From Antedon mediterranea (taxonomy: Eukaryota > Echinodermata > Crinoidea > Comatulida > Antedonidae), in the NCBI RefSeq assembly GCF_964355755.1, contig NC_092676.1, positions 10,150,288-10,214,287 of the forward strand: a stretch of DNA of 64,000 bases. Reading direction: 5' to 3'. Shown here one piece after another: positions 1 through 64,000 of this stretch (the stretch's first letter is position 1; every line of letters starts with the position of its first letter). Under the pieces are notes generated by a model that worked only from the letters and a program-made list of their open reading frames with translations, had not been told where the DNA came from and ran no database searches. Both the position numbers and the translations under genes were made by a program.

Positions 1-2970
1 AACTTAATTAAAATTATATTTACTCAGCATAATAATTATATTCGGCATGAAAGTTCCTAAATTGCCCATACAATTAGGTTGTGTAGTTTTTTTTTCTTGA
101 AATCTGCATAATTATATAGATTGTTAATGTTGGTTTTTGATAGAACAAGCGAACAACTATTCCTATTTTCCGCTATAAATCAAGCCCATCCACCTGAATC
201 GTTTCCGTTTATACTTCACTGTTTTCCTGTTCATATCTCGGAGTAAAAACCACAAACTCATTGTATAATTCCAGGTATTCAAGACCTACATAGTGTTTTT
301 CCCATTAATATAAGTTTGCTGTTTAAACCGTTTTCCTGTTTCATTATTATTGCCGATTATACCCTAACGATCTATCCATATGTTAGCAAGTTATCTGAAA
401 AAAGGGCACGGGAGGGTATTTTGTATTTTTATGAGTATAAATTAATTTTTGTAAGCTGGCACGTGTTTAACTTGCTAGTGACAATTTCTGTTGGTCATAA
501 ATTTCTCTCGCGCGTGGCTTATGTGTATGTGCCGAACACGATGGTCGACCAACAACAGATGTGATTTGACAACTTCAACATTTCGGACGGGAAGAGAGAG
601 GGAAGAGAGTGAGTGCTTGGAAATACACATACCTGTACCTTGATTGGAGGTCCTCTGGGTGCAATTTTGTAAAATTTGTAATACAGCGATAACAAATGTT
701 GCCAAGTATTACCAGTACATAACATTCGTCAATGGGGTAAACTATCAGCCCTTAATTGTATTGGGGTATAGAGTCGCTTTTGTGCGCATAGCTATAACGT
801 TTTATTAGTCCGAATGTTAACATATTTAATAAAAATTAATAATTATTAATTATTTATTCATAGTAACGTTTTAAAAAATAAATATTTAAGCTATAGCCCA
901 TATTACTCTGTTTTTAACAATTATCTATGCTGAGCTGCAGTAACTCCAACAATAATCGCGATAGTTGTCATTGTTCTATTTTTCTAAACTATACCCCGGT
1001 ACCGGTAAAACTCATAATTCATTTTAATGTGTACAACATTGGAATGAATGACGTCAAAGCCACGCGCTCAGTTTAAACAAAGAACGTAAAACATTACTGT
1101 ATTAACTATTATTCAAGTTATTGGGCCTAAAGAATAATTCTCACAAAGGTCATGGGTGATTAAATCATGAGTGTCGAAGATAAAATTGTTTACGACAAAA
1201 CTTGTGCAGTGAATTTCCATTCATTTAGAACCGTGTACATGGATAATCTTATAATAATAATAAGTATAGGCCTAATACAAATAACGAATGTTTGAGTAGA
1301 GTACGGGATGGTATTGCAAACCCCTCAAAGTAAAAAAAAATCATAGTAATTGAACCAACATAAAAGCAATTTAATCATGTAGGCACTACAGTAGTGATAC
1401 GACTCACTTGGTAGGTCAATTAAAAAATGTAATTTTTTTTAGGAAAAACATAATATTTCGGTTTAAAATAATTGTTAACCCACAACCTTTAAACAAAACA
1501 TAGAAAATAAAAACCAAGTGATTAAATCATGTAGTGTACAACTCACTATACTTAGTATGTCAATTAAAAAACAAACATAACTACATATTTTTGGGGTAAA
1601 ACACCAATTTTAGCACAATTATTTTTCACCATGTTTTACACCAAACAAAGTCGTTACAATTATTGGTTCAATGGGGTTTCCTATTATTGGAGGTTTTCGG
1701 GGTTTATTGATTATTTTAAATAAACAAATGATTTTGTACTTTAAAAATAAATAGTTTTTTTTTTGTCTTGTGTTGGTTCGTCCCACTTTTATTATAGTTC
1801 TATAAATATAAATAATATATGTATATAATTGTATGCACATTTATATAATTCTCTTATTTATAAGGTACATTGTTAAAAAATACATATCTTTTGAACAGTA
1901 TATACATAAGGCTAAGATTATTTTGATGTTAAGAAGTAACCACATTTACATTCATATACATTTTTAAAAATACAATTAATTAAAATATGTCGATGGCAGT
2001 AAGCTGACAAACATTACTCCAATCAATGTCTACCTTACCTAGTTCTATTTCCCATTTTGTTTGTGAATTTGGTATTTTTGAACATCTATTAATAAAATGA
2101 TTATAATAAATAGTTAATAAAAGCAAATATTTTTTATAAAACTGAAATAGGCCTACCAAGTGAGTCGTACACTACACGATTCAATAACTTTGGTTCAATG
2201 GGGTTTGCTATGTTTTTAAATACCAATACCTAAACACAGGAAGATATATTTAATTGTGACAAACAAGCGTCATAATGTTCCATTTAATTAGTATAATACA
2301 TATAGCTGCACGTGCAATATTTTCTTTCATCTTTCATTGAAGATGAACTTTTTGAGAAGTTTGCTGTAGGCTGATAAAATGCGCGATCGATCAAATCCAA
2401 ATCGGCCGTCAAGATGGAATTATTATACTAGAGTCTGTAAATTAAGTTTAGAACACTGTGTTGTAAAATAAACAATAACGTAATTGTTAAATATGGGGAA
2501 TTTGTGGAAATCCTCCATGGCTTATTCAAGTCATTGATCCCACTTATGGAAATATTACGCCGATTCAATTCGTAAACATTCATTATTTGAAAATCATAGA
2601 AGCTTATTTTATTAACATACTGTAAGCCTGATGTATATATCCAGGGAGCATCCAGGGAAGCGTGAGATTACAATCCCTTCCCTGATATAACACTGCAGTA
2701 GACCTATTGGAAGAAAGTTAGCATCAAGCTTGAGCCTGGCAAATTGTTAGAAACAGAGAGGCACAATCACAGAATTGACAGGCTTCATAACGTCAATTAC
2801 CTTTAAAAATTAGTTTTGATTAAAACGTAACATTACACTAATTGTCCAGTACGTGATTATCAAGTAATTTCCTGAGTTAAAAGGAAACTGTTTTGATATT
2901 ATAGAAGAACTGAAGCAAATGATTGAATCTGTCGTCTAATTTCATATCGGCTACTCAAGCAAATGACTTT
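1..2970. other. Gene-free AT-rich DNA with a dispersed inverted repeat
   Basis: I see no exon with coding bias and good splice sites here. A motif containing ACGACTCACTTGG occurs at about 1370-1420 and again inverted at about 2149-2190. A diverged third copy lies at about 1515-1565. The phrase GGTTCAATGGGGTTT recurs at about 1665 and 2193. This pattern suggests a decayed element of roughly 0.8 kb spanning 1370-2190, but I could not define termini or a target duplication. The remainder is simple AT-rich sequence. Confidence 0.35.
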
Positions 2971-3030
2971 TGTTTATCTATCGTTTCCGCCCATTTATAT
3001 AAAACGAGTTTGGAGTTCGTGCAATGTACA
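2971..3030 (+). promoter_or_regulatory. Candidate TATA-box core promoter upstream of LMO2
   Basis: TATATAAAA lies at 2996-3004. About 20 bp before it is TTATCT (2974-2979), the reverse complement of a GATA-factor site. A plausible start site falls around 3024-3030. The region lies about 1.9 kb upstream of the first recognised LMO2 exon on the same strand and in a stretch without obvious repeats. A donor-like GTAAAT follows at 3063, but the exon this would make does not have the phase required by the downstream exon unless it is non-coding. Assignment to LMO2 is inference. Confidence 0.25.
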
Positions 3031-3404
3031 CCAGGAAGGAAACACTTGTCGAGTCATTCACTGTAAATAAAATCTCTCAATTTCTTTCTCTTTAACTAAA
3101 CTACAGCCGGCCTATGCATGAGGAATTTGTACTCAAAATATACCTTTAACATTTCTAGTTTCAACCACCTCATGCAAAATAGTCAAATGCATTATAGTCA
3201 AGTGAAAACATTTCTGTAGGCCCTATCTTCATATCGCTACGATGTTTTGCAATAACATTACTGTATATAGCATTCGAAGATGTAGGATGATATATAAGAA
3301 TGATAAAAAAAAACTTTACAGGGCTAAAAGGATAGTGTTCCAAATATTATAGATTAATGACCTCCACATGGGTGGACACCGGCGCTATACAAGTTTTCAT
3401 TTAC

Positions 3405-4031
3405 CTCCGCCAAGGAGTTTGTTAGCAGGATTACTCAAAAAGTAATTACAAGATCTTTACCAAAATGAATATACAGATAGATATGTGGTCAAGGACCATT
3501 CCATTAAATGTTGGGACCATTTGGGACCTTGGTCCAAATTCTGAACCACTTTTTAGTATACTTTTCAGACCTGCTAGTGTTAAAAGATAGGACAGAATTT
3601 TTCAAAAGCCGGCGAGCAGTCTTAAAGTATTAAGTAAACTGAAATTGCATTTTCTCGAGAACTACTTGTCCAAAAACTTCATTTTTGTACAAGAGGCAAG
3701 AGTTATAATTGGTGATTTGTAATCTTAAAACATAATTTGATTTAATGTGCACCTTTTTTTATGCGAGTAGTTTAAAAAACCTATTTCTTTTCAAATTCAC
3801 TCGTTTGATTTTCGCGTTGCTGTTCTATTGTTAGTCAACTGAAAGCTATTGTTAATTGAAAGGCTTGTTACATAACCATTACACCAAACTCGCATACACA
3901 TGCTTGTAGTGAAATTAGCCTAAATCACAAACAGCATTAAGACACACACACAAATATATTTTTTTTTTTCCCGGAGAAATCTTATGTAGGAGAATTTTAC
4001 AGTAGGCGGAGGTATGCACTCTCGGAGTGTA
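3405..4031 (+). repeat. Dispersed element with CTCCGCC / GGCGGAG ends
   Basis: The left end reads CTCCGCCAAGGAGTTTGTTA and the right end reads GGCGGAGGTATGCACTCTCG, giving short inverted termini CTCCGCC/GGCGGAG about 630 bp apart. The right half recurs at about 20450-20600 in the same orientation, including the GCATTAAGACACACAC and CTCGGAGTG segments, so this is a repeat family. Ends of this kind occur in an abundant non-coding family I have met in other marine invertebrate DNA; that is recollection only. No open frame is visible inside. Confidence 0.5.
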
Positions 4032-4099
4032 TTATTATTAATGAAACCGCTTAACGGAATTGGATAATTAGTCGAGTAGGCCTCAAATCTTCAGCTTAA

Positions 4100-4276
4100 G
4101 CGTGGTTCCCACTAGCGACGCAACACAAGGACGTAACGCAACGCAAGTGAATTGACCAATCACAAGCGATGGCTTATTCGCTTGTGATTGCTAACTGTCT
4201 ATAACTTCGCTTGTCATTGGTTAAAACGCTTGCGTTGCATTTACGTCCTTGCGTTACGTTCTAGTGGGAACCAAGC
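4100..4276 (+). mobile_element. 177-bp MITE, copy 1 (GCGTGGTTCCCACTAG ends)
   Basis: Terminal inverted repeats GCGTGGTTCCCACTAG / CTAGTGGGAACCAAGC are flanked on both sides by TTAA (4096-4099 and 4277-4280). The centre is itself a hairpin (AATCACAAGCGA ... TCGCTTGTGATT). Two more copies follow at 6396-6566 (inverted) and 6654-6832. The TTAA flanks would suit a piggyBac- or Kolobok-type mobiliser, but the other copies do not show clean TTAA on both sides, so a 3-bp TWA duplication of the Harbinger type is not excluded. Confidence 0.7.
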
Positions 4277-4891
4277 TTAAATAAATTCACTTCTTTCATA
4301 ACTGGAAGAAACGAAAAATAATCAATAATATTTCTACTCAGTTTGTCAATATGGGATTAAGTTTAAGAATTGGAAAGAAATGTCAATAAAAATGTCTACT
4401 GCATCAAACAATGTTTAAAAATGATCGTACTATCATTTATGTAAGATAAGAAACTCTAAAGTGTGTGACAGCAATTTGGAAGTTATTGAGACAGAAAAAT
4501 GGCTAATGAAAGTCAGCATCAAACAAAACATCCAATACTGTACTACAAAGCTTGAAAAATGAAAAAAAATGATCTTAATACTATGTGAAGCGCCTTGATA
4601 ATTTAATTATTACTTAAAAATTATTCTGTGGATTTGACACTGACGAAACGTGTATACCTATAAACTTAGAAAAATGGTAGATATCAAGCAGTGGCCATAT
4701 CCCATATTAATACGATAGACTACATTTAACGCAAGGGGAAATCCTTCAGTGTGGAAAAGATGTGGTTTACCACCAACACTCGTTATTTTATTAGTTATAT
4801 TAGGAGATTCACACTAAGCAGATCATAATGTGATTGTCAATATTTTTTATTTTTTTAGTATATATTTATTGATGTTGTTTCTTTGTTTCAG

Positions 4892-5730
4892 TGAAACGGT
4901 AGATGAAGTATTAAACACACACCCTTCGAACCTGCAATGTTATGGATGTAATGAACACATTAGAGATCGCTATCTTTTGAAGGCCCTTGATAAATACTGG
5001 CACGAAGACTGTTTATCATGTGATCTATGCCATTGTAGACTAGGGGAGGTTGATTGCTATGTGTATTTTAAATTAGGAAGGAAATTCTGCAAGCGGGACT
5101 ATTTAAGGTGAGCAACTTTAATTGAAAATCAAATGAAAGTTTATTTTATCTCAACGTTTTGATGTGGTAATAATGTAAAAGTGTTCCGGTACTAAGATAA
5201 ATAAAATACAGGCTAATAATAAATCAAGAAATTTCCAATCTGAAAATTGTTTATCTAACCACAATATTTATTGTAGGCCTACATATATGGGAGAAAATAC
5301 TGGAGGGAACTTCTGGGATATGTTATAGCCTGCTTCTGTACAATAGGCCTACAATTCGAAAAAAACGAAGAATGCAGGCCTATATCCAACTGAATGAAGG
5401 ACAAACATTTAGTTTTGTTTTTATTTTGTAGATTCTTTCTAGTGCTAATCTAGTGCAATTAACTTATTTGGCAAGGTGGTTTTAGTAACATATCATAGAC
5501 TGACATCTTTACTGTTGTTGTTATACCTTTTCAGGTTATTTGCACCAAATGGTTTTTGTTCTGCTTGTAAAATCACGATACCTGCCTATGAGTTAGTGAT
5601 GACAGTGGCAGAAGGGAGACATTATCACCTGGAGTGTTTTAAATGTTCCCAATGCGACAAACCGTTTTGTGTCGGTGACAAGTTCTTCATCCTCGGTTCC
5701 AATATCATATGCGAGGATCACAACGTGTGA
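4892..5730 (+). CDS. LMO2: LIM-only protein, LMO2 type (two 3' coding exons)
   Basis: Exons are 4892-5107 and 5535-5730 (stop TGA 5728-5730). The acceptor ends TTTGTTTCAG, the donor is AAG|GTGAGC, the second acceptor is TTTTCAG, and the joined codon is AG|G. The product has two tandem LIM zinc-binding domains and nothing else. LIM1 has the CYGC pair, H/C in WHEDC, DLC and a closing C-KRD; LIM2 has CSAC, YHLEC, SQC and CEDH. The stretches [19 protein letters not shown] and KLGRK match LMO2 more closely than LMO1/3 or LMO4. LMO2 is a nuclear adaptor bridging bHLH (TAL1), GATA and LDB1 proteins, with no DNA binding of its own. The short N-terminal exon is not found: the first exon here begins with the last base of a codon, just before ETVDEVL, matching the VDEVL boundary in vertebrate LMO2. 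An AATAAA at about 5908 could end the transcript. Confidence 0.9.
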
Positions 5731-6395
5731 CGAAATGACCATGGACAATTGGAACTGATGGTTACCACCACTATGCAAATCAGAAATATTTGTAATAAGT
5801 GGAATTAGGAAATAACGTTTACTGGAACGTGTATGTTTTCAATTTAAAAAGCCTGACACTTGGTATATTCAACGTGACAACGGTGGACAAAGAAAAAGAA
5901 CAGCGTTAAATAAACATGAAAGAAAAAAAGAAACAAAGATTAGGTATTTGATGGAGAACAGACCAAAGATACAAGCATGGATAACTAAGTTATGATACAA
6001 GCAATACAGAAAAATATATTTGAATAACTAAAGTTAAGTATAGTTGGACTGATCCGTCATGTCATTTAAAAATCGATGATATGGAGAAATTGACTCAATT
6101 ATGATTTATTGAAAACGATGGAATTAGGCCTAAATATTATTATTATACTATACACAACAGGAGTTGTTAATAAGATTTTAATTTTCATTACAACTTTCTG
6201 AACCAACTATGGATTATAAAAAAAGAATGATTTACTGTAAGACAAATAATCTTCTACTTGTATTATATTTAAGCAATTATAAACACCTTTTGCATTTATC
6301 AAAGTGAATAAATATAAACAAGATTTCATTTGGCATTTGGATTCTTACTGTACCTCCTAATTTATGTGTACAGTATTTAATTAATCAACTGTTAA

Positions 6396-6566
6396 GCTTG
6401 GTTCCCACTAGAACGTAACGCAAGGATGTAAACGCAACGCAAGCGTTTTAACCAAGCGAAGTTATAGACAGTTAGCAATCACAAGCGAATAAGCCGTCGC
6501 TTGTGATTGGTCAATTCACTTGCGTTGCGTTACGTCCTTGTGTTGCGTCGCTAGTGGGAACCACGC
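6396..6566 (-). mobile_element. MITE copy 2 (inverted)
   Basis: This is a reverse-complement copy of the 4100-4276 element, starting GCTTGGTTCCCACTAG and ending CTAGTGGGAACCACGC. It is flanked by TTAA on the left and TTTA on the right. Sequence between it and the next copy (6567-6653) retains a degenerate GACCAATCACA core, indicating an older decayed copy. Confidence 0.65.
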
Positions 6567-6653
6567 TTTACGCTCGGTCGTAACGCAATGACGTAGGCCT
6601 AAGGGTAACGCCATTTGACCAATCACATGCAATTATTCAAACTGTTAACTAAA

Positions 6654-6832
6654 GCGTGGTTCCCACTAGCGACGCAACACAAGGACGTAACGCAACGCAA
6701 GTGAATTGACCAATCACAAGCGATGGCTTATTCGCTTGTGATTGCTAACTGTCTATAACTTCGCTTGTCATTGGTTAAAACGCTTGCGTTGCGTTTACGT
6801 CCTTGCGTTACGTTCTAGTGGAAACCACTAGC
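6654..6832 (+). mobile_element. MITE copy 3
   Basis: This copy has the same orientation as, and is nearly identical to, the element at 4100-4276, including the central AAGCGATGGCTTATTCGCTT hairpin. The right end is slightly altered (CTAGTGGAAACCACTAGC). It is followed at about 6833-6920 by another degenerate fragment with GCGTTTACGTCC. Copies 2 and 3 lie 87 bp apart in opposite orientation. Confidence 0.65.
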
Positions 6833-6980
6833 TTACGTTGCGTTTACGTCCTGCCTGATCCATCACGTCGTCATTTGTAAATTACTGACGGTTTTGTGCT
6901 TACGTCTAAGTGGGGAACAGGCTGACAATCATAAGAATCTCACGTGTTGTTGGGAGTGAAAAAGATCAAGAACTGTACTT

Positions 6981-7330
6981 GTGTGATGGAGTGTAATGCG
7001 TTTCTCATATCAAGAACGTGGCTTGTGTGATGGAGTGTAATGCGTTTCTCATATCAAGAACGTGGCTTGTGTGATGGAGTGTAATGCGTTTCTCATATCA
7101 AGAACGTGGCTTGTGTGATGGAGTGTAATGCGTTTCTCATATCAAGAACGTGGCTTGTGTGATGGAGTGTAATGCGTTTCTCATATCAAGAACGTGGCTT
7201 GTGTGATGGAGTGTAATGCGTTTCTCATATCAAGAACGTGGCTTGTGTGATGGAGTGTAATGCATTTCTCATATCAAGAACGTGGCTTGTTCGATAGAAT
7301 GCAATGACATTCTCAGATCATGAAGTATGT
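6981..7330. repeat. 44-bp minisatellite, seven units
   Basis: Units begin GTGTGATGGAGTGTAATGCG at 6981, 7025, 7069, 7113, 7157, 7201 and 7245, exactly 44 bp apart and almost identical. The seventh has one change (TGCATTTC). A degenerate eighth unit runs 7289-7330. The array has no open frame and sits between LMO2 and the 3' end of the IFTAP gene. Confidence 0.95.
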
Positions 7331-7886
7331 TATGTTTGACCTAGTGTAGAGGTCAGAGTTTAGATACTGAAACTCTTTCACACCTCAGTCACAGTTTACA
7401 GAAAAAAGTATATCACCTGAAATTTCCAAATCAACACCATCATTTTGTGAATTACAATTTTGTTTATTCATAGAAACATCATCATACTTTACAGTAACAA
7501 TAAATTCTACTCGATTTAGGTCAAAGAATGTGATCTTGCACTAGTTAGAAATTTAGGTGAGAATGATAATAAAATACTCTATAGTGTACAATCTTATAAT
7601 CTCATAATTAAATTTATTCATAATGTTATATATGGTTATTCTTTTTAAATTTAACATTTTCATTTTTGTTTTCAGTTATCAGTTTAACAATTTTGTTAAA
7701 ATTCGTCTTAAATCTCTTTGTCTTACGAATTAACAGTAAAGTTCCAAAATATTTGGTATTTTGACAAATTATTTTTATTGTTTAAATCTGAATTCATTTT
7801 TCTGATGAACCTAAATAAATAAATGATGAAAATAAATAAAATATGTAAACCATTTACTATTTACATTGCTTCAAGTAAAATTGTTT
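7331..7886. other. Intergenic DNA between minisatellite and IFTAP 3' end
   Basis: This is AT-rich sequence with several TTTATT motifs (for example near 7461 and 7612) that would be AATAAA on the minus strand. It probably includes the 3' UTR of the IFTAP gene. Nothing else is recognised. Confidence 0.4.
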
Positions 7887-10800
7887 TCATGTGCCGTTCA
7901 CAAAACCAGGTGGTCGATCTCTACCAGTCCATTTTGGTGTCAGTACAACATTGTTGTAATCAAACTCTTCATCTAGTGTAAAAGCTATAACATCATCTGA
8001 AGTCACCTGGAAAACATTAAAAAAAAAATGTTATCCTTACTCCTATTTAGTTTAAATTACTATTAGTATCATATTATTATCATATTATTATAATTACAAT
8101 ATACGCATGTTAAATATAACATAACATATACTTTTACCATAAAATATTAAAATATATGTATGATAATACCTGTATTTATGAAGAAAATATATAGTAATTT
8201 GTTTTCATGCTAAAAATATGTTTATAAAAGTAAAGACAATGACCAAACACTGGGTGTTTTCCATGAATGTAATAAGATTTGTTTTATTAAAAACCATGTT
8301 AAGGTATGAACACGCTTAAAGTTAGCTCTGGGTTAATATACCTTTGCAATAAAATTACGCTCATTCGTTTGGTAACATTTTATAATATAAATATTAAACC
8401 CGGAGCTTCCAATTTTAGAAGCCTATCCTGGAGATTTCATTTTTTATTTACACGGTTTCATTTATTTTTCATCTTATGTTTATGATCTATTTCATCTAAT
8501 CAATTCTACCCATTGAGATAAAATCTCTGGAGAATAAATGCCAAAAACAGGGTTATAAACATACTTTTTATATGTTGGATAGGGTCAATTTGGGAGAGGC
8601 CTTCACCCTGCAGTGGGATGAAAATGATAGCTAGCAATGATGATTATGAATATTTTGGAGGGTGAGAGTTGGTTAAGGTAAATGTTATTGCACTTCTATC
8701 TCTCTCTCTCTCTCTCTCTCTCTGAGCCAAACAATATTATTTTTAATGATTCATTTGAACATTCAGTGGCACATTGAGATCTCACAGATCATCCGGAGAA
8801 GATTTGAAGAAGACATCATAATTTAACTGAAAGACATTGAGGATGCAATGTTCGCAGGAAGCCTGCTGATGCTCAGACAAACCGGAGACATGCCAAACAA
8901 AGACAGAACTCAAACAGTTGTACAAATTATGATTTAAAACAGTGGCAGTTACAAATAAAGTAGAACAAAGTGTCCTATTTCAGTAGAACCTCTATTAAAG
9001 GGACTCCTTTGGAACCCAACATTTTTTTATTATAGAACAACCCCTATTAATGGGATGCCTTTGGAACCCAACAAAGACTGTGTACAGTAAAACTCCTACT
9101 AAGGGGACCCACAATGTGTCCTATTACACCCTATTAAGAGGACACGTCACCTTTGGAACCCAACAAAGACTGTGTACAGTAAAACTCCTATTAAGGGGAC
9201 CCACAATGTGTCCTATTACACCCTAGTAAGAGGACACGTCACCTTTGGAACCCAACACAGTTTCCCCTTTATTGGCAGTGCCCCTTGATTAGAGGTTGAT
9301 CATAGTGTTTCACAGGAAAGTGCTACTGACAAATAAGGTGTCCACTAAATAGGGGTGTCCAAAGGATGGGGTTTTACTCTTTGTGATTGTGAAATAATAA
9401 CATTTTAGGTTTCACTTCCTGCAAGCCCTATAAATACTGTAATGTTAAAAAGCTACTGATTAATCACAATTGTCAGCTCTTGGAATAGTTAAACGAAAAT
9501 ACTTCACTGAACTTAAATAAATGTACCTAATGAGCAAGCTGACGATGGGAATTAATTTCTGCATGTTTGTAAAAAAAAAGAATAATTAAAATTATTTTGT
9601 GACCCTATGAAAGTTTTAAAAAATAAAATACTTTATAAACTGAGTGTATGTATCAAGATTTCTTTGATAAGATTTTGGATAAAAAATCCCATTTAATACA
9701 TTTGCACGAGCCATTTCCTGTTGACCTTTACGCTTTCCTGTTCTGACCCATATGGGTAGGCCACATGTCATTTGTCATCAAGTTAAATGTGGCAGGATTT
9801 AGTAGCAACAGGTACAGATAAAAACAAACCACAAACATTGCCAATGAACTAGGCTAATGGATTCTTTATAGTTATAGAACTACTTATTTAATAGATCATT
9901 AGTGGTCACTGACATCAATAGTATAATTTTGAATTGAAATATTAAATAAACCAAATTATTAATTAATTTAATATAGAAAAAATTAAATAAAAACCAAGGA
10001 CTCTCAGACTTGGAGGAGTTTCTGCCGTAGTAGTCTAGATTCAAAGAACTAAAAATACCTAATAAAAAAAACTTAAAAGGAGCTGACAAGGATGCTTATT
10101 TCTTTATTTAATCTAGACGAAACAAAGAAAAAATGCATTCTTTTTAAACACTTATCAACCATTTTTTATTATTGGAAAGTTTGCTCTGTTTATCAGAATG
10201 AACCTTAAATCATGAATAATGATGAACGGAATGGGGCTTAAACTCATGTCTACTGCCCTAACTTTAAATGTAGTACAGTAGGCCTATCTGACCTTACCTC
10301 AAAATCTGTAATATTAGTTTGGTTTAATGATGACTGGAGTCTGGAGGATAAGTCTAGCTGTGTTGCATTTGTGACTGGATGGAGACTAGTATCAACTTCA
10401 TCTGCTTCACCTGGTATTAGCTTCTCATCTCCTTGATGTAATGGTACTAAGATAATTTGATTTTTAAAAATTACTAAATATGTAGAACTGATATTTTGTT
10501 TTTTTAATCTGCACAAATTGTATGATTTCTTCCATTTTTGATGTCATTTATTTTATTCTAACTTATGAAAATAAGGTTATCGACATATATAACTCCATAT
10601 GGAGCCGCACATTCTTCAGATGACAGTGGGTTTCCTGCTTTAGCGACTCATGAGCCAGCATGCCAAATAGATTAAATACAATAATACCTGCACTATCTTT
10701 AAAATCTGGTAAGTCCATTTCTGTTGGTTTATCAGGCTGACTAAATGATGCTACATACTTAATTTCTTCTAACCCATCAATTCCATCATCTTCCACATCA

Positions 10801-12852
10801 CTATTGAGTTCATCGACAAAATTACCAAACTGAAATAAAAAATATAAAATAATTCATACACTAATATAAAACCAAGCATACCTACTGTACATACTTTTTT
10901 TATTGGTAGATGTGCATTAAAATAATATCTTCCAAACGTCCTACATAATGCTTAAGTGGTTATGATGCTTGGCTACCACTCCAAGGGTCCTGGGTTCAAG
11001 TCCCGTCACATGTCAGGATTTTTTCTAAGGACAAAATTACAACTCCACTCCCAAAGACTTGTAATAAGACTTTGTTTATATAGAGCATCTTGTGTATAAT
11101 GTTTGTGTTGTGAACCTCTGAGGGTCCCTAATGATCAGCAATTGCTGGATGGATCACCCTCATTAAATATGGTACACAAAAAAACAAAAACAAAAAAAAA
11201 CAACCAGATTGACAAAACAACAGTTAAACAAAACACAAACCAACCAATAGAGGGCACATTTTAACGGTTATAAAAAGAAACCAACCAAAGACAAATTAAG
11301 TATTGGCACTGTTTTATGGCCTTAAAAAAACGTTTAATCTTAGGTAGAGTAAAAACAGAATCCAGGCCCTGGAAATTAAAGATAATGATCATTATATAAT
11401 TTATACTATAGGAATCACTACCACTTTTCTACCTGCACAGGTTTTTTTCTGGTTGGTCTTTTATTGGCTGACATGCTTCCAACAGGTGTCCCCTCTAACA
11501 GAACCTAAAAAATCAAGGGTTTAAATAAAAATATACAAATGCATTTTACAGGCTAAACATGGTAAACTTGTCTATGACCAAAAACAACATTAAAACCAGA
11601 TAAATGTTGAATTTCTTTCATTCAGTAAATCGCATTCATTAGATAAAATTCTGTAAAAGTTTTGAAGGATTTTTTTAAAATATAGATAGAAAAATTATAA
11701 AATATGTGGCTTTAAATTGTGTTACAGGAGAAAAAATTGAAATAAAAATCTGGATCATGTAGTGTAATAGTGAAGTTTAACTTCAATACAGTGCAAACAA
11801 ACAAAAGTATTTACCTCTGCTTCAATATCATCATCTATTTCCAATGTTTTTTTGTCTTTAAATGTTATTGTTTTCTTTGTAACCTTATCTTTATTTTGAA
11901 TTGGTTCGTTCATCATCTCATTCCCTACATCTTTCATCAATTGACTTAGTACATCCTCTGTCAAAAATTTAATTATATTGTTAAACAATGGCAGAGTTTT
12001 CATGTACTTAGGAACATTCTGAATTACTACAGAAATGCAGTGCCAATATATGATGCTGTCTTGAGTTGCCCTTAAGGAAATATACAAACAAACTAAAAAA
12101 AATGAATTTAATAATGAGAAACCATAAAGTAAAACATGATAATTATGGGAAAATCAATAGCACCACAACATAAAAAATCCTTGCTGCCAGGTTTTATGGG
12201 ACTCTACGACTCACGAGTGTTATAAATACAGCAAGCCAAAAGATGACATTACAGCCAATGAACATGGCTTTTTCATTTCAGCAATTTAATGATTTTGCTG
12301 TTGAAAAGTGAGGGGGACAATCCCCTTTAGGCCTGGTTGACTAGGCCTGGTGTCTTTAGTATGTGGATTTTGGCGAAACTTTGACGTAAGATTTATGATT
12401 TATAAAATGTAATACATTTTTAGACAGTATTAACTTGTTTTTATAGGCCTATCGATTTTTACTTTGTTTGTTGATCTCACTGAGCGCTATTTTCATATTT
12501 TGGAGTTCAAATCTTTATGATTATTTTAGTCTAAATTACATATCAATCAGATCACATATATAGTTTCAATCAGCTTTAATAAAAACATTGCAATTTTCTA
12601 AAAACGCTGCCGGTTGCAGTTTCTAACTGGAAAAACCTCTGGCAGTCAAAGTGTTAAAACATTTCAATTCAGTAATTGGTGAAAATTGGTTTAAAGGGGG
12701 AAAAACTTGCCTTTATTTAATGTTGTAAAAGATTTCATAAACTGGTCATATGACTCCTCCTTCTTTGAACAGAAACTGTCAATCACCTCTTTTGCTTTCT
12801 TTTCATTGGATTCATTACTCTCAGCATCTTCAGCTTTTTTATCATTAGCCAT
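7887..12852 (-). CDS. IFTAP: Intraflagellar transport-associated protein homologue (C11orf74), six coding exons
   Basis: Minus-strand exons are 12852-12711, 11957-11815, 11504-11433, 10829-10688, 10446-10298 and 8006-7887 (stop TGA 7889-7887). They sum to 768 nt (255 aa), and all phases close. Three blocks match IFTAP/C11orf74. The N-terminal block is VIDSFCSKKEESYDQFMKSF, followed by TTLNKED. The middle block is EKLIPGEADEVD. The C-terminal block is AFTLDEEFDYNNVVLTPKW. IFTAP associates with the IFT-A complex and affects ciliary trafficking. The protein is acidic, has no membrane segment and is probably mostly disordered. The start at MANDKK is the first ATG of its exon, although the frame stays open to the acceptor at 12870, so a small upstream coding exon is possible. 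Intron 1 has a GC donor (AAAG|GCAAGT). Exon 2 could alternatively start at 12092 in the same phase, adding 45 residues, but the shorter form matches the family better. Confidence 0.75.
8698..8723. repeat. (TC)n microsatellite
   Basis: An uninterrupted CT dinucleotide run of about 13 units lies in the last intron of the IFTAP gene. Just upstream (about 8590-8640), the phrase CCTTCACCCTGCAGTGGGAT followed by ATGATGATTATGA resembles the 3' end of a LINE or SINE and may be a retroposon remnant. Confidence 0.9.
9057..9250. repeat. 92-bp direct duplication within a decayed repeat
   Basis: TTGGAACCCAACA starts at 9061, 9153 and 9245, a 92-bp period. The intervening ACTGTGTACAGTAAAACTCC and CACAATGTGTCCTATTACA are nearly identical in the two units. 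Shorter related phrases (CCTATTAAxGGGAC, TTTGGAACCC) extend from about 8985 to 9370. It lies within an IFTAP intron and shows no coding potential. Confidence 0.7.
10943..11210 (+). mobile_element. tRNA-derived SINE
   Basis: The head contains a polymerase III A-box-like TAAGTGGTTATGATG and, about 45 bp later, a B box GGGTTCAAGTCC, followed by a roughly 150-bp body and an A-rich tail (ACAAAAAAACAAAAACAAAA) at about 11173-11205. The elements are in the order expected for a tRNA-headed SINE. It lies between IFTAP exons 3 and 4 in the opposite orientation to that gene. No target duplication was resolved. Confidence 0.65.
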
Positions 12853-13129
12853 ATTATTAAATTTTCTATCTGAAAGTTTAAGAAAAGGCAATTTAAATAT
12901 TATTAATCATTTTAGGTGTAGACATAGCACAGGGATTGCATCTACGACTAGTCGTAGACATAGCCAATGTATACTTTTAAAGGCTGTCAATTAACCTATA
13001 TTGTTACCATATGATGAGTTGTTTATACAAATTCGATCCAAGTTAAGTCAACTCAGCTTCACATCAACTCGGCCTCATGTCAACTCGGCAAAAAACTAAT
13101 TGCTCAACTCGGACTAATTATTATACCTA

Positions 13130-13985
13130 ACAAATATTATACTGTATAATATTCTCATATCGGGTGTTTATTTAATTTTAAATTAAACAAGACAGTGAAG
13201 AGGCACGGAATAATACATACATGGACGTAGACAAATACACACACGCACGTCATCATTTACGACATATAGTGGTGATATGATGCAATTTTATAATGGATAA
13301 TGATCAAAGGCTTATAATCAAATGTTCATTGTATTACTAATAGTAAACTGAATGTTTATAATTAAAATTGTTTTACGTAATTTTTTTAATATAAAATAAA
13401 AGACACAGACGTAGCCTAAGTTCCCTATAAAATATTTCACATTTAAATAATTATGTACTGTTAAATGACATTATGCCGAATAACACTATAATCTTAAACT
13501 CTTTTTTACAAATTTTGTAATTTTTTAAGGCAAACATCTTTCTCATCATAGATCTGTAAAATAAAAAAATTTCAATTATTAATATAAATATAATATTCAT
13601 CGACCAAAGTAAAAATAATCTAGATCATTTTATCGTGACCAAAATTAAACGCGACCGTTATCATTGTAAAAGTCGGAGTGACTCCGGCAGGGCTGCCTTC
13701 TGGCAGCTGCTACGTCTTTCTGCTGACCATTGGCGATTCCCCTATTTAAAAAACATGCACACGATACTGTACAATGGTTTTTCCATGGTCAAAATGTAGC
13801 GTTTTAATTTTACTAAAATACCGGCATGTAAAACGATCATATCGGTGATAAAATCCTTTTTTTTTAGTATTTTTTATTTCTTTATTATGAAAGTCATAAT
13901 AAAATTAAATAAAAATATATACATATAACTTGTTAATAAATGCAAAATGATCAATAAGTACTACTGTAGCCTATAAATAACACTG
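13130..13985. mobile_element. Rearranged fragment related to the AGTCGCCCC foldback family
   Basis: 13130-13640 matches the interior of the element at 16210-18273 (its 17195-17720 part, same orientation, for example AGACAGTGAAGAGGCACGGA). 13690-13980 matches the interior of the element at 14017-16002 (its 15130-15385 part, for example GTCTTTCTGCTGACC). The terminal 16-bp repeat arrays are missing. It abuts the intact element at 14017 and looks like an older, internally rearranged relative. Confidence 0.6.
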
Positions 13986-14016
13986 GTATGATGAGCTGGT
14001 ATCCACTTGTTATAAT

Positions 14017-16002
14017 GGATGCTAGTCAAGTCGCCCCATCGCAAAGTCGCCCCATACAAAGTCGCCCCTTACACAGTCGCCCCATCGCAAAGTCGCCCCA
14101 AAACAAAGTCGCCCCGACACAGTCGCCCCATCGCAAAGTCGCCCCATCGCAAAGTCGCCCCATCGCAAAGTCGCCCCATCACAAAGTCGCCCCATCGCAA
14201 AGTCGCCCCAAAACGTTAAAAAATAGTTTACAAGTGCGTAAAATGTCGCAATGATACACAAAATAACACGGAACGTGTAGGCATAAAAAGGGGAAGCCCC
14301 GCCATGTAGTCTCAGGTCACACGATCGGCACGCACCACCATCAGAGAGGAATCCCCCGACTAATCACTCCGCGATCGCACTAACGTGCTAGCTTACCAGA
14401 GGGAAACCCCCGTAATTACTCCGCCGTTGTCGCACTACAACGCACCATCTGAAGATGGGGAAACCCCGCCGGAGTTTTACGATGATATCAGTCGCGTTCG
14501 AAATCGGTCGCGTTTAAATTTGATAAAATGATGTTATATGATCTAGATTATTTTTACTTTGGTCGATGAATATGTATTATTATTATTAGGCCTATATTAA
14601 TAATTTGTAAACATAGTTTAAGATTATAATATTATCCAGCATAATGTCATTTAACAGTACATAATTATTTAAATGTGAAATATTTTATAGGAACGTAGGC
14701 TACGTCTGTGTCTTTTATTTTATATGCAACAAATTACGTAAAACAATTTATTTATAAACATTCAGTTTACTATTATCATTATGTTATATACATAGTATTA
14801 CGTAATGAACATTGATTGTAAGCCTGGAAAGGCAATCCCATCATTATATCCATTATAAAATTGCATCATATCACCACTATATGTCGTAAATGATGACGTT
14901 ACGTGTGTGTATTCGTCGTACGTCCGTGTACGTATTATTCCGTGCCTCTTCACGGTCTTGTTTAATTTAAAATTAAATAAATACCCGATATGAGGATATT
15001 TATTAGGCATGATAATTAGAATGTTCTAGGCCTAACCAAAAGGGTTGAAAAGAATTTCTTCAGTAAAATGATCATTGTGCTGTTGAATAAAAGGCGACTC
15101 GTCATCTGAAACATTCTCTGAAACCAATCGGAACTGCGCCGTCTTTCTGCTGACCGTCGGGGATTCCCCTTTTTAAAAAACACGCACACGATACTGTACG
15201 ATGGTTTTTCCATGGTCAAAATGTAGCGTTTTAATTTTACTAAAATACCTGCATGTAAAACAATCATATCGGCGATGAAATCCTTTTTTTTTAATTTCTT
15301 TATTTTGAAAAGTCATTATAAAATTAAGACACATAACTTGTCAATAAATGTAAAATGATCAATAAGTAGCCTATAACACTCATTGTCTTACAACACTGTT
15401 ATTGTTTTAACTACTGTAAATCTAGGCCTATAGGAAGGCCTAGGCTACTACACATTTATACATTTATTATATTATCCTAAAAAATTAGCTGGTATCCACG
15501 CGTAGGTTGAAGAAAGATTCGTAATTGTGGCTCTGGTAACTAATTTTAAAATCATATTAAATTAACATTTTCGAAACTATAAAAATCAGGGATAATCTTT
15601 TTAGAACTTTCAAACAAGGGACTATTTTTTTAATGATTTTTAATAAAAAGCACATCACTCCATTAAAACCTGTAAAATAAAAATTAAAACACAAATTATG
15701 TATATAGGATAAACATTATACTGTATACGACATTTAGCGCGACCAAAGTAACAACGCAATCGATATCAAACGCAACCAATATGATTAAAACCGTGGGCGA
15801 CTTTGCGATGGGGCGACTTTGCGTTGGGGCGACTTTGCGATGGGGCGAATTTGCGATGGGGCGACTTTGCAATGGGGCGACTTTGCGATGGGGCGACTGT
15901 GCCGGGGCGACTTTGTTTTGGGGCGACTTTGCGATGGGGCGACTTTGTATTGGGCGACTTTGTATGGGGCGACTTTGCGATGGGGCGACTTGACTGGATC
16001 CC
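14017..16002 (+). mobile_element. Foldback (TU-like) element, AGTCGCCCC family, copy 1
   Basis: The left end is GGATGCTAGTCAAGTCGCCC and the right end is GGGCGACTTGACTGGATCCC. Flanking 8-bp direct repeats GTTATAAT (14009-14016 and 16003-16010) mark the insertion. Both ends are tandem arrays of a 14-16 bp unit, AGTCGCCCCATCGCAA: 14028-14218 forward and about 15793-15995 inverted. The ends can therefore fold back. The 1.57-kb interior has no transposase-like frame, so the element is non-autonomous. The layout (arrayed inverted termini, unique interior, 8-bp duplication) is that described for sea urchin TU elements. An open frame of 83 codons at 15267-15016 (-) is shared with copy 2. Confidence 0.85.
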
Positions 16003-16014
16003 GTTATAATAATG

Positions 16015-16200
16015 TTACTTGTTTGTAGGTTGAAGAAAGATTCGTAGGCCTAGCCTAGGCATAGGGCTAGCTAGCTAGGTTAGGCCTATAGTTAGGGCCT
16101 AAATTAAAATTTTCGAAACTATAAATCATGGAGGATTTTCCTCCATGTATAAATCAGGGATAATCTTTTTAGAACTTTCAAACAACTTGACTGGATCCCA
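16015..16200. mobile_element. Internally deleted remnant of the same foldback family
   Basis: The remnant contains GTAGGTTGAAGAAAGATTCG (as at about 15504), then TTTTCGAAACTATAAATC and AGAACTTTCAAACAA (as at 15570-15617), and ends CTTGACTGGATCCC, the family right end without its array. It lies between the two complete copies. A local hairpin ATGGAGGATTTTCCTCCAT sits at about 16128-16146. Confidence 0.55.
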
Positions 16201-16209
16201 CCTTTCTAG

Positions 16210-18273
16210 GGGATCCAGTCAAGTCGCCCCATCGCAAAGTCGCCCCATACAAAGTCGCCCAATACAAAGTCGCCCCAAAACAAAGTCGCCCCGGCACAGT
16301 CGCCCCATCTCAAAGTCGCCCCATTACAAAGTCGCCCCATCGCAAATTCGCCCCATTGCAAAGTCGCCTCAACGCAAAGTCGCCCAATCGCAAAGTCGCC
16401 CACGGTTTTAATCATATCGGTTGCGTTTGATATCGATTGCGTTTGTTACTTTGGTCGCGCTAAATGTCGTATACATTAATGTTTATCCTATTATATACAT
16501 AATATGTGTTTTAATTTGTATTTTACAGGTTTTAATGGAGTGATGTGCTTTTTAAAAATCATTAAAAAAATAGTCCCTTGTTTGAAAGTTTTAAAAAGAT
16601 TATCCCTGATTTATAGTTTCGAAAATGTTAATTTAATATGATTTTAAAATTAGTTACCAGAGCCACAATTACAATTTCTTCAGCCTACGCGATACCAGCT
16701 CATTTTTTAGGATAATAGCCTATAATAAATGTATAAATGTGTAGTAGGCCTTCGTATAGATTTACAGTAGTTAAAACAATAACAGTGTTGTAAGACGAGT
16801 GTTATAGGCTACTTATTGATCATTTTGCATTTATTGACAAGTTATGTGTCTTAATTTTATAATGACTTTTCAAAATGAAGAAAAAAAGGGGATTTCATCG
16901 CCGATATGATTGTTTTACATGCAAGTATTAGTAAAATTAAAACGCGACATTTTGACCATGGAAAAACCATCGTACAGTATCGTGTGCGTGTTTTTTAAAA
17001 AGGGGAATCCCCGACGGTCAGCAGAAAGACGTAGCAGCTGTGAGGAAACAGATACCAGAAGGCGCAGCTCCGATTGGATTCAGAGAATGTTTCAGATGGC
17101 GAGTCGCCTTTTATTCAACAGCACAATGATCATTTTACTGAAGAAATTTTTTTCAATCCTTTTGGTTATAGAACATTCTAATTATAATGCCTAATAAATA
17201 TCCTCATATCAGGTGTTTATTTAATTTTAAATTAAACAAGACAGTGAAGAGGCACGGAATAATACGTACACGGACGTACGACAAATACACACACGCACGT
17301 TATCATTTACGACATATAGTGGTGATATGATGCAATTTTATAATGGGATATAATGATGGGATTGCCTTTCCAGGAGTCTTACAATCAATGTTCACTGTAA
17401 TACTATGTATATAATAGTAAACTGAATGTTTATAAATAAATTGTTTTACGTAATTTGTTGCATATAAAATAAAAGACACAGACGTAGCCTACGTTTCCTA
17501 TAAAATATTTCACATTTAAATAATTATGTACTGTTAAATGACATTATGCTGGATAATACTATATCTTAAACTATGTTTACAAATTGTCATTTTTTAAGCC
17601 ACATATCTTTCTCATCATAGGCCTACTGACCTGTAAAATAAAAACAAAAATCAGTTATTAATATAGGCCTAATGATAATAATAAATATTCATCGACCAAA
17701 GTAAAAATAATCTAGATCGTATAACATCATTTTATCGCGACCGATTTCGAACGCGACTGATGATATCATCGTAAAACTCTGGCGGGGTTTCCCCATCTTC
17801 AGATGGTGCGTTGTAGAGTGCGACAACGGCAACGGCGGAGTAATTGCGGGGGTTTCCCTCTGGTAAGCTAGCACGTTAGAGTGTGCGACCGCGGAGTGCG
17901 ACCGAGTGATTAGTCGGGGGCTTCCTCTCTGATATGGGGGTGCGTGCCGATCGTGTGACCTGAGACTACATGGCGGGGCTTCCCCTTTTATGCCTACACG
18001 TTCTGTGTTATTTTGTGTATCATTGCAACATTTTACGCACTTGTAAACTATTTTTTAACGTTTTGGGGCGACTTTGCGATAGGGCGACTTTGTGATGGGG
18101 CGACTTTGTGATGGAGCGACTTTGCATTGGGGCGACTTTGCGATGGGGCGACTTTGCGATAGGGCGACTGTGTCGGGGCGACTTTGTTTTGGGGCGACTT
18201 TGCGATGGGGCGACTGTGTAAGGGGCGACTTTGTATGGGGCGACTTTGCGATGGGGCGACTTGACTAGCATCC
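16210..18273 (-). mobile_element. Foldback (TU-like) element, AGTCGCCCC family, copy 2 (inverted)
   Basis: This is a reverse-complement copy of 14017-16002. The left end is GGGATCCAGTCAAGTCGCCC and the right end is GGGCGACTTGACTAGCATCC. The 8-bp direct repeats CTTTCTAG lie at 16202-16209 and 18274-18281. Terminal arrays are 16218-16402 and about 18061-18265. Both copies keep the same asymmetry: one end starts GGGATCCAG, the other GGATGCTAG. It is slightly longer than copy 1, partly through an insertion in the shared open frame at 16910-17194 (+). Its target duplication differs from that of copy 1, so the two insertions are independent events rather than one duplicated segment. Confidence 0.85.
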
Positions 18274-18480
18274 CTTTCTAGTAGGCGGCCTTGGCCCTAG
18301 GCCTAGGTAGTAGTGTAGGCTAGGCCCTACTAGTACTACTACTATCTAGCTAGGCCTAGCGGCCCTAGGTAGGCCTACCCTAGCTAGGCCTACCTAGGGC
18401 CCGGTAGGCCTCTAGGGCCTACCTAGGCCAATTTCCAACAAGAAACGACTAGCCCTAGGCCTAGATAGCTAACTAAATTT
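18274..18480. repeat. AGGCCTA-rich palindromic simple sequence
   Basis: Some 200 bp are built almost entirely of overlapping TAGGCCTA, CCTAGG and CTAGCTAG palindromes. A similar block lies at 61590-61705, and single AGGCCTA heptamers are scattered through the whole window. There is no coding potential. Confidence 0.7.
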
Positions 18481-19009
18481 AAAGTACGTAACAAAGTACT
18501 ACCTTTTAAATAAATACTGGCTGTGTATGAGGCTTATTATTATTAGCGTCTCTGCTAACTAGCGGTAAATAAAAAACCAAGTTCTTTGGTAAAACTTGCG
18601 CCGTGTTTGTTTTCATAGTTTCGCCCTTTGACCTCTATCTAGTCTCAGCTCTCCTAGCTCCCTCATCATTATAAGAGTATGTTCACTTCGCTAAAAAAAT
18701 TAATTAGAGAACCGCTCGAGATAGGGCGCCTCTCACGACGAGTAGAGATAGACGAATCTGAAACATGAGGAGCACAATGTTTCGGCAATAAATTGTAAAA
18801 ATAAGCCACAAAAAACAAAACAAAAACTTCTTTTTTGTCTTTATTATACAAAGTTAAAAATTAATATGATGTTTTCATACTGTTTTTGGATCTTTTTAAT
18901 TGTTAATACATTTATTTGGAGTGAGTTTTGTCATGACATGACTGTAAACACTGAGCTAGGATCAGTAGGAGGCTTACGCGCGCCTAGACGCATTTCATGA
19001 ATGGATGCT

Positions 19010-19055
19010 GGTTATCTCGTACCCAAACCAACCCGTACCCAAACCAACCCGTCCC
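19010..19055 (+). repeat. Short array of CGTACCCAAACCAACC units
   Basis: Two to three 16-bp units, CGTACCCAAACCAACC, occur in tandem after GGTTATCT. The inverted phrase GGTTGGTTTGGGTACGGG occurs at about 61519-61537. The unit size fits an isolated terminus of another foldback family, but the partner end was not located here. Confidence 0.45.
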
Positions 19056-19489
19056 CATAAAAACTCTTACCTATCTTGGTAAACCCCAGTCAAGTCTGAA
19101 GTCATAATGCAAATTTTACAGTATACAGTATTGTTGTTGGCAAACAATATATGATTTATGAATAAATGATAGCAATTCTTCTGCAATTTCTATAAAACTC
19201 TAGGGGTAGAATCTGTAAATTCATTTCTATAGAAATTATCTGTTTCTATAATAGATTAACATAGAATTCTAAAACTTCTATTGATAGAACATTTTTTGTA
19301 AGGGTAGTATAATAAAAGGGGGTAAAGTAGGCCTCCCCACGGATATTTTTTCCTTGATATAACCTTACCAATAATGAACTCATAGGCTTTACATAATCAT
19401 GGCATATAAAATTACGATGAATGCAGTTTTACCTTAGTTAAGCGTTACATTCTTTCACATTATTGATCGTTTCCATCCCCGAAACCTCG

Positions 19490-19622
19490 ACTAAGAAATA
19501 CCGGAATGGTGTCCGGCGGGAGATAGTTTATTACCATTAGTCAGGGTCTAATATAAAGCACCTAGAGGGGTCAGTGATCCATTAGGCGCTATATAAATAT
19601 TGTTTATTATTATTATTATCAT
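19490..19622 (+). mobile_element. Retroposon 3' end with GCGCTATATAAAT ... (TTA)n tail
   Basis: The sequence ends GGCGCTATATAAATATTGTT followed by TATTATTATTATTATCATTG. That is a common 3' tail of LINE-dependent SINEs in marine invertebrates (family knowledge). The 5' boundary is unclear; the segment from about 19490 (GGTGTCCGGCGGG) probably belongs to it. Confidence 0.5.
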
Positions 19623-20212
19623 TGAAATTTGCAGAAAGAAGCAATTAAACACTGTTATTTCAAAGTTCGGAACGTCCGTAATTACGGACGGACAGATAGA
19701 AGATAAATAAGGTACTACGGAGATACCGTAGTAGGCCTACCGGTACTTAAAGGAATGAGGAATTCCCAGCAAAAGGCAATAATTATGGACAAATCAGCGA
19801 CCAATGGTTTTCCATGAACAGGTGCAGTGGCCTTTCGTACCTTCTCGTGACGCACGCAAGCAATCCAAACAGTCAATTCATTCTGAGCATGTTCAGCAGA
19901 AATATCCACACAAAGGCCTACAAAAAAATACGCTGACCAGTAAATGGTAAATTGTGCGCGGTATTATTGAATGCTGGAATTTTACGCTGCAGTCTGTCAA
20001 TATACATATTGGCTCTTCCAACCCCAACGGTAAACAGGATACGGTATCAATCGTTTACATAAAAAAACATAATTGTTTAGTTCAAACACCTTTGAAAACT
20101 TGATAAAAACCAAAAAAAAAAACTGTATAACCATGGCCCGAGTAAAGATTATTATTCTTTACTCCATGGTATATAACATTATTATTAACAATCTTTGGTT
20201 TTGTCTAAATGT

Positions 20213-20332
20213 GGGACGATTCGGCCCGCAAAGTAGGACGTTACGGCCCACTTTTGGGTGGGCCGAAACGTCCGACTAAACGTGGGCTGAATAGTCTCGG
20301 GCCGAATCGTCTCAGGGCCAAATCGTCCTGCA
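20213..20332. repeat. Compact inverted array of GGGCCGAAWCGTC units
   Basis: The left half reads GGACGATTCGGCCC and GGACGTTACGGCCC; the right half reads GGGCCGAAACGTCC, GGGCCGAATCGTC and GGGCCAAATCGTCC, the same unit inverted. The 120-bp block can fold on itself. Related GGACGATT phrases recur at about 33690, 33955 and 34990. It is probably a collapsed foldback element. Confidence 0.55.
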
Positions 20333-20449
20333 ACCCTAGACTTCTATAATGTTAATGGTTAGGCCTATTATTATGATGAAATGGGATCTAAATTTTAATT
20401 TAGGCCTAGTGGCAGAAGAAACTTTTATTATGAATACCCCTGTACACTC

Positions 20450-20600
20450 ATGTTTGTAGTGAATTCAGCCTAAATCACACGACACAGCATTAAGACACAC
20501 ACAAATATAATATATATATTATCTTTTTTGAGAAATCATACGTAGGAGAATTTTAAAGTAGGCGGAGGTATTTGCACTCTCGGAGTGACTTTCTAGTTAT
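20450..20600 (+). repeat. Right-end copy of the CTCCGCC/GGCGGAG element
   Basis: This block matches 3900-4031 in order and orientation: TGTAGTGAATTCAGCCTAAA, GCATTAAGACACACAC, GTAGGAGAATTTTAAAGTAG, GGCGGAGGTATTTGCACTC. No left end was found upstream, so the copy appears truncated. Confidence 0.6.
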
Positions 20601-21086
20601 TTAATGAGTTCTATACCGTTCGGATATTCAATAAACTAAAAACCTCGTTTTAGCCTATTATTGTTTTCCTTTTATTGAAAATAATGTGCGGCTAGTTTTA
20701 TTTCCATATCTTCGCATGTTTACAACGCACAATCATTTTGTTCCCCGCCGTTCCTTAACTTAGACGGCACATTTAAATTATGTGACGATCTCTAACACAA
20801 AATAAAAACTCAAAGTTTAGTGTATGAAGTATTATTTTATGTATATTAATTAAGGGATATGTATTTTGAATAATAAAATCGCGTTAGATCATAATTAACT
20901 AACTTATTACAATATTTTCATGAATAAAAGTCATGTTATCAAATATATACGGCGATCATTAACTGGAGAATGTACGGCCGGGGGTTTAAGGCGTTGCCGG
21001 AAACGTTTTTATAAAAATTAATATATTAATGTTATTATCTTTGGTTTATGTAATTAATTATTTTTAAAATAATGTTTATTATTACA

Positions 21087-21586
21087 GAAGCCCGTTCGCC
21101 ACATAGGCTTAATTCTGGCGGCCCCGCCACTTAAAATTATCTAGCGGACGGCAAGGCAATCATAATTATGCTACGGAAGTCAGCCACTACTGCTACAAGT
21201 CATAATAAATATTATACATTACCAATACTTTTAAAGCGATTTTGTCCTCAAATCTCGCGTCAACGTTGTCATCGTCATGTGAACGCAAACAACAACAGTA
21301 GCCTATACAACTGACATTAAATAACTTTCAGTACATCTTATAATCTCACTCCTACCAGATATATAATAGTAAGGAAAGAAGAAAAAACAAATTATTTTCC
21401 TATATTATACACATTTACATTACATTTAGTGCATCACTACATTTTATTTGCCTTTTCTTTATTTATTAAAAACTCACTATTGCAAACATTGTTGACGCAA
21501 TACAGACAAATTAAGTGGCGGCCACCAGATAATTAAGTGGCGGCCGCCAGATAACAAATTTAACTATAGTGACCCGAACGGGCTTC
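21087..21586. mobile_element. Small foldback element with GAAGCCCGTTCG ends
   Basis: The left end GAAGCCCGTTCG and right end CGAACGGGCTTC are inverted. Next to the right end, a roughly 22-bp unit (AATTAAGTGGCGGCC(A/G)CCAG) is repeated twice; the left end has a diverged equivalent (TCTGGCGGCCCCGCCACTTA). The 500-bp element has no open frame. No target duplication is visible, and the left array is partly degraded. Confidence 0.6.
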
Positions 21587-23221
21587 GGTAGATATAAGAA
21601 TTTTTTTTAAATAATTTTTTATAATGTTTTTTTGCAAATGGAGGCCTCCTGTCAAATTTGGCCATGGTAGAATTTAAAGAAAATTTCATTCATCTCACAT
21701 TTTTGTTACTAGCAGTGAACTTTGAGCATGAGTGTAGGCCTACTTAACAAAAGATTAGGAGTGAGTAACGTGAAAATATTAGGATAACAAAGCAAGAAGA
21801 GAGTAATTAAACGAATTAGAAGATCATAAAACGGTATAAGCCTATATGGATTTTTAAACTACTGGATGATACCAATTAGACAACCAAAGGAAAATTTATA
21901 AAAGTAAAGACCATAGGAATACAAAAAGGATGAAGGGCCGAATAAAAAATATTACGTAAAAGGAAAACATACAAAAACATTAACAAACCATCCTACAAAC
22001 AGAAAATATGGAAACAAATCGTAGAAAACGTGTCTGAACAGGAAGGATGACCGAAAACGTTTCAGGGGCCGGGAGGGGAGTATTTTTTAGTGTTATTGTC
22101 ACATGAAACTTCCCTATATTATGTCCTTGGATATTGTTATTGCATGCTAAGGCCTATAGGTCTACGGGTTCTCTTCAATGCGCCTCGTGAAAATACAACC
22201 TTTCAGCTGTCACCGAATGAAATTTGTACTCATCATAAACATATCAATTATTTTGTATAAGTTATTTTAAACTCTCACACTTCCTTGTTGTTGCTGAACA
22301 AACTGTTATACCGCCGCCATCAAGTAGATATGTGCGCGTATAAGATGAGCATGGCCACCACCATTATTTAGGGCAATAGCTAGCGAGCTTAGAGTCGGCG
22401 CGGTATAGAGTACGTAAGTTTTTGTTGTGAAATATTGATTGACAGAAAATTGTTCTGAAAGAAGGGTTGAAAAACAACTTTGAAAGTAGTAATATGACAC
22501 TCTTTTTCAACATGTAGTGAGATGTTTACTATGCATTACTAGAATGAGGGAGCAAAAGGAAGAGAACAAATGTACGTAGACATGTGCCTGATCGTTTTAT
22601 ATGGTCATTTTTAAATCTGATTGTTAAAACAGTTGTAAAACTTTAATCTATACTTAATAACAGTGTGTAGGCTAGGCCCTCTCTGACTAGAACAGCTGTA
22701 TGTGTTTTGTGTGCTTTCTCCTGTCAAAAGGAAGAAGGATGTCACCGTGTCAGCCAACAGGGCAAGCGAGCTAGTGACAGTCTGACTAGGACTAGCCTAG
22801 ACCAGGGAACATTTTCGCCAGTGTAGCGTAGCAAAAAGCTATACAAAACAACCTTATTGCTACACATTTTGAAAATTGTGTAGCAAAAAATACAATACAA
22901 AACTATGTTTCTCGACTTAAAAATCAGTTTGATTAGCAATATTGCTAAACAAAATTGTTAAATGAAAATTTTCCCTGTAGACGTACAGTCAGTAGACCTA
23001 GGCTACCCTCTTGTCTAGTAGTAGGAATGTAGTAGTAGTAACTTAAACACTAACAGTAGTAGGGGTGTGTAGAAAGCGACGACCTCGAATTGAACGACCT
23101 CGAATTGAACGACCCATAACACGAAACCGACGACCCCTATAGCCTAGCCTAGGCCTAAGTGTGGTATAACATCCCGAAGCCGAACATAGCCAAAGATCTT
23201 TAAACTATACCTTATTATATA

Positions 23222-24012
23222 CGCCGTGGTTAGGATTCCGGCACCGGAACCCAACTGCCCAGCGTTAGGGGAATCTGACACGCTATTGCGCATGCCCAGA
23301 GCGAGGTAATCGGCGACTCTCTATACTTATTACTATACCAATTCTTTGACTATACAGCGATGGATCATTTCATAGCTGCGCCACACGGCGAACTAGCCTA
23401 GATGCCTACTAATGCGGGATCCACTAATCTAGGCTAGGGCTACCAGTTAGACGTGACCAGTGGGCCTATTTATTTTGTAATTAAAAAATGGTTGAATCAA
23501 CCATTTTTTAGATGCTTCATTCATATATAAACTTCATATCATTATGAATTATATAATTACATGACTAGTTTTATGATTTTTCATAACGCATTTAATATAC
23601 TGTACATAACATGCAATCACAAGTTGATTTGTTGACGGCAGCCACCGCGTGGATGTGAAAAAACTGTTCGGGAATTCGGGGTCGCAACGTTAAAAACAGC
23701 ATTACGATTCTTAGATAGATACTGATTCTTATTAATATCATTATAATTATTTTAACGCGTGGCGTAGTCGTATTTTAATTATTAATTCATGTATGGCATA
23801 GGCCAAGTTTCATCCATCTCTCGCTCGCGCAACGACTCGACTATCTAGGCTACAGTAAATCCCTATAACACTCCGACTCTCGGTGGTGTGGTGTGTGGCA
23901 CTATTAGTGCAAGCTATAATTCACTTCCCAGAGCTCTGGGCATGCGCAATATCGTGTCGGATTCCCTAACGGTGGGCAGTTGAGTTCCGGTGCCGGAATC
24001 CTAACCACGGCG
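23222..24012. mobile_element. 791-bp DNA element with ~78-bp terminal inverted repeats
   Basis: The ends are CGCCGTGGTTAGGATTCCGG and its complement at 23993-24012. The inverted match continues, with a few mismatches, through GCGCATGCCCAGAG. Flanking 9-bp direct repeats TATTATATA (23213-23221, 24013-24021) indicate insertion into the left arm of the surrounding foldback. The uninterrupted right arm at about 28243-28256 shows the approximate empty site. The interior has no open frame. A 9-bp duplication with long terminal repeats would fit a Mutator-like non-autonomous element, but that is inference. Confidence 0.8.
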
Positions 24013-24922
24013 TATTATATAATACTCGCAAGCAAGCAATTGATTGAAAAAATACAGAAATATCGCCATTTGTGTCGACACGAACAAACGAAAAGATATG
24101 GAACGCCAAGAGTGCATCATTAAAACTGCATTCGACATATTAAAAATAAATTAAAAAGAAATAAATATTATACAATACATGGTTAAACCATGGACGTATA
24201 ATTACATCTCGTCTTCTTATAACGAACACTATAGGCCTACCAAGCAGCGTAACATGTGCATGGGGGGATATGACCGGTTGGGCCGCCGACAAGTTGAGCC
24301 GCCGGTATTTTCTATGAAACGGCCAGTGCGTCTTTTACGACATTTCGCGTAGTGATAGAGTGGTGTCCTAGTAGGCCCTACATAAGTTCATGGTCTTTAG
24401 GTTTATTGTGTCATGAAAATAAATAATAATTACATACTACAATTTTATTGGTTTGAAACAGCAAAGGAAAGTAGTCATATTTAATAATTTAATTGTTTTA
24501 ATCTTTCAAGGTAAAAATGCAGTGCACTCCATAATATTTTTCTCGCGTGTATGCCTACCACGTAAAATCACGTTGTCTCTCAGGACTAATAGAGTATTGA
24601 TATTCTTCGAATGAGGTTAAATAATTATTATTTTTTATTTACTATCTTTTAATATCATATTTTATTGAATTTTACAATGTTAATACACAAAATATTTTAC
24701 TAAAAACCGGTGATTTTATGCAATTATTTTACTTCAACTGCCGCCTGAGGGGGCAACATGTTTACGTCATTTTTGGCTAAAAACGATCATTTTCGGTCAT
24801 GTTTTAGGCCTTATATTTTGGAATCTACAAGTCAGATATTCATAATTATTTCTCTTTAATTATAATATTTAATAATATATACTAAAAACCATGATATATA
24901 AACATCGTTATATCTAATAATT

Positions 24923-27845
24923 GATATAATAGAACCACAAGGCTCGAGGTTAGCCCATCTTTATGGTCTTCCCAAGACGCACAAAGAAAATCTATCTATT
25001 AGGCCAATACTCTCAGCCACTGGCACTTACAATTTTAAATTAGCACAATGGTTAGATGAGAAGCTAAAACCATTAGCCAGCAACGAATACTCTATACCAG
25101 ACATTTTTGATTTTGCTAAAGAGTTACGTTCTACTGAAATTGGTTCAGATGATGTTCTGGTCTCTTACGACGTAGTTTCTCTATTCACCAATGTTCCACT
25201 TGATGAGACCATTAACATTCTTGTTCATAAGGCCTTTAAAGATGACTGGTTTAACATTGAACACGGTTTATCTATCGATAAACAAGGTCTTAAGGACCTA
25301 CTTACAATTGCGACCAAAAATCAACTTTTCCAATATGATGGTGATCTATACGAGCAGGTTGATGGCGTAGCCATGGGTTCACCGCTTGGACCACTGATGG
25401 CAAATGTTTTCATGTGTTACATTGAAGATACCTTACAAGCAACAGGGAAAATGCCGCAGTTCTATCGTCGCTACGTTGATGACACAATCGTATTCATGCC
25501 TTGAAGCCAGGTTTCAGCACAGAATTTTTTGAACACTTTGAACAATTCACACGATGCCGTTGATTTTACAATGGAAATTGCTAGAGATAACTCAATACAT
25601 TTTTTAGGTATGACTATCTCAAAAAACGATGTATCTCTTGAAACCAAAGTATATAAGAAATCCACTAATAAAGGCTTATTATTACATTATGATAGCCATG
25701 TGGATATCAAACATAAACGTAATCTAATTCACACAATGCTTAATAGGGCCTACAAATTGTCATCTACGCATGACATTTTCCTATCAGAGGTTGATAATGT
25801 AACTAAGATTTTTCAAAAGTTGAATTATCCTTTAGATCTTTTTTTAATAAAGTTTTAAATAAAATTAGTCTAATTGTTAAGGCTTTCAACCAATCCATTA
25901 ATACTTGTGTGACTCCTAGTAATACTAATGAAGATATGCTAACTGATGAATCTCCCCAGCCTATTAGGATTGTACTACCGTACAAGGATCAAACTTGTTG
26001 ATTGAAATATATATTTTGTGTTTAGTAACACGGTTACTAAACAACTTAGTGCGAAGATTGAAAATGATATTTTACCAGTATTTACTAGTCGTAAGATACT
26101 GTAGGTGACACCTTAAAACCTAAAGAAATGAAACCCAGAATCATTAATTCACAATGCGTTGTGTACAAATTTCAATGTGGTTAGTGTGATACAAACTATG
26201 TCGGTTACACTTGCCGACACCTTTACAAACGCATTAATGAACATAACAAAAGTATTATAGGCGATCACCTAAAACAATATGGCATAACTGGTGATATCTC
26301 AGAATACTTTAGAGTCTTATCCAGGGCTCGATTTATCTTTTTCATGTTGCTAGCCCACTGGGCTAGTTCACTGTAGATTTCACTAGCCCATACATTATTT
26401 TACTAGCCCACTCATATCGTACCGTGATAGCAGGGCCACCATATAAATGAATACAGGCATTTTGTACAATCTTAACGATCGGGAATTGCTACACATTTAC
26501 ATACATACTGTAATATTGCTTGAAAAATTACACAAAATTGTATTTCTTTATTGTTCACATAAAAATTAACTTTGCGTCGCATAGTCTATTTCATGCTCAT
26601 CACATTTACAGAATTGATTTATTGAGGTCTTTTTGTTGTTGGGCCTAGCCGAGAAAACTTTTTAGATTCTGTCTACCTTAGGCCTAGCCTAGCCCTAACT
26701 AACCTGGCCCATATTAGATAACTGTAGTAGGGTAGCTAGGATAGACCTACCTAGATTGCATTGGAGCACCTGGCCTACTGCTACCAAAATGGTAGTACCT
26801 AGCTGCTGAGCAGCAATCATGATGCCAAATTAAACAATACAAACTCTTGTGTCTTGAGACTGCATACCGAACCTATTGTCTTATTGAAGCTTACAGAGGC
26901 CTTTTATCACTAAATGATTTATTTTTGGTTTTATTTTAAACAAATTAAAAAATACCAAGCTTTTTGGCTTTTGATTCTATCTAGGCCTACGCATTATAAA
27001 ATATGGCCTCCATGGCCTACCAACAGCTGGTATAGAGCCAGCCACCCGGCCCTACAAAATATCCCTAGCTCTGATATGTGACAACCAGGCCTGATGACAA
27101 GACCAGACAAGTTATTTTTAACATTGACAAAATTCTACTACATTTGGCCAATCACAGTTCTTTATTTTTGGTCATATTTTTGTGAAATGTTGGACCTGAT
27201 AATGAAGCTCCGCCTACTTCACAATAACCTGAGTAACAAAAACATAAATGGCCAATCATAATTCGGGAAATTTGCTTGATTATGAGAGGCTCCGCCTACT
27301 TCATCTCTTGTTATGGCCACAGCAGCGCGCGAGTGGTTTTTTTTGCTGATGTTGCCAAGGCATGTCTTTTATGCTGGAATTATTTTTATGAGGTCATTTC
27401 GTCCCAATTTCGAGTTCCCACAACCTACTAGCCATCCGGGCTTAAAGGAAGATACTTTAGGTAGCCCGGAGCTGTTTTTACTAGCCATTGTACGCCGGGC
27501 TAGCACTAAATCGAGCCCTGCTTATCTAAATGCAACAATAAGTTTGATTGCTTAATTAAGGAGATGTTGTGGATCAAAGAGATAAAACCTACACTCAATA
27601 AACAATCGGATTCCATCAAAGCTAAATTGTTTATCTAACTCAGTAGGAGGAGCTAATTACTTAATTAGCCCCAAATTAGCATTTCCTGTCACCAACTTTG
27701 GTGCTTAGTGCACATAATTATTATTGTTTTGTATTCACTTGATCTTGAAAATGGTTCTATGATGGTACCGAAACGTCGATCTCTCCTTTTGTCATTAAAT
27801 TTTATATTGAAATTATATAGTAAACGTCTTTTAATTCGTAAATAG
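24923..27845 (+). pseudogene. Penelope-like retroelement, 5'-truncated and broken (RT + GIY-YIG)
   Basis: The reverse transcriptase frame is open from 24923 to an in-frame TGA at 25502 and resumes in the same frame to 25858. Motifs in order are LYGLPKTHK, LVSYDVVSLFTNVP, GVAMGSPLGPLMAN and the catalytic RRYVDDT. A frameshift at a T-run near 25845 moves the frame to one that ends at 26000. At 26152-26320 is the start of a GIY-YIG endonuclease (VVYKFQCG, a stop, then NYVGYTCRHLYKRINEH). Its end lies at 27521-27637 (SKCNNKFDCLIKEML ... KAKLFI, stop). RT followed by GIY-YIG is diagnostic of Penelope-like elements. The 3' part with CCGAAACGTCGATCTC also fits. A DNA element (26322-27520) splits the endonuclease; skipping it leaves the frame intact. 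The copy is inactive. Confidence 0.85.
26322..27520. mobile_element. DNA transposon with CAGGGCTCGATTTA ends, copy 1
   Basis: The ends CAGGGCTCGATTTA and TAAATCGAGCCCTG are perfect inverted repeats. A 6-bp direct repeat CTTATC flanks it (26316-26321, 27521-27526). It interrupts the GIY-YIG domain of the Penelope-like element, and the reading frame continues directly across the empty site, which fixes the ends exactly. Subterminal zones repeat CTAGCCCA/TGGGCTAG-type motifs in both orientations. The 1.2-kb interior has no long frame, so it is non-autonomous. A second family member is at 28676-33457. Confidence 0.85.
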
Positions 27846-29270
27846 AACTTCTATTAAATAGAAACGAGCACTGGCGAAAGTAAGCATTTGGCGTTTCATA
27901 GAAAATAACGTTTTTCTGGCGGCGCCTCAACTTGTCGGCGGCTCAACTTGGCCTAATCCTGCATGGGGAGGGCCATAAGAAAGCTTTACATTTCACACAT
28001 GCATTGTATACGGTCAAACCATGGAGGTATAAAAATATTTTTACCAAACCATGGAGCTGGTCAAACCATGAAAAAGGGGCCTGGTTTGCCATGTTTATGA
28101 TATTTCGTGTGCTAATCGAGTCGAATGCAGTTTTAATGATGCACTCTTGGCGTTCCATATCTGTTCGTTTGTTCGTGTCGACACATTCAGTATCAAATGG
28201 CGATATTTCTGTATTTTTTCAATCAATTGCTTGCTTGCGAGTATTATATAAGGTATGGTTTAAAGATCTTTGGTTATGTTCGGCTTTGGGATGTTATACC
28301 ATACTTAGGCCTAGGCTAGGCTATTATAGGGGTCGTCGGTTTCGTGTTATGGGTCGTCCAATTCTAGGTCGTCCAATTCGAGGTCGCCCAATTCGAGGTC
28401 GCCCGGGTCGTTGGGGTCGTCCAATTCGAGATCGTCGCTTTCTACACACCCACAGTAGTAGCCTTGTTAAATTGTGAACACAACACATCACGGCACACAG
28501 TGTACCATTATGGATGAGTGTTGACAATACTGTAGGATACTGTAGGCCTATACATGAATCATCATTTTTAAGTAACAATTGTTGTTGTATTTCATTCAAA
28601 TCATATCGTGTCAAATTATTTGAGTTTCCAAATTGTTTACAATTTGTCTGTGGTTATAGTTGTCATCCATATGCACAGGGCTCGATTTTTTAAATTTTAC
28701 TAGCTAGACCACTGGGCTTGTTCAATGTGAGTTTCACTAGCCCACTGGATGTTTCACTAGTCCGCTTATTGACTAAATCTTACTGGGTATATACCGCACA
28801 CCTGAATCAAAACTAACTAAACTACTGTAAGTTCTAGTTAGTTTATAAATACAGTAGTGCCACAGACAAAAAGTTTATCATGTAAAGCAATGAGTGAATG
28901 CACTAAATTGCTCTCCTTGTACTGTATTTCAAATAAAATATGACCGCCCAACCCCACTATCCTCACACACTAAATCCTAGCACCTACTCATGGACTTCGA
29001 ACTATACTGCGGTAATTTTTTTATAGAAATCCGGCCATGGTCTAACTTGACTGGGTGCCATTGGCCAACCAGGCATACTCTGCTGGCTAGCTAGGCCTAT
29101 AATAAATAATATAGGGCTAGGCCTAGAACTAGGCCTAGAAATTAAAAACAAAAAAGTACCTGTATTTCACAAAGTAATACAAAAAAAATATTAATGACAA
29201 GTTACTAAGTATATCATTTGAATATTACATCTTAAAAATGTAATTAAGGAAAGGGTATTTGGCTGTGTTT

Positions 29271-30674
29271 ATGTTATGCGCGATTTGAACGATTTGCGCA
29301 ATTTGAAATTGCGCAAAAAAAATCCTTGCGCAATTTGAATTGAAACATGTGTTTCAAATTGCGCAAGCAACGTATTAAATTGCGCAAGTAATCTGCAAAT
29401 TGCGCAAGGTTTTTCGACAGATTGTGAAATCATGCACACCTATATTTTTATAGTAATTTCTAAGAATGATTCAAAATTAAAGATAAATATCGCATTTCCT
29501 TATTTTAGTAGTGCAAATATTGTTATAAGTTAGCATACCGTCGAAGAACCGACGAAGGAAAACGAAGCGGTGGTGTTCCACCGGGCGGGCGCGGCGCGGG
29601 CGGCCGGCTATACTACTCTAGCCTAGCTAGGGTCTGGACTACTGATCTGACTAGGTTACATGGCCTAGCTTAAACTAATATTAAAAACTTAAAGACCCCT
29701 TCCCTGCAATTTTGGACGTTTTTTGGAAAATAATACATATATATCACTTTAAAAACATTAAACCATGTCATTCCTTGTCTTAAATGTACGTTTTATGGTA
29801 AATTATGATAAAAAGTGAGAAACAATGCACTACCTAAGTAGCTCGCGGCGATCGACCTCTCGTGGACGGTCTTAGGCCTAGCCTAGCTAGGCTTAGTTTT
29901 GTAGGCCTAGCTGGTAAACATCGATAACGTACGAACATCGTACGCTAGCTATATACCTAGCCTGACGTTGTATAGTTGCTGCATTAATTGTCTTTCTATT
30001 TTTGCCAGACTCCGTTGATACAAATTGGGGAAAACCCTGTATTTTCGCTGAAAAGTTAGGAGTCTTCCATTTGTTTTGGCTTCACGATCGATCGAAAAGT
30101 GGGCGAATTACAGGTGAAAAACAAAAATATCAATCCGCGCGCAATGCATTTTGGGATTTATAGCGGGCCGCTATAATTATTAGAATCGATTTATTTTTCA
30201 CATTTTTAACCGTTTAAAGACGAAAAAAGTTATTGCAATAGGACCATATAGTATTATTTTTACATTAAATATAGTTTGTGATCTTAAATTAGATCTAAAA
30301 AACGTAGGGAATGGGGCTTTAAAAAGTGAGTATTAAACATTATCTTCATTGAAATGGTCTTATTTATTTATAATAAAATACTAAATTTTAAACTCCTTGA
30401 AAATTTACAGTTCGTTTTCAAATTGCGCAAAGGTGTCATATTGCGCAAGAACTATCTTGCGCAATTTACAAATTGTGCAGCGCAATTTAAAATTGCGCAA
30501 AGATTTTCTTGCGCAATTTGAAATTGCGCAAGTTGATTGCGCAATTTGAAATTGCGCAAAAAAATCCTTGCGCAATTTTAAATTGTGCAAGAATTCTTTG
30601 TGCAATTTCAAATTGCGCAAGGATTTTTTTGCGCAATTTCAAATTGCGCAAATCGTTCAAATCGCGCATAACAT
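29271..30674. mobile_element. Foldback element with GCGCAATTTGAAATT terminal arrays
   Basis: The ends ATGTTATGCGCGATTTGAAC and its exact complement (ending CGCGCATAACAT) are inverted. Inside are tandem arrays of a 15-bp, nearly self-complementary unit GCGCAATTTGAAATT: about 29297-29410 on the left and 30418-30656 on the right. Short open frames there, repeating RNLKLRK or AQFEIAQ-like words, are array translations, not genes. No clear target duplication is found. A 626-bp TTAA element (29693-30318) is inserted within it. Confidence 0.75.
29693..30318 (+). mobile_element. 626-bp TTAA element, copy A
   Basis: It is flanked by TTAA at 29689-29692 and 30319-30322. The ends AGACCCCTTCCCTGCAATTT and ACGTAGGGAATGGGGCT are imperfect inverted repeats. 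An inverted copy of exactly the same length lies at 32144-32769, and I see only scattered differences between them. There is no open frame. TTAA duplication fits a piggyBac- or Kolobok-mobilised non-autonomous element. Confidence 0.85.
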
Positions 30675-31361
30675 TTACATACGGCGGTCACACACGCGAT
30701 GCTTGCTAGAAGAGCTAGACCAGCTGCTGGGATGGTGAGACTAGAGCACATGTTTTGTCACTAAATTTGGGTAACGAAATTGGTTGATTTTTTTCGGAGA
30801 AAAAAATTAATTAAAATTCCAAAGACAGAAGTGAAGCATCTTCCTCTAATTAATAAACATAGGCCTACTTCTATTAAACAAATTTTTTATTAACTATACT
30901 ATATTTTATACATTAAAATTGATTTGTTCAATAAAAGCAACCATTTGGTTGGTACTTGTTCTGGCTTAAAAGACTAGTTGAGGCATTTATCTGACACCGC
31001 ACTGGATACACTGTGAGGTGTAATGGAAGTAAATTGGCACTTGAAAGCAGACAGGGGAATCCCCTTATTGGTGACTTGACACGCTGATTTAAGGAGCGTG
31101 ATTAGTTGCTCTCCTTCGTTAAAGGCCGGTGCACACCGAACGCGAAGCAGCGAAGCGTCATGCGTCACGCGTCATTTGACGGATCGCTTTGGAAGTTGAA
31201 TTGTCATGCGTCTATTAGTTTTTCTTGTCGGTTCCCACTAAACGCGTCACGATCTGCTGATTCGGCGCGATTGCTAGGGTGTTCCAGGTTGGATCTGCAT
31301 ACAATGAATAGTGTAAGTGAAACCAGGGAAGAGTTAAATTAAACGAGGAACGTGATTGCGA

Positions 31362-33237
31362 CAGTGGCGTATCCAGTAGGGGGGCCGGGGGCCCGGGCCC
31401 CCCTGATTTTGTTTCCGTCGGCACATCATCGCGGCCGTCGGCAAACAAAGGTGCCGGGGAAAAAAATAAACTATTTATTCTGACAATAATTGAACTGTAA
31501 ACATAATTCTTTTGAGTGTTTGTTTATTTACATCATAATATCATCATTGATCCCTTCAGATCAACTATTTTTTATTTTCATTACATCTAACGAAACACGT
31601 AAAAAATATGTAGCACGTACGTACGGCCGTACGCGGTAGATTGTTTACTCAAAAGTCTTTGACCTTACCCTAAAACCTTGTTTTTGCATGCAGTTGAGCC
31701 TCTCATGACCTGGGATTTGTATGTCTTCCTACGCTAAGAGATTATAGTTCCACATGCCATGTGCTTTTTTGTCTAAGATATATTTATTATAAGTGCCAAA
31801 AACCCGGTTTTTTTTCTCGATATGAGGCCTTTATTATTCAAAATTTTTAAAGAAAAAGCACATATACCATAACAAATATCCATGTATTTCATTTTTGGAA
31901 CAGAATATTCCGTGAGGCTCAACTACAAAACCACCATTTTGTGATATGATGTCATCGTAAGCCAATCAAAGCTGAGCTTTCTCGCGATTGGCATTGCTCA
32001 CGGTTGAATGATTTAGGATTCTAGCTGATTTGATTGGTGATGCGAATCACCCGCAGCGGAATGTTTTCTCGCGCATGTACCATGAATCTCTCTGATCGTT
32101 ACTACACAAAGTTAGAGCAATGAATTTGTCCGAATTCCGTTAAAGCCCCATTCCCTACGTTTTTTTGATCTAATTTAAGATCACAAACTATATTTAATGT
32201 AAAAATAATACTATATGGTCCTATTGCGATAACTTTTTTCGTCTTTAAACGGTTAAAAATGTGAAAAATAAATCGATTCTAATAATTATAGCGGCCCGCT
32301 ATAAATCCCAAAATGCATTGCGCGCGGATTGATATTTTTGTTTTTCACCTGTAATTCGCCAACTTTTCGATCGATCGTGAAGCCAAAACAAATGGAAGAC
32401 TCCTAACTTTTCAGCGAAAATACCGGGGTTTCCCCAATTTGTATCAACGGAGTCTGGCAAAAATAGAAAGACAATAAATGCAGCAACTATACAACGTCAG
32501 GCTAGGTATATAGCTAGCGTACGATGTTCGTACGTTATCGATGTTTACCAGCTAGGCCTACAAAACTAAGCCTAGCTAGGCTAGGCCTAAGACCGTCCAC
32601 GAGAGGTCGATCGCCGCGAGCTACTTAGGTAGTGCATTGTTTCTCACTTTTTATCATAATTTACCATAAAACGTACATTTAAGACAAGGAATGACATGGT
32701 TTAATGTTTTTAAAGTGATATATATGTATTATTTTCCAAAAAACGTCCAAAATTGCAGGGAAGGGGTCTTTAAGTAAACAACTTTATATATTTTATAAGC
32801 ATTTAATAACATTTTTTATTGATATTTCCAATGGTGATATATAAAATAAATTACTAAAAAACGTAATTATATGTAATTATTTTAACCAAAAATGGCGTAG
32901 TTAATAGAATTGTCGACTGAGGCCGCAAATTGTTTTACTTCTTTCGTGGCTAAAAACGATCATTTTCGGCGATGTTTTAGACCCTATATTTCGAAAACTA
33001 CAAATCAGATTTTCCTAATTCTTTCTTTATTGTAATATGAATACAACATACTAACAGATAATGTTGGTTTGGTTTTAATTTTGCATCGATATCCCATATA
33101 AGACAATATGACTATGTAATCCTAGAACATATATTGATCAGAGACGTCGTGTATGTACAGATAATGACACCAATTTTGTCGGCAAATTGGCAATTCCCGG
33201 CCCCCCCCCCAACTTCAAAATCCTGGATACGCCACTG
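31362..33237. mobile_element. hAT-like non-autonomous transposon (CAGTGGCGTATCC ends)
   Basis: The terminal inverted repeats CAGTGGCGTATCC / GGATACGCCACTG, each followed by a G/C run, are flanked by a perfect 8-bp duplication GATTGCGA (31354-31361 and 33238-33245). CAGTGGCG ends plus an 8-bp duplication are typical of hAT elements. No transposase frame is present. It contains the second copy of the 626-bp TTAA element and sits inside the 28676-33457 transposon. Confidence 0.9.
32144..32769 (-). mobile_element. 626-bp TTAA element, copy B (inverted)
   Basis: This is the reverse complement of 29693-30318 over its full length, flanked by TTAA at 32140-32143 and 32770-32773. It is inserted in the hAT-like element. 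The near identity of A and B implies recent activity of this family. Confidence 0.85.
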
Positions 33238-33675
33238 GATTGCGAAGGCGCTCTATAAAAATGATGGACTACAAAAAATTAGGCCAGTGGCTAGAGTATT
33301 TTAATAATGCATTTTAAAAGTCTAGGCCTAAATATTCTCTAGCCTAATTATTTACACACTGTCACTAGACACCCGGGCTTGATGGGCGGAAGATTGACTA
33401 ACCCAGAGCAGTTTTAACTAGACATTGTAGGCCGGACTAGTGAAATATCGAGCCCTGATGCACCATTTTTTATCTGACCGACAATCTTCTGTCCGATAAA
33501 CAATTATTGCTATTATAGTGACACACATCAAATGACTGCGTGCGCTGCATGCTTGATTGGCATTTCACTTTACAATTAATCTCTCGAACATAGCAGAGTG
33601 AAAATAATATTTCGTCACATCCCTGTGCCTCGATCCTGTAGACCTGAGTTGAGAGATGGAAAAGCCCTGTACTAT

Positions 33676-33975
33676 TTTAGCAGGTAGCGGGACGATTCTG
33701 GCCTGAGACGATTATGACTGTGGTTTCAGCACTCACAGACTTCTATCTGAGCGGCGTGCCAAAGACATTTTTGACATTCCATTTTCTAGAAAATCATCAA
33801 ATGTACCTCTCTCTCGAAAAAATGTGAAAAGTGATGGCAAGGACAAGTTCAATAACTAGCGGTGAATAAAAAGGTAACTGATATGCCAATCAAATAACAT
33901 GCTGCAAAGAATAAAATTGCGAGTAAATTCTGGACAAGTTACGTGATGACCCAATCGTCCGACAATCGTCATACA
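33676..33975. repeat. Possible remnant foldback of the GGACGATT family
   Basis: GCGGGACGATTCTGGCC and GAGACGATTATGAC near 33688-33720 face inverted CCCAATCGTCCGACAATCGTCAT at 33951-33973. The motif is the one arrayed at 20213-20332, and another single copy is at about 34990. The element is about 300 bp, degenerate, and without a visible target duplication. Confidence 0.35.
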
Positions 33976-33986
33976 ATACCCTAATA

Positions 33987-34194
33987 GTGCCTTTAATATT
34001 AGAACAATGAACAATCTTACTTTGATCGTTTTACATAATATAATTTTTTAGGAAAACATCACATTGACTGGAAACAAAGGTTTTCAGAGCCTTTGATAAT
34101 ATATTAAATATGATTTTATTAAGCATAGAAATGTGTTATTTCAGTACATAAATATGCAAAATAATGTTCAATACTCATTGTTCATTAAAGGCAC
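33987..34194. mobile_element. 208-bp MITE with GTGCCTTTAA ends and TA flanks
   Basis: The ends GTGCCTTTAATATTAGAACA and TTCATTAAAGGCAC are inverted repeats, with inner AATGAACAAT / ATTGTTCATT partners. TA lies on both sides (33985-33986, 34195-34196), as expected for Tc1/mariner-type mobilisation. No open frame. Confidence 0.6.
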
Positions 34195-34197
34195 TAT

Positions 34198-37100
34198 GTG
34201 CGTGCGATATTCTATGACTTAGACACTCTTGTTTGGTTTAAGTTTTTGTGGCTAAACTCATCGTTTTTAACATAAATTCGGACGATTTTTGCTTTAAAAT
34301 AAGGTTTTCATAATTAATTAACAATTATCTACTCTCGATTGGTAGTTATTGCAACATTCTTAGTCTCGTTTTTGTTTCGGTTAGATGTTTAGTAGGACCG
34401 CGCTCGCAAAAGACAACAGTACCGTAGTTCAGGTGGGAAAGGGCCGTATGAGGAATTAGGCTAGATAATAATTATAGACCTGGAGACAACATTTTATTAT
34501 TTTAACATGCTTGAGATGTTCGGCGATATCACACACGTGTACAGACGTCGATGTAAAGAAACAGCCAACTTACTACTTCCGTCTGAGTGTATTGCATTTT
34601 GGGTAATGATGACGTTTTGTTCGACGACCACCCACAGATTTAACTGGTTATTTTGGAGCACAAATTGAGCAGTAACGCGGTCTTGTTATTTTTATCTATT
34701 TTTAATCTATTCTACAATAACTGAATAACAAAATAATTTGCGTTATGCAGCAGAAACAGACCCACAGTAATTTAAATAATCGCATGGCCACATCCATCCT
34801 ATCAATAATTGATTAATGCCAATTGGAATTGGTGCACATGTACTAACTTTACTTTACTCGCACTTTATTGAAAACCATGTCCAGCGATTTCAATTTACTG
34901 TAGATGCAAAAATACAGTAGCGCCACACTGTAAGTAATGCAACTTTATCAAAGAAGCGACATGGATGATCAGACCCAATTCATGGTAGCAGGACGATTTG
35001 ACCCCTATACTTACGGACCAGGCAAAATTCATAAGAATATTACAAAATGTTTTAGAATTCTTAGATTCATTATTCTCTGACTCAGGCCTAGTCTATCAAT
35101 GGCACTTTAATCCCTGCATTAGTGATGTATAAATTTGCCCATCCCCCTCGCTCCTTTGGCGTTACCACTGACCAGGGAGTTGTAAAATAATTATTATTTT
35201 ACAACTCCCTGTACTGACCACCCACTTGAAAAATCGTTCCCACGCCACTGGTTTTATTCTGTAGTAGGTGCAATATGACGTTATCGATAAACCTGTTGGT
35301 TGATGAGCTAAGTAACTGATTACAGTCAACATCAGGTAGTAATTACAAACCATTAGGCTTACTGTAGTTTTTTAGTTGTTGTCATGATGAAATACAGTAC
35401 AGTACATTCTTTTTCACCTATTGTTGGTTGCATAGCATTTTGTCGACCTTACACAAACAGTGTTGGTCTCTATTTAAACAGAAACCTGTTTCATTGATCT
35501 TAAATCTAAGCTTTTAGTTTAAGTAGGATCTTATGAGATTTGAGATAATTGATGATTAAATGTCATGGTGGGTAGTACACTGTATCATCTCTTTTAGATG
35601 GTTTATACTTATTAGTGTCACACAATTAGGTGAAACAATGCAATCCCTATGGCCTTTCCTTCAGAGAACATATTGTCATAACTGCAAGTATGGAATTACT
35701 GTACAACTTTTTTTTTTATTGAAAAGACTTATTATATTGTACAGTGCTGTATATATTGTTTCTTTCATTCTTAAAAACAAATAATAAATTTTTAAAAAAA
35801 CGTTATTTTATGCATTTAATGTTACATTATTGAAATGATGAACAGATTAGAGAAATAAAGTAATAATGATAATAATTAAATAAATAATATTTTTTAAGGC
35901 GCACTTCCAAAAAAGAATAGGGCGCCATACAGTATACCATTATTATTTTTATCAATATAATAAGATGATAAATCATTAAAAATGACATTTGACTTTTTTA
36001 AGCATTAAAAACTTGAAAATTAAAACTACAAATTTTCAAATATACTGTATTGTATACAGTATCAGTATGGTTTGTTTTCCTACAAAAGGTATCAAATGTT
36101 TAGTGTTGGTTGTTATGTAATTAAACAGTTCAAAGATCTTCATTATTTAGCATCTGTAGAGCAAGTACATATTACACATCAACTTGTTGTCATAAGATAT
36201 GACTTTCTTTGTTGACTGAGTGCAATGAAGCAGAAGGTATATTCTAGGTGACCTGTGTGAAATCTATGTGGCATCAATAAAAGAACAATTCAAATTGTAT
36301 TAATATTACTTCATAATTGTTATTGCTCTTTGCCCTATTGTTTGTCATTACTTATAGACTGTTAAACATTAAATCGATGTATATTGTATCTATAAATTAT
36401 GGTTAATTCTGACATACTGTAGGCGAGTACAATGGAAAAACTTTGGTACTAATCTCCGCCTTGGATACCTATTTAACTATCTCAGATGTACCGCGAAACG
36501 TAGATTTGATAACATTAGTTTCCACTATTACGATATTGTTCCATATTTCTATCTTAGGAAGATATTATAAAGGATTTTATAAGAAAATTTCTGATTTCAA
36601 TCGAAAAATTTGGTTGGTTGTTTATTTTCGGACCGCGCGTGTGAAGGTATAGTAGTACATAATGATCAAATTAATATTCATAAAACATTGGAGTAAATTT
36701 GGGAAATATTTATATAAACTTACATCGAGAGAACTGATGATAAGAGCTTTTATTTGAAATCGAATGAAACCCCTATAGCCGAGTTGTTGAGTGAGCTGCC
36801 AGGACTTTATGTATACTGTGCGCTATCTGTGTCCCATTAGGACTCTGGGATACTTCTGCCCATGTTGCAAGCCGTCTAAAACGTCTTCGTTCTTAGGCCA
36901 AAACTGCTCAATGTGTTAATGTATTAATTATACCAATTAGAATGGTATTTATTTGAATAAACGCCCAGAACACTTCCTCAATAAAACATCAATTAAAATA
37001 ATTATTGCCACATCTCCCCCCCCCCCCCTCATCCAAATACCATCTAATAAACGCCCATCCACATTTATACACACAATATTGTATTATATTTATAACACAA

Positions 37101-39430
37101 TTATGCTATTTTTAGTAGATTTCATCGGATTGTTATGTACAATTTACCAAGCATTTGTTATTCTTTTTTACCACTTTTCATATCTACAATACTGTACGTA
37201 AAACGCTATTAATCATCTAAGACACTTAGAAAAAAGGTTAGTGAGTAGGTTTAGTTTTACAATATCAAAAGCATTTTGATAATGGTAACCGACCGAAATT
37301 GTCCAGGCCAGAATTTCCTTCTAAAACATTTTTTACCTGAGTCATTATCATTCCGAAAACCATCGTCTACACTTCCTAGACTCGCTCTCCCTCTAGTTTA
37401 ATTAATAAACAACGGCATCAAAAAGCCAATGTTTTGCTACCTGAGCAAACAAACAATGTTATTATTAAATAAGCGCGACACTAACTGACAGTCAATTAAG
37501 TGATGCACTTGATTTCTAATCCGTCATTTTGATAATCAAAAGAGAACGGTTTAATGTTATAAATTGTAAATTGTTATGAATTGTAAATTGTATCAGCCTG
37601 GCCCTAGTATGCTGTGGGCTAGAGCGATACAGTATACTGGGTTTGATTTTTCTTAAAATAATATTTGATGTCATAGACCTTTAAAGCTTTTTTTTAAAGC
37701 TAATTTTAATTTGAAATTTAATGCGCTCACTGTCAAGTGGCGCATTGTGACCGTAAAAATTGTGGTGAGTAAAACTGACTTAGCCCTTGTATGTAGTACT
37801 CAATAACGATGATGAGAAGTAAAATAGGGAAAAAATCCAATGACGTCCACGTTGTTGAATTCCCTCACTGTAACAATGATGCCAGCCAGTTGGCTGATTG
37901 ATCAGTAAAATTTTATTTATACTTCAAAAATATGCATGCATGATTTTTATTTACAATCATGACTCAGCTGATGCTGTTTCAATAGCCTAAATTATTATAA
38001 CAACTTATCTATTCCATCTCGAAAAAGGTAAAAGATTATTGAATTATAGACCAATCAAATTATAAATTTCTCTGGCAACATCAATACAATTTTCTCTCAT
38101 ATAAAAATAAAATTCCAAGCAATAATTCCTATTACTGTACATCTGCCAAATAAGTTTAGTTTAGATGCCATGCTTATTTTTTTTAATGGTCGATATAGCA
38201 GTGGAAAAAAAATTAAAATGAAAATTAAACCTAGAGGGTGCTTTATTTTGCGAAATTTTAAATAGAGGGCATTTTTATCCATTTCTTAAAACATAGTGCC
38301 AACATTTCATTTTGTTTGTTGTTGCTAAAGTGGTAACTGAAAGCATTGGCAGGTGTCTCGCTAACCTTTGTTTTTTAAAGTTTGATTTCACGCTAACCTG
38401 GTGATTAAATTAAAATAATTATTAATTTGTAGTAACTGTAGAGATGCACAGCAAATATCACTTAGCTATAAAATATTCTGCTACTTTAGATAATTGTCAA
38501 AGCATTATATGTAGTAGATGCCTGAAAAATGTGTGTATGAATCTTGATAGTGAGAATATTTTGTGGGTTGAAAAATTGACTGAGTTGAAAATAGAGCAAT
38601 AAATTTGTCATCAAAACGAATCTTAAGACAGCTCTTTGCAAATCAGAGGGAGATATTGAAGTTGACGCATTGTATGCATGTACGCACGTGTATCATAATT
38701 AGTATTATTTTTATTGTTATATTATTACATCGGTGACAGTACAGTATTTCAGTTATAATGTATTATTTATTTATCTGTAATAATAGGTCTTCAGTATCAT
38801 TTAACCACGTCACCATTACTAGTTACAATCGAAATAACAATTAATAAAATAAAAGAAACGATCTTATTTTTCTCTATTCATTTATTTTTAAACAACAAGA
38901 AACATCACAATTTTTGTGTGTATAATTTGATTTTGAAACATCTATGCGTCTGTGTTTGCGCTGCTGTGTGCTCGGTTGTTCTCCATACTCCTCCAGACGT
39001 CGCCTTACAGTACGCTGTACTATGCTATACAATCTTTACATACATTACATGTTCGTTGTATCATACGGGGTGGTACGTACGACGTGTGAGATTATATTAA
39101 CTTGTAATATTAACTTTCGTGGGAAGATAGATTTTAATTTAATACAATACTGAATTTTATAGAAATATGTGAAATCGGGAGATATATTTAAAATTTGGGA
39201 GACCGGGAGGTGATGTTAAAATTTGGGAGACTCCCGGATAAATCGGGAGGGTTGGAACGTCTGTTCAGGTGTAATAGTTTTTTTTAACTAAATAAATAAT
39301 GTAACAGTATTCAAAGCTCTGTTTATGAAAAAATTCATAGCATTTTAGTTATTTACTATTTATTTATTCTTAAAAAATACTGATAAGACTGTTCATGGTC
39401 TACAAATTGTTAAATTTAATTATAACACTG
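34198..39430. other. Gene-poor stretch; no exon recognised
   Basis: The sequence is AT-rich with no convincing exons. Short open frames such as 36443-36652 lack splice context and family resemblance. Identified content is a perfect 39-bp palindrome (35173-35211), a C-run (about 37015-37029) and repeated phrases TTTGAATAAACGCCC near 36954 and AATAAACGCCC near 37050. Those phrases also occur near 56060 and 63345 after TACTGTATTTATTT, indicating a dispersed repeat. Upstream exons of the gene at 40579 may be hidden here. Confidence 0.4.
35173..35211. repeat. Perfect 39-bp palindrome
   Basis: Arms CAGGGAGTTGTAAAATAAT and ATTATTTTACAACTCCCTG are exactly complementary over 19 bp with a single T between them. 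Neighbouring sequence shows no second copy. It could be a cruciform-prone site or the scar of an inverted insertion. Confidence 0.95.
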
Positions 39431-39432
39431 TT

Positions 39433-40075
39433 TTATATTCATATTCATATTCATTTATTATCCAGAAAAAATAATACAAAAACAATACAAAAAGCATTAT
39501 TACATAGAACAACAACAAGCAGAGAAAAAGCGCAGAACACTATCCTGGCGGATTGTCAAAAAGCAAAAAATATCGCTATAATTGATAAAAGACTCTCCTG
39601 ATAGTGCTGGTGGCAAAATAACATTAACAAGGATAAACATTTAACAACCCGGTAACATAGAATTTATATAAAACAGAATAAAAATTGCAATCATTATAAA
39701 TAAACATGTCTGTTATATATACCGGAATCTCATCCCACATCCGTGGAAATGAAATAAAAACAGAATAAAAAAAAGCATTAGTACGAGACTTCTCATGTCT
39801 GAAAACAAGTTTCTCACTTCTACGTTCAAAGCACCATCAATTAGGAAATCTGTACAGAGGCACTTCACAACAAATTTAACACGGATGAATTTAAGTCTAT
39901 TATAAATCGTGGGTAATTTTAGAGTCCGTAACCTTTGTTCGTATGACGGCCGCATGTCATAATCCATGTGAAAAAAACGTGGGAAGCATGATCGTGTAAA
40001 GCGTCTCTGAACAGATTCAATCTGATTGATGGTGCTTTGCAGAAATGGAAACCAGACAGGTGAAGCGTAGGTCTA
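39433..40075 (-). pseudogene. 5'-truncated LINE fragment (C-terminal RT/thumb region)
   Basis: The minus-strand frame from about 40070 reads YASPVWFPFLQSTINQIESV, then QRRFTRSCFPRFF and YEQRLRTLKLPTIYNRLKFI. This is the conserved C-terminal block of CR1/L2/Jockey-type LINE ORF2 (VW-P-IE-VQRRFT ... YE-RL--L-LPT). The frame then loses similarity. The 3' side ends with ATGAATATGAATATGAATAT (about 39433-39460), a microsatellite tail typical of these LINEs. The body is truncated; the copy is dead. Confidence 0.75.
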
Positions 40076-40578
40076 TGAAAGTCATAAGTACAAAGTGCAA
40101 ACTATCTAGAAATTATGGCCCTACTTCAGTTTTATTAATTTGTATTCTATACTCATAAAAAAATACACATAATAATTTGTGTTGCCATGGTGATACTGTA
40201 GTTTAACGCCTCTTCTTTTTTTGGAACTTAAATATTTTTTTGAATTTCTTTCTTTTGTTATTTCATAATAACCATGTAGTATACAAATTTAAAATATCTG
40301 TGAATATAAGTGAAAGTAATGTTTATTATGTTTTATTATAAATAACAATGTTGCTGCTGCTGAGCATACTGTATGTTGTAATACCTAATATAAGATATTA
40401 TATAATATTAAAATAAACATAAAACATATAAAATTGTATTGAGACATGATAATAAGTATGCATACTGTACTGTACTCAAATTATTATATCATTTCTACAA
40501 TATTCATAATTCTTCTTTTAAAATGTCATGAACTTTGGCATTCTACAATTAATTAAGAATGTGACCTTTCCTTTGTAG

Positions 40579-43500
40579 CTATTAAGAGGTTTGCATACAC
40601 TGGACCCTCTTCAAAAAAATATGATGAAGAAGCCACAGGTTTTGTGAATACACCAGTCTTTGGCTTCAATCAAGCACATCAAATGAAGAAGTCAGGTAAT
40701 CTGATTAGTGATAATTGATCTAAAGTCTCAAGAAAGAAACATTGTTTATCGGCCTACTGTATTTTTTGAATGATTTTTTTTTAAATACTAAATTATAGTA
40801 ATAATTAAATGTTTATTTATTCACAAAAAGAACATCCTGTTTATCAAACGTTGTTGAGTGAGTGTAAAAGTTATAGAATTCTCAACTTGCTATAATTATT
40901 TTTTTTTAAGTTAAAAAAATAAAAAAATATATATAAATCTATACAATTTCATCTATCTAATCTAAACTAGACTAGTTATAAATTAAAACAAATAACATTT
41001 TTTTCTTTTTTGAATACGCCATTTTAATTTCACTTTAGTTATTTACTTTTACCTGAAAAAAAAAATAAAATTGGCTGCCATCTTTATTAAAATGTCTGAT
41101 TTTATTAATTTTAAGTTTTCATGTTTTTGGTGGGAACATCATTAACAATAACAGTTCGGTCAATTGTTTAAAAAAACTCATTACATGTAGCTGTCAGTTA
41201 CAGTATTAATGAATTAGGAAACCTAATAGAATGACATGACATACAGTAGTATGACATTGTATATAATATGTTGAGTTATGTAAGAATAGTTTATACACTT
41301 AGTATTAGTAGTACATATTATTTTAAGTGTATGCTCTAAAATAAAAAAAAAATTACATTGTAGGCCTAATTCTTTTTAATTGCTTAAATCATAATTATTC
41401 TTTGGTGAAATAAAAGTTCATCAATTATACTCACTGCATGTTTTGATAATTAATCAATCAAATTATTAAGATATAACTCCAAACTGGTATTTGAGTAACT
41501 TTATATTTTTTGTCAAAACCATATAAGTATTATTATTTGTTCAAACACTTTGAAAATTTACAAGAAAAAATTTATCCTGTGCATTTTCAAAATATTTGAA
41601 AACTTGCATTATAATAATGTTTTGAGAAATTGTTTTTTTAGATCCATGGAAAGATAAAAATTCTTCATCATTATTTGACATGGCCTTACCGACAAGTCCA
41701 CGTACAGCCACCACAGGTTTCTACTCGCGTTATTCAAGTTACAAAGGTGGAAAAACGGATGGAGATCTTCAGAAAAAATCATCACCTTCCAACAGTCAAG
41801 AATTCACAGGTGAAAATATAGTACAATATTGAAAATGATTGTTTTTATGATTATTTTTTTGTATTCAATATTCAGAAGACATAAAGTGTGACAATCTTGG
41901 CTAATTTTTTGTTAATTAGCCCAATGTTTTTTACAAACACAACAGAAACGCACAGTTTTATTCACATTTTTTAAAACCCAATCTAAACTCCAATGGCCGT
42001 ATTAAACATTCTAGTCTAAGAGAAACACCAGTACTTATAATTTAAAAATTCTTCTATCTAATAAGTAACATTAAAGGTGAAAAACTTTAAAATAGCTACT
42101 GTTACCACTTCTTATGACATTCTCTCTGTATTGACTGTTTGTTAATTATCATTTTCAGGAAGTAGCGGGATATCATGGAATCAGTCTCGTGCGGGATACT
42201 CCTATTCCCATCATGACCCTAAGCCAACCACTGACCTGGAAACCAAACGAAACTTTCAAACGCTAAATCAATTATCAATAACTAAAAAAGAAGGTTTGTC
42301 TAATTCTCTTATCTTATAATGTCAAGTGTGATTTTTCTGGGATTATTATATGGGATAATAATTATAATTTGTAACAATTCTGGACATAATCTAAAATTGA
42401 AGCTATGGTATGAGTATTTGGTTTACAATAATATATAAATATTAAGTTTTTCAGTAAATTTCTCCATTGAACTGAAATAGTTCCAAAGTCATGTGTAATA
42501 ATCATTCCTATACAAATAGAAAGATTGATTGATCATAAGTGCAATGTTCAAACTGACAAATTTCTATCTTTGCTGATATAATAGAAACTAGATTTGAACT
42601 CGTCACTTTGACGAGTTCGGGTTACCCGCGCAAACTCAACATGCACAAACTTTAAACTATATGAACTTCGACAATTATTATGAATTAAGTATGTTTACAG
42701 TGCTAAATTGTACCAATTTTGTAGCATACAGCATATTACAGTATTTACAGAATACTCTGTATGTTATATACAGTGTAGCATAGACGGAATTACGAGACCC
42801 AATAATTCAATTATTAACACGATGACGTCATCAAATTGACATATAAAGATAACAATTTTAGAAGATAATTATCTAAATAATTACATTAATTCAAATTTAA
42901 AGAATTTTGGGCACATAAAAGAGAGATGCGCTCTCGTTAAACTCAATGAACTTGACGCAAGAGATGAAAATATGACTTTTTGAATTCAACTGGCCATATG
43001 ATGACGTCACAACATCTGATTGGCAAAATATTAACATGAATTCGTATCTATAATCCAATAGCTTCCAGAAAACGTTTCAATCATAATTATCACTTTTTAT
43101 TCTGACGAGCTATAATAGATTGAAATTTACTGTAAAGATGAAAATAGGGGACCCACGTTATTTACATTTTTAGGCATGATGACGTCTTAAAATTAAAAAT
43201 ATTTTTAACTCATGCGAAAGATAGTTGATTGGCCTAGACAGTATTAAAATATCGGGGGAAATAGAATACGTATAAGCGAGATGCGCTCTATTTAATGTGA
43301 TGAGCAATAACGAAAGAGTAAAAAATTCTATATTTTACATTCGTGTGGCCATACGATGACGTCATAACATCCGAGGGGTAATGATTCTGCATGAATTCAT
43401 ATCTACAACATATCTGCTTACATATTAAATTAAAAAAATTGGGGGGTCATTGATGATCCTGAGGAGCTATAATAGATTCAAAATACTTAGGCATAATTTT

Positions 43501-46500
43501 GACAATATTTTGTCACTTTTGCAACTAAAACGCACGCAAATGGTCTAAATCAACGTGTTCGTATGACGTCATTTTAATTAGAAATGATGTCAATCTTTTT
43601 AGAATGACTAGGAAAGGCTGTAAAATCATAATTCAAGAGAAAAAAACATGAATTTCATGCTTCGTGCGCACCTTACGCGTAAATTTTTTCGCGCGCGTTG
43701 GAATTTTTTGACATATTCAAAATTTCATGATCAGTGTAGAAAGTTGATTAGAAATTAATTTTGCGCATTTTGAAATTTTAAATTCGCGTGCGTGCGTAAC
43801 TTCTTGTGAAACATGTCATTTTTAATCAATAGAAAGTTTGCCCTTGATATGACTTAAATTTTTACCAAGTGTCAATACAAAATAAATTTTGGTTTTTGAT
43901 CTATGATCAATCAATGAAATTCATAAAATTGCGCGTAACTTACGCTGCGCGACTCTAAAGTCAAAAAAATGAAATGTCCTGCACTTCTACAGTTAGAGGC
44001 CAATCTTCTGACAAAGTTATACGATGTAATGTTAATAAAAATTTGAGATACACATGACACAAAATTCTGGGAAAGAAAGAAGAATAAGATAGAAAAAAAA
44101 AAGCAACAAGGGGTTATCCTCCAAGTGCGGATAACCAATTACATACATTGATTACATAACATAACTAGACATGAAACTCGTCACTTTGACGAGTTAGTTA
44201 TCCGCTCGACAAACGCCACGTGCATGTCATACGTTAGAATATTGCACACAGAAAAATATTAAGGCATTATGACCTGAATTGAAGAATATGATATGTTGTT
44301 ATTTCTGAATTCTGTTATTTTGTGTCATATACATAGTATACACAGTACAATCTGTATACATATCACAAACAGTGTAAAATAGGTGAAATTACGGGACCCG
44401 TATTTTATTGTAATTTTTAACATCTTGACGGTTTCAAAATGAAATGCAAAAGTAGAAATTTCAGAATGAAATTATCTCAGCAACAACATATTAACGTGTA
44501 GAAGAAATTTGAATACGTGAAATATTGATGCGCGCTCTTTTAAATGCAATGAAATATAACGCAAAAGATGAAAATACGACTTTTTGTATTTAACTGGCCA
44601 TATGATGACGTCACAACATTCGAATGGGACAATTTTTACATGATTTTGTATCTACAATAATACAATAGCTTCCTGAAAACGTTTTAATCGTGATTATCAC
44701 ATTTTATTTTTACGAGCTATAACAGATTAAAATTTACTGTAAAGATGAAATTAATGACCAACGTAATTAAAATTTTTAGGCATGATGACGTTAAAAAAAT
44801 TAAAAAATTTTTAATTCATGCAAAACATAGTTGATAGACCTAGAATATATTAAAATCGGGGTGAAAATGAACAACGAATAAGTGGAGATGCGCTCTATTA
44901 AATGTGATGAGCTATGACGAAAGAGACAAAAATTCTATATTTTATATTCGCGTGGCTATACGATGATGTCACAATGTCCGGTTAGCCATATTAATGCATG
45001 ATTCGATATCTACAACTCATCAACTTCCAGAATATGTAATTAAAAAAAAGTTCTCCACGTAGTTTAGAATCTATGACTGTTTAAAAATAGGCATAATTTT
45101 GACGAATTTTTGAACTTTTTCACCAGAAACGCGTGCAACTTATTTAATTCGACGTGCTCGTATGACGTAATTTTAAGTCGAAATTGTTTAAAAGTTGGTA
45201 ACATTACTATAAAAGGCTGAAAAAACATAAATCACGCGAAAAAAATATGTTTTTAACGCTACGTGTGCACCGCGTGCGTAAAAAGTTTCGCGCGCGTGGG
45301 AATTTTTGACATGCTCAAAATGACATGAAACGCATAGAAAGTTGATTAGACGTTGCTTTTTCGCACTCTAAAATTTTAAACGCGCGTGCGCGCGTAACTT
45401 TTTGTGAATGATGCTATTTTTAATCCATAGAAAGTTTGCGCTTGATGTGACTTAAATTTTCACAAAGTGTCAAAACAAAATTATGTTTGGTTTTTAGTTT
45501 ATGATCAATCATTGAAATTCATAAAATCGCGCGTAATTCACGTTGCGCAACTCTGACGTCATTCAAAAATAGGAGGTGCACAAGTTCACGTAAATGTCGA
45601 TATGTTGACAAAGTTACGATATGTTCTGTTTACACGTTTTAGAGAAACGCGACGCACAAAAATGACAGAAGGAAAGAAGTACTAGACATGAAACTCGTCA
45701 CTTTGACGAGTTAGTTATCCGCTCGACAAACGCCACGTGCACGTCATACGTTAGAATATTGCACACAGAAAAATATTAAGGCATTATGACCTGAACTGAA
45801 GAATATGATATGTTGTTATTTCTGAATTCTGTTATTTTGTGTCATATAGTATACACAGTACAATCTGTATACATATCACAAACAGTGTAAAATAGGTGAA
45901 ATTACGGGACCCGTATTTTATTGTAATTTTAACATCTTGACGGTTTCAAAATGAAATGTAAAAGTAGAAATTTCTGAATGAAATTATCTCAGCAACAACG
46001 TATTAATGTGTAGAAAAAATTTGAATACGTGAAATATTGGTGCGCGCTTTAAATGTAATGAAATATAATGCAAAAGATGAAAATACGACTTTTTTTATTT
46101 AACTGGCCATATGATGACGTCACAACATTCAATTGGCACAATTTACACATGATTTTGTATCTACAATAAAATAGCTTCCTGAAAACGTTTTAATTGTGAT
46201 TATCACATTTTATTCTTACGAGGCATAACAGATTAAAATTCACTGTAAAGATGAAATTAATGACTTAAATTTTTAGGCATAATGACGTTAAAAAAATTAA
46301 AAAATTTTTAATTCATGCAAAAGATAGTTGATAGATCTAGAATATATTAAAATCGGAATGAAAATGGACAACGAATAAGTGGAGATGCGCTCTATTAAAT
46401 GTGATGAGCTATGACGAAAGAGACAAAAATCCTATATTTTATATTCGCGTGGCCATACGATGACGTCACAATGTCCGGTTAGCCATATTAATGCATGATC

Positions 46501-47378
46501 CGATATCTACAACTCATCAACTTCCAGAATATGTAATTAAAAAAAAGTTCTCCATGTAGTTTAGAATCTATGACTGTTTAAAAATAGGCATAATTTTGAC
46601 GAATTTTTGAACTTTTTCACCAAATACGCGTGCAAATTATCTAATTCGACGTGCTCGTATGACGTAATTTTAAGTCGAAATTGTTTAAAATTTGGTAACA
46701 TTACTAGAAAAGGCTGAAAAAACATAAATCAAGCGAAAAAAATATGTTTTTAACGCTACGTGTGCACCGCGTGCGTAAAAATGTTCGCGCGCGTGGGAAT
46801 TTTTGACATGCTCAAAATGACATGAAACGCATAGAAAGTTGATTAGAAGTTTATATTTCGCACGTTAAAATTTTAAACGCGCGTGCGCGCGTAACTTTTT
46901 GTGAAACATGCTATTTTTAATCCATAGAAAGTTTGCGCTTGATATGACTTAAATTTTCACAAAGTTTCAAAACAAAATTATGTTTGGTTTTTAGTCTATG
47001 ATCAATCATTGAAATTCATAAAATCGCACGTAAGTCACGTTGCGCAACTCTGACGTCATTCAAAAATAGGAGGTGCACAAGTTCACGTAAATGTCGATAT
47101 GTTGACAAAGTTACGATATGTTCTGTCTACACGTTTTAGAGAAACGCGACGCACAAAAATGACAGAAAGAAAGAAGTATAATACAGAAAAAAAATTTGAT
47201 GAAACAGGACGATTACAAGGAGTTATCCGCTACTAAGCGGATAACTAATTATTCTTTTGAAATGATAACAATTATTATTTCTTTTACCTTGGCAGACACA
47301 AGTGGCAGTAGTGAACAATACACTGGCACCTCATACAAGAGCAGACCAAGTGCGAGCAGCAGTTGGAATGATCTCTGA
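40579..47378 (+). CDS. Unidentified protein, four 3'-terminal exons
   Basis: Exons are 40579-40695, 41642-41809, 42159-42293 and 47296-47378 (stop TGA 47376-47378). Acceptors are CTTTGTAG, TTTTTTTAG, ATTTTCAG and CCTTGGCAG; donors are TCAG|GTAATC, ACAG|GTGAAA and GAAG|GTTTGT. All internal junctions are phase 1 and the frame is open throughout, which strongly supports a real gene. The visible 167 residues are hydrophilic and Ser/Thr/Tyr-rich (FAYTGPSSKKYDEE, NTPVFGFNQAHQMKKS, TATTGFYSRYSSYKGG, SASSSWNDL at the C-terminus), with no membrane segment or catalytic motif. The protein looks disordered, perhaps cytoskeletal, but I do not recognise the family. The first exon seen starts with the last two bases of a codon, so further exons lie upstream. 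The last intron is 5 kb and filled with repeats. Confidence 0.7.
42587..44142 (+). mobile_element. Rolling-circle-like repeat, unit 1 (most diverged, own 3' hairpin)
   Basis: It starts ACTAGATTTGAACTCGTCAC with the hairpin ACTCGTCA-CTT-TGACGAGT (42598-42616). It ends with hairpin GGTTATCC ... GGATAACC at about 44113-44136, followed by AATT. The body aligns in order with units 2 and 3 but is more diverged. There is no open frame above background. The 5' stem-loop, the 3' stem-loop and the absence of a target duplication suggest a non-autonomous Helitron/Helentron-type element; this is inference. Confidence 0.55.
44164..45680 (+). mobile_element. Rolling-circle-like repeat, unit 2 (lacks 3' hairpin)
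   Basis: It starts ACTAGACATGAAACTCGTCA, carries the same 5' hairpin followed by GTTATCCGCTCG, and runs 1517 bp. It ends GACAGAAGGAAAGAAGT and passes straight into the start of unit 3 with no 3' hairpin. It is close to identical to unit 3, with small indels. Confidence 0.6.
45681..47248 (+). mobile_element. Rolling-circle-like repeat, unit 3 (terminal hairpin, CTAA end)
   Basis: The beginning is the same as unit 2. After GACAGAAAGAAAGAAGT it continues for about 75 bp and ends in hairpin GTTATCCGCT-ACTA-AGCGGATAAC (47222-47245), then CTAA at 47245-47248 followed by T. A hairpin just before CTRR, inserted before T, is the classical Helitron 3' end. The same GTTATCCGCT occurs near the 5' end. 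The end lies only 47 bp before the last exon of the host gene. Confidence 0.6.
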
Positions 47379-49545
47379 TATTTTTGTAAATAGTAGAGTA
47401 GGTTAAAAGAAAACTGGAAAGCAAGCAAAGATTTCATAGGGCTTGTATTTGAAAATCTATAAGAACAAATTTCTTTTTTGTAGTTTCAGCTTAATTGTTA
47501 CTACATGTAAACCGGTAGGTAGCATTGGTTATGAACATAATTTGTTATTTGGAGGTGTGACTGTCAAATGTTCACACTGCTTTTATGATCCAACCGAAGC
47601 TGATCATTAGCGACCTTCAGAACAATACAGTTTGACAAGACGATTTATAAATATTTATTATATGTTGATAAATAATGTTTCATCTGGACCCAAGGAGGTC
47701 AACTTGAGGCTGTTTTTGCGTTGCAGCTAACAATTGCTCTAAAAACGATTTTAAAAACATTTTATTTTGTGGTTTTTTAAAAGAATGGCTTTAAAGCTGT
47801 ATTCTCCTGCTCAATAGAAAAATGCTCATATTAATAGCATTTTGTTTATATTTCATTTTTCCCCCAAAACTTGTATTTTATTTATTATAGAAAATGGGAC
47901 CATACAAAGTCTTTGAGATGGTTTTAGAAACCTGAATTGATTATGGTCTCGATAGTCAAAACCATTATTGAAAATGGAGCAATTTTTAAATGAAATTTAA
48001 GTTTTGTCTCAATTTTCACTTCAACCTAACAAACTGTTTATGGGTTATTAGAATGCCAAAGAAATTGGTTTTATTAAAAAAAAACCATATTTTTAAAATG
48101 TTGAATGTTCTTTATTGAAATATGTGGAACGCTACGAGAATAAAGAACAAAATCAATATAATAATTAAAATGTACAAAATAAGTGAACAATATCATGAGC
48201 TGTGGTAAAATAAACTGCCTAAAAATGGTGAAATTATTTGGATAATTCACATTTTACATGTTAGATGTGATTTAAAAATATATGTATGTTCTGTTGTCTG
48301 CATTCCTGTGTGTATTTTTCTGTATCACATGTACTTCCTCCCCACATCTCCACTTGCATTGACACATGCATTTCCACATCCTATGTGCATTCTCATGTCC
48401 CATACCTTGTGCATACCCACATCCCAATTGTGATACCATCGACATTCCAAAGTCCCATTCTTATTTACCCTAAGCAGTACAGACAACTATAGTTAAAATT
48501 GTTCTCATTTTTTTGTATACACTATTAGAATTAATACCACCGTATACATTTATGTTATATAAATTTTACCTAAATAATAGTTTTATAATGTCTTTTCTGC
48601 CACTACCTGGATTAAATAGCCCAAAGGCTGATATTTATTTATATATTTATTCAATTCTTTGCAGAATTATAACTTATTTATATTTCTATCTTTCGTCCAC
48701 TAAACTTAGTATTATATTATTTATACTGTGAAATGATAACATGACAAAAATAAGTGATCGTGAAAATAAAGATTCCTCTGTACAACTATTACAGTTCAAA
48801 GATGCTATCAATTGGACTTGACTATACCATGAAAGCCTCATTGGTCTGTGGCATATCAAGCAGAAAGGTTTGAGTCTATTTTCACGCTTGCTGATTTTCT
48901 AATGTTTATCATTACAAAACTATTCCGTCTATATTTATGTCCATCTTTGTGTGGCTAAGTAAAAACAATTATATAGTATTATGTATTATACTGTTTAGTT
49001 TTTTGTTTTATATTTATACTGTAGACAATAATTTGATATTTTTTTAAAGTAGTATAACATTAAGTTATAACAATTAGTTCAGTTACTTAAACTTTTATGT
49101 GTCAACATGTGTGTAGCGTGTCCAATATACTGTATACATTATGCAAATTAGTGCCGCATTATATAAAAATCAACTTTTTTGCCATATGGTGACCGATAAT
49201 ACTAAAGATAACTATTAACAAATGATTTGTTCTTTTAATGATTTAAAGGATAAAAATGTTAAAACAATGAATGTCTTTGAATAGAATATAGAATAGTTTG
49301 ACATTATCCCAGTTATTCTGGGGTGCAATTGTTTCTTGTATTTGACAATGGATTAAGTTGTAAGTCTATCATACAGCAAATAGATGTACGGTCACTCCTG
49401 ATATAAAACTCAATAAAAAAAATGAATTTATTTTATTGTAAACCTGGATTTTTTAATTTTTTTATAATTGAATAACAAAAAAAATGATCACATTAATGAT
49501 CTTTGCCAAATAGCAGGCAAATCAGTGGATTTGTGAGATCATGTC
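47379..49545. other. Probable 3' UTR and intergenic DNA
   Basis: No exon is recognised. AATAAA occurs at about 48138 and 48765 and may end the upstream gene's transcript. Short open frames at 48286-48492 and 48513-48731 are low-complexity and without splice context. Confidence 0.4.
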
Positions 49546-50875
49546 AGTGTTAACTTAGTCTCACTTGTGAGGTGTCAGGATTGTATCAGTGGATTTGTGA
49601 GATCATGTTAGTGTTAACATAGTCTCACTTGTGAGGTGTCAAGATTGTTTGTCAGTGTTAACATAGTCTCACTTGTGAGGTGTTAAAATAGTCTCACTTG
49701 TGAGGTGTCAAGATTGTTTGTCGGTGTTAACATAGTCTCACTTGTGAGGTGTCAAGATTGTTTGTCAGTGTTAACATAGTCTCACTTGTGAGGTGTTAAC
49801 ATAGTCTCACTTGTGAGGTGTCAATATTGTTTGTCAGTGTTAACATAGTCTCACTTGTGAGGTGTCAAGATTGTTTGTCGGTGTTAACATAGTCTCACTT
49901 GTGAGGTGTTAACATAGTCTCACTTGTGAGGTGTCAAGATTGTTTGTCAGTGTTAACATAGTCTCACTTGTGAGGTGTCAAGATTGTTTGTCAGTGTTAA
50001 CATAGTCTCACTTGTGAGGTGTCAAGATTGTTTGTCAGTGTTAACATAGTCTCACTTGTGAGGTGTTAACATAGTCTCACTTGTGAGGTGTCAAGATTGT
50101 TTGTCAGTGTTAACATAGTCTCACTTGTGAGGTGTTAACACAGCCTCACTTGTGAGGTGTCAAGATTGTTTGTCAGTGTTAACATAGTCTCACTTGTGAG
50201 GTGTCAAGATTGTTTGTCAGTGTTAACATAGTCTCACTTGTGAGGTGTTAACATAGTCCACTTGTGAGGTGTCAAGATTGTTTGTCAGTGTTAACATAGT
50301 CTCACTTGTGAGGTGTTAACATAGTCTCACTTGTGAGGTGTCAAGATTGTTTGTCAGTGTTAACATAGTCTCACTTGTGAGGTGTTAACATAGTCTCACT
50401 TGTGAGGTGTCAAGATTGTTTGTCAGTGTTAACATAGTCTCACTTGTGAGGTGTCAAGATTGTTTGTCAGTGTTAACATAGTCTCACTTGTGAGGTGTTA
50501 ACATAGTCTCACTTGTGAGGTGTCAAGATTGTTTGTCAGTGTTAACATAGTCTCACTTGTGAGGTGTAAAGATTGTTTGTCAGTGTTAACATAGTCTCAC
50601 TTGTGAGGTGTCAAGATTGTTTGTCAGTGTTAACATAGTCTCACTTGTGAGGTGTCAAGATTGTTTGTCAGTGTTAACATAGTCTCACTTGTGAGGTGTT
50701 AACATAGTCTCACTTGTGAGGTGTCAAGATTGTTTGTCAGTGTTAACATAGTCTCACTTGTGAGGTGTAAAGATTGTTTGTCAGTGTTAACATAGTCTCA
50801 CTTGTGAGGTGTTAACATAGTCTCACTTGTGAGGTGAATAACATAGTCTCACTTGTGAGGTGTCAAGATTGTTTC
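49546..50875. repeat. Satellite array of mixed 44-bp and 25-bp units
   Basis: Every unit contains GTGTTAACATAGTCTCACTT followed by GTGAG. The long 44-bp unit adds GTGTCAAGATTGTTTGTCA; the short 25-bp unit lacks it. Long and short units alternate irregularly through about 1.33 kb with very few substitutions. Each unit holds the palindromes GTTAAC and CTCAC-TT-GTGAG. A degraded leading part starts near 49523. There is no open frame. Confidence 0.95.
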
Positions 50876-50958
50876 ACTTATATTATATCAGCAAACAAAT
50901 CCAGTTGAAAACATGAAAAGTGTCATTCATAAAGTGGCATTCAATTTTTTTTATTTCT

Positions 50959-51103
50959 AAAGCTCTGTCTACACTATTAATTTTTATGTGACAAACAAAT
51001 GTGATGTGCCCAGATATGGACATGATGATGTCATATCACTACCATATTTGAATTTGGGCATATCACACTTTTTTGTTAAACTAGTTTGATAGTGTAGAAA
51101 CTA
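50959..51103. mobile_element. 145-bp palindromic MITE (AGCTCTGTCTACACTAT ends)
   Basis: AAGCTCTGTCTACACTAT on the left faces ATAGTGTAGAAACT on the right, and the interior is nearly self-complementary (GTGATGTGCCCAGATATGG against CCATATTTGAATTTGGGCAT). The end of the palindrome is slightly eroded, and no target duplication is certain. Confidence 0.6.
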
Positions 51104-51814
51104 TGATTAATGTAAAAATAGTCTTATTACCTTTTGAATCAATACATAACCTTCAGTTATATACATATTTCATAGTTTTTTTTATGTGTGTGCTATTTCC
51201 ATGGCAACATAATTGCATATTTTTTGTTTTCAATAATGATGAAAGGAAATCTAATTTATCGTGGCGTATCAAATCAAAAGGCCACGTATAATGAACTGAA
51301 AATATTGCTTTTAGTTGATGTCTATATCTTGCTAACAAATAAAATAATTTATGGCTAGGTATACACAGCCATTGTGTCACTCAATGTTAAAATTCATTAG
51401 ATTTTACTATACAATCATTAATCATTAAATTCTAGATATAAATTACCTACAACTCTGAACAATATTTATTAAAAATTTCATACGCATGCAAGAGCGAGTA
51501 ACTCTCGCCAATTACAGTATGGATAAACTGTTTAATAATTTATTGTGCTTAAACTAAATCTTTTTTGAGGCTTAAGGTGTGGAGTCATACAACCCTGTCA
51601 CTTGATCAAGCAACATATCATGGCGCTCAGCTGAGGAATAACCTACACAATAATCTGAAAATTCAAATACTCTTAAAATCTTTAAAGACAATGTGTAATT
51701 TAATAACAAAAATGTGTCCTTGTGTCCTTGTGTTGTTGTTGGTCTAATTTACTAACTTTATTTATTTTTTTTAATCTTGATTTTAATTTATATTACAATA
51801 CTTTGTGTTACAAT

Positions 51815-51900
51815 ATTATACTGCATCGTGGAAGAACACCTTTCTGGTGAAGGTTTCTTTCTGTTGCAAAAATAAAGATTTTATCATTATTATTATAACA
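51815..51900 (+). mobile_element. Retroposon 3' tail
   Basis: ATCGTGGAAGAACACCTTTC, then CTGTTGCAAAAATAAAGATT and TTATCATTATTATTATAA form a typical retroposon 3' end: an AATAAA-containing terminus followed by an ATT microsatellite. The 5' extent is not defined. Confidence 0.4.
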
Positions 51901-52539
51901 GCTCCACTACTACTATTATCTGGGCATATTCCAATGATTGTTGAGACAAGTCCAAATGTGACCACTAAAACATTCGCCTCAAAACTGCCTTTTGAATTTT
52001 AAGTTTTTCTTTAAAAACATAGTACAGTATTTTTAATCCACAAAATGACCATATTAATAAATAAAATATTTTTCTTTACACTTTCCGTGACGTTACTGGT
52101 TGTATTTGTGGGGATTTGTGTAAATAGGAAATCAATAACTTTCCTGTACAAAATAGGTAATTCCCCTTTGAGTTTGGTAATAAAAAGATTTAGTACAATT
52201 ATACTTACTACAAAGTAGTAGTTCATACTTTATAAAAGATATGAATCATTATGTAAATTGTATTCTGAAAACCAAACAAAAACTAGACGTACGGTAGGTC
52301 CTATTTGGGCTATACCAGATCAAGGGTGCCCAGAGTTGTACATCACCTTGTATTACAACTATACATTAACTAGTTTTGGGTCACCTTGTTTACGTTATTG
52401 ATATGTGTGTGGTACTGGGTATGTTTAACTAGTGATCCTGCCCTCCTCCGTATAGCTAGTCATAAAGATTCAAAATGGAAACAAGTCTTGTGGCAATCCA
52501 ACAACAAATAAATAAAAGTACAAAACTACACAAAATCTG

Positions 52540-53557
52540 AGTGTTGACTTTAAACATTGCAATCATTTTATTTATTCAAGTTATTCTTTATTGAACAACT
52601 CTCTGTGGAAAGAACTCATTTATCTGTGTACAGAAAATTGTATCTCACAATAATTGGCATGGAAAAATAAATAAATAAAAAGCATGTATAATAATTATTC
52701 AAAGATACACTAATATATTTTTAAGAATAGAATAGTTATTCACTTTGATAAAAACTATACATATTGGTCTGAAAATAAATTAACCAATTGTCTCAAAGAC
52801 AACAGAATTTTGAATAAACTTTAACTATTTATTTTATCTTTTTATTTAAGTGATGACTGTAAAATGACCAATTTAAAGGCTGATTTTGTTAATCTTCATT
52901 TTTCATGTTTAAGTCAATAAGGAAACATGCAGTATACTGTAGTAGAAATTTCTAGCCTTAAAATTGTCAAGGTAATTATTTTGTTTTGTGTGAATAAGGT
53001 ACGTATTTATAAATCTGAGTGGATACAAACATAATAGAAGAGTCAAACTAAGGACACATGTCAAAAAAGAAAAAAGCAGTACAATATTGATGCATCTTTA
53101 CTAGCTGCCCGTTTCAGATTAGGGTACAAACTAGGGCTGTTTGCCATTGAGATTCTAAATGTCGGTGATTCTGCTTACTTTCTAATCTTGTAGATCATCC
53201 AGGGGTGTTGGGCTAAAAATCAGTGGGGTTAGATTCTGAGTGTATGGTACAGCTTACTCACAACAGTCAAATGCACCACTAGTCTGTCCAGTTTCAAGAT
53301 CTGAAATCTGAAAACACTATTAAACTTGACTCCGCCTTGTTACTCATGGAATATTCTAACCATTCACCTCATAAACATTCCTTGTTTGTATACGTATGAT
53401 AATAAGGATGTTTGTGTACTATTGATAAGTAATAAATTAATATTCTTTAAGAGCTGTGCAAAAATTTAATCATGCGAGTTCTAGTAGAAAACCAGTGTTA
53501 AAAATAAGAAATAATACTATTTATATACTATAATTTGTTTAAAAATCTGTTTTAAAA
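52540..53557 (-). other. Probable 3' UTR of PDHA on the minus strand
   Basis: This is non-coding sequence immediately downstream of the PDHA stop codon. TTTATT motifs near 52567 and 52587 would be AATAAA on the minus strand. The UTR length is inferred, not shown. Confidence 0.35.
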
Positions 53558-56500
53558 TTAACGAGATTGATGGAAGGAAAATGCATCACAGCCTCGTACA
53601 GTGCTCGGTGATTTATAGCTAATATCGTGAAACGTCTCGGGTACATCAAGTTCTGGGTCAGTTTTTGCTTTCTTTACGGCATCATCCACTTCACCTCTGA
53701 CCTCCAAATCAATTTTCTGAAATGAAAATAGAATGTATATAAAAACGTTTTATAAATAATTTAATTAATAATACAAATATTTAACTTTAGGTTTTTGAAA
53801 TGAAAAAAAAAAACAAACTATAAAATAGATAAATACAGTAATCCAGATTAATGACAACAAGCATATAAAATAATCTTTAAATCGGTATTCTCTTGCTAGA
53901 AATGGGCCATATAATAAATAATGAAGGTGTGTGGCGCCAAGTGTTAGACGTTGGACTACCGATGGTGAGTTTGAATCCGACACTTATGTTTGCCTCTCTC
54001 CACCCAGGTGTACAAAGGGAAAGGTCAAATAACAACTACGCTGATTAATAGCTGAAATATGGGAATATGTTTCCATGTGCGTTTGATCCAAAAATTACCG
54101 GGGCAATAACACAAAGTACTTTTTGCATTAAGTGCTTAAGAACGACATTGTTGTAGTAAATAAAACATTCCTCACCTTCAGCTCTTCAGCTGTAACAAGG
54201 TCATTCGATGTAATTCGCTCCTTGAAATTTGTAATTGGATCCCTTTGTTGACGAATTTCCTGAATTTCATCCCTAGTACGATAACTTGTTCCCGGGTCAC
54301 TCATACTATGACCATAGTAACGGTACGTTTCAACTTCCATAACTAATGGACCCTGTATTTAAAAATAATTATACAACGGTTTGTATTTGATTCCATAATT
54401 AGTAAGGAAATTATATCACCAAATAACTTGACTAAACAACCACTGAAAAGTATGAACAACTCTCCAATAAGAAAACTTTTATTTGAAGCACTTAAGTTGG
54501 TTGATCTAACAGACCAAAACCTGGCCTAGAAAACTACTAATTCAACTAGAAAGACTATTGGAAACAAAACAGGTCAGATAAAACTATGAAAGATATATTG
54601 TCAAGGTCCCCCTGAATTTCTTTTTTTAATATTCCATTTAATGTCACATAATATTGATTAACTTTTACCAAAAATTATTTACCTGAAAAAAACTGTAATT
54701 TAAAGCAAAAAAAATCATTTTTAATTGATTTTAATTGTTTGTCATGTTTTTCGGGAGAAAATACATTTTAAACAAATACATTCCAATACGTTGACACCAT
54801 TCATTATAAATAAGTAATATTACCTTGCCTGCTCTACAATATTCAGTTGCCCATCTCATTGCTTCCCTGACTGCTAAAACATCCATGCCATCAACCTGCA
54901 ACAGCAAAACCCAGTTTACAGATACAAAATGACCTCTTATGTGCAATTGTCTAGCCCATGTTTTTCATATCTCTACAAAAATGCTTTACTTTTATTCCCT
55001 CAACCCTAGGATGGGATGTTAAGCTGTATAGGTACATTATACAGTAATTAGTAGGAGAATCACTTAAAGTATGCAATAGTAGGTGGGAACATAGCTTGAT
55101 GTACTGTGCAGCTAAACTCACCCAGAGACCAGGAACATAATCGCCTCTAGAATAATAGTCAGTAGAAGCAGAAGCCCTATCCACTGCAGTACCCATACCA
55201 AACTTGTTGTTTTCACAGACAAAGATACATGGCAAGTCCCACAGCTTGGATATATTGTATGCTTCAAAGATCTGGCCTTGATTTGCAGCCCCATCTCCAT
55301 ACAATGCTACACAGACATTTTTTGTGTTGTTGTACTTTTGAGCTAGGGCAACTCCTGCTCCAAGCGGTACCTATAAATGAATGAGTGAAAAACGATTGTA
55401 GGCCTACTCTGTGGCTGAAGTTGGCCTATATTAGGGGGTTGGATTAATATGTTCGTGCATGGGATAACACTTATTATACAGTAACACTCTCAATTTAAAG
55501 CAAAGCTTACATACAGTGCTTTTTAACCACTATTGTATCAAAGTTACTACCATATAATGGTCATCATCTATTTCAACCTTTTGATATACCAATGTCCCAT
55601 TGTATTACCATATATGACATGATATGAGTACACTCCCAGGGGGCCGAGGTTTTAACAGTTGGTTAAAATAAGGGTGTATGATTACATATACAGTTATTCA
55701 GATTATAAATCACAAAATGAAAGGTTTGTATTTCTTCACTATGTTTGTAAATTTGAATAACAAGAATAACAAAAAAAATAAAAAATCTATGCTCTTAATA
55801 ACCGGCATTGTTAGAACTTGCTTTTGTGATTTCATTGTGTAGTCGTATTTTTATGGTTTGACTTTAAAATAACATTACAGCTAGCATGACTCACCTGAGC
55901 TCCGACAATACCATTTCCTCCATAGAAATTTTTTGTGTACATATGCATAGAACCACCTTTCCCCCTTTGAATACCAGTTGATCGACCTACAAAACAAAAA
56001 ATACAAGAAATGTATAATTATATTTTTTCTGATACAGTAAATTACATACTGTATTTATTTGAATAAATGCCCCGCCGCGTTATGAAACAATACAACACAA
56101 TTTATATCAAGAAGTGATAAAATACAGTAAAAATTGTAATTGGCAATAACATTTTGTGTATATATGCGAGGAGGAGGAAATAAACGCAGTGAGGAGTTTA
56201 TTTGATTTAATTTTTATTTAAATATTGTACTGTACCATTGATATTATTTATTATAAATGATATAAACTATAGTTGATTCCTTCCACTCTACGCTTTTTTG
56301 TAATTATATATTTATACTATGGCAAAATAAACCCTGCTAGATGGGGTTTTCCCTTTCCCTTTTGAAAGCAATGCCAAAAAAAGTACACACCTGATGCTCA
56401 AACATCACATTCATTTAGACTAGACAAAAAGTAGTGAGCCCTCTAGCGGTCATTTGTGATTTCTGAGATTCATCGAAGCGCGACAACATCACCTGGAAAT

Positions 56501-59500
56501 GTTGTGAATTTAAAATTTTAATAGGGTTAAACTCTTTTAACCAATTGAAAGCCTTAATTTATAGTTCCTTATGAATAATTCATGAGAATAATTAAAGCAA
56601 GGGTTGAAGAAGCATGTGACTTGGCTTTTGTATTGGATAGCAGTTATGATCGTGTCAGGTAATCATTGAATTTGCTCTTCTTTTTGTTAGATTTTACGGT
56701 TTTTATCAATAATAATATTGTACATTTTTACGAGACCATAAAAAAATTCCTCAATTTTTGAGTAAAGGAGTGACTAAATAAAAAGTTACTATGTAATGTA
56801 AATATTCGTTTGACAAAAAATGGGCATGTTGATATTTTCAGGTATTTTTTAAATGGCGATTGAAATAGGTAAACAAATCACATGTATAACGGTGGTTTGT
56901 GCGAAGCTGGGCCTAGCCTTGATGGTCCAACGCGTACTGCGTGTTAATCAATGCGTATAGATATACACGTAGTCGTTTAGGCCAATTTTTAACATGTTTA
57001 TTTATTAATATTAGGCCCCATTCTCATTTATTTTAATTAATGTACTGAATGTACCACACTTTACAACTCTATATAAATTAGATTTTGTACTTGTATTAAA
57101 TTCAAACGTTTTATGGGATTTAAAACCTTAAGCTAGGCCTATTAGTAGGCCTAGGACCATAGGCTAGGTTTTTCAGCCTAATTTATCATGCAGTATACCT
57201 CTAGCCCATCTTTAAAATACATATTTAAATTAACATACTTTTTATATTTCTATATTTTTTATAGGATCTGACTCCAGAAAACATTTGCATCACTTGAAAG
57301 CGGCTATTTATGGACAGCATGTTGACATTCAAAAAAATTTGACCAGCTCTTATTAATTAAATGTCTTTTAAATTAAAGGTTTTCATTATAAAGAAATGTA
57401 CGGTAAAAGAAATTTAAATGATTCTCATAATTGAGGTTTCTCATAGATTTAATATTGAAGGTAAATAAATAAAGCTGTTTCTTATTCTTGCCTTTAGAAA
57501 TAAACATGTTGTTAGTACTATATTATTATTAGGCCTAGGCCATTATACAAATTAAAACTAAAAAAATACAGTAATCATATTTAAGGCCTACACAGCAGTA
57601 CCTTATTTGATTTGATTTTTTTCAAATATTTAATTTATGAAATAAATGAGTTTGACTTTTCAATTAGTTGCCATTTTATTAGTTTCTGTGTGTTTTTATT
57701 TATATTCTTAAAATAATTGTATACAACAACTTTAAAGTATTGCGAAGAAGTGATCAAATTATAGTCTTTGTATGTTATGGTCGCTTAAAATTATGCAGTT
57801 AAAGTATTTGATTTTAGGGTAACAGAAACGGTTAGGCAAGAAAAGAAATAAATTTGGGAATTTTGTTATGCGGTAAAAACAATTAAACATAATTTACCCC
57901 TAATGCATGTAAATGTAGAAAACATTGCTTATGTTAGCGCGACCGAAACTCGCTACTGGGAATAGAGCCTGCAAAAGCGACGCGTACACACCTACTCGGG
58001 CACCGGCGGAGCGCGATCGATAGTAAATATACCCGACTTCAAATGATCATAAAATTCGTTTAAAAAATATCAACATTTTGATTTTTTGAGGATTAAAAGT
58101 AAAGATATTGAAATTTAACATAATATTTACAAATATGTATTTAAAAATTTGTAAACAATTTTAGCGTGATATTAAAACAAACGTTTTAGAGTTCCACGAT
58201 TTCGCACGCAGGATTTGTTTGTTTTCATTGTTAATGGGCGAATTTTACCTACAGTAAACTAGAATCGTTATAAATCTTTTAAATTTGTATTATAAGTAAT
58301 TTCTTTAGTATTCTTAGTAACATCGAATGTCTCTAATTAACTAGCAGTTATTTATACTAACTATTGTTCAATAATAAGCGTGTATGAAGTGAAAATCTAT
58401 AGTAATAATGTTCTTAGTCAGTTCGTCTTGCTCGCGTGAAGTCTTCGGGTTTCTCAATAAAATTCTCCGGTTAGATAGGCTCGCGCTAACGTTTAAATCA
58501 AAAGCGCTCTCAAAACACTTTTTGTCCAAAATTCGCAATATGACGTGAGTGTGATATCTCACTGTAAAGTGAAATGTCTTAACAAGCGCTTGAAACATAA
58601 AGTTGGAAATACTAAATTACCTGTAAGCTCTGCAAGAATTTGATGAACACTAACGCCCATCAAGTAGGTCCAACCGTGACAACGATATGCTGTAATGATG
58701 TGATCATCATCTGTCATGGATGCTTTCATTCCAACAGCACAAGCCTCCTGTTACAAACAATATATTAACAACATTTTTGAGAGAGAAATCAACACTACGA
58801 ACACTGATTCAATTCAATTCAATTCAAAATTCTTTAATCATCCCACACGGGGCAATTCAAATAAAAAGGTCTGGATTAAAATGATCTTACAAAATATACA
58901 AAAAATCACAATACACAGAACAAAATAGAAAAAAAGTCAAGTCAAGGTTCAAGATGGTATTTTTATTTAATTTTAATGATATTATCATTATGTTTTAAAC
59001 TTATAAAATCGCAGAACAAAATTTTGAAGATGGAAATATCAATGCACACAAGCTGATAATACTGTATGAATGAAACAATGAATGAAACAGGCTTATATCC
59101 CACTCTCCACTATCTATCAAATCCAAAGTTCACTTTACTTACTTTATTTTTTTAAATGTCTCATATCAAACATGAATTTTTTGTTACTGATTGATGGATA
59201 CTAATTGGAGTGACTTTTATTTAGTCACAGTGTTTGAAAAGTTTTAAACTTTACTCAATATTTTTGACTTAAAATACTACTGTACCTGTCCTGAATAAAG
59301 ATGTAAAAATCCACGAATTTCCTTAGACTTGTACAGATTACTTGCGGCCGTTTCCATTCGACGAATAACTTGCATTTTACGATAGATATCTAAAGCATCA
59401 TCTCGGTTCAGGGTGACTTCGGAGGATGGTCCCGACTCAAGTTTATGGAGTTTGCAATCTTGGGTGGTAAATTTGGCTTCTTGAGCGCCATTGGTGTATG

Positions 59501-61833
59501 AACGACACATAGCTAATGTTGCTCTATGCTATAACAAATAAAAACCTTGCCTGTTAATTTAATTAGGAATTTTGTATTAATAAATACATATTAATAATAA
59601 ATCAATTGGTTTCATTGTTTCTTTCTTTTATAAGTGTTTATTCAAATAACAGACTAAACATCAGGTAATTTAAGCCAGCATATACAGTAGGTCAAATTGT
59701 TGCAATATGCATAAATCATTTTTCAAAATTAAGATATTTTAAAATGTTTAAAAAATTGATGGTTATCCACTACAGACTCTAAATTTAAGGAAGTTATTTC
59801 AATTATGGATATTGTCTTCTCAGATAAGGACTTATAACCGTAAGTCCAGTGTACACAAAATGCTTGTGTGTACATTTTTAAAGAACCTAGTACATCTTTT
59901 GAGATTAGGGGTTTTTAACCCCCGGTGTATTGGCTTACATTGAGATATGAATGAGTGCTAGAATTGGCAGCACTGACATGATTCATAGGGGAGAAGCATG
60001 TAGTTGAAAAGTGTAACATCAAATATTGGAATGGCCGATGCCTATCTATGTTAACAACAGTGAAAGTAGATTTTCAATATGTTCAGTATTTCAGCCAATT
60101 CACGGCAATGGGTGTTGTCATTGGTGTTTTTGTGGTGCTTTGTTTGGTTGTTCTGAATAGGCCTCTAGAGAGGTGTGCAAACTTGTCTCCTATCCCGAAT
60201 TTTAATATAAATAAAATTTAATATTTTTTAATAATAATATTCTGAAAAATGAACGAATTGATTGATGAAATTAATACATTTTGTTAAATAAATTGCATTT
60301 GCATTTTTTTATAGAATTTAATTGTTTTATCTAGGCCTATATGAATACAGGTCAACATACATGCCAACTCGTACCCACCAACTTGTAACCAAATTTTGTA
60401 CAGTACAGTAGCTGTTATAGAGGAAAAATTTGGCAAAAATGTTTAATTTAATAATAATAAAAACAAACGTGGTATGATCATTTCAATGAATTATTTAATA
60501 ATAGAAAAAAAAAAATGGAAAACAATCATACTGTACATCATTGTTGCATTGTCTATTTGACAACTATAAAGGTTTTTTTCGTATAAAAGGGAAATCCCTG
60601 GTCAGCAAAAACATGTAGCACAAAAAGTACGAGTAATTCGACCCCATAGCCCTCCTGCAGAATTAATGCTTAAAACATGGAGTTGTTAATTCAAACAATC
60701 TTATATACCAATAAAATGTACATAACGTTTTTCATGTTTATTGAATTTATAGAAATATTAATTACTTGATCGAATATATGTATAATCAGGGAAGATAATT
60801 AGGTGATAAAAATTGATAAGTATAAAAATGATGTTGTTGTTGTTGGTACTTTACCTGGGCTTAATTGAATTGTAATTATACTAGCTGTAAATATTGTAAT
60901 AGTAACCCCCTTTCTAATAGTAACCCACCTTATAAGTCAATCTCAATAATAACCCACTACTCGTAATAGTAAGTAACCCAACTATTGACAAAATGACACT
61001 AAATTCAACATTTTTGTTGCTTACCGTGAGGAGGTGAGGTGAGTCCCGTGTTCTCTGAACGTAGGGGAATGAGCTGTTAGGAGCTCATTGTACTAAGCCT
61101 CGGCATTATGTGGTAGGGTGGCCAGTTCCTTTCCACGCCGCCTTTTTTCTCCCTAGTATTTTCAACCAGGTACTCATTTTACAGCTGAGTGAACTGGGAG
61201 TTGTCGGGCATTGAACCCGGGTCTATCTGTACGACAGTCAAGTGTCCTAACCACTCGGCTATCCAACTCCTGTTGAGCACAAATTTACAATTCGAATACA
61301 AAAAGTACTCAATGAATCTTTACGTTGACAACAAAAGTTCCCAATCGAATACGACAATTATCTCCATATTATCAAAATACGGCTGCATCATCATTTTGTC
61401 AATAGTTTTTGTGACTCTAATAGTAACCCCCATGGATGGGGTTACTGTTACAAAACAAGATTTACGTTATTTATGATGAAGCCAATTATTTGTGAACGGG
61501 GTATGGATGGCCATGATTGGTTGGTTTGGGTACGGGTTGACCATGACTGTTCCACTGAGTTCTTGTATTTTTATTAGTAGTTGGCCTAAATAGGCCTACG
61601 TCTACAGTACCTAGGCCTGGGCTAGCCTACCTAGCTAGTCTAGCCTAGGGTTAAGCTCTAGGCTAGGCCTACTAAGCCTAGGCTAGGCCTAGCCTAGGCC
61701 TAGTGAAGCATTTTCTTAAACAAAAAGTGTTTGTTGATATGTTGGACAAGCAATTCCAATCGATATTTCCGAAAAACATTTTACTTACAAAAAATTTGGA
61801 CTTTGTCCCAAATTTCTTTATGAAAACAGACAT
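53558..61833 (-). CDS. PDHA1: Pyruvate dehydrogenase E1 component subunit alpha, mitochondrial (eight exons, complete)
   Basis: Minus-strand exons are 61833-61789, 59528-59286, 58747-58621, 55986-55895, 55370-55122, 54895-54824, 54352-54176 and 53716-53558 (stop TAA). All phases close to 1164 nt, 387 aa; human PDHA1 is 390. The protein forms the alpha2-beta2 E1 that decarboxylates pyruvate with thiamine diphosphate in the mitochondrial matrix. Exon 1 encodes [15 protein letters not shown], a basic start fitting a targeting presequence that continues into exon 2. Visible motifs are ITAYRCHGW (cofactor contact), [24 protein letters not shown], the ThDP/Mg motif GDGAANQGQ ... CENN, and the phosphorylation loop [14 protein letters not shown]. 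Both regulatory serines (site 1 and site 2) are kept, so control by PDH kinase is expected. The exon 1 choice rests on phase 0, a GTAAGT donor and its position facing SNX3; the others are certain by homology. Confidence 0.93.
53925..54080 (+). mobile_element. tRNA-like SINE fragment in the last PDHA intron
   Basis: GGCGCCAAGTGTTAGACGTTGG resembles an A box, and GAGTTTGAATCC about 45 bp from its start resembles a B box. The tail contains CACCCAGGTGTACAAAGGG. It differs from the SINE at 10943 in head and body. No A-rich tail or target duplication is clear. Confidence 0.45.
55990..58610. other. Large PDHA intron 3
   Basis: This is 2.6 kb without recognised exons. Near 56045-56085, TACTGTATTTATTTGAATAA followed by ATGCCCC is a member of a dispersed repeat also seen near 36950 and 63340. 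A GC-richer patch with several CpGs lies at 57935-58025, of unknown meaning. Confidence 0.4.
58800..58875 (-). mobile_element. LINE/SINE 3' end with (TTGAA)n tail
   Basis: On the minus strand the sequence TGCCCCGTGTGGGATGATTA, then AAGAATTTTGAATTGAATTG, is a characteristic 3' terminus of CR1/L2-like LINEs and their SINEs, ending in a pentanucleotide microsatellite. Only the end is preserved or recognisable. It lies in a PDHA intron in sense orientation to that gene. Confidence 0.5.
60893..61455. mobile_element. Foldback element with AATAGTAACCC terminal repeats, in PDHA intron 1
   Basis: The left end has four imperfect repeats of AATAGTAACCC (about 60896-60975) followed by ACTATTGACAAAATGA. 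The right end has the inverted set: TCATTTTGTCAATAGT at about 61391-61407, then AATAGTAACCC and its complement near 61417-61450. This is again a tandem-repeat outer domain with a unique inner domain. A SINE (61025-61280) sits between the arms. No target duplication was established. Confidence 0.5.
61025..61280 (-). mobile_element. SINE with tRNA-like head
   Basis: On the minus strand GGAGTTGGATAGCCGAGTGG starts a tRNA-like segment (about 61269-61196). Its first seven bases pair with a closing CAACTCC, and its T-arm CGGG-TTCAATG-CCCG holds the B box. The anticodon arm does not fold properly, so this is not a functional tRNA. The body continues through CAGTTCACTCAGCTGTAAAA, a phrase I associate with dispersed SINEs. 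Confidence 0.55.
61590..61705. repeat. AGGCCTA/CTAGG palindrome cluster in PDHA intron 1
   Basis: This dense run of overlapping TAGGCCTA, CCTAGG and GCTAGCC motifs has the same character as 18274-18480. It lies directly next to the first PDHA exon. Confidence 0.65.
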
Positions 61834-62120
61834 CCTGAATGTACGAAGAGGATGATTTTTCGGGAAAAATTCTCTTTCGTCTTGACAACACAGCCACAAC
61901 CAGCAACGGAATTGGAAGCGCCTGAGCTAGCTAGAGAGGAGTAGATGGCCTGGATGATGGATCTGGTGGATGATAATTGATATCGAGCCAGAAAAATTGT
62001 TAGAGCGCCACCTACAGTCTCCAAAAAAATCGCCAAATTTCATATAATTTTTTTCGTCGGCCGCTGCGCGGACCACCGCGCCACCACCGGAAAAATACGG
62101 AATTGAAAAAAGTTAACAAA
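61834..62120. promoter_or_regulatory. Bidirectional promoter region, PDHA (-) / SNX3-12 (+)
   Basis: Only 287 bp separate the two start codons, which point away from each other. The segment is richer in CpG than its surroundings (GTCGGCCGCTGCGCGG, CACCGCGCCACC at about 62056-62090) and has no TATA box near the SNX start. That is the usual look of a housekeeping divergent promoter. Transcription start sites are not visible from sequence. Confidence 0.6.
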
Positions 62121-62291
62121 ATGGCCGACGACGAAACAAGAGAAACTGGTACAAAGCGACTAAATGTCAAAAAACAAACATTAGACGATGCTTATGCAGC
62201 ACCAGCGAATTTTCTAGAGATAGATATTGTCAATCCAGAAACGCATGGATTCGCAAAAAACCGATATACTGATTATGAAGTTCGAATGAGG
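62121..62291 (+). CDS. SNX3: Sorting nexin SNX3/SNX12 homologue, first coding exon
   Basis: ATG at 62121 in a good context (AACAAAATGG) opens 57 codons and ends in phase 0 at donor AGG|GTAGGT (62292). The sequence contains KRLNVKKQTLDDAYAAP, NFLEIDIVNPETHG and RYTDYEVRMR. It matches the N-terminus and start of the PX domain of SNX3/SNX12, and the exon ends where vertebrate SNX3 exon 1 ends. Ending EVRMR is closer to SNX12 and other residues are neutral, so it is best viewed as the single pre-duplication homologue. SNX3 binds PI3P on early endosomes and works with retromer in cargo recycling (for example Wntless). The basic PX pocket and the rest of the protein lie beyond the window. Confidence 0.85.
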
Positions 62292-63390
62292 GTAGGTATT
62301 TTGGAGAACCGGTTCGTATTCGCGGTGTAGCACACAGTCCATCCAGGCGAAGCATGTTCAAACACACACACAAGCAGGTCTTGTGATGATCGAAACGCCC
62401 AGAAATAGGGCCTACAGAGAGACTGCTAGCCTACCCAGTATAATTTATAGACGTGTTCTTCAGGTTGTTGTTGCAACCTAGAAATTGCACGTGTTTGTGT
62501 ATAGCGGGTATATTCTACGGCGTAATATACCCTACCTATCTTAAGTGGTTTAACATTTATTTTTAGTTTCACTTTTTATGCAATACAATCAATTCAAACA
62601 CATCCATTCACATGTTTTGACCACAAATGAGAATTGAAACTAACTAAGGATGAGTGGGTTGGAAAATGGACACACATTACTGTCCCATTACTGTCTGATT
62701 GAGTTGGTTTTGGAATAGGGGCGGGGCAGGTTAATAATACAGTACGCTAGGCTAGGCCTACATTACAGTTCTACACATCCCTAAAAAAATGAAGGAACCT
62801 TTTTTTATTAAGTGTGTAACTCAAAACTAATGAATGGTTACCCCTATCTGTATTTTATTTCTGTTTTTAGCCACCTTTATATTAATGTCGTGACTTTTTA
62901 TTTAACCACCTGTGAGTGAATTGTGTTTTGGGTAACGTTGATTAATTAAACATTTTTTTTTAATTGAGTACATTTTAGCAGATAAATAAAGATGTATATG
63001 CCTAGGCCCTATCTAGATTGTATATTTCCAAGTACATAGTTATTTACCAATTATTAATAATTTGCACAGTAATAAAAGATAAAAAATCAAATACATTTTA
63101 GCTAAAAATGTAAAAAAATATATATAAAAGGTGGTCCAGATGATTTTCTCATTAACCACACCCTCTTTGAGTTATACACTGTTTTTTTAACCAAGTTCTT
63201 TATATTTTGAGTCTATCTTCTCCTAAAGATAGACATAATGGAGGTGACATGATTAGTACAGCATTCTTCTTTGACATTTCTTTATCAACAATCCTTTACT
63301 TTATGATACATTGTTATAATCCATAAAAATATACTGTATTTATTTTAATAAACGTCCTGGGTGTTTATTTTTTTTGGCCCCGGCGCCCCC

Positions 63391-63421
<31 letters not shown>

Positions 63422-64000
63422 TATGCACCCATTTACATACGATTTTAGCAACGATTTTACCGGAAAAGGGGGTACAAATCAACATTAAAAATCGTTAAAA
63501 AACAGAGTTCAACTTTAATGTTACGATCGGTAAAACTGACTGACCAATCAAATAGTTCATAAATGACGTCATCATTGTTTGTGACAATTTTTATTTTTTA
63601 CAACGCGACAATGTTTTTTGTACTCTTTTAAAGTCTGATATTTCAAAATAAAAAGTGTAAGTAAAACTAAATTTTAATATAAAAACAATTTAATTTAATG
63701 TTGTCTTTAGTGTAAAGACTAAATTAAGATATCAGCGAAAACATGTTCTAGGCCGGCTGGGTTGAAGCATCAAAACCCGTAACTTTTTCAATTTTCACAC
63801 GGGGGCCCAGCTGCACGTGACCGGCCTTGGCTTTGCAAAACTTCACGTCCATGTGTCCCAGCAACGTCGAAAAAACCAAGAAACCAACGATCACGTAAAC
63901 AATAAGTAAAAATTCGCTACGGAAAAACAGGCTTTAGGCGCAAAAAAAAACCAGTTTCGTATATTAAATATAGTCTATAAAACCCACTATATTCAGATAA
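62292..64000. other. SNX3/12 intron 1 (partial)
   Basis: No second exon is seen before the window ends. The intron has an (AT)n microsatellite at 63398-63421. Just before it is the dispersed phrase ATACTGTATTTATTTTAATA followed by AACGTCC (about 63330-63362), also found near 36950 and 56045. The final 300 bp contain moderately GC-rich non-coding sequence. Confidence 0.45.
63398..63421. repeat. (AT)n microsatellite
   Basis: An uninterrupted TA run of about 12 units follows a C-rich stretch. Confidence 0.95.

Follow-up and report, generated by a model that had tools for sequence, protein, structure and literature searches.

Foldback-type transposons with terminal arrays at one crinoid locus: likely Mutator-type derivatives and a likely Ginger2-like family

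Introduction

In the window (the 64,000-nucleotide stretch of Antedon mediterranea DNA analyzed here), four families have inverted ends made of short units: F1 (AGTCGCCCCATCGCAA; two copies), F2 (GGTCGTCCAATTCGA), F3 (CAAGTTGAGCCGCCGA), and F4 (GCGCAATTTGAAATT). A preliminary description took them for foldback-type transposons served by one common machinery, which raises the question of whether they are true transposons and, if so, which transposases move them. We consider it likely that F3, F1 by the same plan, and probably F2 are non-autonomous foldback-type MULE derivatives and that F4, likewise non-autonomous, is Ginger2-like; Mutator-type elements, as known in mosquitoes and worms, are the source of at least one family and probably of three. 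The families are new members of kinds already known, and the locus is rich without holding a new kind of system.

Results

Inverted short-unit ends, as first described, were seen for F1a, F1b, F2, F3 (nested in F2), and F4. The features are listed below; arrays with copy numbers are from TRF, and target duplications were read by eye.

14017 to 16002, plus strand: F1a, non-autonomous element, A end (GGATGCTAGTCAAGTCGCCCC) left and B end (GGGATCCAGTCAAGTCGCCCC) right; duplication GTTATAAT (8 bp) at 14009-14016 and 16003-16010
14028 to 14210, plus strand: left array of F1a, 11.7 copies of a 16-bp unit
15795 to 15991, minus strand: right array of F1a, 12.6 copies of a 16-bp unit
16186 to 16199, plus strand: array-less B end of the older F1 copy hosting F1a (sequence by eye)
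16210 to 18273, minus strand: F1b, second F1 copy, oriented oppositely to F1a, with the B end on the left and the A end on the right; duplication CTTTCTAG (8 bp) at 16202-16209 and 18274-18281
16221 to 16402, plus strand: F1b left array
18064 to 18262, minus strand: F1b right array
23063 to 28451, no strand: F2, long TIR GGGTGTGTAGAAAGCGACG..., containing F3 and N1; duplication ACAGTAGTAG (10 bp) at 23053-23062 and 28452-28461
23079 to 23114, no strand: left array of F2, 2.4 copies of a 15-bp unit
23222 to 24012, no strand: N1, array-less TIR element inside F2 (CGCCGTGGTTAGGATTCC); duplication TATTATATA (9 bp) at 23213-23221 and 24013-24021
24265 to 27959, no strand: F3, lying within F2, with GGGATATGACC... 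and GGATTAGGCC... as its ends; duplication TGCATGGG (8 bp) at 24257-24264 and 27960-27967
28352 to 28436, no strand: right array of F2, 5.5 copies of a 15-bp unit
29272 to 30673, no strand: F4, Ginger2-like and non-autonomous, ends TGTTATGCGCG..., palindromic-unit arrays; duplication TTTA (4 bp), site TG-TTTA-CA

Five reverse-complement pairs of TRF arrays (units of 12 to 24 bp, within 8 kb) were found in the window, four of them F1 array combinations and one F2, in a scan that missed F3 and F4; direct-order pairs numbered three (two F1 and one chance-like). No array pair, inverted or direct, occurred in 15 first-order Markov sequences, which held 1 to 10 TRF arrays each versus 41 in the window. 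Among the genomic ends listed, all four families paired head-to-head, each with one characteristic duplication length (typically 8 bp for F1, 10 bp for F2, 8 bp for F3, and 4 bp for F4). Among the first 100 ends listed per family, on which the pair statistics for F1, F2, and F4 rest, the duplication was exactly 8 bp in 21 of 28 F1 pairs, exactly 10 bp in 23 of 27 F2 pairs (exactly 9 bp in 1), and at least 4 bp in 33 of 38 F4 pairs, the longest match being 4 bp in 30; for F3, an 8-bp duplication flanked the window copy and 8 of the 12 copies fetched. Ends without a partner among these first 100 (44 for F1, 46 for F2, and 24 for F4) are explained in part by partners that carry mismatches or lie outside the first 100 and hence do not appear. 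The foldback-type nature proposed in the preliminary description was thereby borne out, as were paired ends with consistent duplications for the pairs from F1, F2, and F4; its range of 8 to 10 bp for the duplications held for F1, F2, and F3 and was wrong for F4, since the F4 duplication in the window is 4 bp.

That the arrays are ordinary minisatellites paired by chance has a next to negligible probability. An array of about 31 exact F1 units at C3:15674010-15674505 and the many 2- to 3-copy tandem arrays that TRF found in the window would suit such a reading, but it is contradicted for F1 to F4 by the pairing of the ends, the exact duplications, and, in F1, a spacer order that is the same at both ends. 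The four main inverted-array families are true transposons rather than minisatellites. Three weaker examples put forward earlier were not confirmed (20213-20332, 21087-21586, and 60893-61455), with end-to-end scores of 29, 57, and 34, respectively, and no duplication seen by eye within the window.

F1a sits within an older F1 copy, the right end of which (16186-16199) now has no array, and the DNA to the left of F1a matches the interior of F1b. Every F1 pair (28 of 28 listed) consisted of one GGGAT end and one GGATG end. The F1 unit comprises a core of about 13 bp (CAAAGTCGCCCCA, 1.4 to 2.0 bits per position) and a variable spacer of about 3 bp (0.9 to 1.2 bits), repeated with a period of 14 to 17 bp that is not rigid. 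The spacer order was nearly identical across nine arrays from five copies, both ends included, so the fast turnover of arrays once proposed was not seen, the expanded array on C3 being one found elsewhere.

No MULE transposase was found between F1 ends (100 of 238 ends listed, 22 transposase loci compared), nor did a DNA search with F1 flank yield an autonomous form among the 40 of 268 candidates scored. Two candidates were rejected. A 17-kb F1 copy (L001 and L002) proved to be an ordinary F1 with another transposon inserted in it, as shown by a second copy on C5; the inserted element has an 808-aa frame, an OTU-like frame, short GCGAGGCA arrays, and a 9-bp duplication (AACTAATTT, by eye). The 808-aa protein seemed to have MULE/NOF-like motifs, a reading to which Pfam gave no support. 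The MULE at C3:9339044 is 4 kb away on the outer side of an F1 end, not on the inner side.

F2 has a TIR alignment of about 147 columns, and its long TIR and 10-bp duplication fit a MULE, for which the range is 8 to 11 bp; the 8-bp duplications of F1 and F3 also fall within this range. No MULE transposase was found between F2 ends among the ends listed and the 22 transposase loci compared. F2 is probably a non-autonomous foldback-type MULE derivative, for which a MULE transposase would be the mover. At 36 of 100 listed F3 ends the flank was the same and equalled the F2 site; the F3-in-F2 composite has multiplied. As a separate observation, F2 ends resemble those of a nested C1 element at positions 11 to 16 (AAAG.G), a hint of likeness.

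The window copy of F3, which carries a reverse transcriptase fragment, exceeds the length of about 0.8 kb of copies elsewhere. A decayed 7.5-kb relative, L027 (C6:17191900-17199900), has MULE transposase exons flanked by F3 end regions, with a MULE domain of 39.1 bits (above cut-off) between them. On its B side it carries the exact 24-nt F3 B end together with 72 bp at 89% (E 6e-22); on its A side the F3 A-side region lies inverted, 7.4 kb off (55 bp, 84%, E 4e-11). Both end regions were present in L027 only among the 22 transposase loci compared, and finding the second raised our confidence in a MULE explanation. The outermost 40 bp or so of the A end are unrecognizable, the 8-bp duplication was sought in L027 and not found, and an exact-unit scan gave a single F3 unit, so L027 may instead be two unrelated F3 fragments flanking a MULE. 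A candidate for the expected transposase between array ends was recovered for F3, in this decayed copy, and for neither F1 nor F2 among the listed ends.

Elsewhere in the genome, inverted 15- to 17-bp arrays enclose transposase exons in three MULE families; clear inverted arrays of 9- to 24-bp units were found in 4 loci (these 3 families) of the 14 MULE/FLYWCH loci scanned, and in one array family the unit periods were mostly 15 and 17 bp. MU-A (L029, L030, and C10) measures 2.4 kb, with two copies 99.4% identical; it combines a FLYWCH match (52.7 bits) with inverted 16-bp arrays and ends that are asymmetric, and 2 of its 3 copies show an 8-bp duplication. The MULE domain of its own frame scored 17.3, below the cut-off of 27.6, and that of a C1 relative passed with 35.6; with the domain taken from this relative, MU-A shows the Phantom-type MULE features of a FLYWCH finger, a MULE domain, and a duplication of 8 to 10 bp. 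In MU-B (L035), which has a 9-bp duplication, FLYWCH (31.4 bits) and MULE (59.2 bits) matches are enclosed by one array of 32 copies and another of 18. MU-C (L039/L040) has PHD and MULE exons and inverted 16-bp arrays, and one of its end regions is close to the F3 TIR core (19 bases, 2 mismatches); MU-C is a family related to F3. Unit sequences of F1, F3, and the three MULE families had no significant likeness, the best 6-mer being equalled by 89 of 1,000 shuffles, and a common unit core (AAAGYCRCCCC or GCCRCC) was rejected as no better than shuffles.

Plain ends without arrays were found in Merlin (L028), P (L041/L042), and one MULE (L026). Of 92 transposase places, compared in a set that leaves out hAT, 3 are situated on the inward side of any of the 300 listed F1, F2, and F3 ends at a distance of no more than 12 kb: the L027 MULE and two P matches. 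One P match, at C1:2823415, is a complete element having its own ends and lies 8.0 kb from an F2 end; the other, at C7:13956360, is separated from an F3 end by 9.5 kb. We regard it as unlikely that F1 belongs to the P superfamily, as does the foldback-like Galileo with its THAP binding sites in tandem repeats. Galileo provides the precedent, the genome holds 35 PF21787 (P) matches, and the P family examined also makes an 8-bp duplication (by eye), but that family has plain inverted ends of about 47 bp starting (C)TGAGACAAC and no arrays, and no P place lies inward within 12 kb of any listed F1 end. Similarly improbable is the derivation of F1 from Merlin or hAT, which the G-rich F1 ends and the 8-bp duplications of Merlin would allow: the one Merlin locus examined, L028, has a plain 210-bp TIR starting GGCGCTAATG, and 0 of 11 Merlin matches in the genome lie inward within 12 kb of listed ends. 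From the plan that it has in common with F3, we infer that F1 is a foldback-type MULE derivative moved by a MULE transposase.

The 15-bp unit first ascribed to F4 is actually half a palindrome, the array being palindromic with a period of about 31 bp (TRF periods of 31 and 59). F4 termini (TGTTATGCGC..., TGTTA; 343 + 342 genomic ends at no more than one mismatch) match TGTNR, and the target is RTATAY, with R before and Y after the duplication in 32 of 33 listed pairs. Its 4-bp duplication and RTATAY target indicate a superfamily different from that of the other families, which speaks against one common machinery. No transposase was found among the F4 ends examined; ends, duplication, and target place F4 as Ginger2-like, and a Ginger2 integrase would be its mover.

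It is very improbable that a single transposase serves every family, whatever the terminal array. The shared plan, the location of the families within 17 kb of each other, and the riding of F3 within F2 are as such a transposase would have it, but the duplications of 8, 10, 8, and 4 bp have sharp modes, the terminal sequences differ, and F4 has a target of its own. Several arrays could still be served by a single lineage in the MULE-type families F1 and F3.

Discussion

In the MULE families, the unit core of about 12 to 13 bp would be a putative site for the DNA-binding domain of the cognate transposase. Repeated every 16 bp or so at both ends, it could allow several transposase molecules to load ahead of cut-and-paste. 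Beyond the array, the short asymmetric terminal motif may mark the cleavage site, and staggered cuts in the target would leave the 8- to 10-bp duplications. We infer that the array units are binding sites of MULE transposases and that such enzymes are the movers of F1 and F2. The idea that a period of 15 to 16 bp reflects the spacing of such sites gains from its recurrence in three MULE families and in Muta1, and loses in that the period is not rigid. Tentatively, and with more doubt than confidence, we propose that FLYWCH- or PHD-type animal MULE transposases read a core of about 12 to 13 bp at intervals of about 16 bp; that the core drifts, co-evolving with the transposase, as period, unit order, and asymmetric terminal motif are kept; and that TU-type foldback elements of marine invertebrates are orphaned products. 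The analysis connects MULE transposases, inside one genome, with foldback elements that bear terminal 16-bp arrays, assigns a palindromic-array look-alike to another superfamily, and offers, in the core-plus-spacer model, a testable binding hypothesis for the role of foldback arrays.

A literature search returned no paper combining foldback elements, echinoderms, and DNA transposons. Sea urchin TU elements carry tandem repeats of 15 bp in the outer part of the TIR and make duplications of 8 bp; they are similar to the present elements in array plan and in the 8-bp duplications, a likeness of description only.

The Aedes aegypti MULE Muta1 is described as having 8- to 9-bp duplications and a TIR made of a 10-bp terminal motif and subterminal tandem repeats of 12 bp with 3- to 4-bp spacers, i.e., a 15- to 16-bp period (PMC5225508), a core with a short spacer like that of the F1 unit; it has been grouped with Phantom (PMC6446971). 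In the same species, subterminal repeats of 9 to 15 bp are given for 10 of 12 long-TIR MULE families, termed type 2 foldback (PMC5225508). F1 to F3 differ from these in that the copies themselves have no transposase, in their own unit sequences, and in the 10-bp duplication of F2. Tm1 of root-knot nematodes is reported to have in its TIR an array of a motif of about 14 bp, with asymmetric 7-bp ends that lie outside the inverted part; many of its copies are non-coding, and one member has a Phantom-type transposase (PMC3169594). As described, its asymmetric ends resemble GGGAT/GGATG of F1, and its duplication is 9 bp versus 8 bp in F1 and F3 and 10 bp in F2. Rehavkus MULEs have, as described, a PHD finger in common with the exons of the F3-related MU-C and a duplication of 9 bp versus 8 bp in F3 (PMC6446971). 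In Galileo, tandem repeats within the long TIRs hold additional transposase binding sites (PMC3688188); it belongs to the P superfamily, of which the family examined in this genome is array-less. Ginger2, as characterized in PMC2836005, agrees with F4 in TGTNR ends, 4-bp duplications, an RTATAY target, and a long TIR; F4 differs from it in its arrays of palindromic units.

Array-bearing elements in the window

The inverted arrays of short units described at the ends of four non-autonomous transposon families (F1 to F4) were borne out by TRF and inverted-repeat scans of the window, in which five inverted array pairs were found, versus none in 15 Markov sequences. The ends of F1 to F4 were read in the sequence. 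In genome coordinates the window is C7:10150288-10214287.

14017-16002, F1 copy F1a, duplication GTTATAAT
16210-18273, F1 copy F1b, duplication CTTTCTAG
23063-28451, F2, duplication ACAGTAGTAG
23222-24012, N1, a TIR element without arrays, also within F2, duplication TATTATATA
24265-27959, F3, within F2, duplication TGCATGGG
29272-30673, F4, duplication TTTA

This F3 copy includes an RVT_1 (reverse transcriptase) fragment (24902-25504; 34.8 bits), presumably Penelope-like by its appearance. TRF also detected long tandem arrays of 113-bp units (49521-50874) and 44-bp units (6965-7290; 98% matches).

Pairing of ends and target duplications in the genome

The genome (354 Mb, 18 contigs) was searched with end patterns and flanks, and pairs of F1, F2, and F4 were analyzed among 100 ends listed per family. 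Two joined F1 units (≤2 mismatches) occurred 686 + 708 times (reversed control, 0) and exact F1 ends 113 + 125 times. The 100 listed ends gave 28 F1 pairs, each of one GGGAT and one GGATG end, with an 8-bp duplication that was exact in 21 and had at most one mismatch in 24. F2 ends (≤1 mismatch) numbered 110 + 113, and duplications among the 27 pairs listed were exactly 10 bp in 23 and 9 bp in 1. For F4 (343 + 342 ends, ≤1 mismatch), a duplication of at least 4 bp was present in 33 of 38 pairs among the ends listed. With shuffled partners, the frequencies were 3.5% (8 bp, F1), 3.1% (10 bp, F2), and 6.5% (at least 4 bp, F4), chance redraw of the true partner alone being 3.6%, 3.7%, and 2.6%, respectively. 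Paired ends with consistent duplications, which the preliminary description had set as its test, were found for the pairs among the listed F1, F2, and F4 ends. F3 B ends (one of two end kinds, A and B; ≤2 mismatches) numbered 93 + 115, and an exact 8-bp duplication was present in 8 and absent in 4 of 12 F3 copies fetched outside F2. Duplications of 8 to 10 bp, as first proposed, hold for F1 (8 bp), F2 (10 bp), and F3 (8 bp) but not for F4 (4 bp).

Since the same F2 site was the flank in 36 of 100 F3 ends listed, the composite of F2 with F3 inside appears to have multiplied as a unit. Two adjoining F1 copies (C3:9595753-9599970) have GATGATAC as an identical 8-bp duplication on both outer sides and at their junction. 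F2 copies at C2:13812063 and C2:13845170 have one common duplication in opposite orientation, and those at C1:1970004 and C3:16363430 have the same short context with duplications offset by one base; these shared sites could stem from segmental duplication or from a target that is itself repeated.

Transposases associated with array-bearing ends

Among the F3 ends listed, one has a MULE match (C6:17195537) 3.5 kb inward. This locus, L027, contains an exact 24-nt F3 B end with 72 bp of F3 flank (89%) and, inverted and 7.4 kb away, an F3 A-side region (55 bp, 84%); among 22 transposase loci compared, L027 alone was positive, neither region being found in the others. Between the two regions lie a MULE domain (39.1 bits) and a frame interpreted as a PHD finger. 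Neither the outer A end nor the target duplication is preserved, and L027 is therefore probably a decayed relative rather than a functional autonomous element. Its exons are matched (70 to 78% in DNA) by those of the MULE family MU-C (L039, L040), which has an end region close to that of F3 and, at L039, inverted 16-bp arrays of GAAACGGCCGCCAACT. At another MULE locus, a 56-bp stretch (L038:6235-6290) weakly resembles the F3 B end, at 71% and E 0.006, and this locus is possibly a further F3 relative.

The anticipated transposase between family ends was thus probably recovered for F3, in decayed form, but in searches for MULE, FLYWCH, Merlin, and P transposases none was found for F1, F2, or F4 at the ends examined. 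Judged by its 10-bp duplication and long TIR, F2 is probably a MULE. A 17-kb F1 copy, considered as an autonomous candidate, was ruled out as a nested insertion.

Interior of L001 and L002 (C1:8205900-8222900) and L020:271-2694, a ~15-kb transposon lying within an F1 copy

This transposon has short GCGAGGCA-type terminal repeats and a 9-bp duplication. Its C5 copy (98% identity over a 507-aa query) has an 808-aa frame without a Pfam match over the cutoff; another frame is presumably OTU-like, from motif reading. A 26-copy 21-bp array (L021:8738-9277), for which the 10 kb fetched contained no inverted partner, lies downstream of a 694-aa protein related to the 808-aa one.

Two other MULE families bear arrays. 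MU-A (L029, L030, and a C10 copy; 2.4 kb; FLYWCH, 52.7 bits) has inverted arrays of AAAAAGCCACCCCTGT in 16-bp steps, asymmetric terminal nonamers, and duplications (TAAAAATA, GTAGTAGG) in 2 of 3 copies, none being seen in L030. In MU-B (L035), FLYWCH and MULE domains are flanked by 32-copy and 18-copy arrays of a 15- to 17-bp unit, with ends GGTTCTAGGACACC and CGTATCCGGATATT and a 9-bp duplication, ATTTAAAAG, backed by a related empty site at the same locus (by eye). Among 17 loci scanned for inverted arrays of 9- to 24-bp units, L029, L030, L035, L039, and L025 were positive, the last being A-rich and judged spurious; L029 and L039 each had one extra pair, chance-like and not located at the ends of the element. 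No such arrays were found at L024, L026, L027, L031, L032, L036, L037, L038, L028 (Merlin), L041 and L042 (P), or L040, the right end of which lies outside the fetched DNA. In the P elements at L041 and L042 (5.55 kb, 99.4% alike), the inverted ends are plain and ~47 bp long, and the duplications are 8 bp (GCGGACAC, GTATAAAC; by eye); the P matches at these loci and at C3:37950354 scored equally, and their frames are 794 aa long.

Array anatomy and comparison with known transposons

The 16-base F1 units, of which 69 were compared, have 13 nearly fixed positions (CAAAGTCGCCCCA) and 3 variable ones. Over 95 steps in 9 arrays of 5 copies (one 31-bp step left out), spacing was 16 bp in 69, 15 in 16, 14 in 9, and 17 in 1. 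The order 16, 15, 15, 16, 16, 14, then 16s was common to both ends and to the copies read, apart from the loss or gain of single units; in the F1 copy at L004, the B array is shorter. F1 arrays are therefore largely passed on as ordered maps. Fast array turnover, as initially suggested, is not supported by this order, largely kept across the 9 arrays, although one array elsewhere has grown to ~31 identical units. Unit sequences of different families showed no significant relation. As 16 bp is 1.5 helical turns, adjacent units would lie on opposite faces of the DNA. From their plan and the precedent of Muta1 (PMC5225508), Tm1 (PMC3169594), and Galileo (PMC3688188), the units are putative transposase binding sites. 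The F1 core-plus-spacer layout agrees with that of Muta1, with 12-bp repeats and 3- to 4-bp spacers (PMC5225508).

The F4 array consists of palindromic units with TRF periods of 31 and 59, and its likeness to F1 to F3 is therefore only superficial. F4 has TGTTATGCGC ends and a 4-bp duplication, preceded by a purine in 32 of 33 cases and followed by a pyrimidine in 33 of 33, with a TATA-like center. In these ends, duplication, and target, F4 resembles Ginger2, for which TGTNR ends, 4-bp duplications, and an RTATAY target have been published (PMC2836005).
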